Shown piece by piece: positions 1 to 64,000 of a DNA stretch of 64,000 bases; position 1 is the stretch's first letter; each line of letters opens with the position of its first letter. Below the pieces are notes generated by a model. It was not told where the DNA came from and ran no database searches. It saw only the letters and a list, made by a program, of their open reading frames with translations. The stretch is from Cantharellus purpuraceus (taxonomy: Eukaryota; Basidiomycota; Agaricomycetes; Cantharellales; Hydnaceae). Where the stretch lies: positions 671,549-735,548 of the forward strand of contig JALBUN010000014.1 in the NCBI GenBank assembly GCA_025174535.1, written 5' to 3'. The position numbers and the translations under genes are program-made.

Positions 1-722
1 TGGACATTTCTATTGTTCTTTTATATGACTCACCCCTGTTTCATCTTTTAATTCATTCATACACAACTTACTCATCCTTGTTCTATTTTTGGTTCTTTTA
101 TTACTCATCACCCCCTATTCTTACAAAGATTACCCCTATCTGTCACTTCATTTCTCCATGATTTCCCCATTAGTAGTTCAACTTCACACGCTTCATCAGC
201 AGGCTTGATCAGCATTTCTTGCATCATATCGCATCATTTGCTCCTCATATTGTGTCGTTGTGCCCTGGGGATATGTATATAAAAGGGCGCTAGTTTTCGC
301 CTTTGGAATCAATCAACAAGTTTTCAGCCAACGCTCTAAAGTCAAAGTCCATGCTCTAAGTCTATGCTCTACGCTCTACATCACAATCCATGAGTTCTAC
401 ACTGAGGTAAAACACCTTGGTTCAATGATCAGATTTCCCTCTGCCACCGAGAGGTTGCTTCTCCTGAAACCAGCTTTCACATACCTCCCAACTGGGCTCT
501 CCATTGTCATCCAGTCACAGAGCACGATCAGCCATCGGGACTGACCTTTTGCTCCCATCCTCATCCAACCACAGAGCACTATTCCACTTCCCTATTACTA
601 AGTGCTATCTCCCCCTCGACCTGATTGATCTTTGGAGTGCTGAACAACTGCGTTACACACCATCTGTTTGCTAGGGCCATTGCGCGCAGGCTTATAGGAT
701 CTATTCCATAAGCGAACCAACA
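1..722 (+). mobile_element. LTR family A, copy 1 (3' part, cut by window edge)
   Basis: This is the 3' half of a long terminal repeat that recurs at 13884-15019 (minus), 53756-55142 (plus, complete, 1,387 bp) and as an internal fragment inside both DDE elements. It ends in gcgaaccaaca, matching the TG...CA convention of LTRs when compared with the complete copy. A TATA-type box lies at 276-286. The short open frame at 260-544 recurs in every copy but is probably only LTR sequence, not a gene. No internal retroelement coding region belonging to family A is visible in the window, so all copies look like solo LTRs or fragments. Confidence 0.7.
276..286 (+). promoter_or_regulatory. TATA box of LTR family A
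   Basis: The sequence tatataaaagg follows a conserved gtgccctggggat block and precedes ggcgctagtttt. The same arrangement is found in the copies near 14185 (minus), 18288, 40915 (minus) and 54713, which supports a promoter role for the LTR. Confidence 0.55.
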
Positions 723-1030
723 CCACCTCCTTCGCCTCCCTCCATTTCTGTTCCTCCTCCTCCTCCTTCTATCTCCATTCTGCATCCTCCTCCTCCTTCC
801 ATCCCTGTTCCTCCTCCTCCTCCTTCCATCTCCATTCTGCCTCCCCCTCCTCCTTCTGTCTCTGCTCCTCTTCTTCTTCCTTCCATCAGGCCAGGAGCAA
901 CTGCTTGAGCTCAGCCACACTCATATTTGCAAAAGGGGTTGACATTGTTGAGGATAAGACCTCAACATGCCCCTTCTTTGATATGTCTCCAGACCCCCAG
1001 TATAACTCCAACTGCACCCAACCATCTCAC
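723..1030 (-). pseudogene. Fragment of the glutamate-rich antisense ORF (aORF) of element F
   Basis: On the minus strand the sequence after the family E LTR encodes the start of the same protein that is better preserved at 50280-52067: a leader followed by MSVAEL and runs of KEEEEE/RRRKEEEE. The plus strand therefore shows cctcctcctcc-rich simple sequence between 723 and 890. The frame is broken by an in-frame stop just after the leucine-rich LKQLLLA segment, and the rest is lost at the junction with LTR family A at 722. Function of the protein is unknown. Confidence 0.55.
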
Positions 1031-1084
1031 CTATTCAATCTATGAACATGAGGCCTCAAGGGCTCAGCCTTAATGGAGAGATAC

Positions 1085-1612
1085 TGTTATAACTATATTC
1101 TTAACACCCAGATCCCATCCAATCCACTCAGATCCCCACGCACATGAAATCTATACTCCATTTGGAAACCATCACATCTCCATTTAGTCTGTCCAATTGT
1201 CACTATCGATCTCACTCATCTGCCTCTGGTTCCGATTGATGCATCAGCATCACCATAGGAACCTGGACATCAGTCCCCGTTGGACTTGGACATATTCACA
1301 TAAGGCCATTGGCCTCAGAGACCCATCACTGGAGTAATTATTATTAGATATCAAATATGTATTTAAGTTGCCCGACTGGGGCCTTCATTCCCCAGTTTGA
1401 ATATTGAATCACACCTAGCTCCTAAGTCCAATCCAAACTGTCTAAGTCATACTCCATCTCTGAAATCTCAGACACAGGTATTAGTGAGGGTGCAGCATAT
1501 AAGCTGAAGCCAAGTCCATTCTGACCCCCATGATGCACCCTGATCCCCACTCTGACTCTGACCATTAACTCTGACCCAAGCTCCAACCCCCAATTGGACC
1601 TAGTGTGTAACA
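1085..1612 (-). mobile_element. LTR of Ty3/gypsy element F (family E LTR), copy 1
   Basis: This 528-bp block begins tgttataac and ends gtgtaaca, giving TGTTA...TAACA ends. The same LTR flanks the gag start of element F at 15378 and 47701 and lies next to the antisense ORF at 35519 and 52124. Its neighbours here are the aORF fragment on the left and reverse transcriptase of another element (G) on the right, so this copy is no longer next to its own gag. Strand is given relative to the aORF. Confidence 0.75.
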
Positions 1613-2212
1613 GGTACCTTTGAGATCTCTGATTTTGAGAGGTTGAATCTGCTGAAGTATAGCAGCAATTCCAACATCACATGCATCAGAGTAGACTCTA
1701 TATCTGAGGCCAGGAATGGCATACACCCTGACTGGTGCACTGACAAGGGCATTTTTAGCCAAGTCAAAGGCTTCTTGTTGAGTATTGCCCCATTCCCAAG
1801 TTGAATTATTTTTGAGCAATTCAAACAAGGGAGCTACAATCCATGCATAGAATGCTATATACAAGGAGAAGTATACCACCATTCCAAGGAAGATTTGTAG
1901 GTCATGGACATTCTTTGGTTCTGCCAATTCCAGTATAGCATCTATCTTCTCTTTGTGAGTTGATAGACCTAACCGTGATACCTTTTGTCCTAACAGTAGC
2001 AAAGACTGGTAGGCCAAATGGTACTTAGCAGGGGATAAGGTGATTCCAGACTTTTCTATAGCTCCAAACACTTTGTCCAGATGTTCTTTGAATGTCTTGG
2101 AATATATGACAATATCATCAATATAGACCAGGGCAAACACCCATAGAAAAGGTGCTAGGACACCTTGCATTACTCTTTGAAAGACTGCAGGTCCATTCCA
2201 ATACCCAAAGGG
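1613..2212 (-). pseudogene. Element G pol: reverse transcriptase C-terminal half and RNase H start
   Basis: The minus-strand frame contains the reverse transcriptase active-site motif YIDDIVIYS, followed by the thumb/connection segment (HLAYQSLLLLGQKVSRLGLS) and the RNase H opening (YRVYSDACDVG). This is typical Ty3/gypsy pol of Agaricomycetes. It continues directly from the RT half at 3499-4113; the two halves were separated by insertion of an LTR at 2213-3493. The reading stops at the LTR junction near 1612, so RNase H and integrase are missing. It is a dead fragment. Confidence 0.85.
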
Positions 2213-3493
2213 TGTATGGGAACTGGTTTTCCCTCAAAAAGATCTTGTTTAAAGTCCTGAAACTGTACAATTTTGCTTCATGGCCTTAAAGTATCAGCAT
2301 ATATATGCTGCTTTCTCTTGATTCAGGGCCATTCAAATATTCTCTATTTTTTCATATTTTTTCGGGAATTTTCCATGCAGAAATGAGTCTACAAACTTAT
2401 TGTTCTGCTGGGTGAAGTTTTGGACCCACATGGACCCATGAAACTTCACAGATGTCAGCAGCTTCAAAGTCAGCAGAGTCACCTGATCTACTCACTCATT
2501 TTCAATCACATGACTCATTTCAATCTCCGACCCAATCTGATCACCACTGCCAGTAAATCCTCAATATCTTGGCAACCACAGCTCCTCCTGACTCCATTTT
2601 TGGTGGAGAGTTCAATAGAAGCTGTGCCTACCCATAGCTGTGCTGATCAGCCTGGGAAATGGAGTATTGCCTGAGTTATTTGAGTAATAGTGACTCATGC
2701 TATGACTCTTACCATGACTCAGGTTATGACTCCTGCCATGACTCATAACTATTAATAGGTAGAAGGATTAGTCAGCTCCTGTAGATACAGCATATAAAGA
2801 GGCCATTTTACCTCTGAATAAATAACCATTTCTACCCCATCATTTGCACATCAGTGTGACTAGAGTGACATACAGTGTCATCCTCTATATCTCAGTAACT
2901 GTTGATTGTCCAGTTCAAGGGTCGCTTACAGTTGTGTAACTGTATTTGATTGCACTCAAAGTAGTGATTGTCCTGCTTTGGACGTGAGTGTAGTATCTAC
3001 CTCACATGACTATGAATCCACAGGGTGAGATTGTCTGTTGATAGTCCTGCCATTAGTGCTCTAGTTTAAGTAACTAGTGTGTACTGCCTTTGCAGAGCAT
3101 TAGGATCTTGAACTCATGTGAAGCAGTTGCTAGACTACTTCATACATCGCTGCTACCTGTTTCAGAGTGTCACTGGTTGGATGGTCAGATTCATCCACCT
3201 ACTTCCTCTAGCCTCTAAGTGCATTCCCCTCATTTTGGAATATCTGGACCCCTAAGTGTCTGTGAACTCTAGACTCTGGAAGTCTTGTTCATTCCCTACT
3301 GCTAAGAAACATATTACCTTCCTGCATATTGTCTGCATTACCCATTACAACAGATTGTAACCAAAGTACAAACGTTAAATTGTTTCTGGAGTTGTGCTGC
3401 AGTAGGATTTGATATTCTTCTCAGCTGTTCATTCATGGAATTGTGGTGATTTAGAGTTTGCCCTAACACCATAATTTTGTGGGTTCCAAAACA
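2213..3493 (+). mobile_element. Solo LTR family B, copy 1, TSD aaggg
   Basis: A 1,281-bp LTR with ends tgtatgggaac...ggttccaaaaca lies between identical 5-bp flanks aaggg (2208-2212 and 3494-3498). It splits a reverse-transcriptase gene, and the two coding halves join in frame when it is removed. It contains a cluster of tgactca motifs around 2690-2750 and a TATA-like region near 2796. No coding region of its own is present. Confidence 0.9.
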
Positions 3494-3498
3494 AAGGG

Positions 3499-4113
3499 CA
3501 CCCATTTGAACTGATACAGTCCTCTATCAGTTCTGAATGCAGTTTTTTTTTTGGCACTGTCCAACATTTGCAGCTGTATGAAACCTGCTAATGCATCCAA
3601 GGTGGATAACCAACAAGATCCAGTGAGTGCCTGCAAAATTGAATCTTGTCTTGGCAAGGGAAATTCATCTGGGACAGCAATCTCATTGAGTTTCCTATAG
3701 TCTATACACATTCTTGGTTTCCCATTACAATAGGCTATAAGAGCTGGGAAACCCCAAGGACATATGGATGGTTCAATGACTCCAAGACTGAGCCAAGCAT
3801 CCATTTGCTTGTCAACGACTTCCCTTTTGGCAGGTGAGGCATTATAAGGAGGTAGTGAAATTTCTTTGGCCTCAGGCCTGAGATTGATTTCAACTTTTGC
3901 ATCATAATTGCCAAGTCTGCCATCAAGACCAAATGCATCTTTGTGTGCCAGACCTGTATCTTGGAGAGCCTTCCTATTGGTGTCATTGAGCTCTGGCAAG
4001 AAGTCAATTTCATCCAACAGTTGCTTTTCAGGAACATCCTCAGGAGGAATTTCCTGAGCCTTAGGTTGTACCACCTCTCCATCTGATTCAAGAAAGGCAA
4101 CAGTAGGTATCAT
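3499..4113 (-). pseudogene. Element G pol: reverse transcriptase N-terminal half
   Basis: The minus-strand frame reads an acidic spacer (residues 1-60) then the fingers/palm of a Ty3/gypsy reverse transcriptase, including GVIEPSICPWGFPALI, RMCIDYRKLNEI and LSTLDALAGFIQLQM. The canonical D-x-SG is changed (LDALAGF). It is cut at position 3499 by the family B LTR and continues at 2207. The upstream protease and gag are missing here; a gag fragment with a compatible zinc knuckle lies at 23949-24570. Confidence 0.85.
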
Positions 4114-4228
4114 ACCAGACTCAAAGTTGTGTTGAGCAAGAGCTTTTATGAGTCTGGTGTGAGAGAGACAAGTCTCGAATTGAGTCTGGTTTAAATTAGA
4201 AGTCCGATCCAGCTAATTGGAAGGATTT
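4114..4228. other. Residual retroelement sequence, no gene
   Basis: This short stretch lies between the start of the element G reverse-transcriptase frame and the broken aORF of element F-1. It probably contains the upstream end of the G fragment, but I see no motif that proves it. Confidence 0.4.
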
Positions 4229-4311
4229 CTAGTAAGACCCAGAAGTTGTCCTTGATGTCTCCGCCGCCTCTTTCTGCTTCTGCTCCTCCTCCTCGTGTGT
4301 CTCCATTCTGC
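4229..4311 (-). pseudogene. Inverted scrap of aORF joined head-to-head to the next aORF
   Basis: On the minus strand this short piece encodes the EEEEQKQKEAAE-type charged segment of the aORF. Immediately to its right (from 4312) the same protein reads in the plus direction (EAKAKRAHRVKELAAAMEA region). The two pieces overlap in content, so the junction at about 4311 is an inversion or fold-back breakpoint. Confidence 0.55.
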
Positions 4312-6419
4312 AGGAAGCAAAGGCCAAGAGAGCCCACAGGGTCAAGGAACTTGCGGCCGCGATGGAGGCCACAAGACTGAAGGAAGTGGAGGAGCAGGCG
4401 CACGAGCTAGAAGCCACCATGGAGGTAGAGGAGGAGGTGACCGGGGCAGGGGTGACCAGTCCAGGAAGCCCGAGTGTGCCTATATGGACAGGGACCCCTG
4501 AAGTTGCCATCATCTCCGTTACATGGACGGAGACAACTCGTCCGAAAACTGTCACTGCGGAGGACTTGCCGTTACATCCACGGGCACGGCCATTGTTTGG
4601 GTTGGGTGTGGCTGAGAAAGATGAAGCGGTGGAGGTGGAGAGGGTGGAGGTGGAGGTGGATCCCAATGCCAATATGGAGCTCAATGCAAATGTGGAACCT
4701 GAGGCGGGTGTGGATGTCGCGACGGATGCGGAGCCGGATCCAACTTCAAATTGTTATGAGGAGATGGCTTGGGTAGCCGCGGTTGAGGCTCGCAAAAGAG
4801 CGGAGCTCTATGCCGCTACCACTAAGAAGAATCTTGATGTCGCAGTCTTTTCATTGAAGGCGTACCCGAGTGCTGATATGGAGAAGCGGGAGGCGGATCG
4901 GAGGGTCATATGGTGTAAGGCGGAGAGTCATGTGTTGGCAACCCGTAAGAAGGAGCTGCGTGTCGCAAGGTCGGCGATCCAGCTTCGCAAGCGCAAGATG
5001 GAGAAGGCAGCAGCAGAACAACAGGACAAGGAGGAGGAGAGGGAACGCTTGGAGGCCGCAGCAAGAAGGGGCAGACCACCCAAGGCTCTGGCTCCAATGG
5101 AGCCATTTGGCAGGCCCGGCATAACTTGCGACTTGTTGTGATGCGGGCGTGGAGTGCGTGTGACCTACTGGCCCAACTCGCTGCCTTCAGTCCTGCAATC
5201 GTTGTCGGAGTCGGAAAGGAGGGTGTAGGATCGATGGAATGTTCGGAGTCGGAGTGTCAAGCCCCAATTATGTTGAAAATTTCGCCTTGCTGGGGAGGTG
5301 TAGAGAGTAGATTTCGAATAATGACAGAGGGAGTGATGGGAACTCGGTGTATGCATAGTCGAATTGAAGATATATCTTGGGAGTATCCTCATACGAAATT
5401 TGATGAGATTTGGTGTAGTTCTCGTCTAGATATTGACAATTTAAGCAGGGATCAGGAGCAGATGACTCGAACGAGAGTAAATGCTTAATAGAAAATCAAC
5501 CAGTGGAGCTTAGGCTTCGCAAACTGGGATTCAAATATATGTTGCAATACTCTGGAAGACTATGCAAAAAATTGTAGAAATACACGTTCGTTCTGGAGTT
5601 ATTCCAGAAATGAATAGTTCAGACACAGTCAACAAAAACAGGTGAGAGCAAATTCTCTGGTCCATTTCATATCTAGCTAAGCGTGTTTTATACAAGATAT
5701 GTGTCTTTAGAACATGTGATAAAAGTCCTGAATCATTTGAAACATGGGAAAGAAACTTGTGATAAAAACGAAATGGGGGTGGAGCCAATAGGGGAAAAAT
5801 GACGAAATAAAATATAAAAGAAATATAGGAGAATGATCTGATGGGTGTGGAGCTTACAGGGGCTTCTCCTCTTCCCTCCTAACCATTTCCCCTCGCTTTC
5901 CTACCTCCCCCTCAACCTCCTGAGCCTCCTATGTGCTCCTGTTCCCCCTCTCTCCTAACCCCTTTCTCCCATAATCAACAAATTAGTGGTACAAGGAGGG
6001 GCAGAGAAAGAATCGGAAGGTCATCCAACCAAAAAGCGGTGGACGGAGACAGGTGCTGTGGCAGCCGGGGGTAGTGGTGTTGGATCGGAAGGGGCAACGA
6101 CCGGTGCAGGTATGGGGCGCGTCTCTGCACCCAATAGTACCGTGGGCCAGCTTATCCAGCTGGTTAACCTTCAGTCGGAGCACCTCCGGTGGACAGAGGG
6201 GTTACTAGTGGACTTGGTGAAGACAATGAAATGGAAGGAGGTTCTGGAGGGTCAGCGACAGCTGAGTTATGTCGGTTGCGGAAGTTCATGGCCCCTTTGG
6301 ATGAGGATTCAGACATGGGGGATGAGAAAGATTGGGTGTCGGATGTAGAGAGTGATGATGAGTCGGAGACGGAGCCTGAGGTAGATAAGGGGAAGGGAAA
6401 AAGGAAACGTGATGTATGA
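4312..6419 (+). pseudogene. Antisense accessory ORF (aORF) of Ty3/gypsy element F-1
   Basis: This ORF runs on the strand opposite to the F-1 gag-pol genes and converges with the integrase end at 6572. The readable parts are 4362-5141 (charged coiled-coil: ELEATMEVEEEV, then a second helical block with EKREADRRVIWCKAESH), a CxxC-rich finger near 5120-5200 broken by a frameshift, and 5986-6419, ending in an acidic and basic tail (DVESDDESETEPEVDKGKGKRKRD). A solo LTR (5271-5980) interrupts it. The best preserved copy is at 50280-52067. The domain order resembles glutamate-rich gag-like proteins of Agaricomycetes, but its function is unknown. Confidence 0.65.
5271..5980 (+). mobile_element. Solo LTR family D, copy 1, TSD aatta
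   Basis: A 710-bp insert with ends TGTTGA...TCAACA is flanked by aatta at 5266-5270 and 5981-5985. The empty site can be read in the other aORF copy, where caagccccgactagtggtac is continuous (minus strand near 50715). A diverged reverse copy is at 27256-27987. No coding capacity. Confidence 0.9.
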
Positions 6420-6571
6420 AAATAAAATGAAAATGATTATAAATTTCAGAGCAGAGAAAAATGAGTCGGAGTGATATTCCTTCAGAGTTTTTTGGGCAGG
6501 CTGGTAATTTTCCTTGTGACTTGTAATAAAATGATGATGCGAAATAATAGAATTGGCATTAGTAACCAAAC
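6420..6571. other. Convergent 3' spacer between aORF and integrase of F-1
   Basis: This 150-bp AT-rich spacer separates the stop of the plus-strand aORF and the stop of the minus-strand integrase. The equivalent spacer at 50131-50280 is recognisably related, so the tail-to-tail arrangement is an element property and not an accident of this copy. Confidence 0.55.
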
Positions 6572-8944
6572 TTAAAGATTCATAAGAGGGCCAGGTTTGT
6601 CTGGATAAGCGGAGTGAAAGTCAGAGACAGATTCGGATGCATGATCAAGTTTGGATGTGGAGATCCATGAAGACTCTTCATTGGTGCCTTCATATCCAGT
6701 CCATTTGACTAAGTACTGGAGCTTGCACTTGTATCGACGGTCAATCTTTGAGTCCAGGATCTCAGATATCTCATATTCATTGTCTCCTTCGATGATGATC
6801 GGGGGAGGTGGAGGTTGCGTGCAACTGGAGATCTCGTTCATAGTAGCAGGTTCGAGCATTGATATATGGAAAACCGGATGAACTGCTCGGAAGTGGTCTG
6901 GGAGGCGGAGGGTGAAGGACCTGCTGCCTGCGTGAGCAATGACCTCATAAGGACCTAAGTATTTCTCAGAGAGTTTCTTCAATGGGCGGGTGGTCCGGAA
7001 GTGTTTGGCCTTAATGAATACTTTGTCTCCAATTTGCAGGTCCAGAGCCAGCATGCGGCGTTGGTCTGCGGAGACTTGATATTGTTTCTGGGCATCGGAG
7101 ATGGTTTCTCGGAGATGTTGGTGTAGTTGATCGAGCTCGGTTACAAATTGGCAGGCTTTGGTGGAGGCAAGTTCTTTCTCAGGGTGGATGGAGATGTTCA
7201 GATGATAGCCTTTATTAGCAAAGAATGGAGAGACGCCAGTAGTCGCGTTTGGAGCATTGTTGTAGGCAAACTCTGCTATCGGAAGTAGGTCAGCCCAGTT
7301 GTCTTGTTGATAGTTACAATAGACTCGGAGATATTGTTCCAGGGACTGATTCATTCATTCTGTTTGTCCATCTCCTTCCGGATGGTATCCAGAGGTGAAG
7401 TGAAGTTTCATGTCGAGAGCCTTTCCTAGTGTGCAGAAGAAGGAGGACATGAACTCTGAGCCCTGATTGGATGTGACATGCGATGGAACTCTGTGTTTAG
7501 AGAATACATGGAGAACAAACAATTTAGCTAGTGAGGCGGAGGTGATGGTGTCATGTGTTGGAATGAATAGTGACTGTTTAGTGAACCTGTTGACAATCAC
7601 AAGTATGGTGTCAAATCCAAGCGATGGGGGGAGCTTCTCTATGAAATCCATGGAGATGGAGTTCCATGGTTGCTCTGGGACTGGAAGTTGCTTAAGCATT
7701 CCATAGGGTTTGTGCCTTTGCGATTTTGAGTGCATACACGTGGTGCAGGAGTTACAGTAGTGTTGAATGTATTCTTACATTTTAGGCCATACATAGTCCC
7801 GTCGGATTAATCGTTGTGTGCGATTTTGCCCGAAGTGGCCAGAGATTGGGTGATCATGGTAATACTGCAAAACTCGGAGTCGGAGACCGTTGGCGTCAGG
7901 GACGTATATCCAGTTGTTGTGTTGGAGGTGTCCTTTGGGGTCAAGTGACCATTTCAGATCGGAAGGGTTGTCCAAGTGTTTAACTGCAACAGGATCGGAT
8001 CAGAGTGATGAGCGGATGTCAGAGTGGAGTTGGTCGATGTCCATAATGGTGACAGCTTGGAGGGTGGGAGTCATGAGGGTGGATGCTCATAGGGGTGATG
8101 CCAGCTGCTTGTTAGTGAACACAGGACAAAAGTTGTGTGGGTTTACAGTGGCATAGTCGCTATTCCCCTCTTTAGGGTAGACGTCCCATCGTCTAGTTAA
8201 AGCGTCGGGCTTTGCTCTGAGTTGACCTGGGCAGAAACGGATAATGAGATTGAACTGGGATAGGTATTCAGACCATTGGACTTGTCTCTGGGTGAGCAGT
8301 TTTGTTGTGGAGAAGTATTCCAAGTTCTTGTGGTCAGTTATGACGTCCACCAGATCAGAGGGGCCTTCAAGGTAGTGTCTCCATATCTGGAAGGCTTCAT
8401 ATATGGCAAGGAGCTCTTTGTCATGGACGTCATAGTTCAGTTCGGGGGGCATAAATGTATGCGAGTGAAAAGTGATCGGATGGACTTGTCCATTGTCTGG
8501 AGAGATGATGGACAGGATTGCGGCAAGTGCATAGTTGGAGGCATTGGTTTCTAATAGGATAGGAACGTCTGGAACCCAATGAGTCAGTATTGGAGCAGAA
8601 GTAAAGGCCTTTTTCAAGGTCTCAAAGCTCTGTCTGCATTCGTCAGTGAAATTCCATTGGATACCCTTCCTAGTGAGTTGGGTGAGCGGAATGGTGATAT
8701 TGGAGTAGCCGTGAATGAAGCGGCGGTAGAAGTTGGCGAACCCTAGGAAGGACTGTATGTCCTTGACTTTCTGCAGTTCCGGCCATTACTGTATAGCTTT
8801 GATTTTGTCATCAGACATTGTCAATCCTGCTGGGGAGAGGAGATAGCCTAGGTATTCGACTGAGTCGGAGTGGAATTCGCATTTGTCAGTGCAGGCAAAG
8901 AGGCCATGTTTTCGGAGACATCGGAGTACCTCTTGGACATGTGT
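6572..8944 (-). pseudogene. Element F-1 pol: RT end, RNase H, integrase with C-terminal chromodomain
   Basis: Reading on the minus strand the order is RT connection (8944-8620), RNase H (8617-8087, ETNASNYALAAILS and LNYDVHDKELLAI), integrase zinc-binding HHCC segment (7975-7740), integrase core (7735-7355, SMDFIEKLPPS then SNQGSEF then DGQTE) and C-terminal region with a chromodomain (YLVKWTGYEG, near residues 215-224 of the 6572-7354 piece). The second catalytic aspartate appears replaced by asparagine in SNQGSEF. In-frame stops at about 7355, 7774 and 8086, where related copies have sense codons, show that the gene is dead. The stop near 7355 fits CGA to TGA decay. Confidence 0.9.
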
Positions 8945-9419
8945 CCGATTGTATGGGAACTGGTTTTCCCTTAAAAAATCTTGTTTAAAGTTCCGAAACT
9001 GTACAATTTCGCTTCATGGCCTTAAAATATCAGCATATATCTGCTGCTTTCTCTTGATTCAGGGCCATTCAAATATTCTCTATTTTTTCATATTTTTTCA
9101 GGAATTTTCCATGCAGAAATGAGTCTACAAACTTATTGTTCTGCTGGGCGAAGTTTTGAGACCCACATGGACCCACAAACCTTCGCAGATGTCAGCAGCC
9201 CAAAGTCAGCCGGAGTCACCCGGACTACTGACTCATTTTCAATCACATGACTCATTTTAATCTCCGACTCAATCTGGTCACCACTGCCAGTAAATGCTCA
9301 ATATCTTCACAACCACTGCACCTTCTGACTCCATTTTCAGTGGAGAGTTCAATAGAAGCTGTGCCTACCCATAGCTGTGCTAATCAGCCTGGGAAACAAA
9401 GTATTGACCGAGTTATTTG

Positions 9420-9545
9420 AGTAATGGTGACTCATGCTATGACTCCTTCCATGACTCATACCATGACTCCTGTGATTACTCATACTATGACTCCTGCTCT
9501 GAGTCACACTATGACTCCATCCATGACTCATGCCATGAGTCAGAG
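9420..9545 (+). promoter_or_regulatory. Array of TGASTCA motifs upstream of the LTR-B TATA box
   Basis: The block carries repeated tgactca/tgagtca heptamers alternating with imperfect forms (tgactcc, ggagtca-type), in a roughly 24-bp period. It lies 130-250 bp upstream of tataaaagg at 9674-9682, with a cattggct element between. TGASTCA is the site recognised by Gcn4/AP-1 class bZIP factors. The regulatory role is inferred. Confidence 0.45.
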
Positions 9546-9673
9546 CAAATCCAAGCAGCTCATTGGCTAGGAAACTTCCACCCCCTTCTCACATATTCCA
9601 CTAGCTTCCAGTAGTTTCCATCTGTTAATAGGTAGAAGTTTCCAGTAGTATTAGTCAGCTCCTGTAAATACAA

Positions 9674-9682
9674 TATAAAAGG
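9674..9682 (+). promoter_or_regulatory. TATA box of LTR family B
   Basis: The sequence tataaaagg is conserved in all family B copies (for example 10942 on the minus strand, 30114 plus, 53063 minus and 55832 minus) and sits downstream of the TGASTCA array. Confidence 0.55.
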
Positions 9683-10248
9683 AGCCCATTCTGCCTCTGA
9701 ATAAATAACCATTTCTACCCCATCATTTGCACATCAGTGTGACTAGAGTGACATACAGTGTCATCCTCTATATCTCAGTAACGGTTGATTGTCCAGTTCA
9801 AGGGTCGCTTACAGTTGTGTAACTGTATTTGATTGCACTTGAAGTAGTGATTGTCCTGCTTTGGGCGTGAGTGTAGTATCTACCTCGTGTGACTATGAAT
9901 CTACAGGGTGAGATTGTCTGTTGATAGTCCTGCCATTAGTGCTCTTTGTTTAAGTTACTAGTGTGTACTGCCTTTGCAGAGCATTAGGATCTTGAACTTG
10001 TGTGAAGCAGTTGCTAGACTACTTCACACATCGCTGTTACCTGCTTCAGAGTGTCACTGGTTGGACGGTTGGATTCATCCACCTACTTCCTCTAGCCTCT
10101 AAGTGCATTCCCCTCTTTTTTGAATATCTGGACCCCTAAGTGTCCATGAACTCTAGACTCTGGAAGTCTTATTCATTCTCTACTGCTAAGAAACATATTA
10201 CCTTCCTGCGTATTGTCTGCATTGACCATTACAAGGGATTGTAACCAA

Positions 10249-11703
10249 TGTTTTGGAACCCGCAAAATTATGGTGTTAGGGCAAACTCTAAATCACCACA
10301 ATTCCGTGAATGAACAGCTGAGAAGAATATCAAATCCTACTGCAGCACAACTCCAGAAACAATTTAACGTTTGTACTTTGGTTACAATCCCTTGTAATGG
10401 TCAATGCAGACAATACGCAGGAAGGTAATACGTTTCTTAGCAGTAGGGAATGAATAAGACTTCCAGAGTCTAGAGTTCATGGACACTTAGGGGTCCAGAT
10501 ATTCCAAAAAGAGGGGAATGCACTTAGAGGCTAGAGGAAGTAGGTGGATGAATCCAACCGTCCAACCAGTGACACTCTGAAGCAGGTAACAGCGATGTGT
10601 GAAGTAGTCTAGCAACTGCTTCACACAAGTTCAAGATCCTAATGCTCTGCAAAGGCAGTACACACTAGTAACTTAAACAAAGAGCACTAATGGCAGGACT
10701 ATCAACAGACAATCTCACCCTGTAGATTCATAGTCACACGAGGTAGATACTACACTCACGCCCAAAGCAGGACAATCACTACTTCGAGTGCAATCAAATA
10801 CAGTTACACAACTGTAAAAGATCCTTGAACTGGACAATCAACAGTTACTGAGATATAGAGGATGACACTGTATGTCACTCTAGTCACACTGATGTGCAAA
10901 TGATGGGGTAGAAATGGTTATTTATTCAGAGGCAGAATGGGCTCCTTTTATATTGTATTTACAGGAGCTGACTAATACTACTGGAAACTTCTACCTATTA
11001 ACAGATGGAAACTACTGGAAGCTAGTGGAATATGTGAGAAGGGGGTGGAAGTTTCCTAGCCAATGAGCTGCTTGGATTTGCTCTGACTCATGGCATGAGT
11101 CATGGATGGAGTCATAGTGTGACTCAGAGCAGGAGTCATAGTATGAGTAATCACAGGAGTCATGGTATGAGTCATGGAAGGAGTCATAGCATGAGTCATG
11201 GCAGGAGTCATTGCATGAGTCACCATTACTCAAATAACTCGGTCAATACTTTGTTTCCCAGGCTGATTAGCACAGCTATGGGTAGGCACAGCTTCTATTG
11301 AACTCTCCACTGAAAATGGAGTCAGAAGGTGCAGTGGTTGTGAAGATATTGAGCATTTACTGGCAGTGGTGACCAGATTGAGTCGGAGATTAAAATGAGT
11401 CATGTGATTGAAAATGAGTCAGTTGTCCGGGTGACTCCGGCTGACTTTGAGGCTGCTGACAACTGCGAAGGTTTGTGGGTCCATGTGGGTCTCAAAACTT
11501 CGCCCAGCAGAACAATAAGTTTGTAGACTCATTTCTGCATGGAAAATTCCTGAAAAAATATGAAAAAATAGAGAATATTTGAATGGCCCTGAATCAAGAG
11601 AAAGCAGCAGATATATGCTGATATTTTAAGGCCATGAAGCGAAATTGTACAGTTTCGGGACTTTAAACAAGATCTTTTTTAAGGGAAAACCAGTTCCCAT
11701 ACA
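10249..11703 (-). mobile_element. LTR family B, copy 3, nested in copy 2, TSD accaa
   Basis: A complete 1,455-bp LTR in reverse orientation, starting tgttttggaacc and ending ggttcccataca, is flanked by accaa at 10244-10248 and 11704-11708. Uninterrupted family B copies show continuous gtaaccaaagtacaaac at this place. The TGASTCA array is at 11084-11224 and has six exact heptamers. Confidence 0.93.
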
Positions 11704-11842
11704 ACCAAAGTACAAACGTTAAATTGTTTCTGGAGTTGTGCTGCAGTAGGATTTGATATTCTTCTCAGCTGTTCATTCACGGAATTGTGGTGATTTAGAG
11801 TTTGCCCTAACACCATAATTTTGCGGGTTCCAAAACACCGAT

Positions 11843-12456
11843 GTTCTTCTTCATTGCCCGAATATACCAGAATGTCGTCTAAGTAAACGAGGACTGTCAC
11901 ATCAAGGAGGTTGGCGAAGGTATCATTCATGAACCTCTGGAAGGCGGCCAGAGCATTTGTTAGTCCAAAGGGCATGATGCACCACTCGAAAGATCCATAT
12001 TGTGTGCAGAAGGTCGTTTTCCATTCATTGCCTTCTCAGATGCAGACTAGATGGTAGGCATGTCGGAGATCTATTTTGGAATAAATCTTAGCCTTTCGAG
12101 GACTTTCGAGTAGGTCCACAGTGTGGGGTATTGGGTATCGGTCTTTCTTGGTGATCTTGTTGAGTCCACAGAAGTCGACACATAGACGGAGTGATCTGTC
12201 CTTTTTGCAGACAAATAGGACTGGAGCTCCATGAGGAGATAGGGATGGGTGGATGAAGCCCGTGTCCAAGTTCTCGTCTATGAATGTCCAGAGAGCCAAT
12301 AGCTCTTTTTGGGATAGCAAGTAGATAGGGCCAAGCGGAGGGGTGGAGTTGTCATCCAGTTCAATCTTGAGATTGTATGGTCGGTGTTCTGCTAGGGAGT
12401 CAGCTTTAGACTTGCTGAACACGTCAGCGAACTCATGATACTCCTTAGGAACCATA
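11843..12456 (-). pseudogene. Element F-1 pol: reverse transcriptase fingers and palm
   Basis: The minus-strand frames 12455-12036 and 11975-11843 cover a Ty3/gypsy reverse transcriptase: HEFADVFSKSKADSLAEHRP, then GFIHPSLSPHGAPVLFV, LRLCVDFCGLNKITKKDRYP, IYSKIDLRHAYHLV and the catalytic [11 protein letters not shown] frame break near 12036-11975 and the family B LTR at 11837 disrupt it. The remainder of the RT continues at 8944. Confidence 0.9.
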
Positions 12457-13144
12457 GATAGGTCCGGTGGAGTTGATCAGGCGGAACGAGCGGTGAGGAA
12501 TATTGGATTGGAGAGGTGAACCTGGAATGTGTGAGAGCCATCCAGTTTGCTTAGTCTGGCAAAGACCATAGCGTCCACCAGTGATATAAACAGCGGGGCA
12601 GACGGAGTATCTATCAGAGCAGAGTCAGCAGAGGTGGAAGATAGTTTTGCACCTAAAGTTGCTGGTGATGTCGGGGATGACACAGCCTGTACTGGAGAAT
12701 GGAATGTGATATGGCCCAATGCCCAGTCAATCAACGGATTGTAGCAGGTGAGCCAGTTATGTCCGAGAACCACAGAACAGCTGGAGTCAAGCGAAGTAAC
12801 ATAGAATGTAAGGTTCTGGATTTCTCTGACAGAAAAACGGATAGACAGATCTATAGCTTGTGAAATAACAGCATTAGTAGTGCCATCAAATAATCAGAGC
12901 GATATTGGAGTTATGGTGTATGTATGGAGTTTATGTAAATTGGAAAAAGAGGAATCGAGGAAACAGTGAGTAGAACTGGAGTCAATTAACACTTGAATAG
13001 TGGTATTGGGAATGGAGTTGGAGTAGACAAGGAGGGTAAGGGAGTCGGAGTGGGAAAGAGTGGATGCATTCAGGTGGAGCTCATTTGTCGTACGGGGAGT
13101 ACCAACACAGCCCTCAGTCCGTATGGAGGCTATAGGACTGCTTA
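12457..13144 (-). pseudogene. Element F-1 protease region
   Basis: The minus strand encodes a retropepsin-like domain downstream of gag. The active-site segment reads VLIDSSSTHCFLD, where Ty3/gypsy proteases normally have DSG/DTG, so the glycine is replaced. The later part contains [15 protein letters not shown], which matches the conserved G-x-x-WL end of this protease. A stop near 12895 separates the two parts. Confidence 0.8.
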
Positions 13145-13883
13145 CTATTTTTTTTGGTCCGTCGCTTTTGCGTCGGACTTGTCCGTCATGGCATTGATGG
13201 CATGGCCCTTTGCCTTTGCTGTGGATGAGGTTGCCTTGTTGCAATCCTTGGCTTGGTGGCCAGGCTTTCCACAGAACAGACAGAGGTTGTTGTCCATGCA
13301 GTGCTGGTGTTCCTGCTGGGTAAGTTTTCCATCCTTCCCCAGCTTGGTGGAGAGGTCCAGAGTACTCTTGCGAGCTCTGGAGTTATTGTTGGTGCCGGAA
13401 TTGTTCTGACCAGAACCAGAAGTGGCAGTGTTACCAGTGTTTGACTTCTGGCCTGAGTTGTCGGTGGTCCTCTTATCAGACCCCTTGTTGGACTTTGGGG
13501 TCTTGTCCAATGATTTGTCTGATTTGTTGTTGGCTGAATTTTCACAGGAGACCTTGGATTGACATTCCCAATAACAGGCATCAATGGATTGGGCGAGCTT
13601 GCGGAGGTTAACCAAAGTATCCAGCTTACCGATGTGTGATATCTCGTCCTTGATGTGGGATGGGAATCCAATGTAAAATTGGTGTCGGAGTGCGGCATCA
13701 CCCAGTTCGTTCTCGGCATCGGCCTTGGGGTTGTAAGGACCAAAATTGGTCCAAAGTTCGGAGATGAAGTCGGAGTAGTCCTCTGACCATATTGGGTCAT
13801 CAGAGTCGTCCATGAGCACTGGCTCAAAGTAGTCCAGTGTGGTGCCCTTGAGATAGGACATGGCGAAGGTGACCTTCACCTGA
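13145..13883 (-). pseudogene. Element F-1 gag, C-terminal part with zinc knuckle
   Basis: The frame 13879-13145 starts inside gag (KVTFAMSYLKGTTLDYFEP, the capsid-like core), followed by a Ser/Asn/Gly-rich linker and the CCHC nucleocapsid knuckle CLFCGKPGHQAKDC. It is the continuation of the N-terminal gag piece at 15020-15346; the two are separated by the family A solo LTR. Compared with F-2 it lacks about 25 residues before QWG/ALRHQFYIG, so F-1 carries a further internal deletion. Confidence 0.9.
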
Positions 13884-15019
13884 TGTCGGTTCGCTTATGG
13901 TTGGATGAGGATGGGAGCAAAAGGTCAGTCCCGATGGCTGATCGTGCTCTGTGACTGGATGACAATGGAGAGCCTGGTTGGGAGGTACGTGAAAGCTGGT
14001 TTCAGGAGAAGCAACCTCTCGGTGGCGGAGGGGAATCTGACCATTGAACCAAGGTGTTTTACCTCAGTGTAGAGCTCATGGATTGTGATGTAGAGCATAG
14101 AGCATAGACTTAGAGCGTGGACTTTGACTTTAGAGTGTTGGCTGAAGACTTGTTGATTGATTCCAAAGACGAAAACTAGCGCCCTTTTATATACATATCC
14201 CCAGGGCACAATGACACAATATGAGGAGCAAATGATGCGATATGATGCAAGAAATGCTGATCAAGCCTGCTGATGAAGCATGTGAAGTTGAACTACTAAT
14301 GGGGAAATCATGGAGAAATGAAGTGACAGATAGGGATAATCTTTGTAAGAATAGGGGGTGATGAGTAATAAAAGAACCAAAAATAGAACAAGGATGAGTA
14401 AGTTGTGTATGAATGAATTAAAAGATGAAACAGGGGTGAGTCATATAAAAGAACAATAGAAATGTCCACCAATACCATCTTCCCTATGGCTCCAAAGGTA
14501 AATTGACCCTGAGTCACATGAGGACTTCAGTCAGCATCCACAACAAATACTCCTTATTGTCTAAGTGATCTGTCTCCATATGGTATCCCATTCCAAGGGT
14601 ATTTGGTCCCTTTGCCTGACACAATGTAATCTCGGATTGAAGTGGGAGGATAGGTTGGCAATGGTGACTGAAATTCTACCTCATGTTTGACTCTTCTATC
14701 CGTGTTACGATATAGAGGTGAAATGCCGAGGAATGTATATGGTTCAACGGAATTGTGAAAGAATATGGGATCACCAATGGCATAGGAGAGACATGGTGGG
14801 GATCTTGGACGTTGTGAATGATGATGAAAAGATTGGTGTGAATAGAAGGCTGATAATGATTGATGGTGATGAAACACGAGTGACAATCGATGGCTAGAAT
14901 TAGAGACTGAGGTGGAGAGGGAGTTGCAGCGCTATTTAAAAGTTGAAATGAAAAGATGCTGGCGGAGTTGGACTGTCAGAGTGGTTCGATATACGTCCTT
15001 GATGTGTCCCAGCTCGTCA
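13884..15019 (-). mobile_element. Solo LTR family A, copy 2, inside F-1 gag
   Basis: The insert runs from tgtcggttcgc to cagctcgtca and splits gag exactly between Gln and Val codons that are adjacent in F-2. The flanks are ctga (13880-13883) and ttga (15020-15023), consistent with a short target duplication with one change. Relative to the complete copy at 53756-55142 it lacks about 125 bp next to the tgtcggttcgc end. No genes. Confidence 0.85.
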
Positions 15020-15346
15020 TTGATCGGATGTGAACGCGTCGGGGCGGTCGTGGAAATTCAACCGGCATTGCACCAAGAACGGCTGGAGCTTTCGCAGATT
15101 GGAGCCATTGAATGGGTCAGGTTCTCGGACCTTGGTCCAGGACTTAGGAGCTTGTGGGTTATGGATGCTGCTGGCGAGCAGGGAGATGGCTTGCACCAGA
15201 TTTGGAGAGGGCAGGGTGTCGTCTTCTTCATTGACAGCCTCTATGTGGTCCATTGGTTCTTCGACAACCTCAGGGATGGTGTCAATGCTGGGAGCGGGCA
15301 TCTCGACGGTTCGTGCGCATTTGGAATTGGCGGTGGATCGTGGCAT
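15020..15346 (-). pseudogene. Element F-1 gag, N-terminal part
   Basis: The minus-strand frame starts with ATG at 15346 about 30 bp after the family E LTR, as expected for gag. The protein begins MPRSTANSKCARTVEMPA, continues through an acidic stretch (EVVEEPMDHIEAVNEEDD) and reaches KVREPDPFNGSNLRKLQPF, the usual entry to the gag capsid region. It ends at the family A insertion and resumes at 13883. Confidence 0.88.
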
Positions 15347-15554
15347 TGGTAGGAGTGAGTATGGCAGTTCAATATACTGTTACGCACTAGGTCCGATTGG
15401 GAGTCAGAGATTGGGTTGGAGGTTTGGTTGGAGTCAGAGTACGTCGTGGGGGTCAGAACGGACTTGGCTTCAGCTTATGTGCTGCGCCCTCACTAATACC
15501 GGTGTCTGAGATTTCGGAGACGGAGTACAACTTAGAGAGTTAGGATTGGACTTA

Positions 15555-16119
15555 GACGCTTGTTCGGAATCATGTCAGTATACAATATTCTGATGTATAT
15601 GAGATATACATCAGAATTTCAATGATACATAAAGCCAGGGAGTTACAATTTGGATATCTTAAAAGATTTCGGATGTGTGAAATTTTCATAAATATAAACA
15701 TATATTCTATATTTTAATAAACTTTAAAAGATAAGATATTTGGTTGAGATGAACATAATTATTTACATGGATATAATAGGAATGTATATATGAATATAAT
15801 TGGTATTATATAGGGTATTTAGATATACAAATACCAGGTGGGGATTAAAGATAGTTCAAATTATGTTATAAGTATTGTATAAGAAAGAATCAATGATATT
15901 TGGATGTTCCTTCAAGAGAGTTGCCACCACTAAATCAGGAAAAAAGAATTATTTTTGAGAATTATGCCAAAATATCAAAATATGTTTTAATCTAGTATAT
16001 TGTGTAAAATTTGAGAATCATGTTGAAATATGAAAATAAGTTTGAATTGAAGTGTATTGTATAAAATTTGAGGAAAATAGGTTGTACATACGTATTTGTT
16101 GTATTTCTGAATAAGCATC
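15555..16119 (+). repeat. Left terminal direct repeat of DDE element 1
   Basis: This 565-bp non-coding AT-rich unit is repeated in the same orientation at 23043-23608. Each unit by itself carries inverted ends (GACGCTTGTTC...GAATAAGCATC; the last has one change). A near-perfect hairpin, attctgatgtatat with its complement around gag, lies at 15587-15617. Confidence 0.9.
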
Positions 16120-16646
16120 TTAGGAAAGTCTTGGAAACAAACACCTTTAATGCAGTGAAGCTATTTTTAAAACAAAGTAACTTAGTTAGGGCATAGTGGT
16201 AGATAATCTTGTTCTAACATGAGACTGTATGACTATCCCTCGTACTTTAGGGTGCAATACCATCAGATTTTCCATCCAAAGTGGTGGAAAATAATGATCC
16301 TGCTCCATACTAGTATATAACTCTGTTAATTTCTGTTCCAGAAGTGTGCCATCAGTACATCTGTATAAAGTCAGTGATTGGAACCTTGATATTTATAAAG
16401 GAACTTACCTCAGAAACAAATCATGGAGGGATCCTATCCGAGATATATACCAATCATTAACTCTTCTATCAAACTCTATCTTGCATTGAAGCATAAAAGA
16501 GAGCATCTTCATAATGCTTATAACATAAAAACATAATAATCATTTTATTAAGAAAGCAAGATGTATATATCTACTGCCTATACAAAATATCAAATGTTCA
16601 GAAAAAATGATTATTATGTTTTTTCATTTCTGTTTTATAAGCAGAG
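16120..16646 (+). promoter_or_regulatory. Leader region of DDE element 1 with a 19-bp inverted repeat
   Basis: No gene is visible in this 527-bp AT-rich stretch. Close to its end, aaaacataataatcatttt (about 16527-16546) is repeated in inverted form at about 16604-16623, just before the first ORF at 16647. It could be a transposase or regulator binding site or a stem in the leader RNA. It is also present in DDE element 2 (42640-42740). Confidence 0.4.
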
Positions 16647-16901
16647 ATGGATTTGAAAATGCCACAAATCTTTGAAGATATAAAAGCAATCAAAGGCTGG
16701 ATAAGTGACAATGATGCACTGATAAAAGCTATGGCAAGTCAAATGGAAGTAAAAGATGAATTAATATCTGATCTTATAAATGTCAAGTCTTGGATGAGTG
16801 AAAAGGATAGGCAGATCACTATGCTTGAACAACAGGTTAATTCCCAGAGTCAGGAAATTCAGGTGCTTAAGAAACAGGTTGAGGAAAAAATACAATTATA
16901 A
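16647..16901 (+). CDS. Coiled-coil ORF 1 of DDE element 1
   Basis: An 84-residue predicted protein starting MDLKMPQIFEDIKAIKGW. It has heptad-like hydrophobic spacing and many Glu/Lys/Gln residues in the second half (ITMLEQQVNSQSQEIQVLKK), which suggests a coiled coil. It repeats a WISDN/WMSEKD motif that reappears in the next ORF (WMSEMND), so the two probably belong to one protein joined by a short intron or separated by a frameshift at 16870-16910. In DDE element 2 the first ATG is changed to AGG, and translation would begin three codons later. No family recognised. Confidence 0.55.
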   Translation: MDLKMPQIFEDIKAIKGWISDNDALIKAMASQMEVKDELISDLINVKSWMSEKDRQITMLEQQVNSQSQEIQVLKKQVEEKIQL

Positions 16902-16906
16902 CTACT

Positions 16907-18139
16907 TTGACAGACAGGAAAGAGAATTTAGATGAATGGATGAGTGAAATGAATGATATTGTATCAGGATTTGGAACAGATATTCATAAACTTCAGAGAC
17001 AGGTTAATAGGTGTGTTGCCACAATATCAGACCATGGAACAGATATTCATCAACAGGTCAATACACATAATGCAGAGAATCTTATATTGGACTATAGAAC
17101 AGATATTCATAAACTTCAGAAACAGGTTAATAGATGTATTGCAACAATATCAGACATTGTGGAATGGAAATCTGAAGTGCATGAGTGGATTGTAGAAACA
17201 GATGATACTGTAGTGGAACTTGGAACAGACATTAATAAACTTCAGAAACAGGGTGATGAATATAAAGCAATAATATCTGAGATTGTTGACTGGAAATTTG
17301 ATATGAATCACTGGGCTGGAAAACAAGAACAGGAGGTAACAAGGTTACAGGAAAATGGTACCAGAAAGGTGACATTTAAGATAGTGAAAAGAGGTGTAGA
17401 CTATATACTTATAGACTCAGATCAGTCTTGTAGACTAAATAGAATGGAATTATTCATAAATGGTGAGCCTAGAAAACTATCTACAATATATACTAGAAAG
17501 AATGAAATGTCATCATATGACGTAGATGGTAATAGGATTAATTTTCAAACATGGAAGCAAGGAATGACTCAAGGTTTAAGGCATCAAGAAAAAGGTCTAA
17601 TGAACGATCTCAAACTCCTAGTTCAAGGCATCAAGAAAAAAGGTCTAAGGAACGATCTGATTCAGACTCTGATCAATCTGATTCAGACTCTGATCAATCT
17701 GATTCAGACTCTGATCAATCTGATTCAGACTCTGATCAATCTGATTCAGACTCTGATCAATCTGATTCAGACTCTGATCAATCTGATTCAGACTCTGATC
17801 AATCTGATTCAGACTCTGATCAATCTGATTCAGACTCTGATCAATCTGATTCAGACTCTGATCAATCTGATTCAGACTCTGATCAATCTGATTCAGACTC
17901 TGATCAATCTGATTCAGACTCTGATCAATCTGATTCAGACTCTGATCAATCTGATTCAGACTCTGATCAATCTGATTCAGACTCTGATCAATCTGATTCA
18001 GACTCTGATCAATCTGATTCAGACTCTGATCAATCTCAAATTCCTAGTTCAAGAAAAAGATGTAGAGGGAGAACCCAGTAATGTAAGCCTCCGAAGACGT
18101 AGGATACAAGGTCACCTTGGAGTGAATGGCTGTCCATGA
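16907..18139 (+). CDS. Coiled-coil and heptad-repeat protein of DDE element 1
   Basis: The frame has no ATG until 16940 and probably continues ORF 1. Residues 1-150 hold three or four related blocks (TDIHKLQ-QVNRCxATISD), each predicted to be helical, followed by a small folded-looking region (VTFKIVKRGVDYILIDSD, NGEPRKLSTIYTRKNEMSSYDVDG). After that the DNA is 18 copies of a 21-bp repeat. In this frame the repeat encodes LIQTLIN. In the overlapping frame at 17551-18081 the same DNA encodes SDSDSDQ. The second reading gives a more protein-like ending, so a frameshift or small intron near 17520-17560 may switch frames. Function unknown; coil and acidic repeat suggest a structural or binding role. 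Confidence 0.5.
   Translation: MTDRKENLDEWMSEMNDIVSGFGTDIHKLQRQVNRCVATISDHGTDIHQQVNTHNAENLILDYRTDIHKLQKQVNRCIATISDIVEWKSEVHEWIVETDDTVVELGTDINKLQKQGDEYKAIISEIVDWKFDMNHWAGKQEQEVTRLQENGTRKVTFKIVKRGVDYILIDSDQSCRLNRMELFINGEPRKLSTIYTRKNEMSSYDVDGNRINFQTWKQGMTQGLRHQEKGLMNDLKLLVQGIKKKGLRNDLIQTLINLIQTLINLIQTLINLIQTLINLIQTLINLIQTLINLIQTLINLIQTLINLIQTLINLIQTLINLIQTLINLIQTLINLIQTLINLIQTLINLIQTLINLIQTLINLIQTLINLIQTLINLKFLVQEKDVEGEPSNVSLRRRRIQGHLGVNGCP
17551..18081 (+). CDS. Ser/Arg- and Ser/Asp-rich frame overlapping the coiled-coil ORF
   Basis: This 176-residue frame begins with a basic Ser/Arg segment (ASRKRSNERSQTPSSRHQEK), passes through 18 copies of SDSDSDQ, and ends with a second basic segment (IPSSRKRCRGRTQ). 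The repeated SSR-K motif on both sides of the repeat suggests that this is the real reading of the 3' half. It has no clear upstream start, so it would need joining to the frame before it. In DDE element 2 it is 197 residues long, exactly three repeat units more. Confidence 0.45.
   Translation: MEARNDSRFKASRKRSNERSQTPSSRHQEKRSKERSDSDSDQSDSDSDQSDSDSDQSDSDSDQSDSDSDQSDSDSDQSDSDSDQSDSDSDQSDSDSDQSDSDSDQSDSDSDQSDSDSDQSDSDSDQSDSDSDQSDSDSDQSDSDSDQSDSDSDQSDSDSDQSQIPSSRKRCRGRTQ
17656..18033 (+). repeat. 21-bp tandem repeat, 18 copies
   Basis: The unit gattcagactctgatcaatct repeats with almost no variation across 378 bp. The unit is a multiple of three, so all frames without a stop stay open. The second DDE element has 21 copies (41176-41616), showing recent expansion or contraction. 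Confidence 0.95.
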
Positions 18140-18154
18140 GCAGTCTAATGATGT

Positions 18155-18696
18155 CCCTATCTGTCGTTTCATTTCTCCATGATTTCCCCTTTAGTAGCTC
18201 AACTTCACACGCTTCGTCAGCTGGCTTGATCAGCATTTCTTGCATCATTTGCTCCTCATATTGTGTCGTTGTGCCCTGGGAATTTGTATATAAAAGGGCG
18301 CTAGTTTTTGCCTTTGGAATCAAAAAACAAGTTTTCAGCCAACGCTCTAAGTCTACACTCTACATCACAATCCATCATCTCTACACTGAGGTAAAACACC
18401 TTGGTTCAACGATCAGATTTCCCTCCGCCACCGAGAGGTTGCTTCTCCTGAAACCAGCTTTCGCGTACCTTCCAACCGGGCTCCGCATTGTCATCCAGTC
18501 ACAGAGCACGATCAGCCATCGGGACCGACCTTTTGCTCCCATCCTCATCCAACCACAGAGCACTATCCCACTTCCCTGTTACGTACCCCTCGCCCTGATT
18601 GATCTTTGGAGTGCTGAACAACTGCGTTACACACCGTCTGCTTGCTAGGACCATTGCACGCAGGCTTATAGGATCTATTCCATAAGCGAACCGACA
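18155..18696 (+). mobile_element. LTR family A fragment inside DDE element 1
   Basis: A 540-bp piece of the 3' half of LTR family A, with its TATA box and the terminal gcgaaccgaca, lies between the repeat ORF and the small-ORF region. The same fragment is in DDE element 2 at 40513-41054, so it was acquired before the two copies separated. It is bounded by a 33-bp imperfect inverted repeat (18123-18155 and 18703-18735, 27 of 33 matching). Confidence 0.85.
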
Positions 18697-18795
18697 CCGA
18701 GTGACATCATCGGGCTGCTCAAGGACAACGATTCAATTATCTGGTACACCATGCCGCTGCAAAGTCTCACCTACTGTCTGCTCAGTAAGTGCATC

Positions 18796-18835
18796 ATTAT
18801 CAACCCTCACAGCCAAAAGGCTGTCCTTTGATAAT
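18796..18835 (+). other. Imperfect hairpin in the spacer of DDE element 1
   Basis: The stem attatcaa...cagcc pairs with ggctg...ttgataat around an aaaa loop. It is conserved in DDE element 2. No function can be assigned from sequence alone. Confidence 0.35.
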
Positions 18836-18839
18836 GTGA

Positions 18840-19188
18840 TCAAACTGCTCCTGACAAGGTGACCTTCCATCCGACGTCATTACCATGATATGATAATATC
18901 CAATCGGCTGGTACACCTATTTAGCTATGCAGCAAAGAATTTGGAATGAAAGACTGGCAAGATAGGAAACAAGGAACTGGTAGAAGAATGATAGATGAAA
19001 GGACAGGGAATTCTGTATGGGACTTTGTTGTAGTATTCAGAACGAGTGCATGCATCTGGCTATTGACAACTTTAGAAAATATATATAATTCAATTTATAA
19101 ATATTAGATAAAAATATGGACATTCTGCTCTTCAGAACTATGCACATATCTAGTAAATAAATTTTATATATCCTTCTTTATTGACATC
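18840..19188. other. Spacer of DDE element 1 without a recognised gene
   Basis: I see no convincing ORF here. The sequence is AT-rich and, from 19080, contains tata-rich stretches that may serve as promoter for the small ORFs that follow. Confidence 0.4.
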
Positions 19189-19356
19189 ATGGGTAAAGAT
19201 AAGAAGTGCAATGATTGGAGTTCTCATGATCTTTGGGATTATGGTATAATGGTTGACACACAATGGACTAAACAGTTTTTTGAGACAGATTTTAGAGATA
19301 TTACTTTAGATACTGATGATGAGATCCTCAGTTTTGATTACAAAAAGATGATGTGA
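19189..19356 (+). CDS. Small ORF A of DDE element 1 (55 residues)
   Basis: A 55-residue acidic protein starting MGKDKKCNDWSSHDLWDY, with an aromatic-rich middle (WTKQFFETDF) and an acidic end. The ATG follows a T-rich, TATA-containing stretch and the whole frame is conserved in the other copy (39853-40020, minus). It may be an exon of the next ORF, because the sequence between them is short, but a splice that keeps the frame is not obvious. Not recognised. Confidence 0.4.
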   Translation: MGKDKKCNDWSSHDLWDYGIMVDTQWTKQFFETDFRDITLDTDDEILSFDYKKMM

Positions 19357-19433
19357 AATGTTTAAAGGAGTCTTCAAGAAAATTTTTACATACTTAGATA
19401 AGGAAGAATAAGGGAAAAAGTGCTTTAGAGGAA

Positions 19434-19679
19434 ATGACAATACCTTGCATTCAAACATCGAGAAAAGTCCCCCAGTTTTACCTAGTAACTGTTACAAGAG
19501 AGCTTGATCATGCTATCACAGAAGGGTTGTTTTCAGAAGTGATAACAAATGTAAGGTGTTGTTTTCCTGTAACAGTAACAGGTATGAAACATATTAATAG
19601 TAGAAAGAATGTTCTACAGTGTTTTGAAGCATTTAAGAAGTTTGTAGATATACTTGATAGGAAATTAGATGAGAAATAA
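19434..19679 (+). CDS. Small ORF B of DDE element 1 (81 residues)
   Basis: An 81-residue protein that starts MTIPCIQTSRKVPQFYLV. It alternates beta-prone stretches (FYLVTVTRELDH, CCFPVTVTG) with a C-terminal helix (NVLQCFEAFKKFVDILDRKL). The frame is open a further 12 codons upstream of the ATG to a position that looks like a 3' splice site (acatacttag), so it may be a downstream exon. It is identical in DDE element 2 (39530-39775). Function unknown. Confidence 0.5.
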   Translation: MTIPCIQTSRKVPQFYLVTVTRELDHAITEGLFSEVITNVRCCFPVTVTGMKHINSRKNVLQCFEAFKKFVDILDRKLDEK

Positions 19680-19717
19680 TGAGTTTTGAAAATTAATATA
19701 TAATAACCAGAGACACC

Positions 19718-19897
19718 ATGTTGAATATACCTGAGATTGGTGATAAGGTATCATTTATCAATGCAAGAACACAAATGACAGTGACAGGTATTGTTACATT
19801 AGTAACTGGCACTTTGTCAGATGACACTTTGCTAATAACTGTTACTTATGATGACAATGAGATTCAGCTACCACTACGTGCACTACAACAAGTATAA
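19718..19897 (+). CDS. Small ORF C of DDE element 1 (59 residues), beta-rich
   Basis: A 59-residue protein, MLNIPEIGDKVSFINARTQM at its start, with alternating hydrophobic residues and turns (TVTGIVTLVTGTL, LLITVTYDDNEIQLPL). The pattern IGDKVSF...G.V....D.L.I.YDD suggests a small five-stranded barrel of the SH3/Tudor kind, which would fit a nucleic-acid or chromatin binding role. This is a shape-based guess, not an identified family. It starts 38 bp after ORF B and is conserved in DDE element 2 (39312-39491). Confidence 0.5.
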   Translation: MLNIPEIGDKVSFINARTQMTVTGIVTLVTGTLSDDTLLITVTYDDNEIQLPLRALQQV

Positions 19898-19948
19898 GAT
19901 AAATCAGATAAGTGAATATGCAATATTTTTATTCACTCAAATGAAGGC

Positions 19949-20171
19949 ATGTGTGGTGATAGTGAAAAATTCAAATTACTTGGAAGTGCAATCATATAAC
20001 TACTACATCTGTAGTTACAGATTGTAAGGATAATAAATGTCCTAAGAGCTCTGAACATTCAAAAATACTCATCATGATACTAATGGTACTTATTGTTGTG
20101 TGAACAAAAGTTCAAATCTTGAAATTATCCAAGTGAAAATAGATGAAAAATGTTGTGAGTGTAGAAACTAG
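19949..20171 (+). pseudogene. Cysteine-rich ORF with two frame breaks in DDE element 1
   Basis: Reading across two one-base frame changes (near 19978 and 20065) gives a Cys-rich peptide with TDCKDNKCPKSSEHSK, then TYCCVNKSS and EKCCECRN at the end. The three segments together contain at least ten cysteines in paired spacing. The same breaks are in DDE element 2 (39038-39260). It may be a spliced small gene, a decayed one, or chance; it lies between ORF C and the convergent 216-residue gene. Confidence 0.35.
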
Positions 20172-20189
20172 GACTTTTAAATCAACTCC

Positions 20190-20840
20190 TTATGAGGATT
20201 CTTTGAACATCTGATTTCTTATACTTTGGAATATAATGTCAATAGCATTAGAACACTCTTCAAACTGAGCTTCTATGCTGTATCCAGAGGAAGGATATAC
20301 AACAATTGAAACACCCTGATTGTTATTGGTGGTTTCATATAATTTTAACCTACCATCCTTAGTTATGATCATACCATAGATTGTGATTTTACTTTTCTTG
20401 AAAACTCTCTGCTGTTGTTTCAATGCAACAACCATTGATGTAACCAAATTGTTATACACATCACAGTTCTTACAAGTTTCCCCAGCAATAGAAATATCAC
20501 ACTTCTTGCCAGTTTCTCTAGCAATAGAAATATTACAACTAGGCAGATTATCCTGTTGCATGGTTTGCAGACTTGACATACAATGATTTTGTTGAATCCA
20601 GGTTGAATTACTTATTTCATTGCCCTTTTCAATCATCTTATTGTACAGTGCTTCTGGTGTTTTATCTCTTTCCTGAGAAACCGATCCAGCTGGAAAGAAG
20701 TCCTTTGGGGGATTTCTTAATCTGAATTTTATGTAGATGGTGTCAGAGTCTATATACAAAGGATTTTCATCATCCTCTGGTTCTTTTTTAACAAAGACAG
20801 TAGATATTTTACGAACAACTTGCTTAGAGACAGACAACAT
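20190..20840 (-). CDS. 216-residue protein on the opposite strand of DDE element 1
   Basis: An intact minus-strand ORF beginning MLSVSKQVVRKISTVFVKKE and ending MFKESS. Residues 10-60 are charged; the middle has two Cys pairs (KKCDIS, KNCDVY) within repeated IARETGKKCD / IAGETCKNCD blocks; residues 130-216 look folded with alternating strands and a final helix (KITIYGMIITKDGRLKLYE, ECSNAIDIIFQSIRNQ). It diverges from the transposase gene across a 100-bp region at 20840-20937, a likely bidirectional promoter. Element 2 differs by two residues. PIF/Harbinger elements usually carry a second gene for a Myb-like DNA-binding protein; no Myb motif is visible here, so that role is only possible. Confidence 0.6.
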   Translation of the reverse strand: MLSVSKQVVRKISTVFVKKEPEDDENPLYIDSDTIYIKFRLRNPPKDFFPAGSVSQERDKTPEALYNKMIEKGNEISNSTWIQQNHCMSSLQTMQQDNLPSCNISIARETGKKCDISIAGETCKNCDVYNNLVTSMVVALKQQQRVFKKSKITIYGMIITKDGRLKLYETTNNNQGVSIVVYPSSGYSIEAQFEECSNAIDIIFQSIRNQMFKESS

Positions 20841-20936
20841 AGCTTCATAGAATACATATTATTTAATTTAAAATTCAATTATCAAAAAAATGAACATATT
20901 TTTGTTTTACTGTAATATAAGAGTATCTTAGTCAAA
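20841..20936. promoter_or_regulatory. Divergent intergenic region of DDE element 1
   Basis: This AT-rich 96-bp stretch lies between the start codons of the 216-residue gene (minus) and the upstream ORF of the transposase (plus). Its position suggests a shared promoter; no specific site was identified. Confidence 0.35.
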
Positions 20937-21136
20937 ATGCCCTCAGACCAGCAAAACGCACAAAGGAGCAAAAAGAGAAAGAGCAAAAAGAGAAAGAAGA
21001 AAAAGAGCTTCAGCAACTTAAAATGTGGAATGATCAAAGGGACAGAGCATATAATAAGTTGATGGACAATCATTGGAATTTTCTATACACAAAGTGGCCT
21101 GTCTTAGAACACAAAAATATCATAGAACAAAACTAA
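20937..21136 (+). pseudogene. Upstream charged ORF of the transposase, frameshifted in copy 1
   Basis: In DDE element 2 (38072-38272) this is an open 66-residue frame: MPSDQQKR followed by a KEQKEKE-rich helix and a Trp/Tyr segment (MWNDQRDRAYNKLMDNHW). In copy 1 one A is missing from an A-run near 20957, which breaks the frame after eight codons. The stop comes five bases before the likely ATG of the transposase (21142). The charged helix may be the N-terminal part of the transposase joined by a -1 shift, or a separate small protein. Confidence 0.55.
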
Positions 21137-21141
21137 AAGAT

Positions 21142-22410
21142 ATGAATGACATGGATGATGTAAAAAAAGTAGTATATAACAAGCTTGGACCAATACCAGT
21201 ATTTTTCTTTCTTGTGGTATTGTTTTCAGTTGAAGAACATTCTACACCTTATAGAGAGATAGAAAAAGGCTTGTTAGTACTATATCATCTACTCAAAGGT
21301 CCTACTTATGAAGAAATAGGAAATTTCATGCCATCAAGTAGCTTTTATGATGTTCATAAGGAATTTTATGGTCGTCTGCATCATCTTAACTTTGATCTAG
21401 ATAAACAAGTTACTGATTCACTGCGTACAATGTTCTCAAATATAATAATAAGGATATTATCAGCTCTTATAAAGAATCCTCCAAAAATGGAATCAGTGAC
21501 ATTACTTCTTGATGGTCATGATACAAGAGGAATTTTGATTGGATCGACATCTGAAGAGGGGTACTCACATAAATTTAAAAAGGCAGGATTTCGTACTCAA
21601 GTATGCATTGACATTAATCAAATGGTTCTATTCACCTCACCTTCATTGGCATGTAAACTAAATCCTGATGCAAAAATGTTTGTAGAGATGGCTGTATGGA
21701 ATAAAATAGATAAGAATGATCAGATAGGCTTTGATGGAGCTTATCCATCTGCTATTCCAGAAGTAGTAAAGGCAAGTATATTAAAGCCTAAGAACTTCTT
21801 TTATCCTTTTCGGAAGCCAAAAATGTTGAACTTAAACCTGAAGAAAAGATTTTTAATAAGAAGTTTGGTGCCTTTCGTTCAACAGTAGAAGCATTCTTTG
21901 GAGGGTTTGCAATATTGTTTGAAAAATTTGATAATAAGAGATCTATTAGAACTACAAATCCTGCTGTCTTTAATCTGGAATTAAAGGTAGCATGTCTATT
22001 ATGGAATATTAAGAAATTTGTAGAACTACGTAAGATCAAACCATCCCCTTATCATGAAAAATGGTGTGAACAATATTTTGATTACCCTGAGGAAGAGGAC
22101 CCAGATATTGAGCCACCCAGATCATTACTGGAAAGAGCAGAAGATGTTGACAAGATGACTCTATCTCAACAACGACTATTAGAAAGATGTGAGTATGATG
22201 TGGAGATGCATTATGAGACTGAAAATGAAGTAGAACAAATAATAAGGCAAAGAAAAAGGAAAGTACGTAGAATATTTAGTTAAATGGAAATGTTATGCAG
22301 AGAAAACTTGGGAAGCAACATCAAGCTTTAAATCTACAGAATGTATTAAAGAGTATTGGAAAGACAATAGTAATAGTATTATTGTATACCTATGCTACAT
22401 TCAACTGTAA
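21142..22410 (+). CDS. DDE transposase (PIF/Harbinger-like) with C-terminal chromodomain, DDE element 1
   Basis: From ATG 21142 the protein has a helix-turn-helix-like segment (GPTYEEIGNFMPSSSFYDVH), then an IS5/Harbinger-type DDE domain: first Asp in LLLDGHD (about residue 124), second in GFDGAYP (about residue 198). The frame ends at 21888, but the third catalytic Glu (FRSTVEAFFGG) is in the -1 frame that continues to 22283. A candidate 41-nt intron at 21776-21816 (donor gtatat, acceptor gaag) joins the two frames exactly. The C-terminus reads YDVEMHYETENEVEQIIRQR and then, after another shift near 22262, EYLVKWKCYAEKTWE, a clear chromodomain pattern ending at 22410. Both frame changes are identical in the second copy. 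It would cut and paste the element; the chromodomain suggests chromatin targeting. Confidence 0.72.
21776..21816 (+). other. Candidate short intron in the transposase gene
   Basis: The 41-nt segment begins gtatat, contains cctaag as a possible branch site and a pyrimidine-rich tract, and ends ggaag. Removing it joins the frame holding the first two catalytic Asp to the frame holding the Glu without a stop. It is short and its acceptor is not the preferred cag/tag, so a frameshift remains possible. Confidence 0.4.
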
Positions 22411-22465
22411 ATTTTTTTCCCAGAATAAAATTGAATATTTGTATGTTTTATACTTATAGGTATCT

Positions 22466-22963
22466 ATGGAGACTGATCCATTACTGAAACAGCGTCTCAA
22501 TCAACAGTTTTACCAAAAGCCTTTTCACAGCAATCCACACCGGCTAGCTAATTGTGCAACGTGTGACTGGTACCCCTTTGGGCAGTATCTGGACCGTTCA
22601 TATGCTGAAGGTGAAGTGTTCCAGCTTTCAAAGTATCCTCATATCAAATATGTATTTCTTGGTCTACAACCTGATAAAATAGGCTATAATGAAAGTGATC
22701 CTATTTTTGTAGCAGAATTTGCAGGTTTTCTGAATAAAACCAACAGATTTGTAAGTGGTTCTGATCCAACCTCTGGATATGCACACATTATAACCACACA
22801 TGTGAATCAGGCGTTTGTTAGACAGCCAGGCCCAGATATAAATAGGCAGAAACTATATCTTGGCCGTACAGTGCACATGATCTACATAACTAGTATTGGT
22901 ATACTATTGGCTTTGCTGTGTTGGACAGTGTCCAGACATACCAATGAAGATAAGAATTCATAA
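22466..22963 (+). CDS. 165-residue protein with C-terminal membrane helix, DDE element 1
   Basis: An intact ORF, METDPLLKQRLNQQFYQKPF at its start. The middle has a CATCDWYPFGQYLDRSY segment with a Cys pair and many aromatic residues, and IITTHVNQAFVRQPGP. Residues about 137-155 (MIYITSIGILLALLCWTV) form a single hydrophobic helix followed by a short polar tail, so it would be a tail-anchored or single-pass membrane protein. It starts 55 bp after the chromodomain frame and is identical in DDE element 2. A membrane protein is unexpected in a DNA transposon; it could be cargo. No family recognised. Confidence 0.65.
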   Translation: METDPLLKQRLNQQFYQKPFHSNPHRLANCATCDWYPFGQYLDRSYAEGEVFQLSKYPHIKYVFLGLQPDKIGYNESDPIFVAEFAGFLNKTNRFVSGSDPTSGYAHIITTHVNQAFVRQPGPDINRQKLYLGRTVHMIYITSIGILLALLCWTVSRHTNEDKNS

Positions 22964-23042
22964 TGGCATGTCTAAATCTATGGAGAAAGAAGCTTGTTGA
23001 TGATATAAGGTGATGATTTTTGTTTTTAAAATGACCTCCCTA

Positions 23043-23608
23043 GACGCTTGTTCGGAATCATGTCAGTATACAATATTCTGATGTATATGAGATATACATC
23101 AGAATTTCAATGATACATAAAGCCAGGGAGTTACAATTTGGATATCTTAAAAGATTTCGGATGTGTGAAATTTTCATAAATATAAACATATATTCTATAT
23201 TTTAATAAACTTTTAAAGATAAGACATTTGGTTGAGATGAACATAATTATTTACATGGATATAATAGGAATGTATGTATTAATATAATTGGTATTATATA
23301 AGGTATTTAGATATACAAATACCAGGTGGGGATTAAAGATAGTTCAAATTATGTTATAAGTATTGTATAAGAAAGAATCAATGATATTTGGATGTTCCTT
23401 CAAGAGAGTTGCCACCACTAAATCAGGAAAAAAAGAATTATTTTTGAGAATTATGCCAAAATATCAAAATATGTTTTAATCTAGTATATTGTGTAAAATT
23501 TGAGAATCATGTTGAAATATGAAAATAAGTTTGAATTGAAGTGTATTGTATAAAATTTGAGGAAAATAGGTTGTACATACGTATTTGTTGTATTTCTGAA
23601 TAAGCGTC
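23043..23608 (+). repeat. Right terminal direct repeat of DDE element 1
   Basis: This 566-bp unit is nearly identical to 15555-16119 in the same orientation and carries the same hairpin (23075-23105). It ends GAATAAGCGTC directly before the TTA target duplication. No coding sequence. Confidence 0.92.
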
Positions 23609-23948
23609 TTAGGAACTAGGCGTGATTCGATATTTGAACTGGGGAATGAAGTCCCCAGTCGGACAACTTAAATACATATTTTGAAATCTAATAATAATTA
23701 CTCTGGTGATGGGTCTCTGAGGCCGACGGCCTTAATGAGTATGTCTGAGTCCGATGGGGACGGATGTCCGGGTTCCTATGGTGATGCTGATGCATCAATC
23801 GGAACCAGAGACGGATGGGCGGAACCAGCGGTGACAATCGGACAGGTAGATGGAGACGGTGGTTTCCAAATGGAGTATAGATTTCATATGCATGGGGATC
23901 TGAGTGGATCGGACAGGGATCTGGGCGTTAATGAATATAATCATAACA

Positions 23949-24570
23949 ATGCAGCTATGTGTTTGGAATCTTTCATTAACCTTCTCCTCTCTTGATGAGA
24001 TTTATGAGTGAATGTCTCAGAAAAAGAGTTTTCCAGAGACAAAGGCTCAGAAGATTTTTCTCTATTAGGTATGGATCCCCCCAATCGGGACATACTTTCC
24101 AGCAAGCTCATGGCTGGTTTAGCAAGTTGACAATGTGCTTCTGTATCCTGAGCAGATTCCTGTTGATCTGATGAAGGTTCTTCAGGGATATTCTCAGTCA
24201 CAACATTATTAACATGAGCATCATCTGAACTTGAATCTACTTCCAATTCATGAAGTGATTCAAGGTACATATCCTCATAGGCAAGGTCTGCATTAGCTTC
24301 TTCATTAGAAACCATGTAATGTGTATGGGCACAGTGAGATGCTGAACTGGCATGTTTGCACTCATTATCCCAATGCTTGTTACTGCCACAATGCCTGCAG
24401 GGTCTAGCTCCTTTGGATTCAGGTGTGGAATTTTTAGACACATTAGAATCATCCCGAGGGAATTTTGGAGGATTCAATTTGGATGACCATCTGACCAGAT
24501 GAGCTCTAGCATCTCTAAAAGATCTGTTTGAGTCAAACCTAGGTTTGGGTTGATGCAAAGAATTTTCCAA
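23949..24570 (-). pseudogene. Element G-type gag fragment with CCHC zinc knuckle
   Basis: The minus-strand frame holds a basic segment ([17 protein letters not shown]), a CCHC knuckle [14 protein letters not shown], a Tyr/Asp/Glu-rich linker and a long polar tail ending at an in-frame stop. This is the usual end of gag in an Agaricomycete Ty3/gypsy element. It may belong to the same type of element as the reverse transcriptase at 1613-4113, but they are 20 kb apart. The upstream end is cut at 24667 by an LTR of family B'. Confidence 0.75.
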
Positions 24571-25089
24571 ATTTCTAATATGTCTTTCCAGGTTGTCTCA
24601 TGAAGAGAAAGGAGCATGTGACAATGATTCCTCATGATACTTGATAGCTCTACTGCAGATGCACACTGTATGGGAACCACCTTTTCCCTATCAAATTCTA
24701 TTTATGCAGCACCAATGTGCTCTATTTCACTTTTCTGTTCCTAAATATCAGCATATACATGGTGCTTGTGCCTGGAATGGACTTATTCAAATATTCTCTA
24801 TTTTTCCATATTTTTTTTTGGGAATATTCCATGCAGAACTTGGCCCAGATGCTCTTATTCTGCTGTGCTACAGTTGTGGACCCATAGGCACCCAAAAACC
24901 TTCACACGGTCAGCACTCTGTCTTTGGACCAGGCATTTGGCCTGAATTCAAGCTCAGATGTCTCTGATCAATAAATAATCTGTAACTTGACAACCACAGC
25001 CTCTCAGGGCACACTTTTCCATGGAGATCATGATCTGAGATGTGGCTATCCATGGCTATGCAAACCAGTGCAGAAAACAGGGTGGATAC

Positions 25090-26540
25090 TGTTTTGGAAC
25101 CCGCAAAATTATGGTGTTAGGGCAAACTCTAAATCACCACAATTCCGTGAATGAACAGCTGAGAAGAATATCAAATCCTACTGCAGCACAACTCCAGAAA
25201 CAATTTAACGTTTGTACTTTGGTTACAATCCCTTGTAATGGTCAATGCAGACAATACGCAGGAAGGTAATACGTTTCTTAGCAGTAGGGAATGAATAAGA
25301 CTTCCAGAGTCTAGAGTTCACGGACACTTAGGGGTCCAGATATTCAAAAAAGAGGGGAATGCACTTAGAGGCTAGAGGAAGTAGGTGGATGAATCCGACT
25401 GTCCAACCAGTGACACTCTGAAGCGGGTAACAGCAATGTGTGAAGTAGTCTAGCAACTGCTTCACACAAGTTCAAGATCCTAATGCTCTGCAAAGGCAGT
25501 ACACACTAGTAACTTAAACAAAGAGCACTAATGGCAGGACTATCAACAGACAATCTCACCCTGTAGATTCATAGTCACACGAGGTAGATACTACACTCAC
25601 GCCCAAAGCAGGACAATCACTACTTCGAGTGCAATCAAATACAGTTACACAACTGTAAAAGATCCTTGAACTGGACAATCAACAGTTACTGAGATATAGA
25701 GGATGACACTGTATGTCACTCTAGTCACACTGATGTGCAAATGATGGGGTAGAAATGGTTATTTATTCAGAGGCAGAATGGGCTCCTTTTATATTGTATT
25801 TACAGGAGCTGACTAATACTACTGGAAACTTCTACCTATTAACAGATGGAAACTACTGGAAGCTAGTGGAATATGTGAGAAGGGGGTGGAAGTTTCCTAG
25901 CCAATGAGCTGCTTGGATTTGCTCTGACTCATGGCATGAGTCATGGATGGAGTCATAGTGTGACTCAGAGCAGGAGTCATAGTATGAGTAATCACAGGAG
26001 TCATGGTATGAGTCATGGAAGGAGTCATAGCATGAGTCATGGCAGGAGTCATTGCATGAGTCACCATTACTCAAATAACATCAATACTTTGTTTCCCAGG
26101 CTGATTAGCACAGCTATGGGTAGGCACAGCTTCTATTGAACTCTCCACTGAAAATGGAGTCAGAAGGTGCAGTGGTTGTGAAGATATTGAGCATTTACTG
26201 GCAGTGGTGACCAGATTGAGTCGGAGATTAAAATGAGTCATGTGATTGAAAATGAGTCAGTAGTCCGGGTGACTCCGGCTGACTTTGGGCTGCTGACATC
26301 TGCGAAGGTTTGTGGGTCCATGTGGGTCTCAAAACTTCGCCCAGCAGAACAATAAGTTTGTAGACTCATTTCTGCATGGAAAATTCCTGAAAAAATATGA
26401 AAAAATAGAGAATATTTGAATGGCCCTGAATCAAGAGAAAGCAGCAGATATATGCTGATATTTTAAGGCCATGAAGCAAAATTGTACAGTTTCGGGACTT
26501 TAAACAAGATCTTTTTTAAGGGAAAACCAGTTCCCATACA
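25090..26540 (-). mobile_element. Solo LTR family B, copy 4, TSD gatac
   Basis: A complete 1,451-bp copy from tgttttggaacc to ttcccataca with gatac on both sides (25085-25089 and 26541-26545). The empty site is visible in related B' copies as gggtggacacccttc. Its TGASTCA array is at 25925-26062. Confidence 0.93.
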
Positions 26541-27255
26541 GATACCCTCCTTTCTGCCTGATCAGTGCCTAGTTCAGGGATCAGAGCAGGTGATGGGTGA
26601 TCAGATCAGGTGATTGCCTTGGAATATTCTACCCCTTTCCTAGCTGTTTCCTTCTATTATTAGATAGAACATTCCAGAACCATTATTCAGCTCCTGATCA
26701 GTGTTAGTCCAGTGATCAGAACCTGTGATTGGCTTGGAATATTCTACCCCTTTCTTCCACCTTCCACAACCTTCCAGTAGTTTCCATCTATTAATAGGTA
26801 GAATATTTCAGAAGCATTAGTCAGCCCCTGTGAATACAATATATAAGGAGGTCATTCTGCCTCTGAAATAGTAACATATTCTACCACTTCTACCCATCTT
26901 CTGCACACCAGTGTGACTAGAGTGACATACAGTGTCATCCTCTATCTCAGTGGCTGTTGGTTTCCAGTTCAAGGATCTTTTACAGTTGTGTAACTGTACT
27001 TGATTGCACTCAAAGTAGTGATATTCCTGCTTTGGGTGTGAGTGTAGTATCTGCCATACCTGCCTCATGTGACTACAAATCTACAGGGTGAGATTGTCTG
27101 TTGATAGTCCTGCCATTAGTGCTCTTTGTTTAAGTTACTAGTGTGTACTGCCTTTGCAGAGCATTAGAAGCTTGAACTTGTGTGAAGCAGTTGTAGACTA
27201 CTTCACACATTGCTGTTACCCACTTCAGGGTGTCACTGGTTGGATGGTTGGATTC

Positions 27256-27987
27256 TGTTGTTCCAGCTGCCAGATGTCTAACTGCCAGACTTCTGGGGAG
27301 AAAGGAGAGGAGAGGGGGATTAGAGGGGACAGGGGAGGAACAGGAGCATATGGGAGGCTCAGGAGGTTTGGAGGGGCGAAGGGGGTAAAGGAGGACAGTT
27401 ACAGGAATGGAATAGGGAACAGGAGAAGCCTCTGTGAGTTCCAGAACTTCCTGGACATTATTTCGCTTTTATTTTCATCATTTCATCATCATGGACACTT
27501 CCCCCCATCATCATCTCATCATCCATCCCATCATTGACTCAGGACATTCACGAATGACTTCATTCATTTATAGGACTTATTATCATATATAAATCACGTC
27601 TGTAATGCACTTGAAAAGATAGAGTAATTATCTCTCACCTATTCTGTCTGTGTATCTGAATCTATTCATATCTGGAATAACTCCAGAACGAACACATATT
27701 TATATTAGCTTTTGCATATTCCACTCTAATCTCGAATTATGAAGCCATTCAATCACTGGCTACACTTTTAATAAGCATTTACTTCAAATCAAATCACCTA
27801 CTCCTGCTACCTGCTGAATTAGCTTGTATCAAGACGAGGACCTATCCAAATCACTCCAAGATACTATTCAAGTTTGTCTCTCACATGACTGTGCATACAT
27901 CGTGTTCCCATCACTGCTCCATTTTCTATTCGACTTCTGCTCATCACTACACCCCAGCAAGACGATTATTCACATTATTTAATAAGA
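27256..27987 (-). mobile_element. Solo LTR family D, copy 2, TSD gattc
   Basis: A 732-bp insert with gattc at 27251-27255 and 27988-27992; uninserted B' LTRs read ggttggattcatccacc without a break. In reverse orientation it is a diverged relative of the 710-bp LTR at 5271-5980 (shared cttgctgggg, gtgatgggaac, ctggagttattcc blocks). Confidence 0.85.
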
Positions 27988-28278
27988 GATTCATCCACCT
28001 ACTTCCTTTAGCCTCTAAGTGCAGTCCCCTCTTTTTGGAATATCTGGACCCCTAAGCATCTGTGAACTCTAGACTCTGGAAGTCTTATTCATTTCTTGCT
28101 GCTAAGAAACATATTACTTTTCTGCATATAGTCTGCATTGACCATTACAAGGGATTGTAACCAAAGTACAAACATTAAATTGTTTCTGGAGTTGTGATAT
28201 TCTTCTCAGCTGTTCATTCATGGAATTGTGGTGATTTAGAGTTTGCCCTAACACCATAATTTTGCAGGTTTCAAAACA

Positions 28279-29414
28279 TTTGATAGATGCTCTGGGAATT
28301 GCTTAAGCAGTGTCTAGAGTGTAGATTCTAAGCACCATTGCAGATATAACCTGACCTTCTATCACTAAGTCCTTACTCAATATAGTTTCTCGTAATCTGG
28401 AACAAACCGATTTGGAATTTCCAGAAGACAAGTTCTATAGTCACACTCATCTGCCCTCCTCCTCTAATCCTAACACTCCTCTTTATCTAAACCCTTATCC
28501 AACACCAACTCATATACAAACTCATTTCAAATTGTATCGACCTCATGACAAGTTGACCTCATTCAAGCTGAGCAACATGTCTACTTCAACAATTCAACAA
28601 CACCAACAATTTGAGGATGACCCATCTACTTCTGTGGCTGCTCAACCAGAGTGACCTATGGCCCCTATCAATCCTGGCTTCTTGCACACTAGATCCCCAC
28701 TCACTCCTGTGAATGATCTTGACCAGACATTTACTACAGATGAAGAGATTAGTGCTGCTGATGCCTCTTTTGCTGTGGAAGTTGATCAGACTAACCATGC
28801 ACTTACCAATTGGACTTTTGATGGACCCTTAATCACAGGACCATTACAAAATGTCTTTGTAGTGCCTGGTAAGCCTTTGAAAAGCTTCAGTGCAGCAAGA
28901 GTATGGAGAGAGGTCAGACTTGATCCCCTACTCTCTTCCAGAAGAGATGCACTCCTTGGCATTGCAGAGATGAGCTTTAATCATGCAGAAGCACCAGGTA
29001 CTAGAGCTCTGAATCATCTTGCTACTGGACTCTTCATGAAAGAATTAGTGTTACTAAATGTGGTACTGCTCAGACATCCTGGATGAGTTAGTCAGCATGG
29101 TAGTATGGGATATTATCTTGATCCATGGAAGTATAAGCAACTGTTAGACACTCTTAATCATATTGCAAAAGAGAGAGAAAGTGTTCTGCAGCAGATAAAA
29201 CTTCCTCCTCCTACTGGAGTCCAAAAACCTGGAAGTGCTTTGTGTTACACTACATGAAGATGTAGAAAACTTTTTGGCATTTTATTGGGATGCTGTATCC
29301 AAGTATAAGGGTTCTTGGAAACCAGTAAAGGATGACTTTCTGTCTCCTGCTCTCCCAGATATTTCTGAGATGTCTTCTGACATGAATGGTTTCAAAATTC
29401 GCTTTGCTGCTGCC
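28279..29414 (+). pseudogene. Decayed gag-like ORF of an unidentified retroelement
   Basis: The plus strand carries a nearly continuous frame with two in-frame TGA stops (near 28652 and 29084, both in positions that would fit CGA decay) and one frameshift before 29235. The readable protein is Pro/Ser-rich at first, then acidic (NDLDQTFTTDEEISAADASF), then helical (SRRDALLGIAEMSFNHAEAP and WDAVSKYKGSWKPVKDDF). I do not recognise it; position between two LTRs and helical character suggest gag. The last codons run into LTR family B at 29415. Confidence 0.5.
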
Positions 29415-30816
29415 TGTATGGGAACTGGTTTTCCCTTAAAAGATCTTGTTTAAAGTCCTGAAACTGTACAATTTTGCTTCATGGCCTTAAAATATCAGCA
29501 TATATCTGCTGCTTTCTCTTGATTCAGGGCCATTCAAATATTCTCTATTTTTTCATATTTTTTCAGGAATTTTCCATGCAGAAATGAGTCTACAAACTTA
29601 TTGTTCTGCTGGGCAAAGTTTGGGACCACATGGACCCACAAACCTTCGCAGATGTCAGCAGCCCAAAGTCAGCCGGAGTCACCCGGACAACTGACTCATT
29701 TTCAATCACATGACTCATTTCAATCTCCGACTCAATCTGGTCACCACTACCAGTAAATGCTCAATATCTTCACAACCACTGCACCTCCTGACTCCATTTT
29801 CAGTGGAGAGTTCAATAGAAGCTGTGCCTACTCATAGCTGTGCTGATCAGCCTGGGAAACAAAGTATTGACTGAGTTATTTGAGTAATAGTGACTCATGC
29901 AATGACTCCTGTGATTACTCATACTATGACTCCTGCTCTGAGTCACACTATGACTCCATCCATGACTCATGCCATGAGTCAGAGCAAATCCAAGCAGCTC
30001 ATTGGCTAGGAAACTTCCACCCCCTTCTCACATATTCCACTAGCTTCCAGTAGTTTCCATCTGTTAATAGGTAGAAGTTTCCAGTAGTATTAGTCAGCTC
30101 CTGTAAATACAATATAAAAGGAGCCCATTCTGCCTCTGAATAAATAACCATTTCTACCCCATCATTTGCACATCAGTGTGACTAGAGTGACATACAGTGT
30201 CATCCTCTATATCTCAGTAACTGTTGATTGTCCAGTTCAAGGATCTTTTACAGTTGTGTAACTGTATTTGATTGCACTCGAAGTAGTGATTGTCCTGCTT
30301 TGGGCGTGAGTGTAGTATCTACCTCGTGTGACTATGAATCTACAGGGTGAGATTGTCTGTTGATAGTCCTGCCATTAGTGCTCTTTGTTTAAGTTACTAG
30401 TGTGTACTGCCTTTGCAGAGCATTAGGATCTTGAACTTGTGTGAAGCAGTTGCTAGACTACTTCACACATTGCTGTTACCCGCTTCAGAGTGTCACTGGT
30501 TGGACAGTCGGATTCATCCACCTACTTCCTCTAGCCTCTAAGTGCATTCCCCTCTTTTTTGAATATCTGGACCCCTAAGTGTCCGTGAACTCTAGACTCT
30601 GGAAGTCTTATTCATTCCCTACTGCTAAGAAACGTATTACCTTCCTGCGTATTGTCTGCATTGACCATTACAAAGGATTGTAACCAAAGTACAAACGTTA
30701 AATTGTTTCTGGAGTTGTGCTGCAGTAGGATTTGATATTCTTCTCAGCTGTTCATTCACGGAATTGTGGTGATTTAGAGTTTGCCCTAACACCATAATTT
30801 TGCGGGTTCCAAAACA
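29415..30816 (+). mobile_element. LTR family B, copy 5
   Basis: A 1,402-bp copy from tgtatgggaac to ggttccaaaaca. The flanks (ctgcc on the left, acagt on the right) are different, so it either recombined with another copy after insertion or one flank was lost. A shortened TGASTCA array is at 29890-29980 and the TATA box near 30114. Confidence 0.85.
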
Positions 30817-31292
30817 ACAGTCTATTAACTCACCTCTTTGAGACAAGATTAATATCCCTTGACTGTTGATTCTATCACGGATAAGACATGTACAGTGAAT
30901 ACACTTGTTCAGAAGGAAGTGTTCAAGTGTGTATCTATCTTTTTACGTTGAAGGGATTATTGTTGGCTTTAATCCACTCAACCTGTGGTCCAAAGGCACT
31001 AGGTTACTTCCCCCTTTGAAGTATCTGAACCCTTGAACGCCTGTCAATCTTGACTTTACATTGCATCAGCAGTAAAGTGTGAACTACACATGACAAGCAT
31101 AAAAATCTCTATTGCTTCACTTCCTGTGGCAACATTGATTGTGTTTGTTCACTGGAGCATAATTTCTTAATTGGGTTCTCCGTTAAAATAGTTTTGAACT
31201 TATTGCTAGCCTTGAAAGGTCATACATCCTTGGGCTAAACTTAGATTGTGATTAACACCACAGTTTAGGTTGAAGTTCACGGTTCCAAAACA
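30817..31292 (+). mobile_element. Relic LTR with family-B-like 3' end (family C)
   Basis: The 476-bp block ends acggttccaaaaca, and parts such as a ccctttgaagtatctgaaccc block resemble the 3' part of families B and B' at low identity. Its 5' part is missing where family B copy 5 abuts. It precedes an integrase fragment of element F. Confidence 0.45.
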
Positions 31293-32144
31293 GGTTGCAT
31301 TCGACCAGAGATCTTGTTTGTAGTAGCAGGTTCAAGCATTGATATATGGAAGACTGGGTGAACTGCTCAGAAGTGGTCAGGGAGGTGGAGGGTGAAGGAC
31401 CTGCTGCCTGTGTGAGGAATGACCTCATAAGGACCTAAGTATTTCTCAGAGAGTTTCTTCAATGGACAGGTGGTCTGGAAGTGTTTGGCCTTAATGAATA
31501 CTTTGTCTCCGAGTTGTAGGTCTGGAGCCAGAATGCGGTGTCGGTCCACAGAGACTTGGTATTGTTTCTGGGCATTGGAGATGGTTTCTTGGAGATGTTG
31601 GTGTAGTTGATCAAGGTTGGTTACAAATTGGCAGGCTTTAGTGAAGGTGAGTTCCTTCTCGGGGTGGATGGAGATGTTCGGATGGTAGCCTTTATTAGCA
31701 AAGAATGGAGAAACACCAGTAGTTGCATTTGGAGTGTTGTTGTAGGCAAACTCTGCTATTGGAAGTAGATCAGCCCTGTTGTCCTGTTGATAGTTACAAT
31801 AGACTCAGAGATATTGTTCCTAGGACTGATTCATTCGTTCCATTTGTCCGTCTCCTTCAGGATGGTATCCAGAGGTGAAATGAAGCTTCATGTCAAGAGC
31901 CTTTCCTAATGTGTGGAAGAAGGAGGAGACAAACTCTGAGCCCCAATCAGATGTGACATGTGATGGGACTCTGTGTTTAGAGAATATGTGGAGAATGAAC
32001 AACTTAGCTAGTGAGGCAGAGGTGATGGTGTCATGCGTTGGAATGAATAGTGACTGGTTAGTGAACCTGTTGACAATCATGAGTATGGTGTCATATCCGA
32101 GTGATGGGGGGAGTTTCTCTATGAAATCCATGGAGATGGAGTTC
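31293..32144 (-). pseudogene. Integrase fragment of element F (third copy)
   Basis: The minus strand carries the integrase core and C-terminal part: NSISMDFIEKLPPS, TSDWGSEFVSSFF (keeps the catalytic Asp that F-1 has lost), GYHPEGDGQMERMNQS, and GDKVFIKAKHFQTT. It is cut on one side by LTR B' copy 2 and on the other before the chromodomain. Several stops and shifts break the frame. Confidence 0.85.
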
Positions 32145-33535
32145 TGTTTTGGAACCCACAAAATTATGGTGTTAGGGCAAACTCTAAATCACCACAATTC
32201 CGTGAATGAACAGCTGAGAAGAATATCAAACCCTGCTGCAGCACAACTCCAGAAACAATTTAACGTTTGTACTTTGGTTACAATCCTTTGTATTGGTCAA
32301 TGCAGACTATATGCAGAAAAGTAATATGTTTCTTAGCAGCAAGAAATGAATAAGACTTCCAGAGTCTAGAGTTCATGGACGCTTAGGGGTCCAGATATTC
32401 CAAAAAGAGGGGAATGCACTTAGAGGCTAGAGGAAGTAGGTGGATGAATCCAACCGTCCAACCAGTGGCACTCAGAAGCGGGTAACAGCAATGTGTGAAG
32501 TAGTCTAGCAACTGCTTCACACGAGTTCAAGCTTCTAATGCTCTGCAAAGGCAGTACACACTAGTAACTTAAACAAGAGCACTAATGGCAGGACTATCAA
32601 CAGACAATCTCACCCTGTAGATTCATAGTCATGTGAGGCAGATATTACACTCACGCCCAAAGCAGGAATATCACTACTTCGAGTGCAATCAAGTACAGTT
32701 ACACAACTGTAAAAGATCCTTGAACTGGTAATCAACAGTTACTGAGATAGAGGATGACACTGTATGTCACTCTAGTCACACTAGTGTGCAGAAGATGGGT
32801 AGAATATGTTGGATATCTTCTTCAGAGGCAGAATGGCCTCCTTATATATTATATTTACAGGGGCTGACTAATGCTTCTGGAATATTCTACCTATTAATAG
32901 ATGGAAGCTACTGGAAGGTTGTGGAAGGTGGAAGAAAGGGGTAGAATATTCCAAGCCAATCACAGGTTCTGATCACTGGACTAACACTGGTTCTGGAAAG
33001 TTCTATCTAATAATAGAAGGAAACAGCTAGAATGTTATGGAAAGGGGTAGAATATTCCAAGGCAATCACCTGATTTGATCCCTGAACTAGGCACTGATCA
33101 GGCAAAAAGAAGGGTGTCCACCCTGTTTTCTGCACTGGTTTGGACAGCCATGGATAGCCACATCTCATGTGATGATCTGCATGGAAAATAGTGCCCTGAG
33201 AGGCTGTGGTTGTCAAGTTAGAGAATATTTATTGATCAGAGATGTCTGAGCTTGAATTCAGGCCGAATGCCTGGTCCAAAGGTGGATAGCCGGCTGTGCG
33301 AAGGTTTGTGGGCGCCTATGGGTCCACAACTGTAGCACAGCAGAAATAAATGATTCTGGGCTGAGTTCTGCATGGAATATTCCCGAAAAAATATGGAAAA
33401 ATAGAGAATATTTGAATAAGTGCATTCCAGGTACAAGCATCAAATATATGCTGATATTTAGGAATGGAAAAGCAAAGAATAGCACATTGGTGCTGCATAA
33501 ATGGAATTTGATAGGGAAAAGGTGGTTCCCATACA
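32145..33535 (-). mobile_element. LTR family B', copy 2
   Basis: A complete 1,391-bp copy from tgttttggaaccc to ggttcccataca. The flanks (agttc and ccctg) do not match, and the neighbours are integrase on the left and aORF on the right, which indicates recombination at this LTR. Motifs ggaatattc and related forms lie between 32877 and 33061. Confidence 0.85.
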
Positions 33536-33806
33536 CCCTGCCCCGGTCACCTCCTCCTCTTCCTCCATGGCGGCCTCCAGCTCGTGCGCCTGCTCCTCCA
33601 CTTCCTTCAGCCTTGCGGCCTCCATCGTGGCCGCAAGTTCCTTTACCCTGTGAGCTCTCTCGGCCTTTGCCTCCTCCTCCTTCCGTCTCCATTCCATCTC
33701 CACCGCCTCTTTCCGCCTCTGCTCCTCCTCCTTCCATCTCCGTTCTGCCTCCTCCTCCTCCTCCCATCTCCATTCCACCTCCTCCTCCTTCCATCTCCGT
33801 TCTGCC
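33536..33806 (-). pseudogene. aORF fragment, middle part
   Basis: The minus strand encodes the charged helix AERRWKEEEV...VKELAATMEAARLKEVEEQA of the antisense ORF of element F. It continues at 35239-35458 across the inserted LTR B' copy 3. The plus-strand sequence is cct-rich simple sequence. Confidence 0.7.
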
Positions 33807-35238
33807 TGTATGGGAACCACCTTTTCCCTATCAAATTCCATTTATGCAGCACCAATGTGCTATTCTTTGCTTTTCCATTCCTAAATATCAGCATATATTT
33901 GATGCTTGTACCTGGAATGCACTTATTCAAATATTCTCTATTTTTCCATATTTTTTCAGGAATATTCCATGCAGAACTCGGCTCAGAATCATTTATTTCT
34001 GCTGTGCTACAGTTGTGGACCCATAGGCGCCCACAAACCTTCGCGCAGCCGCCTCTCCCCTTTTGGACCAGGCATTTGGCCTGAATTCAAGCTCAGATGT
34101 CTCTGATCAATAAATATTCTCTAACTTAACAACCACAGCCTCTCAGGGCACTATTTTCCATGGAGATCATCACATGACATGTGGCTATCCATGGCTGTCC
34201 AAACCAGTGCAGAAAACAGGGTGGACACCCTTCTTTTTGCCTGATCAGTGCCTAGCTCAGGGATCAGATCAGCTGATGGGTGATCAAATCAGGTGATTGC
34301 CTTGGAATATTCTACCCCTTTCCATAACATTCTAGCTGTTTCCTTCTATTATTAGATAGAACTTTCCAGAACCATTATTCAGCTCCTGATCAGTGTTAGT
34401 GCTGTGATCAGATCCTGTGATTGGCTTGGAATATTCTACCCCTTTCTTCCACCTTCCACAACCTTCCAGTAGTTTCCATCTATTAATAGGTAGAATATTC
34501 CAGAAGCATTAGTCAGCCCCTGTAAATACAATATATAAGGAGGCCATTCTGCCTCTGAAAGAATAACATATCAACATATTCTACCCATCTTCTGCACACT
34601 AGTGTGACTAGAGTGACATACAGTGTCATCCTCTATCTCAGTAACTGTTGATTACCAGTTCAAGGATCTTTTACAGTTGTGTAACTGTACTTGATTGCAC
34701 TCGAAGTAGTGATATTCCTGCTTTGGGTGTGAGTGTAATATCTGCCTCACGTGACTACAAATCTACAGGGTGAGATTGTCTGTTGATAGTCCTGCCATTA
34801 GTGCTCTTGTTTAAGTTACTAGTGTGTACTGCCTTTGCAGAGCATTAGAAGCTTGAACTCGTGTGAAGCAGTTGCTAGACTACTTCACACATTGCTGTTA
34901 CCCGCTTCTGAGTGCCACTGGTTGGACGGTTGGATTCATCCACCTACTTCCTTTAGCCTCTAAGTGCATTCCCCTCTTTTTGGAATATCTGGACCCCTAA
35001 GCGTCCGTGAACTCTAGACTCTGGAAGTCTTATTCATTTCTTGCTGCTAAGAAACGTATTACCTTTCTGCGTATAGTCTGCATTGACCAATACAAAGGAT
35101 TGTAACCAAAGTACAAACGTTAAATTGTTTCTGGAGTTGTGCTGCAGCAGGGTTTGATATTCTTCTCAGCTGTTCATTCACGGAATTGTGGTGATTTAGA
35201 GTTTGCCCTAACACCATAATTTTGCGGGTTCCAAAACA
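33807..35238 (+). mobile_element. LTR family B', copy 3, TSD ctgcc
   Basis: A complete 1,432-bp LTR flanked by ctgcc at 33802-33806 and 35239-35243, inserted in the glutamate-rich part of the aORF. Together with B' copy 2 it forms a large inverted repeat of about 1.4 kb arms around 270 bp. Confidence 0.92.
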
Positions 35239-35518
35239 CTGCCTCCTCCTCCTCCTTCCGTCTCCGTTCCGCTTCCTCTTCCTCTTTCCGTTTCCGCTCC
35301 TCTTCCTCTTCTTTCCGTCGGGCCAAGAGCAGCTGCTCAAGCTCGGCCACGCTCATGCTTGCCAAAGGGTTTGACATCGTTGAGGATAAGACCTCAATCA
35401 TGCCCCTCCTTTTATATGTCTCCAGACCCCCAGTATAACTCTGACTGCGCCCAACCATCTCACCTATTCAATCCACGGACATGAGGCCTCAGGGGCTCGG
35501 CCTTAAATGGGGAGATAC
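35239..35518 (-). pseudogene. aORF fragment, N-terminal part
   Basis: Reading minus from 35458: leader MVGRSQSYTGGLETYKRRGM, then MSNPLASMSVAELEQLLLAR and the first KEEEEE runs, stopping at LTR B' copy 3. The family E LTR lies immediately upstream. The likely start is the methionine of MIEVLSSTM or MSNPLASM. Confidence 0.7.
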
Positions 35519-35599
35519 TGTTATGACTATATTCATTAACGTCCAGATCCCCGTCTGATCCCCTCAGATCCCCGCGCATATGAAATCTATACTCCATTT

Positions 35600-36165
35600 G
35601 ACGCTTATTCAGAAATACAACAAATACGTATGTACAACCTATTTTCCTCAAATTTTATACAATACACTTCAATTCAAACTTATTTTCATATTTCAACATG
35701 ATTCTCAAATTTTACACAATATACTAGATTAAAACATATTTTGATATTTTGGCATAATTCTCAAAAATAATTCTTTTTTTCCTGATTTAGTGGTGGCAAC
35801 TCTCTTGAAGGAACATCCAAATATCATTGATTCTTTCTTATACAATACTTATAACATAATTTGAACTATCTTTAATCCCCACCTGGTATTTGTATATCTA
35901 AATACCTTATATAATACCAATTATATTAATACATACATTCCTATTATATCCATGTAAATAATTATGTTCATCTCAACCAAATGTCTTATCTTTAAAAGTT
36001 TATTAAAATATAGAATATATGTTTATATTTATGAAAATTTCACACATCCGAAATCTTTTAAGATATCCAAATTGTAACTCCCTGGCTTTATGTATCATTG
36101 AAATTCTGATGTATATCTCATAGACATCAGAATATTGTATACTGACATGATTCCGAACAAGCGTC
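35600..36165 (-). repeat. Terminal direct repeat of DDE element 2 (3' end of the element)
   Basis: This 566-bp unit matches 43153-43718 in the same orientation and the two units of DDE element 1 in reverse. The hairpin has one mismatch here (tagacatc instead of tatacatc). Confidence 0.9.
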
Positions 36166-36244
36166 TAGGGAGGTCATTTTAAAAACAAAAATCATCACCT
36201 TATATCATCAACAAGCTTCTTTCTCCATAGATTTAGACATGCCA

Positions 36245-36742
36245 TTATGAATTCTTATCTTCATTGGTATGTCTGGACACTGTCCAACACAGCAAAGCCA
36301 ATAGTATACCAATACTAGTTATGTAGATCATGTGCACTGTACGGCCAAGATATAGTTTCTGCCTATTTATATCTGGGCCTGGCTGTCTAACAAACGCCTG
36401 ATTCACATGTGTGGTTATAATGTGTGCATATCCAGAGGTTGGATCAGAACCACTTACAAATCTGTTGGTTTTATTCAGAAAACCTGCAAATTCTGCTACA
36501 AAAATAGGATCACTTTCATTATAGCCTATTTTATCAGGTTGTAGACCAAGAAATACATATTTGATATGAGGATACTTTGAAAGCTGGAACACTTCACCTT
36601 CAGCATATGAACGGTCCAGATACTGCCCAAAGGGGTACCAGTCACACGTTGCACAATTAGCTAGCCGGTGTGGATTGCTGTGAAAAGGCTTTTGGTAAAA
36701 CTGTTGATTGAGACGCTGTTTCAGTAATGGATCAGTCTCCAT
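36245..36742 (-). CDS. 165-residue protein with C-terminal membrane helix, DDE element 2
   Basis: The predicted protein is identical to that at 22466-22963, including the Cys pair in CATCDWYPF and the final hydrophobic helix. Perfect conservation between independent insertions mostly reflects their young age. Confidence 0.65.
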   Translation of the reverse strand: METDPLLKQRLNQQFYQKPFHSNPHRLANCATCDWYPFGQYLDRSYAEGEVFQLSKYPHIKYVFLGLQPDKIGYNESDPIFVAEFAGFLNKTNRFVSGSDPTSGYAHIITTHVNQAFVRQPGPDINRQKLYLGRTVHMIYITSIGILLALLCWTVSRHTNEDKNS

Positions 36743-36797
36743 AGATACCTATAAGTATAAAACATACAAATATTCAATTTTATTCTGGGAAAAAAAT

Positions 36798-38066
36798 TTA
36801 CAGTTGAATGTAGCATAGGTATACAATAATACTATTACTATTGTCTTTCCAATACTCTTTAATACATTCTGTAGATTTAAAGCTTGATGTTGCTTCCCAA
36901 GTTTTCTCTGCATAACATTTCCATTTAACTAAATATTCTACGTACTTTCCTTTTTCTTTGCCTTATTATTTGTTCTACTTCATTTTCAGTCTCATAATGC
37001 ATCTCCACATCATACTCACATCTTTCTAATAGTCGTTGTTGAGATAGAGTCATCTTGTCAACATCTTCTGCTCTTTCCAGTAATGATCTGGGTGGCTCAA
37101 TATCTGGGTCCTCTTCCTCAGGGTAATCAAAATATTGTTCACACCATTTTTCATGATAAGGGGATGGTTTGATCTTACGTAGTTCTACAAATTTCTTAAT
37201 ATTCCATAATAGACATGCTACCTTTAATTCCAGATTAAAGACAGCAGGATTTGTAGTTCTAATAGATCTCTTATTATCAAATTTTTCAAACAATATTGCA
37301 AACCCTCCAAAGAATGCTTCTACTGTTGAACGAAAGGCACCAAACTTCTTATTAAAAATCTTTTCTTCAGGTTTAAGTTCAACATTTTTGGCTTCCGAAA
37401 AGGATAAAAGAAGTTCTTAGGCTTTAATATACTTGCCTTTACTACTTCTGGAATAGCAGATGGATAAGCTCCATCAAAGCCTATCTGATCATTCTTATCT
37501 ATTTTATTCCATACAGCCATCTCTACAAACATTTTTGCATCAGGATTTAGTTTACATGCCAATGAAGGTGAGGTGAATAGAACCATTTGATTAATGTCAA
37601 TGCATACTTGAGTACGAAATCCTGCCTTTTTAAATTTATGTGAGTACCCCTCTTCAGATGTCGATCCAATCAAAATTCCTCTTGTATCATGACCATCAAG
37701 AAGTAATGTCACTGATTCCATTTTTGGAGGATTCTTTATAAGAGCTGATAATATCCTTATTATTATATTTGAGAACATTGTACTCAGTGAATCAGTAACT
37801 TGTTTATCTAGATCAAAGTTAAGATGATGCAGACGACCATAAAATTCCTTATGAACATCATAAAAGCTACTTGATGGCATGAAATTTCCTATTTCTTCAT
37901 AAGTAGGACCTTTGAGTAGATGATATAGTACTAACAAGCCTTTTTCTATCTCTCTATAAGGTGTAGAATGTTCTTCAACTGAAAACAATACCACAAGAAA
38001 GAAAAATACTGGTATTGGTCCAAGCTTGTTATATACTACTTTTTTTACATCATCCATGTCATTCAT
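36798..38066 (-). CDS. DDE transposase with C-terminal chromodomain, DDE element 2
   Basis: It has the same layout as copy 1: start ATG at 38066, DGHD and GFDGAYP in one frame (to 37320), FRSTVEAFFGG and the chromodomain start in the next (to 36925), and EYLVKWKCY in a third (to 36798). One residue differs (DSLSTMF here, DSLRTMF in copy 1). The frame changes are the same, so they were present in the common parent or are bridged by splicing or frameshifting. The upstream charged ORF (38072-38272) is intact only in this copy. Confidence 0.72.
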
Positions 38067-38071
38067 ATCTT

Positions 38072-38272
38072 TTAGTTTTGTTCTATGATATTTTTGTGTT
38101 CTAAGACAGGCCACTTTGTGTATAGAAAATTCCAATGATTGTCCATCAACTTATTATATGCTCTGTCCCTTTGATCATTCCACATTTTAAGTTGCTGAAG
38201 CTCTTTTTCTTCTTTCTCTTTTTGCTCTTTCTCTTTTTGCTCCTTTGTGCGTTTTTGCTGGTCTGAGGGCAT
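38072..38272 (-). CDS. Charged 66-residue ORF upstream of the transposase, intact copy
   Basis: The ORF begins MPSDQQKRTKEQKEKE and continues as a Lys/Glu-rich helix to KMWNDQRDRAYNKLMDNHW. It ends five bases before the transposase ATG. The frame of the downstream gene is open through the overlap in the -1 position, so a joined product is possible. Copy 1 has lost one A in the run after GACCAGC. Confidence 0.5.
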   Translation of the reverse strand: MPSDQQKRTKEQKEKEQKEKEEKELQQLKMWNDQRDRAYNKLMDNHWNFLYTKWPVLEHKNIIEQN

Positions 38273-38368
38273 TTTGACTAAGATACTCTTATATTACAGT
38301 AAAACAAAAATATGTTCATTTTTTTGATAATTGAATTTTAAATTAAATAATATGTATTCTATGAAGCT

Positions 38369-39019
38369 ATGTTGTCTGTCTCTAAGCAAGTTGTTAGTAA
38401 AATATCTACTGTCTTTGTTAAAAAAGAACCAGAGGATGATGAAAATCCTTTGTATATAGACTCTGACACCATCTACATAAAATTCAGATTAAGAAATCCC
38501 CCAAAGGACTTCTTTCCAGCTGGATCGGTTTCTCAGGAAAGAGATAAAACACCAGAAGCACTGTACAATAAGATGATTGAAAAGGGCAATGAAATAAGTA
38601 ATTCAACCTGGATTCAACAAAATCATTGTATGTCAAGTCTGCAAACCATGCAACAGGATAATCTGCCTAGTTGTAATATTTCTATTGCTAGAGAAACTGG
38701 CAAGAAGTGTGATATTTCTATTGCTGGGGAAACTTGTAAGAACTGTGATGTGTATAACAATTTGGTTACATCAATGGTTGTTGCATTGAAACAACAGCTG
38801 AGAGTTTTCAAGAAAAGTAAAATCACAATCTATGGTATGATCATAACTAAGGATGGTAGGTTAAAATTATATGAAACCACCAATAACAATCAGGGTGTTT
38901 CAATTGTTGTATATCCTTCCTCTGGATACAGCATAGAAGCTCAGTTTGAAGAGTGTTCTAATGCTATTGACATTATATTCCAAAGTATAAGAAATCAGAT
39001 GTTCAAAGAATCCTCATAA
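38369..39019 (+). CDS. 216-residue protein, DDE element 2
   Basis: Intact ORF matching 20190-20840, with two substitutions (VVSKIS for VVRKIS, KQQLRV for KQQQRV). It is divergent from the transposase gene. The region with two repeated I-A-R/G-E-T blocks and Cys pairs is unchanged. Function unknown. Confidence 0.6.
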   Translation: MLSVSKQVVSKISTVFVKKEPEDDENPLYIDSDTIYIKFRLRNPPKDFFPAGSVSQERDKTPEALYNKMIEKGNEISNSTWIQQNHCMSSLQTMQQDNLPSCNISIARETGKKCDISIAGETCKNCDVYNNLVTSMVVALKQQLRVFKKSKITIYGMIITKDGRLKLYETTNNNQGVSIVVYPSSGYSIEAQFEECSNAIDIIFQSIRNQMFKESS

Positions 39020-39037
39020 GGAGTTGATTTAAAAGTC

Positions 39038-39260
39038 CTAGTTTCTACACTCACAACATTTTTCATCTATTTTCACTTGGATAATTTCAAGATTTGAACT
39101 TTTGTTCACACAACAATAAGTACCATTAGTATCATGATGAGTATTTTTGAATGTTCAGAGCTCTTAGGACATTTATTATCCTTACAATCTGTAACTACAG
39201 ATGTAGTAGTTATATGATTGCACTTCCAAGTAATTTGAATTTTTCACTATCACCACACAT
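39038..39260 (-). pseudogene. Cysteine-rich broken ORF, DDE element 2
   Basis: This matches 19949-20171 with the same two frame breaks. It reads CPKSSEHSK, CCVNKSS and CCECRN in different frames. Whether it is spliced, decayed or not a gene cannot be decided from sequence alone. Confidence 0.35.
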
Positions 39261-39311
39261 GCCTTCATTTGAGTGAATAAAAATATTGCATATTCACTTA
39301 TCTGATTTATC

Positions 39312-39491
39312 TTATACTTGTTGTAGTGCACGTAGTGGTAGCTGAATCTCATTGTCATCATAAGTAACAGTTATTAGCAAAGTGTCATCTGACAAAGTGC
39401 CAGTTACTAATGTAACAATACCTGTCACTGTCATTTGTGTTCTTGCATTGATAAATGATACCTTATCACCAATCTCAGGTATATTCAACAT
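39312..39491 (-). CDS. Small ORF C, beta-rich, DDE element 2
   Basis: A 59-residue ORF identical in arrangement to 19718-19897, with the IGDKVSF and TVTYDDNEIQL strands. Possible small barrel fold; unrecognised. Confidence 0.5.
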   Translation of the reverse strand: MLNIPEIGDKVSFINARTQMTVTGIVTLVTGTLSDDTLLITVTYDDNEIQLPLRALQQV

Positions 39492-39529
39492 GGTGTCTCT
39501 GGTTATTATATATTAATTTTCAAAACTCA

Positions 39530-39775
39530 TTATTTCTCATCTAATTTCCTATCAAGTATATCTACAAACTTCTTAAATGCTTCAAAACACTGTAGAACAT
39601 TCTTTCTACTATTAATATGTTTCATACCTGTTACTGTTACAGGAAAACAACACCTTACATTTGTTATCACTTCTGAAAACAACCCTTCTGTGATAGCATG
39701 ATCAAGCTCTCTTGTAACAGTTACTAGGTAAAACTGGGGGACTTTTCTCGATGTTTGAATGCAAGGTATTGTCAT
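39530..39775 (-). CDS. Small ORF B, DDE element 2
   Basis: An 81-residue ORF identical to 19434-19679: beta-prone N-terminal half with CCFPVTVTG and a helical C-terminal half. Unrecognised. Confidence 0.5.
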   Translation of the reverse strand: MTIPCIQTSRKVPQFYLVTVTRELDHAITEGLFSEVITNVRCCFPVTVTGMKHINSRKNVLQCFEAFKKFVDILDRKLDEK

Positions 39776-39852
39776 TTCCTCTAAAGCACTTTTTCCCTTA
39801 TTCTTCCTTATCTAAGTATGTAAAAATTTTCTTGAAGACTCCTTTAAACATT

Positions 39853-40020
39853 TCACATCATCTTTTTGTAATCAAAACTGAGGATCTCATCATCAGTATC
39901 TAAAGTAATATCTCTAAAATCTGTCTCAAAAAACTGTTTAGTCCATTGTGTGTCAACCATTATACCATAATCCCAAAGATCATGAGAACTCCAATCATTG
40001 CACTTCTTATCTTTACCCAT
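39853..40020 (-). CDS. Small ORF A, DDE element 2
   Basis: A 55-residue acidic ORF matching 19189-19356 (start MGKDKKCNDWSSHD). It may be a separate gene or a first exon for ORF B. Confidence 0.4.
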   Translation of the reverse strand: MGKDKKCNDWSSHDLWDYGIMVDTQWTKQFFETDFRDITLDTDDEILSFDYKKMM

Positions 40021-40512
40021 GATGTCAATAAAGAAGGATATATAAAATTTATTTACTAGATATGTGCATAGTTCTGAAGAGCAGAATGTCCATATTTTTA
40101 TCTAATATTTATAAATTGAATTATATATATTTTCTAAAGTTGTCAATAGCCAGATGCATGCACTCGTTCTGAATACTACAACAAAGTCCCATACAGAATT
40201 CCCTGTCCTTTCATCTATCATTCTTCTACCAGTTCCTTGTTTCCTATCTTGCCAGTCTTTCATTCCAAATTCTTTGCTGCATAGCTAAATAGGTGTACCA
40301 GCCGATTGGATATTATCATATCATGGTAATGACGTCGGATGGAAGGTCACCTTGTCAGGAGCAGTTTGATCACATTATCAAAGGACAGCCTTTTGGCTGT
40401 GAGGGTTGATAATGATGCACTTACTGAGCAGACAGTAGGTGAGACTTTGCAGCGGCATGGTGTACCAGATAATTGAATCGTTGTCCTTGAGCAGCCCGAT
40501 GATGTCACTCGG

Positions 40513-41054
40513 TGTCGGTTCGCTTATGGAATAGATCCTATAAGCCTGCGTGCAATGGTCCTAGCAAGCAGGCGGTGTGTAACGCAGTTGTTCAGCACTC
40601 CAAAGATCAATCAGGGCGAGGGGTTCGTAACAGGGAAGTGGGATAGTGCTCTGTGGTTGGATGAGGATGGGAGCAAAAGGTCGGTCCCGATGGCTGATCG
40701 TGCTCTGTGACTGGATGACAATGCGGAGCCCGGTTGGAAGGTACGCGAAAGCTGGTTTCAGGAGAAGCAACCTCTCGGTGGCGGAGGGAAATCTGATCGT
40801 TGAACCAAGGTGTTTTACCTCAGTGTAGAGATGATGGATTGTGATGTAGAGTGTAGACTTAGAGCGTTGGCTGAAAACTTGTTTTTTGATTCCAAAGGCA
40901 AAAACTAGCGCCCTTTTATATACAAATTCCCAGGGCACAACGACACAATATGAGGAGCAAATGATGCAAGAAATGCTGATCAAGCCAGCTGACGAAGCGT
41001 GTGAAGTTGAGCTACTAAAGGGGAAATCATGGAGAAATGAAACGACAGATAGGG
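40513..41054 (-). mobile_element. LTR family A fragment inside DDE element 2
   Basis: This is the same fragment as at 18155-18696, with tgtcggttcgc at 40513 and the TATA box near 40915. The surrounding inverted arms are also present. It shows that the fragment is part of the element. Confidence 0.85.
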
Positions 41055-41069
41055 ACATCATTAGACTGC

Positions 41070-42365
41070 TCATGGACAGCCATTCACTCCAAGGTGACCT
41101 TGTATCCTACGTCTTCGGAGGCTTACATTACTGGGTTCTACCTCTACATCTTTTTCTTGAACTAGGAATTTGAGATTGATCAGAGTCTGAATCAGATTGA
41201 TCAGAGTCTGAATCAGATTGATCAGAGTCTGAATCAGATTGATCAGAGTCTGAATCAGATTGATCAGAGTCTGAATCAGATTGATCAGAGTCTGAATCAG
41301 ATTGATCAGAGTCTGAATCAGATTGATCAGAGTCTGAATCAGATTGATCAGAGTCTGAATCAGATTGATCAGAGTCTGAATCAGATTGATCAGAGTCTGA
41401 ATCAGATTGATCAGAGTCTGAATCAGATTGATCAGAGTCTGAATCAGATTGATCAGAGTCTGAATCAGATTGATCAGAGTCTGAATCAGATTGATCAGAG
41501 TCTGAATCAGATTGATCAGAGTCTGAATCAGATTGATCAGAGTCTGAATCAGATTGATCAGAGTCTGAATCAGATTGATCAGAGTCTGAATCAGATTGAT
41601 CAGAGTCTGAATCAGATCGTTCCTTAGACCTTTTTTCTTGATGCCTTGAACTAGGAGTTTGAGATCGTTCATTAGACCTTTTTCTTGATGCCTTAAACCT
41701 TGAGTCATTCCTTGCTTCCATGTTTGAAAATTAATCCTATTACCATCTACGTCATATGATGACATTTCATTCTTTCTAGTATATATTGTAGATAGTTTTC
41801 TAGGCTCACCATTTATGAATAATTCCATTCTATTTAGTCTACAAGACTGATCTGAGTCTATAAGTATATAGTCTACACCTCTTTTCACTATCTTAAATGT
41901 CACCTTTCTGGTACCATTTTCCTGTAACCTTGTTACCTCCTGTTCTTGTTTTCCAGCCCAGTGATTCATATCAAATTTCCAGTCAACAATCTCAGATATT
42001 ATTGCTTTATATTCATCACCCTGTTTCTGAAGTTTATTAATGTCTGTTCCAAGTTCCACTACAGTATCATCTGTTTCTACAATCCACTCATGCACTTCAG
42101 ATTTCCATTCCACAATGTCTGATATTGTTGCAATACATCTATTAACCTGTTTCTGAAGTTTATGAATATCTGTTCTATAGTCCAATATAAGATTCTCTGC
42201 ATTATGTGTATTGACCTGTTGATGAATATCTGTTCCATGGTCTGATATTGTGGCAACACACCTATTAACCTGTCTCTGAAGTTTATGAATATCTGTTCCA
42301 AATCCTGATACAATATCATTCATTTCACTCATCCATTCATCTAAATTCTCTTTCCTGTCTGTCAA
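41070..42365 (-). CDS. Coiled-coil and heptad-repeat protein, DDE element 2
   Basis: This corresponds to 16907-18139, with the same coiled-coil blocks and a 21-copy repeat. In this frame the repeat reads LIQTLIN; in the other open frame (41128-41721, 197 residues) it reads SDSDSDQ. The C-terminal difference VEVEPSN versus VEGEPSN is one of few changes. As in copy 1, which frame is translated in the 3' half is unresolved; the SDSDSDQ frame with basic Ser/Arg ends looks the more natural. Confidence 0.5.
   Translation of the reverse strand: MTDRKENLDEWMSEMNDIVSGFGTDIHKLQRQVNRCVATISDHGTDIHQQVNTHNAENLILDYRTDIHKLQKQVNRCIATISDIVEWKSEVHEWIVETDDTVVELGTDINKLQKQGDEYKAIISEIVDWKFDMNHWAGKQEQEVTRLQENGTRKVTFKIVKRGVDYILIDSDQSCRLNRMELFINGEPRKLSTIYTRKNEMSSYDVDGNRINFQTWKQGMTQGLRHQEKGLMNDLKLLVQGIKKKGLRNDLIQTLINLIQTLINLIQTLINLIQTLINLIQTLINLIQTLINLIQTLINLIQTLINLIQTLINLIQTLINLIQTLINLIQTLINLIQTLINLIQTLINLIQTLINLIQTLINLIQTLINLIQTLINLIQTLINLIQTLINLIQTLINLKFLVQEKDVEVEPSNVSLRRRRIQGHLGVNGCP
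41176..41616 (-). repeat. 21-bp tandem repeat, 21 copies
   Basis: The unit agattgatcagagtctgaat repeats without interruption over 441 bp, three copies more than in DDE element 1. Each unit contains tgatca, so the array is a long series of identical palindromic hexamers. Confidence 0.95.
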
Positions 42366-42370
42366 AGTAG

Positions 42371-42619
42371 TTATAATTGTATTTTTTCCTCAACCTGTTT
42401 CTTAAGCACCTGAATTTCCTGACTCTGGGAATTAACCTGTTGTTCAAGCATAGTGATCTGCCTATCCTTTTCACTCATCCAAGACTTGACATTTATAAGA
42501 TCAGATATTAATTCATCTTTTACTTCCATTTGACTTGCCATAGCTTTTATCAGTGCATCATTGTCACTTATCCAGCCTTTGATTGCTTTTATATCTTCAA
42601 AGATTTGTGGCATTTTCAA
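42371..42619 (-). CDS. Coiled-coil ORF 1, DDE element 2
   Basis: This 82-residue ORF matches 16647-16901 but its first ATG is changed, so it begins at MKMPQIFEDIKA. The rest is identical. It probably joins the following frame at 42365. Confidence 0.5.
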   Translation of the reverse strand: MKMPQIFEDIKAIKGWISDNDALIKAMASQMEVKDELISDLINVKSWMSEKDRQITMLEQQVNSQSQEIQVLKKQVEEKIQL

Positions 42620-43152
42620 ATACCTCTCTGCTTATAAAACAGAAATGAAAAAACATAATAATCATTTTTTCTGAACATTTGATATTTTGTATAGGCAGTA
42701 GATATATACATCTTGCTTTCTTAATAAAATGATTATTATGTTTTTATGTTATAAGCATTATGAAGATGCTCTCTTTTATGCTTCAATGCAAGATAGAGTT
42801 TGATAGAAGAGTTAATGATTGGTATATATCTCGGATAGGATCCCTCCATGATTTGTTTCTGAGGTAAGTTCCTTTATAAATATCAAGGTTCCAATCACTG
42901 ACTTTATACAGATGTACTGATGGCACACTTCTGGAACAGAAATTAACAGAGTTATATACTAGTATGGAGCAGGATCATTATTTTCCACCACTTTGGATGG
43001 AAAATCTGATGGTATTGCACCCTAAAGTACGAGGGATAGTCATACAGTCTTATGTTAGAACAAGATTATCTACCACTATGCCCTAACTAAGTTACTTTGT
43101 TTTAAAAATAGCTTCACTGCATTAAAGGTGTTTGTTTCCAAGACTTTCCTAA

Positions 43153-43718
43153 GACGCTTATTCAGAAATACAACAAATACATATGTACAACCTATTTTCC
43201 TCAAATTTTATACAATACACTTCAATTCAAACTTATTTTCATATTTCAACATGATTCTCAAATTTTACACAATATACTAGATTAAAACATATTTTGATAT
43301 TTTGGCATAATTCTCAAAAATAATTCTTTTTTTCCTGATTTAGTGGTGGCAACTCTCTTGAAGGAACATCCAAATATCATTGATTCTTTCTTATACAATA
43401 CTTATAACATAATTTGAACTATCTTTAATCCCCACCTGGTATTTGTATATCTAAATACCTTATATAATACCAATTATATTAATACATACATTCCTATTAT
43501 ATCCATGTAAATAATTATGTTCATCTCAACCAAATGTCTTATCTTTAAAAGTTTATTAAAATATAGAATATATGTTTATATTTATGAAAATTTCACACAT
43601 CCGAAATCTTTTAAGATATCCAAATTGTAACTCCCTGGCTTTATGTATCATTGAAATTCTGATGTATATCTCATATACATCAGAATATTGTATACTGACA
43701 TGATTCCGAACAAGCGTC
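43153..43718 (-). repeat. Terminal direct repeat of DDE element 2 (5' end of the element)
   Basis: This 566-bp unit is the partner of 35600-36165 in the same orientation. Its outer end GAACAAGCGTC directly adjoins the TTT duplication. Confidence 0.92.
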
Positions 43719-44178
43719 TTTGGAAACCGCCGTCTCCATCTCCCTGTCCGATTGTCACCGCTGATTCCGCCCATCCGTCTCCAGTTCCGATTGATGCATC
43801 AGCATCACCATAGGACCCAGACATCCATCCCTGTCGGACTTGGACATACTCATGCAAGGCCGTCGGCCTCGGAGACCCATCACCAGAGTAATTATTATTA
43901 GATTTCAAAATATGTATTTAAGTTGCCCAACTGGGGACTTCATTCCCCAGTTCAAATATTGAATCATGCCTAGTTCCTAAGTCCAATCCTAACTCTCTAA
44001 GTTGTACTCCGTCTCCGAAATCTCAGACACCGGTATTAGTGAGGGCACAGCACATAAGCTGAAGCCAAGTCCATCCTGACCCCCACGACATGCTCCGACT
44101 CCGACCCAACCTCCGACCCAACTTCCAACCCGAACTCCGACCCAATCTCCGACCCCCAATCAGACCTAGTGTGTAACA

Positions 44179-47100
44179 ATTTCAGATATCTCATATTTGT
44201 TTTCTCCTTTGATGATGATCGGGGGAGGTGGAGGTTGCGTGCGACTGGAGATCTTGTTTGTAGTAGCGGGTTCAAGCATTGATATATGGAAGACCAGATG
44301 AACTGCTCAGAAATGGTCTGGAAGGCGGAGGGTGAAGGACCTGCTGCCTGCACGAGCAATGGCCTCATAAGGACCTAAGTATTTCTCAGAGAGTTTCTTC
44401 AATGGGCGGGTGGTCTGGAAGTGTTCAGCCTTGACGAATACTTTGTCTCCGATTTGCAGGTCCGGAGCCAGAAGGCAGTGTTGGTCTGCAGAGACTTGGT
44501 ATTGTTTCTGAGCATCGGAGATGGTTTCTTGGAGATGTTGGTGTAATTGATCGAGGTCGGTTACAAAATGGCAGGCTTTGGTGGAGGTGAGTTCCTTCTC
44601 AGGGTGGACGGAGATGTTCAGATGATAGCCTTTATTAGCAAAGAATGGAGAGACGTGTTTGGAGCATTGTTGTAGGCAAACTCTGCGATCAGAAGTAGGT
44701 CAGCCCAGTTGTCTTGTTGATAGTTACAATAGACTCAGAGATATTGTTCCAGGGACTGATTCATTTGTTCCGTTTGTCCGTCTCCTTTGGGATGGTATCC
44801 AGAGGTGAAGTGAAGCTTCATGTCAAGAGCCTTTCCTAATGTGCAGAAGAAGGAGGAGACAAACTCTGAGCCCTGATTGGATGTGACATGCAATGGGACT
44901 CCGTGTTTAGAGAATATGTGGAGAACAAACAATTTAGCTAGTGAGGCAGAGGTGATGGTGTTATGCGTTGGAATGAATAGTGACTGTTTAGTGAACCTGT
45001 TGACAATCACAAGTATGGTGTCAAATCCAAGCGATGGGGGGAGTTTCTCTATGAAATCCATGGAGATGGAGTTCCATGGTTGCTCTGGGACTGGAAGTTG
45101 CTTAAGTGTTCCATAGGGTTTGTGCCTTTGCAATTTTGAGTGCATACACGTGGTACAGGAGTTACAGTAGTGTTGAATGTATTTTCACATTTTTGGCCAT
45201 ATGTAGTCTTGTTGGATTAATCCTTGTGTGCGATTTTGCCCAAATGGCCAGAGATCGGGTGATCATGATAATACTGCAAAACTCGGAGTTGAGACCATTG
45301 GCATTGGGGACGTATATCCAGTTGTTGTGTCAGAGGTGTCCTTTGGGGTCAAGTGACCACTTTGGATTGGAAGGGTTGTCCAAGTGTTTAACTGCAATAG
45401 GATCGGATCGGAGAGATGAGCGGATGTTGGAGTGGAGTTGGTCGATGTCCATAATGGTGGCAGCTTGGAGGGTGGGAGTCATGAGGGTGGATGCTCGTAG
45501 GGACGATGCCAGCTGCTTGTTAGTGAACACAGGATGAAAGTTGTGTGGGTTTACAGTGGCATAGTCACTATTCCCCTCTTTAGGGTAGACATCCCAGCAT
45601 CTAGTCAATGCATCAGGCTTTGCTCCAAGTCAACCAGGATGGAAACGGATAACAAGGTTGAACTGAGACAGGTATTCGGACCATCAGACTTGTCTCCAGG
45701 TGAGTAGTTTCATTGTGGAGAAGTATTCCAAGTTCTTGTGGTCAGTTATGACATCCACTGGCTCAGAGGGACCTTCAAGGTAGTGTCTCCATATCCAGAA
45801 GGCTTCATATATGGCAAGGAGCTCTTTGTCATGGACGTCATAGTTCAGTTTGGGGGGTGTAAATGTATGTGAGTGAAAAGCGATTGGATGGACTTGTCCA
45901 TCGTCCAGAGAGGTGATGGACAGGATCGTGGCAAGTGCATAGTTGGAGGCATTGGTTTCTAATAGGATAGGAACATCTGGAACCCAATGAGTCAGTATCA
46001 GAGCAGAAGTAAAGGCCTTTTTCAAGGTCTCAAAGCTCTGTCTGCATTCATCAGTGAAATTCCATTGGGTACCCTTCCTAGTAAGTCGGGTGAGCGGAAT
46101 GGTGATATCAGAGTAGCCATAAATCAAGCAGCGGTAGAAGTTGGCAAACCCCAGGAAGGACTGTACATCTTTGACTTTCCACAGTTCCGCCCATTCCTGT
46201 ATGGCTTTGATTTTGTCATCGGACATTGTCAGTCCTGCCAGGGAGAGGATATAGCCTAGATACTCGACCGAGTTGGAGTGGAATTCACATTTGTCAGTGT
46301 GGGTGAAAAGGCCATGTTTTTGGAGATGTCAGAGTACTCCTCGGACATGTGTCCGATGTTCTTCTTCGTCGTCCAAATATACCAAAATGTCATCTAAGTA
46401 AATGAGGATGGTCACATTGAGAAGGTCAGCGAAGGTATCATTCATGAACAAGAGTGGATGCGTTCAGGTGGACCTCATTTGTCGTATGGGGAGTACCAAC
46501 ACAGCCCTCAGCCCGTACGGAGGCTATAAGACTGCTTACTATTTTTTTGGGTCCATCGCTTTAGCATCGGACTTGTCCGTCATGGCATTGGTGGCACAGC
46601 CCTTTGCCTTTGCTGCTGATGAGGTTGCCTTGTTGCAATCCTTGGCTTTGTGGCCAGGTTTTCCGCAGAACAGACAGAGGTTGTTGTCCATGTGACGCTG
46701 GCGTTCCTGCTGGGTAAGTTTTCTGTCCTTCCCCAGCTTGGTGGAGAGGTCTGGAGTACTCTTGCAAGTTCCAGAGTTATTGCCAGTTCTGGAGTTGTTC
46801 TGACCAGAACCGGAGGCAGCTCCATTACCCGTGTTTGACTTCTGGGCAGAGTTGGTAGTAGTCTTCTTATCGGACCCCTTGTTGGACTTTGGGGTCTTGT
46901 CCAATGATTTGTCCGATTTGTTGTTAGCCAAATTTTCACGGGAGACCTCAGATTGACGTTCCCAATAACGGGTGTCAATGGATTGGGCGTAACCAAAGTA
47001 TCCAGCTTACTGATGTGGGATATCTTGTCCTTGATGCGGGATGGGAGACCAATGTAAAATTGGCGTTGGAGTGCGGCATTGCCCCATTGGACTTTTGGAG

Positions 47101-47700
47101 CTAGCTGCTGGAAGCTCACAATGTATTTTGCAATTTTGTGATTTTCCTTCATCCGAAGTCAATCGAGTTCGTTCTCGGCATCAGCCTCGGGGTTGTAAGG
47201 ACCGAAATTGGTCCGAAGTTCAGAGATGAAGTCAGAGTAGTCATCTGACCATATCAGGTCATTGGAGTTGTCCATGAGTGCTGGCTCAAAGTAGTCCAGT
47301 GCAGTGCCCTTGAGATAGGACATGGCGAAGGTGACCTTCACCTGATCGGATGTGAATGCGTCGGGGCGGTTGCAGAAGTTCAACTGGCATTGCACCAAGA
47401 ATGGCTAGAGCTTTCATGGATCAGAGCCATCGAATGGGTTGGGTTCTCAGACCTTGGTCTGGGACTTAGGGGCTTGTGGGTTACGGATGCTGCTGGTGAG
47501 CAGGGAGATGGCTTGCGCCAGATTTGGAGAGGGCAGAGTGTTGTCTTCTTCATTGACGGCCTCTATGTGATCCGTTGGTTCTTCGACAACCTCAGGGATG
47601 GTGTCAATGCTGGGAGTGGGCACCTCGACGGTTCGTGCACGTTCAGAGTTGGCGATGGATCATGGCATTGGTAGGAGTGAGTATGGCAGTTTGAATATAC
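44179..47700 (-). pseudogene. Ty3/gypsy element F-2: gag-pol, decayed
   Basis: Minus-strand order from the 5' LTR: gag start (MPWSIANSERARTVEV region, 47670), capsid segment (VKVTFAMSYLKGTALDYFEP), CCHC knuckle CLFCGKPGHKAKDC, then a junction at about 46449 where protease and the first half of RT are deleted, RT connection and RNase H (46226-45684, ETNASNYALATILS), HHCC region, integrase core (45145-44735, NSISMDFIEKLPPS, TSNQGSEFVSS) and part of the C-terminal region. The chromodomain is cut at 44179. F-2 keeps a gag segment (MKENHKIAKYIVSFQQLAPKV) that F-1 lacks. Stops and TpG/CpA changes are frequent. Confidence 0.88.
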
Positions 47701-47718
47701 TGTTATGCACTAGGTCCG

Positions 47719-48080
47719 TGTCAGGGTTCAAATAAGTCATATTCTATTTTTAGTATTTTCTCTTGACACCCCTATCAGCGCAGCCTGTCAGGGTGCGTCT
47801 CCCCTATTTCATTGCCCCTATCACTTCCCCTATCCTTCCTCCCCTATCTTGGTTCTCCTATCTGTCTCCATCATTTAGTATAAAGACTCGCCTTGGTGCA
47901 GTGTGATCCCCTCAGCTTGATCTCTGAGGATATCCGCTGTACCAGGTAAGTCCCATGTATTTATCAGAAACAGCTGTATAGACTGAGGATATCCGCTGTA
48001 CCAGCTGGCATTATTTCTTATCGGCTCTCACTTATTGAGTATCTTGTTGTTGTGGCCTCGTCATCAGCGTCGCCCTCACA
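47719..48080 (+). mobile_element. Small solo LTR (family H), TSD gtccg
   Basis: A 362-bp insert with ends TGTCAGGG...CCCTCACA lies between gtccg at 47714-47718 and 48081-48085. It has a TATA-like tagtataaagac (47877), and a 22-bp direct repeat (ctgaggatatccgctgtaccag at 47924 and 47983). Family unknown; only one copy is in the window. Confidence 0.9.
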
Positions 48081-48423
48081 GTCCGATTGGTGGTTGGAGC
48101 TTGGGTCGGAGGTTTGGTCAGAGTCGGAGAAGGAGTCAAGTACGTCATGGGGGTCGGAATGGACTTGGCTTCAGCTTATGTGCTGCGCCCTCACTAATAC
48201 CGGTGTCCAAGATTTTGGAGACGGAGTATGACTTAGAGAGTTAGGATCAGACTTAGGAACTAGGTGTGATTCAATATTTGAACTGGGGAATGAAGTCCCC
48301 AGTTGGGCAACTTGAATACATATTTGAAATCTAATAATAATTACTCCAGTGATGGGTTTATGAGGCCGACAGCCTTACATGAGTATGTCTGAGTCCAATG
48401 GGGATGGATGTCCAGGTTCCTAT

Positions 48424-49811
48424 TGTATGGGAACCACCTTTTCCCTATCAAATTCCATTTATGCAGCACCAATGTGCTATTCTTTGCTTTTCCATTCCTA
48501 AATATCAGCATATATTTGATGCTTGTACCTGGAATGCACTTATTCAAATATTCTCTATTTTTCCATATTTTTTCGGGAATATTCCATGCAGAACTCAGCC
48601 CAGAATCATTTATTTCTGCTGTGCTACAGTTGTGGACCCATAGGCGCCCACAAACCTTCGCACAGCCGGCTATCCACCTTTGGACCAGGCATTCGGCCTG
48701 AATTCAAGCTCAGACATCTCTGATCAATAAATATTCTCTAACTTGACAACCACAGCCTCTCAGGGCACTATTTTCCATGCAGATCATCACATGAGATGTG
48801 GCTATCCATGGCTGTCCAAACCAGTGCAGAAAACAGGGTGGACACCCTTCTTTTTGCCTGATCAGTGCCTAGTTCAGGGATCAAATCAGGTGATTGCCTT
48901 GGAATATTCTACCCCTTTCCATAACATTCTAGCTGTTTCCTTCTATTATTAGATAGAACTTTCCAGAACCAGTGTTAGTCCAGTGATCAGAACCTGTGAT
49001 TGGCTTGGAATATTCTACCCCTTTCTTCCACCTTCCACAACCTTCCAGTAGCTTCCATCTATTAATAGGTAGAATATTCCAGAAGCATTAGTCAGCCCCT
49101 GTAAATACAATATATAAGGAGGCCATTCTGCCTCTGAAATAGAAACATATCCTACCCATCTTCTGCACACTAGTGTGACTAGAGTGACATACAGTGTCAT
49201 CCTCTATATCTCAGTAACTGTTGATTACCAGTTCAAGGATCTTTTACAGTTGTGTAACTGTACTTGATTGCACTTGAAGTAGTGATATTCCTGCTTTGGG
49301 CGTGAGTGTAATATCTGCCTCACATGACTACAAATCTACAGGGTGAGATTGTCTGTTGATAGTCCTGCCATTAGTGCTCTTGTTTAAGTTACTAGTGTGT
49401 ACTGCCTTTGCAGAGCATTAGGATCTTGAACTCGTGTGAAGCAGTTGCTAGACTACTTCACACATTGCTGTTACCCGCTTCTGAGTGCCACTGGTTGGAC
49501 GGTTGGATTCATCCACCTACTTCCTTTAGCCTCTAAGTGCATTCCCCTCTTTTTGGAATATCTGGACCCCTAAGCGTCCGTGAACTCTAGACTCTGGAAG
49601 TCTTATTCATTTCTTGCTGCTAAGAAACATATTACTTTTCTGCGTATAGTCTGCATTGACCAATACAAAGGATTGTAACCAAAGTACAAATGTTAAATTG
49701 TTTCTGGAGTTGTGCTGCAGCAGGGTTTGATATTCTTCTCAGCTGTTCATTCATGGAATTGTGGTGATTTAGAGTTTGCCCTAACACCATAATTTTGCAG
49801 GTTCCAAAACA
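48424..49811 (+). mobile_element. LTR family B', copy 4
   Basis: A 1,388-bp copy from tgtatgggaaccacc to ggttccaaaaca inside the F-2 LTR. No matching target duplication remains because the host sequence between ggttcctat and gaatcagcag is deleted. The ggaatattc motifs are near 48901, 49007 and 49072. Confidence 0.88.
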
Positions 49812-49938
49812 GAATCAGCAGTGACGATTGGACAGGGAGATGGAGACAGCGGTTTCCAAATGGAGTATAGATTTCATATGCGCGGGGATCTGAGGGGATC
49901 GGACGGGGATCTGGACATTAATGAATATAGTCATAACA

Positions 49939-50130
49939 GAAATCCTGGACTTGAAGATCAATCATCGATACAAGTGCAAGCTTCAGTACCTAGTCAAATG
50001 GACTGGATACGAAGGCACCAATGAAGAGTCCTCATGGATCTCCATGTCCGAACTCAATCACGCATCCAAATCCATCTCTGATTTTCACTCCACTTATCCA
50101 GACAAACCTGGCCCTCTTATGAATCTTTAA
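49939..50130 (+). pseudogene. Chromodomain end of a Ty3/gypsy integrase
   Basis: This plus-strand piece encodes EILDLKINHRYKCKLQYLVK and continues WTGYEGTNEESSWIS to a stop after PGPLMNL. It is the C-terminal 63 residues of pol; the rest of the same gene appears to lie inverted at 44179-47700. The split is at the same codon in both pieces, each with one copy of gaaat. Confidence 0.88.
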
Positions 50131-50279
50131 GTTCCATTACTAATGCTAATTCTATTATTTTGCATCGTCATTTTATTACAAGTCACAAGGGAAATTACAA
50201 GTCTCCCCCAAAAAAACTCTGAAGGATCACTCCGCCTCATTTTTCTCCACTCTGAAATTTATAATCAATCATTTTCATT

Positions 50280-52067
50280 TTTTATACATTGCGTTTCCTT
50301 TTCCCCTTCCCCTTGTCTACCTCAGGCTCCATCTCTGACTCATCATCACTCTCTACATCTGACACCCAATCTTTCTCATCCCCCATGTCTGAATCCTTGT
50401 TCAAAGGGACCATGAACTTCCACAGCTGATGTAACTCAGCCGTCCGCCGACCCTCCAGAACCTCCTTCCATTTCATCATCTTCACCAAGTCCACTAGCAA
50501 CCCCTCCATCCACCAGAGGTGCTCCAACTGCAGGTTAACCAGCCGGATAAGCTAGCCCACGGTACTGTTGGGTGCAGAGACACGCCCGGTACCTGCACTG
50601 GTCATTGCCCCTTCTGATCCAACACCGCTACCCCCAGCTGCCACAGCACCCATCTCTGTCTGCCACTTTTTGGTCAGACAACCTTCCGATTCTTTCTCTG
50701 CCCCTCCTTGTACCACTAGTCGGGGCTTGACACTCCAACTCCAGGGATTGAACTTTCCATTGACCCTACACCCTCCTTTCCAACCCCGACAACAATCACA
50801 GGACCAAAGGCGGCGAGTTGGGCTGGTAGGCCACAAACACTCCACACCCGCATCACAACACAAGTCACAAATTACACTGGGCCCGCCGAATGGCTCTGTC
50901 AGAGCCAGAGCCTTGGGTGGTCCACTCCTTCTCAATGCAGCCTCCAAGTGTTCCCTCTCCTCCTCCTTGTCCTGCTGTTCCGCCGCCACCTTTTCCATCT
51001 CGCGCTTGTGAAGCTGGATTGCCAACCTAGTGACACGCAGCTCCTTCTTATGGGTCACCAACATGCGACTCTCTGCCTTGCACCATATGACCCTCCAATC
51101 CACCTCCCGCTTCTCCATATCAGCGCTCAGGTACGCCTTCAATGAAAAGACTGTGACATTGAGATTCTTCTTGGTGGTAGCAGCATAAAGCTCCGCTCTT
51201 TTGTGAGCCTTGACCGCGGCTACCCAAGCCATCTCCTTGTAACAATTCGAGGTTGGATCCGGCTCCGCATCCATCCCGACATCCACACCCACCTCAGGCT
51301 CCACATTTGCATCGAGCTCCATATTGGCATCAGGATCTGCCTCCACCTCCGCCCTCTCCACCTCCGTTGCTTCAATCTTCCTCAGCCGCACCCAACCCAA
51401 ACAATGGCCGTACCCATGGACGTAACAGCGAGTCCTCCGCAGTGACAGTTTTCGGACGAGTTGTCTCTGTCCGTGTAACAGAGATGATGGCAACTTCAGG
51501 GGTCCCTGTCTGTATTGGCACACTCGGGTCTCCTGGACTGGTCACCCCTGCCCTGGTCACCTCCTCCTCTACCTCCATGGTGGCTTCTAGCTCATGCACC
51601 TGCTCCTCCACTTCCTTCAGTCTTGCGGCCTCCATCGTGGCCGCAAGTTCCTTGACCCTGCGGGCTCTCTCGGCCTTTGCTTCCTCCTCTTTCCTTCTCT
51701 GTTCCATCTCCACCACCTCTTTCCACCTCTGCTCCTCCTCCTCCTTGCGTCTCCGTTCCGCCTCCTCCTCCTCCTTGCGTCTCCATTCCACCTCCTCCTC
51801 CTCCTTGCATCTCCATTCCACCTCCTCCTCCTCCTTGCGTCTCCGTTCCGCCTCCTCCTCCTCCTTCCGTCTCTGTTCTGCTTCCTCCTCCTCTTGCCAT
51901 TTCCGCTCCTCTTCCTCTTCCTTCCGTTGGGCCAAGAGCAACTGCTCAAGCTCGGCCACGCTCATGCTTGCCAAAGGGTTTGACATCGTTGAGGATAAGA
52001 CCTCAATCATGCCCCTCCTTTTATATGTCTCCAGACCCCCAGTATAACTCTGACTGCACCCAACCAT
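50280..52067 (-). CDS. Antisense accessory ORF (aORF) of Ty3/gypsy element F, best copy
   Basis: On the minus strand from 52067: leader, MSNPLASMSVAELEQLLLAQ, a long Glu/Arg/Lys coiled coil (52000-51600), ELAATMEAARLKEVEEQVHE, then after a frame change near 51400-51500 an acidic block (VERAEVEADPDANMELDANV), a second helical block with EKREVDWRVIWCKAESRM, a Cys finger (CDLCCDAGVEC ... SCDCCRGWKGGC), and, after another break near 50540, an acidic and basic tail (DEKDWVSDVESDDESE, KGKGKRKR). It points toward the integrase end and starts just downstream of a family E LTR read outward. Probable gag-like or regulatory accessory protein; function unknown. Two frame changes remain, so this copy is probably not functional. 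Confidence 0.65.
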
Positions 52068-52123
52068 CTCACCTATTCAATCCACGGATGGCCTCAGGGG
52101 CTCAGCCTTAAATGGAGAGATAC

Positions 52124-52341
52124 TGTTATGACTATATTCATTAACGTCCAGATCCCCATCTAATCCACTCAGATCCCCGCACATATGAAATCTATACTCC
52201 ATTTGGAAACCGCCGTCTTCATCTACCTGTCCGATTGATTCCGCCCATCCATCTCTGGTTCCGATTGATGCATCAGCATCACCATAGGAACCCAGACATC
52301 CATCCCCATCGGACTCGGACATACTCATGTAAGGCCATCGG
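52124..52341 (-). mobile_element. Family E LTR, copy 5 (truncated)
   Basis: Only the first 218 bp (tgttatgac...) remain; a family B LTR cuts it at 52342. It lies immediately upstream of the aORF. Confidence 0.8.
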
Positions 52342-53755
52342 TGTTTTGGAACCCGCTGACAAGCTGTTTTGGAACCCACAAAATTATGGTGTTAGGGCAA
52401 ACTCTAAATCACCACAATTCCGTGAATGAACAGCTGAGAAGAATATCAAATCCTACTGCAGCACAACTCCAGAAACAATTTAACGTTTGTACTTTGGTTA
52501 CAATCCCTTGTAATGGTCAATGCAGACAATACGCAGGAAGGTAATACGTTTCTTAGCAGTAGGGAATGAATAAGACTTCCAGAGTCTAGAGTTCACGGAC
52601 GCTTAGGGGTCCAGATATTCCAAAAAGAGGGGAATGCACTTAGAAGCTAGAGGAAGTAGGCGGATGAATCCGACCGTCCAACCAGTGACACTCTGAAGCG
52701 AGTAACAGCGATGTGTGAAGTAGTCTGGCAACTGCTTCACACAAGTTCAAGATTCTAATGCTCTGCAAAGGCAGTACACACTAGTAACTTAAACAAGAGC
52801 ACTAATGGCAGGACTATCAACAGACAATCTCACCCTGTAGATTCATAGTCACACGAGGTAGATACTACACTCACGCCCAAAGCAGGACAATCACTACTTC
52901 AAGTGCAATCAAGTACAGTTACACAACTGTAAGTGACCCTTGAACTGGACAATCAACAGTTACTGAGATATAGAGGATGACACTGTATGTCACTCTAGTC
53001 ACACTGATGTGCAAATGATGGGGTAGAAAATGGTTATTTATTTCAGAGGCAGAATGGGCTCCTTTTATATTGTATTTACAGGAGCTGACTAATACTACTG
53101 GAAACTTCTACCTATTAACAGATGGAAACTACTGGAAGCTAGTGGAATATGTGAGAAGGGAGTGGAAGTTTCCTAGCCAATGAGCTGCTTGGATTTGCTC
53201 TGACTCATGGCATGAGTCATGGATGGAGTCATAGTATGAGTAATCACAGGAGTCATGGTATGAGTGCATGAGTCACCATTACTCAAATAACTCGGTCAAT
53301 ACTTCGTTTCCCAGGCTGATTAGCACAGCTATGGGTAGGCACAGCTTCTATTGAACTCTCCACCGAAAATGGAGTCAGGAGGTGCAGTGGTGGCGAAGAT
53401 ATTGAGCATTTACTGGCAGTGATGACCAGATTGAGTCGGAGATTGAAATGAGTCATGTGATTGAAAATGAGTCAGTTGTCCAGGTGACTCCAGCTGACTT
53501 TAAAGCTGCTGACATCTGTGAAGGTTTGTGGGTCCATGTGGGTCCCAAAACTTTGCCCAGCAGAACAATAAGTTTGTAGACTCATTTCTGCATGGAAAAT
53601 TCCCAAAAAAAATATGAAAAAATAGAGAATATTTGAATGGCCCTGAATCAAGAGAAAGCAGCAGATATATGCTGATATTTTAAGGCCATCAAGCGGAATT
53701 GTACAGTTTTGGGACTTTAAACAAGATCTTTTAAGGGAAAACCAGTTCCCATACA
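52342..53755 (-). mobile_element. LTR family B, copy 6, with duplicated end
   Basis: The LTR runs from tgttttggaaccc at 52365 to ttcccataca at 53755. The first 15 bases of its end are also present at 52342-52356, separated by tgacaagc, which suggests two successive events at the same LTR end. The TGASTCA array is shortened (53200-53275). Confidence 0.85.
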
Positions 53756-55142
53756 TGAGCCAGGATGCATTGAGGACGCATATCAAACCACTCTGACAGT
53801 CCAACTCCACCAGCATCTTTTCGTATCAACTTTTAAATAGTGCCGCAACTCCCTCTCCACCTCAGTCTCTAATTCTAGCCATCGATCGTCACTCATGTTT
53901 CATTGCCATCGATCATTATCAGCCTTCTATTCACACTGATCCTTTCATCATCATTCACATGGCTTCCCATTCTATTACCAATAATACATCACACTGGTCT
54001 CTGGACACAGAGGACTATCAAAAATACGCCAAGCTCCACGGGCATGTTAAGCCACCTCCACATGTCAAAATACTTCCAAAACTCTTTCAACATCCAAGAT
54101 CCCCACCATGTCTCTCTTATGCCATTGGCGATCCCATATTCTTTCACAATTCCGTTGAACCATATACATTCCTCGACATTTCACCTCTATATCATAACAT
54201 GGATAGAAGAGTCGAACGTGAGGTAGAATTTCAGTTGCCATCACCGACCTATCCTCCCACTTCAATCCAACTCAGGTTACATCGTGTCAGGCAAAGGGAC
54301 CAAATACTCTGGGAATGGGATACCATATGGAGACGAATCACTAAGACAATAAGGAGTATTTGTTGTGGATGCTGACTGAAGTCCTCATGTGACTCAGGGT
54401 CAATTTACCTTCGGAGCCGTAGGGAAGATGGTATTGGTGGACATTTCTATTGTTCTTTTATATGACTCACCCCTGTTTCATCTTTTAATCCATTCATACA
54501 TGACTTACTCATCCTTGTTCTATTTTTGGTTCTTTTATTACTCATCACCCCCTATTCTTACAAAGATTACCCCTATCTGTCGTTTCATTTCTCCATGATT
54601 TCCCCATTAGTAGTTCAACTTCACACGCTTCGTCAGCTGGCTTGATCAGCATTTCTTGCATCATATCACATCATTTGCTCCTCATATTGTGTCATTGTGC
54701 CCTGGGGATTTGTATATAAAAGGGCACTAGTTTTCGCCTTTGGAATCAATGAACAAGTTTTCAGCCAACGCTCTAAAGTGAAAGTCCACGCTCTAAGTCT
54801 ACGCTCTACGCTCTACATCACAATCCATGAGCTCTACACTGAGGTAAAACACCTTGGTTCAACGATCAGATTTCCCTCCGCCACCGAGAGGTTGCTTCTC
54901 TTGAAACCAGCTTTCACGTACCTCCCAACCGGGCTCTCCATTGTCATCCAGTCACAGAGCACGATCAGCCATTGGGACCAACCTTTAGCTCCCATCCCCA
55001 TCCAACCACTATCCCACTTCCCTGTTACTTACCCCTCGACCTGATTGATCTTTGGAGTGCTGAATAACTGCGTTACACACCGTCTGTTTGCTAGGACCGT
55101 TGCGTGCAGGCTTATAGGATCTATTCCTTAAGCGAACCGACA
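53756..55142 (+). mobile_element. LTR family A, complete copy
   Basis: A 1,387-bp copy from tgagccagg to gcgaaccgaca. It directly abuts family B copies on both sides, so its flanks cannot be tested for a target duplication. The TATA box is at about 54713. Frames such as 53959-54375 and 54697-55044 recur in family A copies but show no domain. Confidence 0.75.
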
Positions 55143-56478
55143 CCGCAAAATTATGGTGTTAGGGCAAACTCTAAATCACCACAATTCCGTGAATGAACAG
55201 CTGAGAAGAATATCAAATCCTACTGCAGCACAACTCCAGAAACAATTTAATGTTTGTACTTTGGTTACAATCCCTTGTAATGGTCAATGCAGACAATACG
55301 CAGGAAGGTAATACGTTTCTTAGCAGTAGGGAATGAATAAGACTTCCAGAGTCTAGAGTTCACGGATGCTTAGGGGTCCAGATATTCCAAAAAGAGGGGA
55401 ATGCACTTAGAGGCTAGAGGAAGTAGGTGGATGAATCCGACCGTCCAACTAGTGGCACTCTGAAGCGAGTAACAGCGATGTGTGAAGTAGTCTAGCAACT
55501 GCTTCACACGAGTTCAAGATCCTAATGCTCTGCAAAGGCAGTACACACTAGTAACTTAAACAAAGAGCACTAATGGCAGGACTATCAACAGACAATCTCA
55601 CCCTGTAGATTCGTAGTCACGCGAGGTAGATACTACACTCACGCCCAAAGCAGGACAATCACTACTTCAAGTGCAATCAAATACAGTTACACAACTGTAA
55701 GTGACCCTTGAACTGGACAATCAACAGTTACTGAGATATAGAGGATGACACTGTATGTCACTCTAGTCACACTGATGTGCAAATGATGGGGTAGAAATGG
55801 TTATTTATTCAGAGGCAGAATGGGCTCCTTTTATATTGTATTTACAGGAGCTGACTAATACTACTGGAAACTTCTACCTATTAATAGATGGAAACTACTG
55901 GAAGCTAGAGTCATAGTGTGACTCAGAGCAGGAGTCATAGTATGAGTAATCACAGGAGTCATGGTATGAGTCATGGTAGGAGTCATTGCATGAGTCACCA
56001 TTACTCAAATAACTCAGTCAATACTTTGTTTCCCAAGCTGATCAGCACAGCTATGAGTAGGCACAGCTTCTATTGAACTCTCCACTGAAAATGGAGTCAG
56101 GAGGTGCAGTGGTTGTGAAGATATTGAGCATTTACTGGTAGTGGTGACCAGATTGAGTCGGAGATTGAAATGAGTCATGTGATTGAAAATGAGTCAGTTG
56201 TCCGGGTGACTCCGGCTGACTTTAAAGCTGCTGACATCTGCGAAGGTTTGTGGGTCCATGTGGGTCCCAAACTTTGCCCAGCAGAACAATAAGTTTGTAG
56301 ACTCATTTCTGCATGGAAAATTCCTAAAAAAAAAATATGAAAAAATAGAGAATATTTGAATGGCCCTGAATCAAGAGAAAGCAGCACATATATGCTGGTA
56401 TTTTAAGGCCATGAAGCGAAATTGTACAGTTTCAGGACTTTAAACAAGATCTTTTAAGGGAAAACCAGCTCCCATACA
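55143..56478 (-). mobile_element. LTR family B, copy 7 (5' end lost)
   Basis: The copy starts ccgcaaaattatgg, lacking the first dozen bases, and ends ctcccataca at 56478. It is joined to LTR family A at 55142. The TGASTCA array is reduced (55905-55995). Confidence 0.85.
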
Positions 56479-57569
56479 AGCTCCCAAGATTGCATGCCTC
56501 AATGACCAATCAATGACAATCAAGGTACATAGTTGCCCACCAGCAACCCCATGAGTACCAGCCCATGCAGACTTCACTCTACACAACTCAAATGGGGGAG
56601 CCCATCCCATTAAATGACATGTGCTCAAAACCTTCAGAGAAGGGCTAGAACATCCATTTTCTGAGGTCACTGCCACCAGCATTCCTGGGCTCAACATGAG
56701 TTCAACCAATAATGCCCACAGCCCTTCTTCTTCATCCTCTGTTCCCTCTAGCACAAAGACAGCTAGCTCTTGGCAACAACACTATGTATAGCACCAGCCA
56801 ACAGTACTACAGACAAATTGCATTGGGGATAACATCAACACTGCAAGTGCTGATGTGTCCTACTTCAATGATGGATACTCTTATGCTCTGATGCCTCCTG
56901 TAGGCATTTAAAGATGGGGTGGCTCCCAATTGACCTCTGCAGTTGATCTAACCTCACATCAAATGGACTGCAGTGAATATCAAATTCTCCTACCAGAGGG
57001 ACACAGCGATACACGTGTGGCTGTATGAGTTATTTAGTGTTGACCACCTTGCATTATCTGACATTAAATGGCTTATTTTGCTGCTCTGGAAAATGTGATG
57101 AGTTCATGGGATGACAAACCATACATTACAAAATGTTTGTTGAAGCTTTGGTAACCGCTGCGGCAGTCGGCCATCCCCCCTTCATATGTGATAAATGGTT
57201 CCACTTCACATGTTGTCATGTGGATCAAGTGAATGGTGTGTCATAGCTGCGGTGACCTACGCCCTATACTTCAACATAAACACGTGTGCATTACTGACAC
57301 ATGTGCGCGCATTCAAGATGAATTATTGTGCAGTCGGAGTAGCATGGAGAGGGTTATGACTCGTATCGTGAAGTGCAATGTTCTATTACAGTTTCCCGAG
57401 GATGGCACAACTTAAAAACAGGCTCTTTGTCTCAATAGTTATCAAGTGTATCTGCATCTTTCACAAGTCCTTCAAACCAGTTCAAGCCCCTTTACCCAGT
57501 GTCACTCCACGAAAAATAGGCACTGGCATCTCCATCAAACATGTGGGATATATAAAGTCATTGTGTACC
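56479..57569. other. Junction between TE island and flank; no gene identified
   Basis: This 1.1-kb stretch contains no recognised repeat from the rest of the window and no convincing ORF. The part to about 57000 resembles decayed coding sequence on the minus strand (56440-56754) but shows no domain. From about 57150 the base composition is more even. Confidence 0.4.
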
Positions 57570-57985
57570 ACGTCTTGTGTGGCAGACAGCCTTTCCAAGA
57601 GAAAAGCGTAAGCGTGCGAATCTTGACATGAAACGAGACAGCAGACTCACGTCTCTAACCCAAAATCATAAAGGGGGCCGTCGTTGCTCCCTTCAATCGT
57701 CCAAGTGCGCTCGGGCAACCTTTCCAAGAGAAGAGCTTAAGCGTGCGAATTTTGACATGAAACGAGACAGCAAACTCACGTCTCTAACCCAAAATCATAA
57801 AGGGGGCCGTTGTTGCTCCCTTCAATCGTCCAAGTGCGCTCGTCTTGTGTGGCGAACAATCTTTCCAAGAGAAAAGCGTAAACGTTCGAATCTTGACATA
57901 AACGAGACAACAGACTCACTCTAGGTCACTTTGTGACCCGGACTGATGGAGGGGGCCGTTGTTGTTTCCTGCATGCGGCAGGTCT
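57570..57985 (+). repeat. Tandem repeat, three copies of about 130-140 bp
   Basis: The block with ctttccaagagaa, cgtgcgaat, cttgacatgaaacgagacag and aagggggccgt repeats at about 57590, 57719 and 57860. The first two units are nearly identical; the third is diverged and shortened. One plus-strand frame (57577-57924) stays open through all units but looks like repeat sequence only. The third unit overlaps the 3' exon of the minus-strand gene. Confidence 0.85.
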
Positions 57986-58318
57986 TCAGCTGAAGTACGC
58001 TGAGGGGGCGGGGCCGGTTTCTCCTGACAAAATAAAGAGCCTGTCATTCATGGTTGCAAACATGTAGAGTGTGGACAAGCTTACCTTACGTGCCATTCTT
58101 TCTTGTGTCTTGCGGGTGCTTTTCCGCTGGGTAGGTTTGGAAAGGCTTTTAGCAGTGGTTTTCTTGTGCCGTAGGGGCATACTATGGTGGATAAAATTGT
58201 TTAAACGCATTTTAATGACAACTTTGTCTGGAATGGTGGGGGGTATGATCATTCCTCCGACATTCAAAAACCCTTCGCCCGGCCAAGAGACGGGAATATC
58301 GTCACGTGTGGACGTCAT
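57916..58318 (-). CDS. Two-exon gene of unknown function (113 codons)
   Basis: Exon 1 runs 58318-58085 and encodes a protein starting MTSTRDDIPVSWPGEGFLNV, then PTIPDKVVIKMRLNNFIHHS and a strongly basic region (KKTTAKSLSKPTQRKSTRKT). A clear intron (58084-58024, 61 nt, GTAAGC...TTGTCAG) follows. Exon 2 (58023-57916) adds a Pro/Ser/Gly-rich tail (EKPAPPPQRTSAEDLPHAG) and ends with TGA in frame. The upstream region is pyrimidine-rich with a ttttaaa box at about 58395, as expected for a fungal promoter. The basic middle suggests a nuclear or nucleic-acid binding protein. No family recognised. Confidence 0.6.
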
Positions 58319-58687
58319 GGCGAAGGTGAAAGGGTGTGGGAGGTGAGAGGGTGAGGAGTGAGAGGACGAGGAATGAGAGCGTGGAGAGGGTGGCTTTTAA
58401 AGCAGAAGCAGAGTGCAATATCGAATTGTTTGTGAACATTGTTTTTTCGCATCCGTATTTACAAAATCAGGTGATGCACGCACGGAAAATTTAAGTTGGT
58501 TGTCTGCTTCTCCCGTAGCATAATGGTGAATTTTCGCCAAGCATCAAGGAACAAAAGGATAATGGTGACAGGAAGCAAATGAAAAGTTTATTAAAGTACC
58601 ACCAACTCCGGTAGCGCCATCGATGTAGAAGACAAAACAACCTACCAGCGGTCGTGAGTTGATTTTATGGAGCAGCATGATTGTTCC

Positions 58688-58879
58688 TCAGCGCCTAAAG
58701 ATGAGATCTAGATAGCAACGACTTAGCGAGAGGTTCATGAGGAAGCAAATAGACAGAAGGTCAAGGCCCTGAAGGGATATGTAGGTGGGATTTGTGAACG
58801 GGAAAAATGCTTTCCGACCAGCTACAGCCGACAGCGCCATGAGGATGGAGCCGAGGACAATCAATAAGACTTGAAACAT
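58688..58879 (-). CDS. Small ORF with N-terminal hydrophobic segment
   Basis: A 63-residue frame, starting MFQVLLIVLGSILMALSAVA, with a hydrophobic N-terminus like a signal peptide or anchor and a short hydrophobic C-terminal part. It follows the stop of the next gene by zero bases and is in the same frame, so it may be an accidental frame or the end of a spliced gene. Confidence 0.25.
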   Translation of the reverse strand: MFQVLLIVLGSILMALSAVAGRKAFFPFTNPTYISLQGLDLLSICFLMNLSLSRCYLDLIFRR

Positions 58880-59158
58880 TCAGTCTCCACGTCCTTGGAC
58901 GCCTCGAGGCCTTCCAGGTATTTTGCAGCTTCTCTGGCGGATCTCAACCCACATCATGGTCTGCTCTTCCCGACCCCTTTCAATAACAGGGAGAGGTGGT
59001 AGTGCCCTACTATACGCCTCCCCTCGGAAAGAGATACATGATTCACATCGTGACCGGTGGTCTCCCCAATCAGAGAGGGATAGTCTGAGGCTCATTGAAG
59101 ATTATATCAGTTGATAGAAGACAGGATTGGGTCGCCTGACTCACGAGGTAGACGCCAT
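58880..59158 (-). CDS. Candidate two-exon small gene
   Basis: A 14-nt first exon (59158-59145, ATG GCG TCT ACC TC) is followed by a canonical donor gtgagt and a 60-nt intron (59144-59085) ending ctcag; exon 2 (59084-58880) continues in frame for 72 residues in total (SLSDWGDHRSRCESC, ERGREEQTMMWVEIR). Overlapping frames are also open, including one giving AKYLEGLEASKDVETECF, so exon structure is uncertain. No domain recognised. Confidence 0.3.
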
Positions 59159-61570
59159 TGTGATATAAGATGCCGACTGTACGAGAGGCGTTGCAGGAAC
59201 AAATTAGATATAGCGATGAGTTTTGATAAGTCCTATATTCGTTCTGATTAGATGAAGCTGTGGACCACATAATAAGCTAAGGGATGGAATGGAAGACGTA
59301 GGCACACGTGTTCCCAAAGAAGAACACGGGAGCCGTCAGGGACTAACTTCATGGAGCAAGAATCGCAAGACCGGCATTTGCCTAAGCGTAGCACTGACGC
59401 TCCAGTGATAGATAAGAAAATTGGGAAAATCCTCATGGATTTTTGAATGTTATGTGTCACGACGGAAACAATTAGATAGTCTACCCTCAACCCAGTTTAT
59501 AGGGGTTCTCGGAGTTGATGGCGCTCACCCTTCATTTGTTGCTACACGTGGGATGTGAAGGTCACCCTATTGTCCGCAGGAACCAAGCACTGTCTGACAA
59601 TAGTCCGTTTTTGAATGCCAATCATCGTGCTAAGCATTAAGAATCCAAACAAACTTTGACCAGGAAATGATGAAGTGGCCGCGCCCCCGCGTAATGAGTA
59701 TGCCAGACGAAAGTGAGGGGGGGAAGGCGGTTAACTGGAAACGGGCCGATAGGTAATGATACCCAGAAAGTAAATGGAGATCGTGAGCGACCCAGTCGTG
59801 ACTCGAGACGCTGGAGGGAGGACAAGGGGGACACTAAGACTTCGTGAGAACCATGGGCGGTCATGGCCGGCGTCAGCTCCGCTTTCTCCAACAACGATGA
59901 GCGAACAGGACAAGTACAATCATGTACACCACTATGCTTCGCCCTCCCTCGTCCAGATACCCAACCTATGCATAACATAAACCGTCCGACGCTGTGAGCC
60001 GTGCCTACGACTTAATCAGCCTTCAAAAGACCTGTCGTTGGGATTGCACTTCACTCAACATTTCGGAGCTGGCGGCCGCTATCTCCTTCGTTGCCCATTC
60101 GATCCTGCCACCAAACACGCCGCTTGGCTAGACAATAACGCCCTTCCCTTCTGACTGAGGCCCAGGCTCGTTCACCCAAGCACTCACGGTCGGCCCTCAA
60201 CCGCCACGCACGTGAGACGACCCTCAGCAAGCAAAGGCGTCTACAATCCCGTTCACATGGGATCGCATGGACTTGCTAGCCTGGACATGTAGCAAGGACA
60301 TGCACTTCGTTGAAGGGGAAAATTAATCGGTGAGTCTCGTGCTCCCCAGTCACGCTTTCCAATGTTCATGGAAGGGCAGCGTGGAAGACGTTACCGGTGA
60401 CCTGAAACTTGCAAACTGAGAGACGTTAACCGGAGAGAGATATGGCATCTAGAGGTCGTGCATTATACGAGGTGCGCGTTTCTCTCCTTCAACTTGATCT
60501 CATTTTAACGGATGCCCAATGCACAGACAACCGCTACTTATACGCGCCCAAGATGTCACCTGCTTCCTGCGCAAGATCACTGTGGCATGGCCAGACAAGA
60601 TACCTGCCTGCTGGGCGTGGATGTATCCATAGGTGTGGCTGCCTACCATTCCAAACAACCTGACCTATGAAACGGAAATCGGCGCCAGGGATGGTACGCT
60701 TCCACCACGCAACTATTATCACCCGATCTGATATGGTGCTACCCATAGTTGCCTGCCACATCGTCACCCATGGCATAAGGGTACTCACCATGGCTTCCGA
60801 CACCTCCGCGTGGATATGGCATCAGTCGGCAACAGCTCTGTGTGCCAAGTCTTCGAGGACTACGACAACGGCTGTCCAAGTCACTCCAGAAGTCACGTAC
60901 AGCGACCCACAGCTATAGGCTAGAATCTGTGGGCTTCAGCTGTACAAGCCACCCCGGGAGCGGCGTACGATGGCTCGAAGTTGCGGGTGAGAATCATGAG
61001 TCCAGCGTGTGCTGTGCATGCACTCACATCTTGTGTGCGAAGGTGGCGTGAACACAGACGTTAAGAGGAGATTACTCACAGGTATTCTCTCCCTGGGTAT
61101 AAGGTCATCAACGACTATGACGACAATCGTCCATGTCGATCTCCAAATCGCGTATTTCGGCTCAAAACGGTGGGTGTTAGCTATTTTACGGGCATGTGGT
61201 TTCTCTGGACTTATGACTTTGCACAGAGCAGGAGAAGCTGAATGTGATCCTTTGGCTTCACAGATCACTCACCGGTGCCAGCCATACGATCCATCATGCT
61301 CACTGAGAATAGAACGACGCCTGTTTCTGCGACAGGTACGTGTGGCAGCTTGGAGCTGTGCGTGAAAGTTACGTACCACCCGAAGTATGTGGCTATACTG
61401 ACATCCTGCTCTGCAGAGACAAGACAAGTTAATGAGTCCAGAGTACCGTTGCTCATGATGCATTCCGGATCAAGCTGGCTATTTCAGTCTTCACGGCAAA
61501 TCCATCGCTCAAGGATGCAACCGATGAGACATGATCAAGATATCGGATTTAACGCGGCAGGAGTTCCCAA
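59159..61570. other. Flanking region without a recognised gene
   Basis: Composition is close to balanced and short ORFs exist on both strands (for example 59637-59978 minus, 60534-60803 minus, 60936-61268 minus), but none has a domain or clear splice pattern that I can defend. No tRNA or rRNA motif was noticed. Confidence 0.4.
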
Positions 61571-61738
61571 CCTGTGCTCACCATCCGCCCTCGGGATAAC
61601 GAGAAGCAGCTAGGACATGCCAATTCAGAAAAGCAGCAAGTTTCAGTCCACTCGCCTGTGCTCACAATCCACCTTCAGGATAACGAGAAGCAGCTAGGAT
61701 ACGCCAATTCAGAAACGCAGCAAGCTTCAGTCCACTAA
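61571..61738 (+). repeat. 84-bp tandem duplication
   Basis: The block cctgtgctcac...ataacgagaagcagctagga...cagtccact occurs twice in tandem, at 61571 and 61655, with several differences. It overlaps no convincing gene. Confidence 0.85.
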
Positions 61739-61765
61739 CCTGAAAAATAGTACGATCCATTTCTC

Positions 61766-61865
61766 TCTCTCTCTCCCTCGTACGCACACTCATTCTCCAT
61801 CGTTCTGTCGCTCCTCCCTCTTCTCTTTCACTCCTCCTCTCTCCTCTCCTCTCCTCTCCTCTCAA
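61766..61865 (+). repeat. CT-rich microsatellite
   Basis: A tctctctctc run (61766-61780) is followed by a pentanucleotide ctcct/ctctc array ending near 61863. The minus-strand frame over it encodes ERRGERR-type low-complexity peptide, which is probably not a gene. Confidence 0.85.
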
Positions 61866-62631
61866 TATGACCAAATTGCGGCAATAGCCCAACGCGACGA
61901 TGTGGACAATGCATTAGACCTCGGTCGAGACTATTAGATATCATGAACGATAAAGCAATCCGGTACCACGTACCAAATCAACCGTTCTGAAGCAGTAATG
62001 ATGGTCGTGGAAGGTTGCTCATGGTGGCAGCTTAAGGTTTGTCGGATCGACCTTCCTCAAGCCGCGTCGAAAGCCAACTTCACTCCGATCTGGATTTCAA
62101 CTACAGCGATTCGACACGACTGACAACAACGCCATGGCGGACAGCGTTTGCGATTGCAATCACCAGGATGGACCGATGTCACCAATAGTGTTCACGGACA
62201 ATAGCTCGCTCATGGCAACGGTCCCTCCTCACATGACGGTCGGGCTGCACAAAGAACATTTACTGCACACATCGTAGGAACTTTTCGCATCAGAACCGTC
62301 TGCATGTGGTATTCAAGGATGGTTTGCACTCAAAGCTCAGCGCCGAATGTTTCTAGATTGGAAGGTTGCAATGTGTTCTGGAACTTGACCAATAGCGAGC
62401 TCTATCGTGTTGCAACTTGAAATTCATGCGAGCGAGTTTTTTCAGTGCATCATAAAACAAAGGTACATTTCAACGGCATTGTATAAACATTTCGACTGAT
62501 TCAACTTCAATGTGAATAGGTCAGGGCTGAGGTGAGGGCTCTTTGAGGGTGGTCGTGTCTGTGAAGTTTGAAGCTTGAACCTCCATGGAGTGTCCTGTCA
62601 GATGAGTGTGAGTAGTGTCATAATTCCTGAG
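61866..62631. other. Region with one weak ORF only
   Basis: A plus-strand frame is open from about 62000 to a stop at 62277, but its first ATG is at 62134 (MADSVCDCNHQDGPM...). I cannot support it as a gene. Nothing else was seen. Confidence 0.35.
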
Positions 62632-62859
62632 TTACCATGCATGAAATGTTACTTGTTGGTAGAACTTGGTAAGGCAGAGAAGAATTGAAAAATACCTCAG
62701 ACGACCTAGGTGAGGTTCCAGTCGATCTTTAATGGTCTGAATGTTATCTGTGGCCCTTCTCATGTCTGAATACAATTTTCCATAGGAGTGCGACACATAA
62801 CTTAGGACTAGGAACAATGGCAGGAGCAATACAGAAATGCCACGCGCAGCGATGCACAT
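62632..62859 (-). CDS. Possible exon of a membrane protein
   Basis: The 75-residue frame starts MCIAARGISVLLLPLFLVLS, a strong signal/anchor segment, followed by a polar helix (KLYSDMRRATDNIQTIKDRL). A gtattt donor occurs after GRLR at about 62693, so the frame beyond that point is likely intron. The arrangement hydrophobic segment plus helix looks like a real protein start, but no family is recognised. Confidence 0.35.
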   Translation of the reverse strand: MCIAARGISVLLLPLFLVLSYVSHSYGKLYSDMRRATDNIQTIKDRLEPHLGRLRYFSILLCLTKFYQQVTFHAW

Positions 62860-64000
62860 TATTGAAAATTTACTCTGGCTTACTGCGAGTTATAATCCCG
62901 AGGGATGTACCGTAAACTACTTGTAACTTCTTTTCGGCATTGCAAAGCGTTATAGTATAGCAGCTGAGCATGGATACTATTACGCAGCGATACTCAACAT
63001 ACAAACTTCATCGCCAATACCTTGGGGTTTTGGTGGAAAGGGGGGTTAGTCTGCCTCTAAATTACACCATAAAAGTAATTAATACCTGAACTCCTGCATT
63101 GGGGAGTTCAATCTGACTTTGGAACTCCTTGGTAGCCTACGTCCCACCATCCAATAATGTCCGATCTCTTGCTGGGGAATCACATATTTGATCTCGAATT
63201 CCATCCAAAAGATGATCACATATATGCAGGTGTGTAGTTCTCGGTCAATGTTATTTATGAACGCATAACGGTCATAACACAGTCACACAGGTTTACTCAC
63301 CGGAGAAATCAAGGCATATGCGTACGACAGCACTAATGGCTCTTTCGAGCCTACTTTCACCATGCAGAGGGCTTGCGACAGATGAAATAGGCGACCGGTT
63401 ATGGGCAGTATCGAAGGACAAAGCAATCCAGTAATGTTCATGCTACATCGTAGGAGGTTTGTCTGACTGGGCTCGCACCAGCACCATCGATACCAAGGCA
63501 GGAAAGGTGGTAAATACAAGACCAACTGCTCATGAGTAAGTCTGCCTTTACCTTGCCATAGTTTGCAATATATTCAGCGCACGATTTCCCTCAGCTCAGC
63601 TATCAACCGTGTCATCCGATTGTTACTGATATGATTGCGACGGGAGATGGCGAAGGTCTTAAAGGTTCCGTCGCTGTCTCCATTTCATATGCATGTTTCA
63701 TAATATTAGCAGTTGAAAAGCTCTGGGACCATCGTATGCCTACGCAATTACGAGAGTACAAACAGCATTTCGACTTCATCTCTGACTTTATGTGGTTAGA
63801 AGATAAAAGGCAGCTTGTGGCAACAAGGTAGAATGACTTTGACACGTTGGCTTGTCATCTAATAACCTGGCGGCTCACAGTGGTGACGGGACACTGTCTG
63901 TTATGGACATCTGATCTAACAAGCCCGAACCAACCGCCCAATCAGAAGACCAAGAGGATGAGCTAATTTCTATAGTAGCTGTCAAAGGGTATGCTATTTA
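62860..64000. other. Right end of window, gene fragments possible
   Basis: On the minus strand 63525-63297 a frame ending at a canonical gtgagt donor (63291-63296) encodes LFHLSQALCMVKVGSKEPLV, and on the plus strand 63631-63831 encodes AVSISYACFIILAVEKLWDH. Both could be exons of host genes running out of the window. No domain is recognisable and they overlap no known repeat. Confidence 0.3.

Follow-up and report, generated by a model that had tools for sequence, protein, structure and literature searches.

An element family of Cantharellus purpuraceus allows us to address how composite-like eukaryotic transposons move. The window, i.e. the whole stretch of 64,000 nucleotides that we analysed, contains at positions 15555-23608 two direct repeats of 565 and 566 bp, hereafter called units, around an internal part (INT) of 6.9 kb, all of it inside a TTA duplication. 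The initial annotation had described this element as PIF/Harbinger-like, with 566-bp LTR-like direct repeats that have inverted ends of their own, and it had proposed that two short non-autonomous units mobilise the DNA between them. The repeats and the inverted ends of the units are confirmed. Do the two units behave as separate entities, or are both ends of the element remade from one copy?

Organization of the element

The features of the element and a second copy in the window are as follows.

15552..15554, TTA, 3-bp target duplication on the left side (from the sequence and flank comparison)
15555..16119, forward strand, terminal direct repeat on the left (left unit); its inverted ends are GACGCTTGTTC / GAATAAGCATC (from repeat comparison)
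15587..15617, palindrome of 31 nt in the left unit (14-nt arms, 3-nt spacer)
16120..23042, forward strand, INT, 6,923 bp in the window copy
23043..23608, forward strand, right unit (terminal direct repeat)
23075-23105, second palindrome, in the right unit
23609..23611, TTA, target duplication on the right side
35600..43718, reverse strand, second full copy of the element, with AAA at both flanks

The left and right units of the window copy are in direct orientation and 98.8% identical, and the TTA duplication is present as annotated. Inverted ends of 11 bp had been reported; the outer ends of the window copy, GACGCTTGTTC and GAATAAGCGTC, are inverted-complementary at only 10 of 11 positions, whereas complementarity is complete (11/11) in copies with the end GAACAAGCGTC. 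The arms of the palindrome are perfect in 51 of the 114 units that were located, and its spacer is reversed in 8.

Genes of the internal part

In the 20 copies that were read, INT measures between 6,056 and 7,129 bp. The initial count of about ten ORFs was generous, as about five are recurrent among copies. The following features were delineated in the window copy.

16647..18081, forward strand, ORF1 region, coding for a coiled-coil protein and including a 21-bp minisatellite (SDSDQ-type repeat); broken
18096..18878, segment between 24-nt inverted arms (88%)
19189..19679, forward strand, ORF broken in the window copy (55 + 81 aa); 256 aa open in L029 and L030
20190..20840, reverse strand, ORF of 216 aa with no convincing Pfam match; open in 20/20 copies
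20937..22284, forward strand, DDE_Tnp_4 (PIF/Harbinger-type) transposase gene with a broken frame
22252..22407, forward strand, chromodomain-like coding stretch in a frame other than that of the transposase end (PF00385, E = 9.5e-5, 22.7 bits, cut-off 25.1)
22466..22963, forward strand, ORF of 165 aa with no Pfam match; open in 20/20 copies

ORF1 is open in L038 (355 aa) and L025 (509 aa), and the middle of the 18096..18878 segment is mostly missing from L029, L030 and L035. The annotated DDE transposase gene is present, but its frame is broken in the window copy (248 aa). Of the 20 full copies that were read, four (L031, L036, L037 and L038) have an open frame of 444-449 aa; most frames are interrupted by indels. 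The window protein scores 23.0 bits against PF13359, 1.8 below the cut-off of 24.8, which is exceeded at three loci of the genome alone and at a fourth together with its neighbours. All nine PF13359 matches in the genome fall within mapped elements, 71 of 80 relatives of the transposase, which include ones from Apophysomyces, Rhizomucor and Circinella, bear this domain, and the DDE residues are invariant across nine aligned transposase sequences. A phmmer search against solved structures returned no relative, and a viral contig scan for the DNA of transposase relatives found none. Many relatives have a chromodomain added to the transposase; in the window element it is out of frame. Selection tests on four ORFs revealed no deviation from neutral proportions.

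A scan of 21 ORFs or pieces of ORFs, some of which overlap, detected no Myb/SANT partner protein, although a diverged one is possible. The same scan revealed no reverse transcriptase, protease, RNase H or retroviral integrase and no Pfam match to a His-Me finger nuclease, and no replication gene was recognised in the element. LTR retrotransposons have near-identical terminal repeats, solo repeats and, following exchange between copies, mismatched flanks, and the family resembles them in all three respects. It might be a disguised retroelement, with LTR-type RNA copying by externally supplied enzymes and a captured transposase. Its identical ends, solo units, shared-unit arrays and mosaics reminiscent of template switching (see below) would fit such a scheme. 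Nevertheless, its TWA-like 3-bp duplications and its inverted ends of 11 nt are Harbinger-type features, and the sequence read by eye has no purine-rich tract upstream of the right unit. We rejected LTR retroelement identity on the lack of retroelement proteins in the scan, and we regard the disguised form as very improbable.

Copies, solo units and target sites in the genome

The 40-Mb genome harbours about 525 units (525 unit 5' ends and 536 unit 3' ends at <=2 mismatches). Units adjoin an INT start in 61 cases and an INT end in 61; because each of these junctions recurs 61 times and reversed control patterns gave 0 matches, they are not due to chance. We paired 54 INT copies by hand. In a comparison by eye, all INT starts (59) and INT ends (57) that were detected lie at a unit junction; copies with no repeats at their ends, which the initial annotation had named as evidence against its description, were not seen. 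An exact-pattern search found no INT-INT junctions.

Both outer ends are present in 39 full copies, and 32 of these are flanked by matching 3-bp duplications, versus a chance expectation of about 8. The duplications of the family are centred on TWA: among 57 distinct sites, 30 carry TAA or TTA. Exact insertion is supported by paralogous empty sites, as paralogs of the joined flanks carry a single TTA (with 2-3 mismatches in 29). L038 and L040 were considered as one duplicated insertion, which was rejected: they occupy the same site of a different repeat, in copies of it that have diverged.

Solo units with their own 3-bp duplications had been predicted, and 26 of the 32 complete ones examined have them. 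These solo units may result from recombination between the two ends of an element, from single-unit transposition, or from both. Shared-unit arrays are also present (C38, C44 and C45). The C45 dimer has a single outer TAA duplication, and its units are 1-2 substitutions apart.

Left and right units match within copies

Across 39 elements, the left and right units of the same element differ at 2.33 sites on average, whereas units of different elements differ on average at 10.73 sites in left-left, 10.70 in right-right and 10.72 in left-right comparisons. In 2,000 random pairings the mean was never below 8.64. This discrepancy between within-copy and between-copy differences (2.3 vs 10.7 sites), without left and right types among the units, is a new observation. 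No substitution separates left from right in 16 of the 39 elements. These 16 represent 14 unit haplotypes, and of their 190 informative site pairs 103 show all four combinations, so that recombinant units occur as matched pairs. In 20 elements, distances between left units correlate with those between right units at 0.80, while the correlation is 0.01 between the first and second halves of the left unit and 0.07 between unit and INT. The units are recombinant mosaics, uncoupled from INT.

The left-right difference has a median of 7 in the 7 copies with mismatched flanks, compared with 0.5 in the 32 with matched flanks (p = 2.9e-4). Sequence exchange also acts after insertion, since 7 of the 32 flank-matched copies, including the window copy, show 3-6 left-right differences; in several of them both alleles occur in other elements. 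The left-right difference was not significantly related to private INT changes in 17 copies (Spearman 0.32, p = 0.20; group test, p = 0.12).

These data bear on the composite transposon of the initial annotation, in which two independently mobile short units flank INT by chance and mobilise it. The inverted ends of each unit and the duplications around solo units, which outnumber INT copies, are in keeping with it, and the plan may first have originated in this manner. However, excision of single units would leave unit-less INT edges, of which there are none among the starts and ends found. Furthermore, separate units should evolve separately, yet left and right match within copies and form no separate lineages, so this reading is unsupported. 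We rejected the idea that the element now moves by means of two independent end units, and we deem the composite improbable.

A possible single-unit intermediate

The matched units argue against two independently evolving ends and suggest a single-unit intermediate. Remaking both ends from one copy is favoured over two separate end units. With slightly better than even confidence, we propose that this unit-INT-unit transposon of the PIF/Harbinger kind moves via a form in which a single unit serves both ends. The transposase, whose gene is present and whose activity we infer, would act on the units at their short inverted ends. Insertion takes place at TWA-like sites and duplicates 3 bp, as seen at junctions and empty sites. 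The intermediate might be a unit-INT circle or a unit-sharing tandem array. Transposase could excise a unit-INT-unit piece from a concatemer or homogenised array; alternatively, the 3' ends at both edges of the single unit of a circle could be joined to the target, with gap filling doubling the unit. In both cases the two ends of a new insertion would derive from the same sequence and be identical at the start, like LTRs. Inter-copy recombination would scramble the units before the single-unit step, and later exchange between insertions would make units diverge within a copy and flanks mismatch.

In IS26, the transposase is inside the terminal element and two flanking copies may be unlike. IS26-type translocatable units include a circle of one terminal element plus passenger, comparable to the circle proposed here, and arrays sharing terminal elements (PMC9587614).

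Several observations count against a single-unit intermediate, among them the left-right differences of flank-matched copies and the lack of a significant relation between left-right difference and private INT changes. No circle was seen, and no replication gene was recognised. In 12 of the 39 elements the left unit is less similar to its partner than to some other unit, and the two intact units of the C44 array are 2 differences apart but 8-10 away from the damaged first unit. The main rival is cut-and-paste of the whole element, its units, ~7 kb apart, being kept alike by in-place gene conversion. In fungi, nearby direct repeats often undergo conversion, and tracts that W1, C15c, L022 and L031 share with other elements at just one of their ends show that sequence exchange takes place. 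Conversion alone leaves unexplained both the divergent units of mismatched-flank copies and the 5 and 8 left-right differences retained in the two copies of the likely duplicated insertion C15a/C26b. Neither point is decisive, and we consider this rival less likely than not.

Returning to the single-unit intermediate, we more tentatively suggest, at somewhat less than even confidence, that a one-unit circle or concatemer is obligate and that transposase and gap repair re-create the second repeat at every insertion. This would represent an LTR-like cycle without reverse transcription, in a plan that arose independently of the KolobokP transposons, in another superfamily and another kingdom. If both ends are indeed remade from one copy, DNA transposition alone can maintain terminal direct repeats, and identical terminal repeats by themselves are no proof of a retroelement.

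Comparison with known transposons

Unlike PIF/Harbinger elements (PHIS), the window element is 8 kb long, with five recurrent ORFs and no Myb/SANT partner found. There are other Harbinger-type lineages that lack this partner too. In the available excerpts of PMC12730594 it is stated for Nuwa families, and terminal direct repeats, which the window element has, are unmentioned. The DDE_Tnp_4 transposase, 3-bp TWA duplications and short inverted ends are shared with PIF/Harbinger (PMC12730594).

The initial annotation knew of no fungal family with this plan. The LTDR-INT-LTDR plan is in fact known in animals, in the KolobokP transposons of the Kolobok superfamily (PMC9587614; Kojima and Bao 2022), but no fungal or Harbinger-superfamily example was among the papers listed in the literature searches. 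The plan is now found in a second transposase superfamily and in a fungus. As given in excerpts of PMC9587614, KolobokP repeats are about 450 or 660 bp long with inverted ends of 11-18 bp. Both KolobokP and the window element have solo repeats, repeat-sharing arrays and a DDD/E transposase in INT, and the 5'-RR..YY-3' ends of KolobokP resemble GA..TC in the window element (PMC9587614). In contrast, the C/DxxH motif that marks KolobokP transposases is missing from that of the window element (PMC9587614); it was found in none of the 32 relatives with both anchors found (of 41) and is absent from the aligned row of the family. KolobokP has a His-Me nuclease, not found in the window element, although some KolobokP families also lack it, and INT-INT remnants are known in KolobokP whereas none was found for our family (PMC9587614). 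KolobokP membership was rejected on the transposase motif and the nuclease.

The molecular pathway of KolobokP is unknown according to its authors, and no treatment of left-right identity within copies was noted in the available excerpts of their paper (PMC9587614). The paired recombinant units permit a test of movement apparently absent from that work, and the dozens of young copies, a few of them with an open transposase frame, make the question directly testable.

Structure and abundance of the element

The direct repeats ascribed to both ends of the window copy in the initial annotation were borne out, and each of these units, which enclose the internal part (INT), carries short inverted ends of its own. 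The window lies at the end of contig C14 of the 40.15 Mb, 50-contig assembly, and contains the following features:

15555-23608, whole element (copy W1), TTA on both sides
Within W1, left unit (565 bp) and right unit (566 bp) in direct orientation, 98.8% identical, around an INT of 6,923 bp
15587-15617 and 23075-23105, 31-nt palindrome, one per unit
About 17640-18050, 21-bp minisatellite encoding an SDSDQ-type repeat
18096-18878, INT segment bounded by 24-nt inverted arms
22252-22407, chromodomain-like stretch, downstream of the transposase
35600-43718, minus strand, second full element, AAA on both sides

The second element has paralogous empty sites, with 1-4 mismatches in 29. The 3-nt spacer of the palindrome is inverted (GAG versus CTC) in 8 of 114 units, as by a hairpin flip.

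The unit 5' end occurs 525 times in the genome and the 3' end 536 times (≤2 mismatches). As there are 61 left and 61 right unit-INT junctions, an INT can adjoin no more than 122 of these 525 unit 5' ends, the remainder being solo units or fragments. Pairing by hand gave 54 INT copies with both junctions, including members of the arrays C38, C44 and C45 and one 13-kb case. Full copies without end repeats, which would have spoken against the initial description, were not seen: all 59 INT starts and 57 INT ends detected without requiring a unit proved, on comparison by eye, to be unit junctions. No INT-INT junction was detected in an exact-pattern search.

Insertion and target sites

Both units were compared in 42 of the 54 copies, and exclusion of C15d, C26b and C37, which have a damaged unit, left 39. 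The outer 3-bp flanks are identical on both sides in 32 of these, against a chance level of 8.1 on average and 17 at most (10,000 shuffles). The whole element inserts with a 3-bp duplication. A composite origin, as proposed at the outset, predicts solo units with duplications of their own, and flanks indeed match in 26 of the 32 complete units remaining after removal of 4 truncated ones from 36 units without INT, a sample skewed to intact 5' ends because most were chosen by exact 5' matches on contigs C1-C3.

The target is palindromic and CTWAG-like, with TAA or TTA at 30 of 57 sites. Of the 58 flank-matched insertions, 33 have a paralog of the target site that lacks the element (≤4 mismatches in 29, several exact), one of the 33, L027, being ambiguous as it sits in a short tandem repeat. 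Elements therefore often insert into other repeats, and sometimes into their own family (C23, C24, L050). L038 and L040 occupy the identical position in two copies of another repeat that have diverged from each other; a further copy of this repeat, at window position 12432, is empty, making this a repeated target site. Three insertions are each present on two contigs with identical flanks over the stretch compared (700 bases for L004/L005; 18 for L039/L090-L091 and L029/L095), which suggests that segments of the genome were duplicated recently or that the assembly contains two haplotypes.

Similarity of the two ends

Among the 39 elements, units of different elements differ by similar means (left-left 10.73, right-right 10.70, left-right 10.72), whereas left and right units of one element differ by 2.33 on average, less than in any random pairing (2,000 made, minimum 8.64). 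The initial suggestion of two independent transposons serving as ends predicts left units resembling left units, and is not supported by these values. In 27 elements no unit is closer than the partner, and in the other 12 at least one is; in 16, no substitution separates the two ends. These 16 elements represent 14 haplotypes, and all four combinations occur at 103 of 190 informative site pairs, so the units are mosaics. For 20 elements, distances correlate at 0.80 between left and right units, but show no correlation between the first and second half of the left unit (0.01) or between unit and INT (0.07); INT copies diverge by 0.45%. Recombinant unit sequences therefore occur as matched pairs: the ends are homogenised, and recombination has taken place.

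The seven copies with mismatched flanks, a pattern that exchange between insertions would leave, show greater divergence between their ends (median 7 versus 0.5, p = 2.9e-4). A serious rival explanation is that in-place gene conversion keeps the two units alike; on its side, left-right difference showed no significant relation to age, and 3-6 differences persist in 7 of the 32 flank-matched copies, including W1. Against it stand the association of matched flanks with matched ends and the likely duplicated insertion C15a/C26b, which retains its left-right differences. Both observations speak for ends that are identical at insertion.

The favoured explanation is that one unit is the source of both ends, which would yield the matched pairs. 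The three steps that we infer are a circle or concatemer, transposase cuts and gap filling. Recombination among copies or circles would produce mosaic units and uncouple them from INT, and the same circular or concatemeric forms could give rise to shared-unit arrays and solo units. The C45 dimer is flanked on its outer sides by a single TAA duplication, and its three units are separated by 1-2 substitutions. Two intact units of the C44 array are 2 substitutions apart, and 8-10 substitutions away from the damaged first unit.

Comparison with known transposons

The animal KolobokP transposons, described by their authors as 'Unlike any other DNA transposons', share the plan of the element but belong to a different superfamily, and they usually have a His-Me nuclease (PMC9587614). 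Besides that paper, the literature searches made returned no report of such terminal repeats for Harbinger transposons. The short direct repeats in the portion seen of a Crypton paper are of another kind, and the parts covered of a study splitting Harbinger lineages (PMC12730594) do not mention such repeats. The element can therefore be described as a Harbinger-type transposon built on a KolobokP-like plan, with evidence on how its ends stay alike.

Transposase and other INT genes

The transposase frame is open (444-449 aa) in 4 of 20 copies (L031, L036, L037 and L038), and the transposase matches DDE_Tnp_4 weakly. Frame-breaking indels were judged by length in 13 of the 20, a count that misses the W1 transposase, also broken. 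The DDE residues are unchanged across nine aligned sequences. Among 80 relatives at 30-53% identity, 71 have PF13359, and 53 of those 71 additionally have the chromodomain PF00385. Those with a named source come from Mucoromycota (Apophysomyces, Rhizomucor, Mortierella, Actinomortierella, Circinella and Thamnidium), a hint as to the host but no proof. In the structure model of one relative, P0001 (mean pLDDT 89), a chromodomain is clearly recognisable (Foldseek probability 1.00); the similarity of the model to Tn5 and retroviral integrases is weak, with no match at E ≤ 0.001. Although fused to the transposase in many relatives, the chromodomain-like stretch is in a separate frame here: it is readable but out of the transposase frame in all 16 copies in which it was located, of 20 examined. 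This frame break may reflect either decay or frameshifting.

ORF1, a coiled coil containing the 21-bp minisatellite, recurs among copies, as do ORFs of 256 aa, 216 aa (minus strand) and 165 aa; none of the four gave convincing family matches. The minisatellite varies strongly in length from copy to copy. The segment with inverted arms, perhaps a nested element, mostly lacks its middle in L029, L030 and L035.
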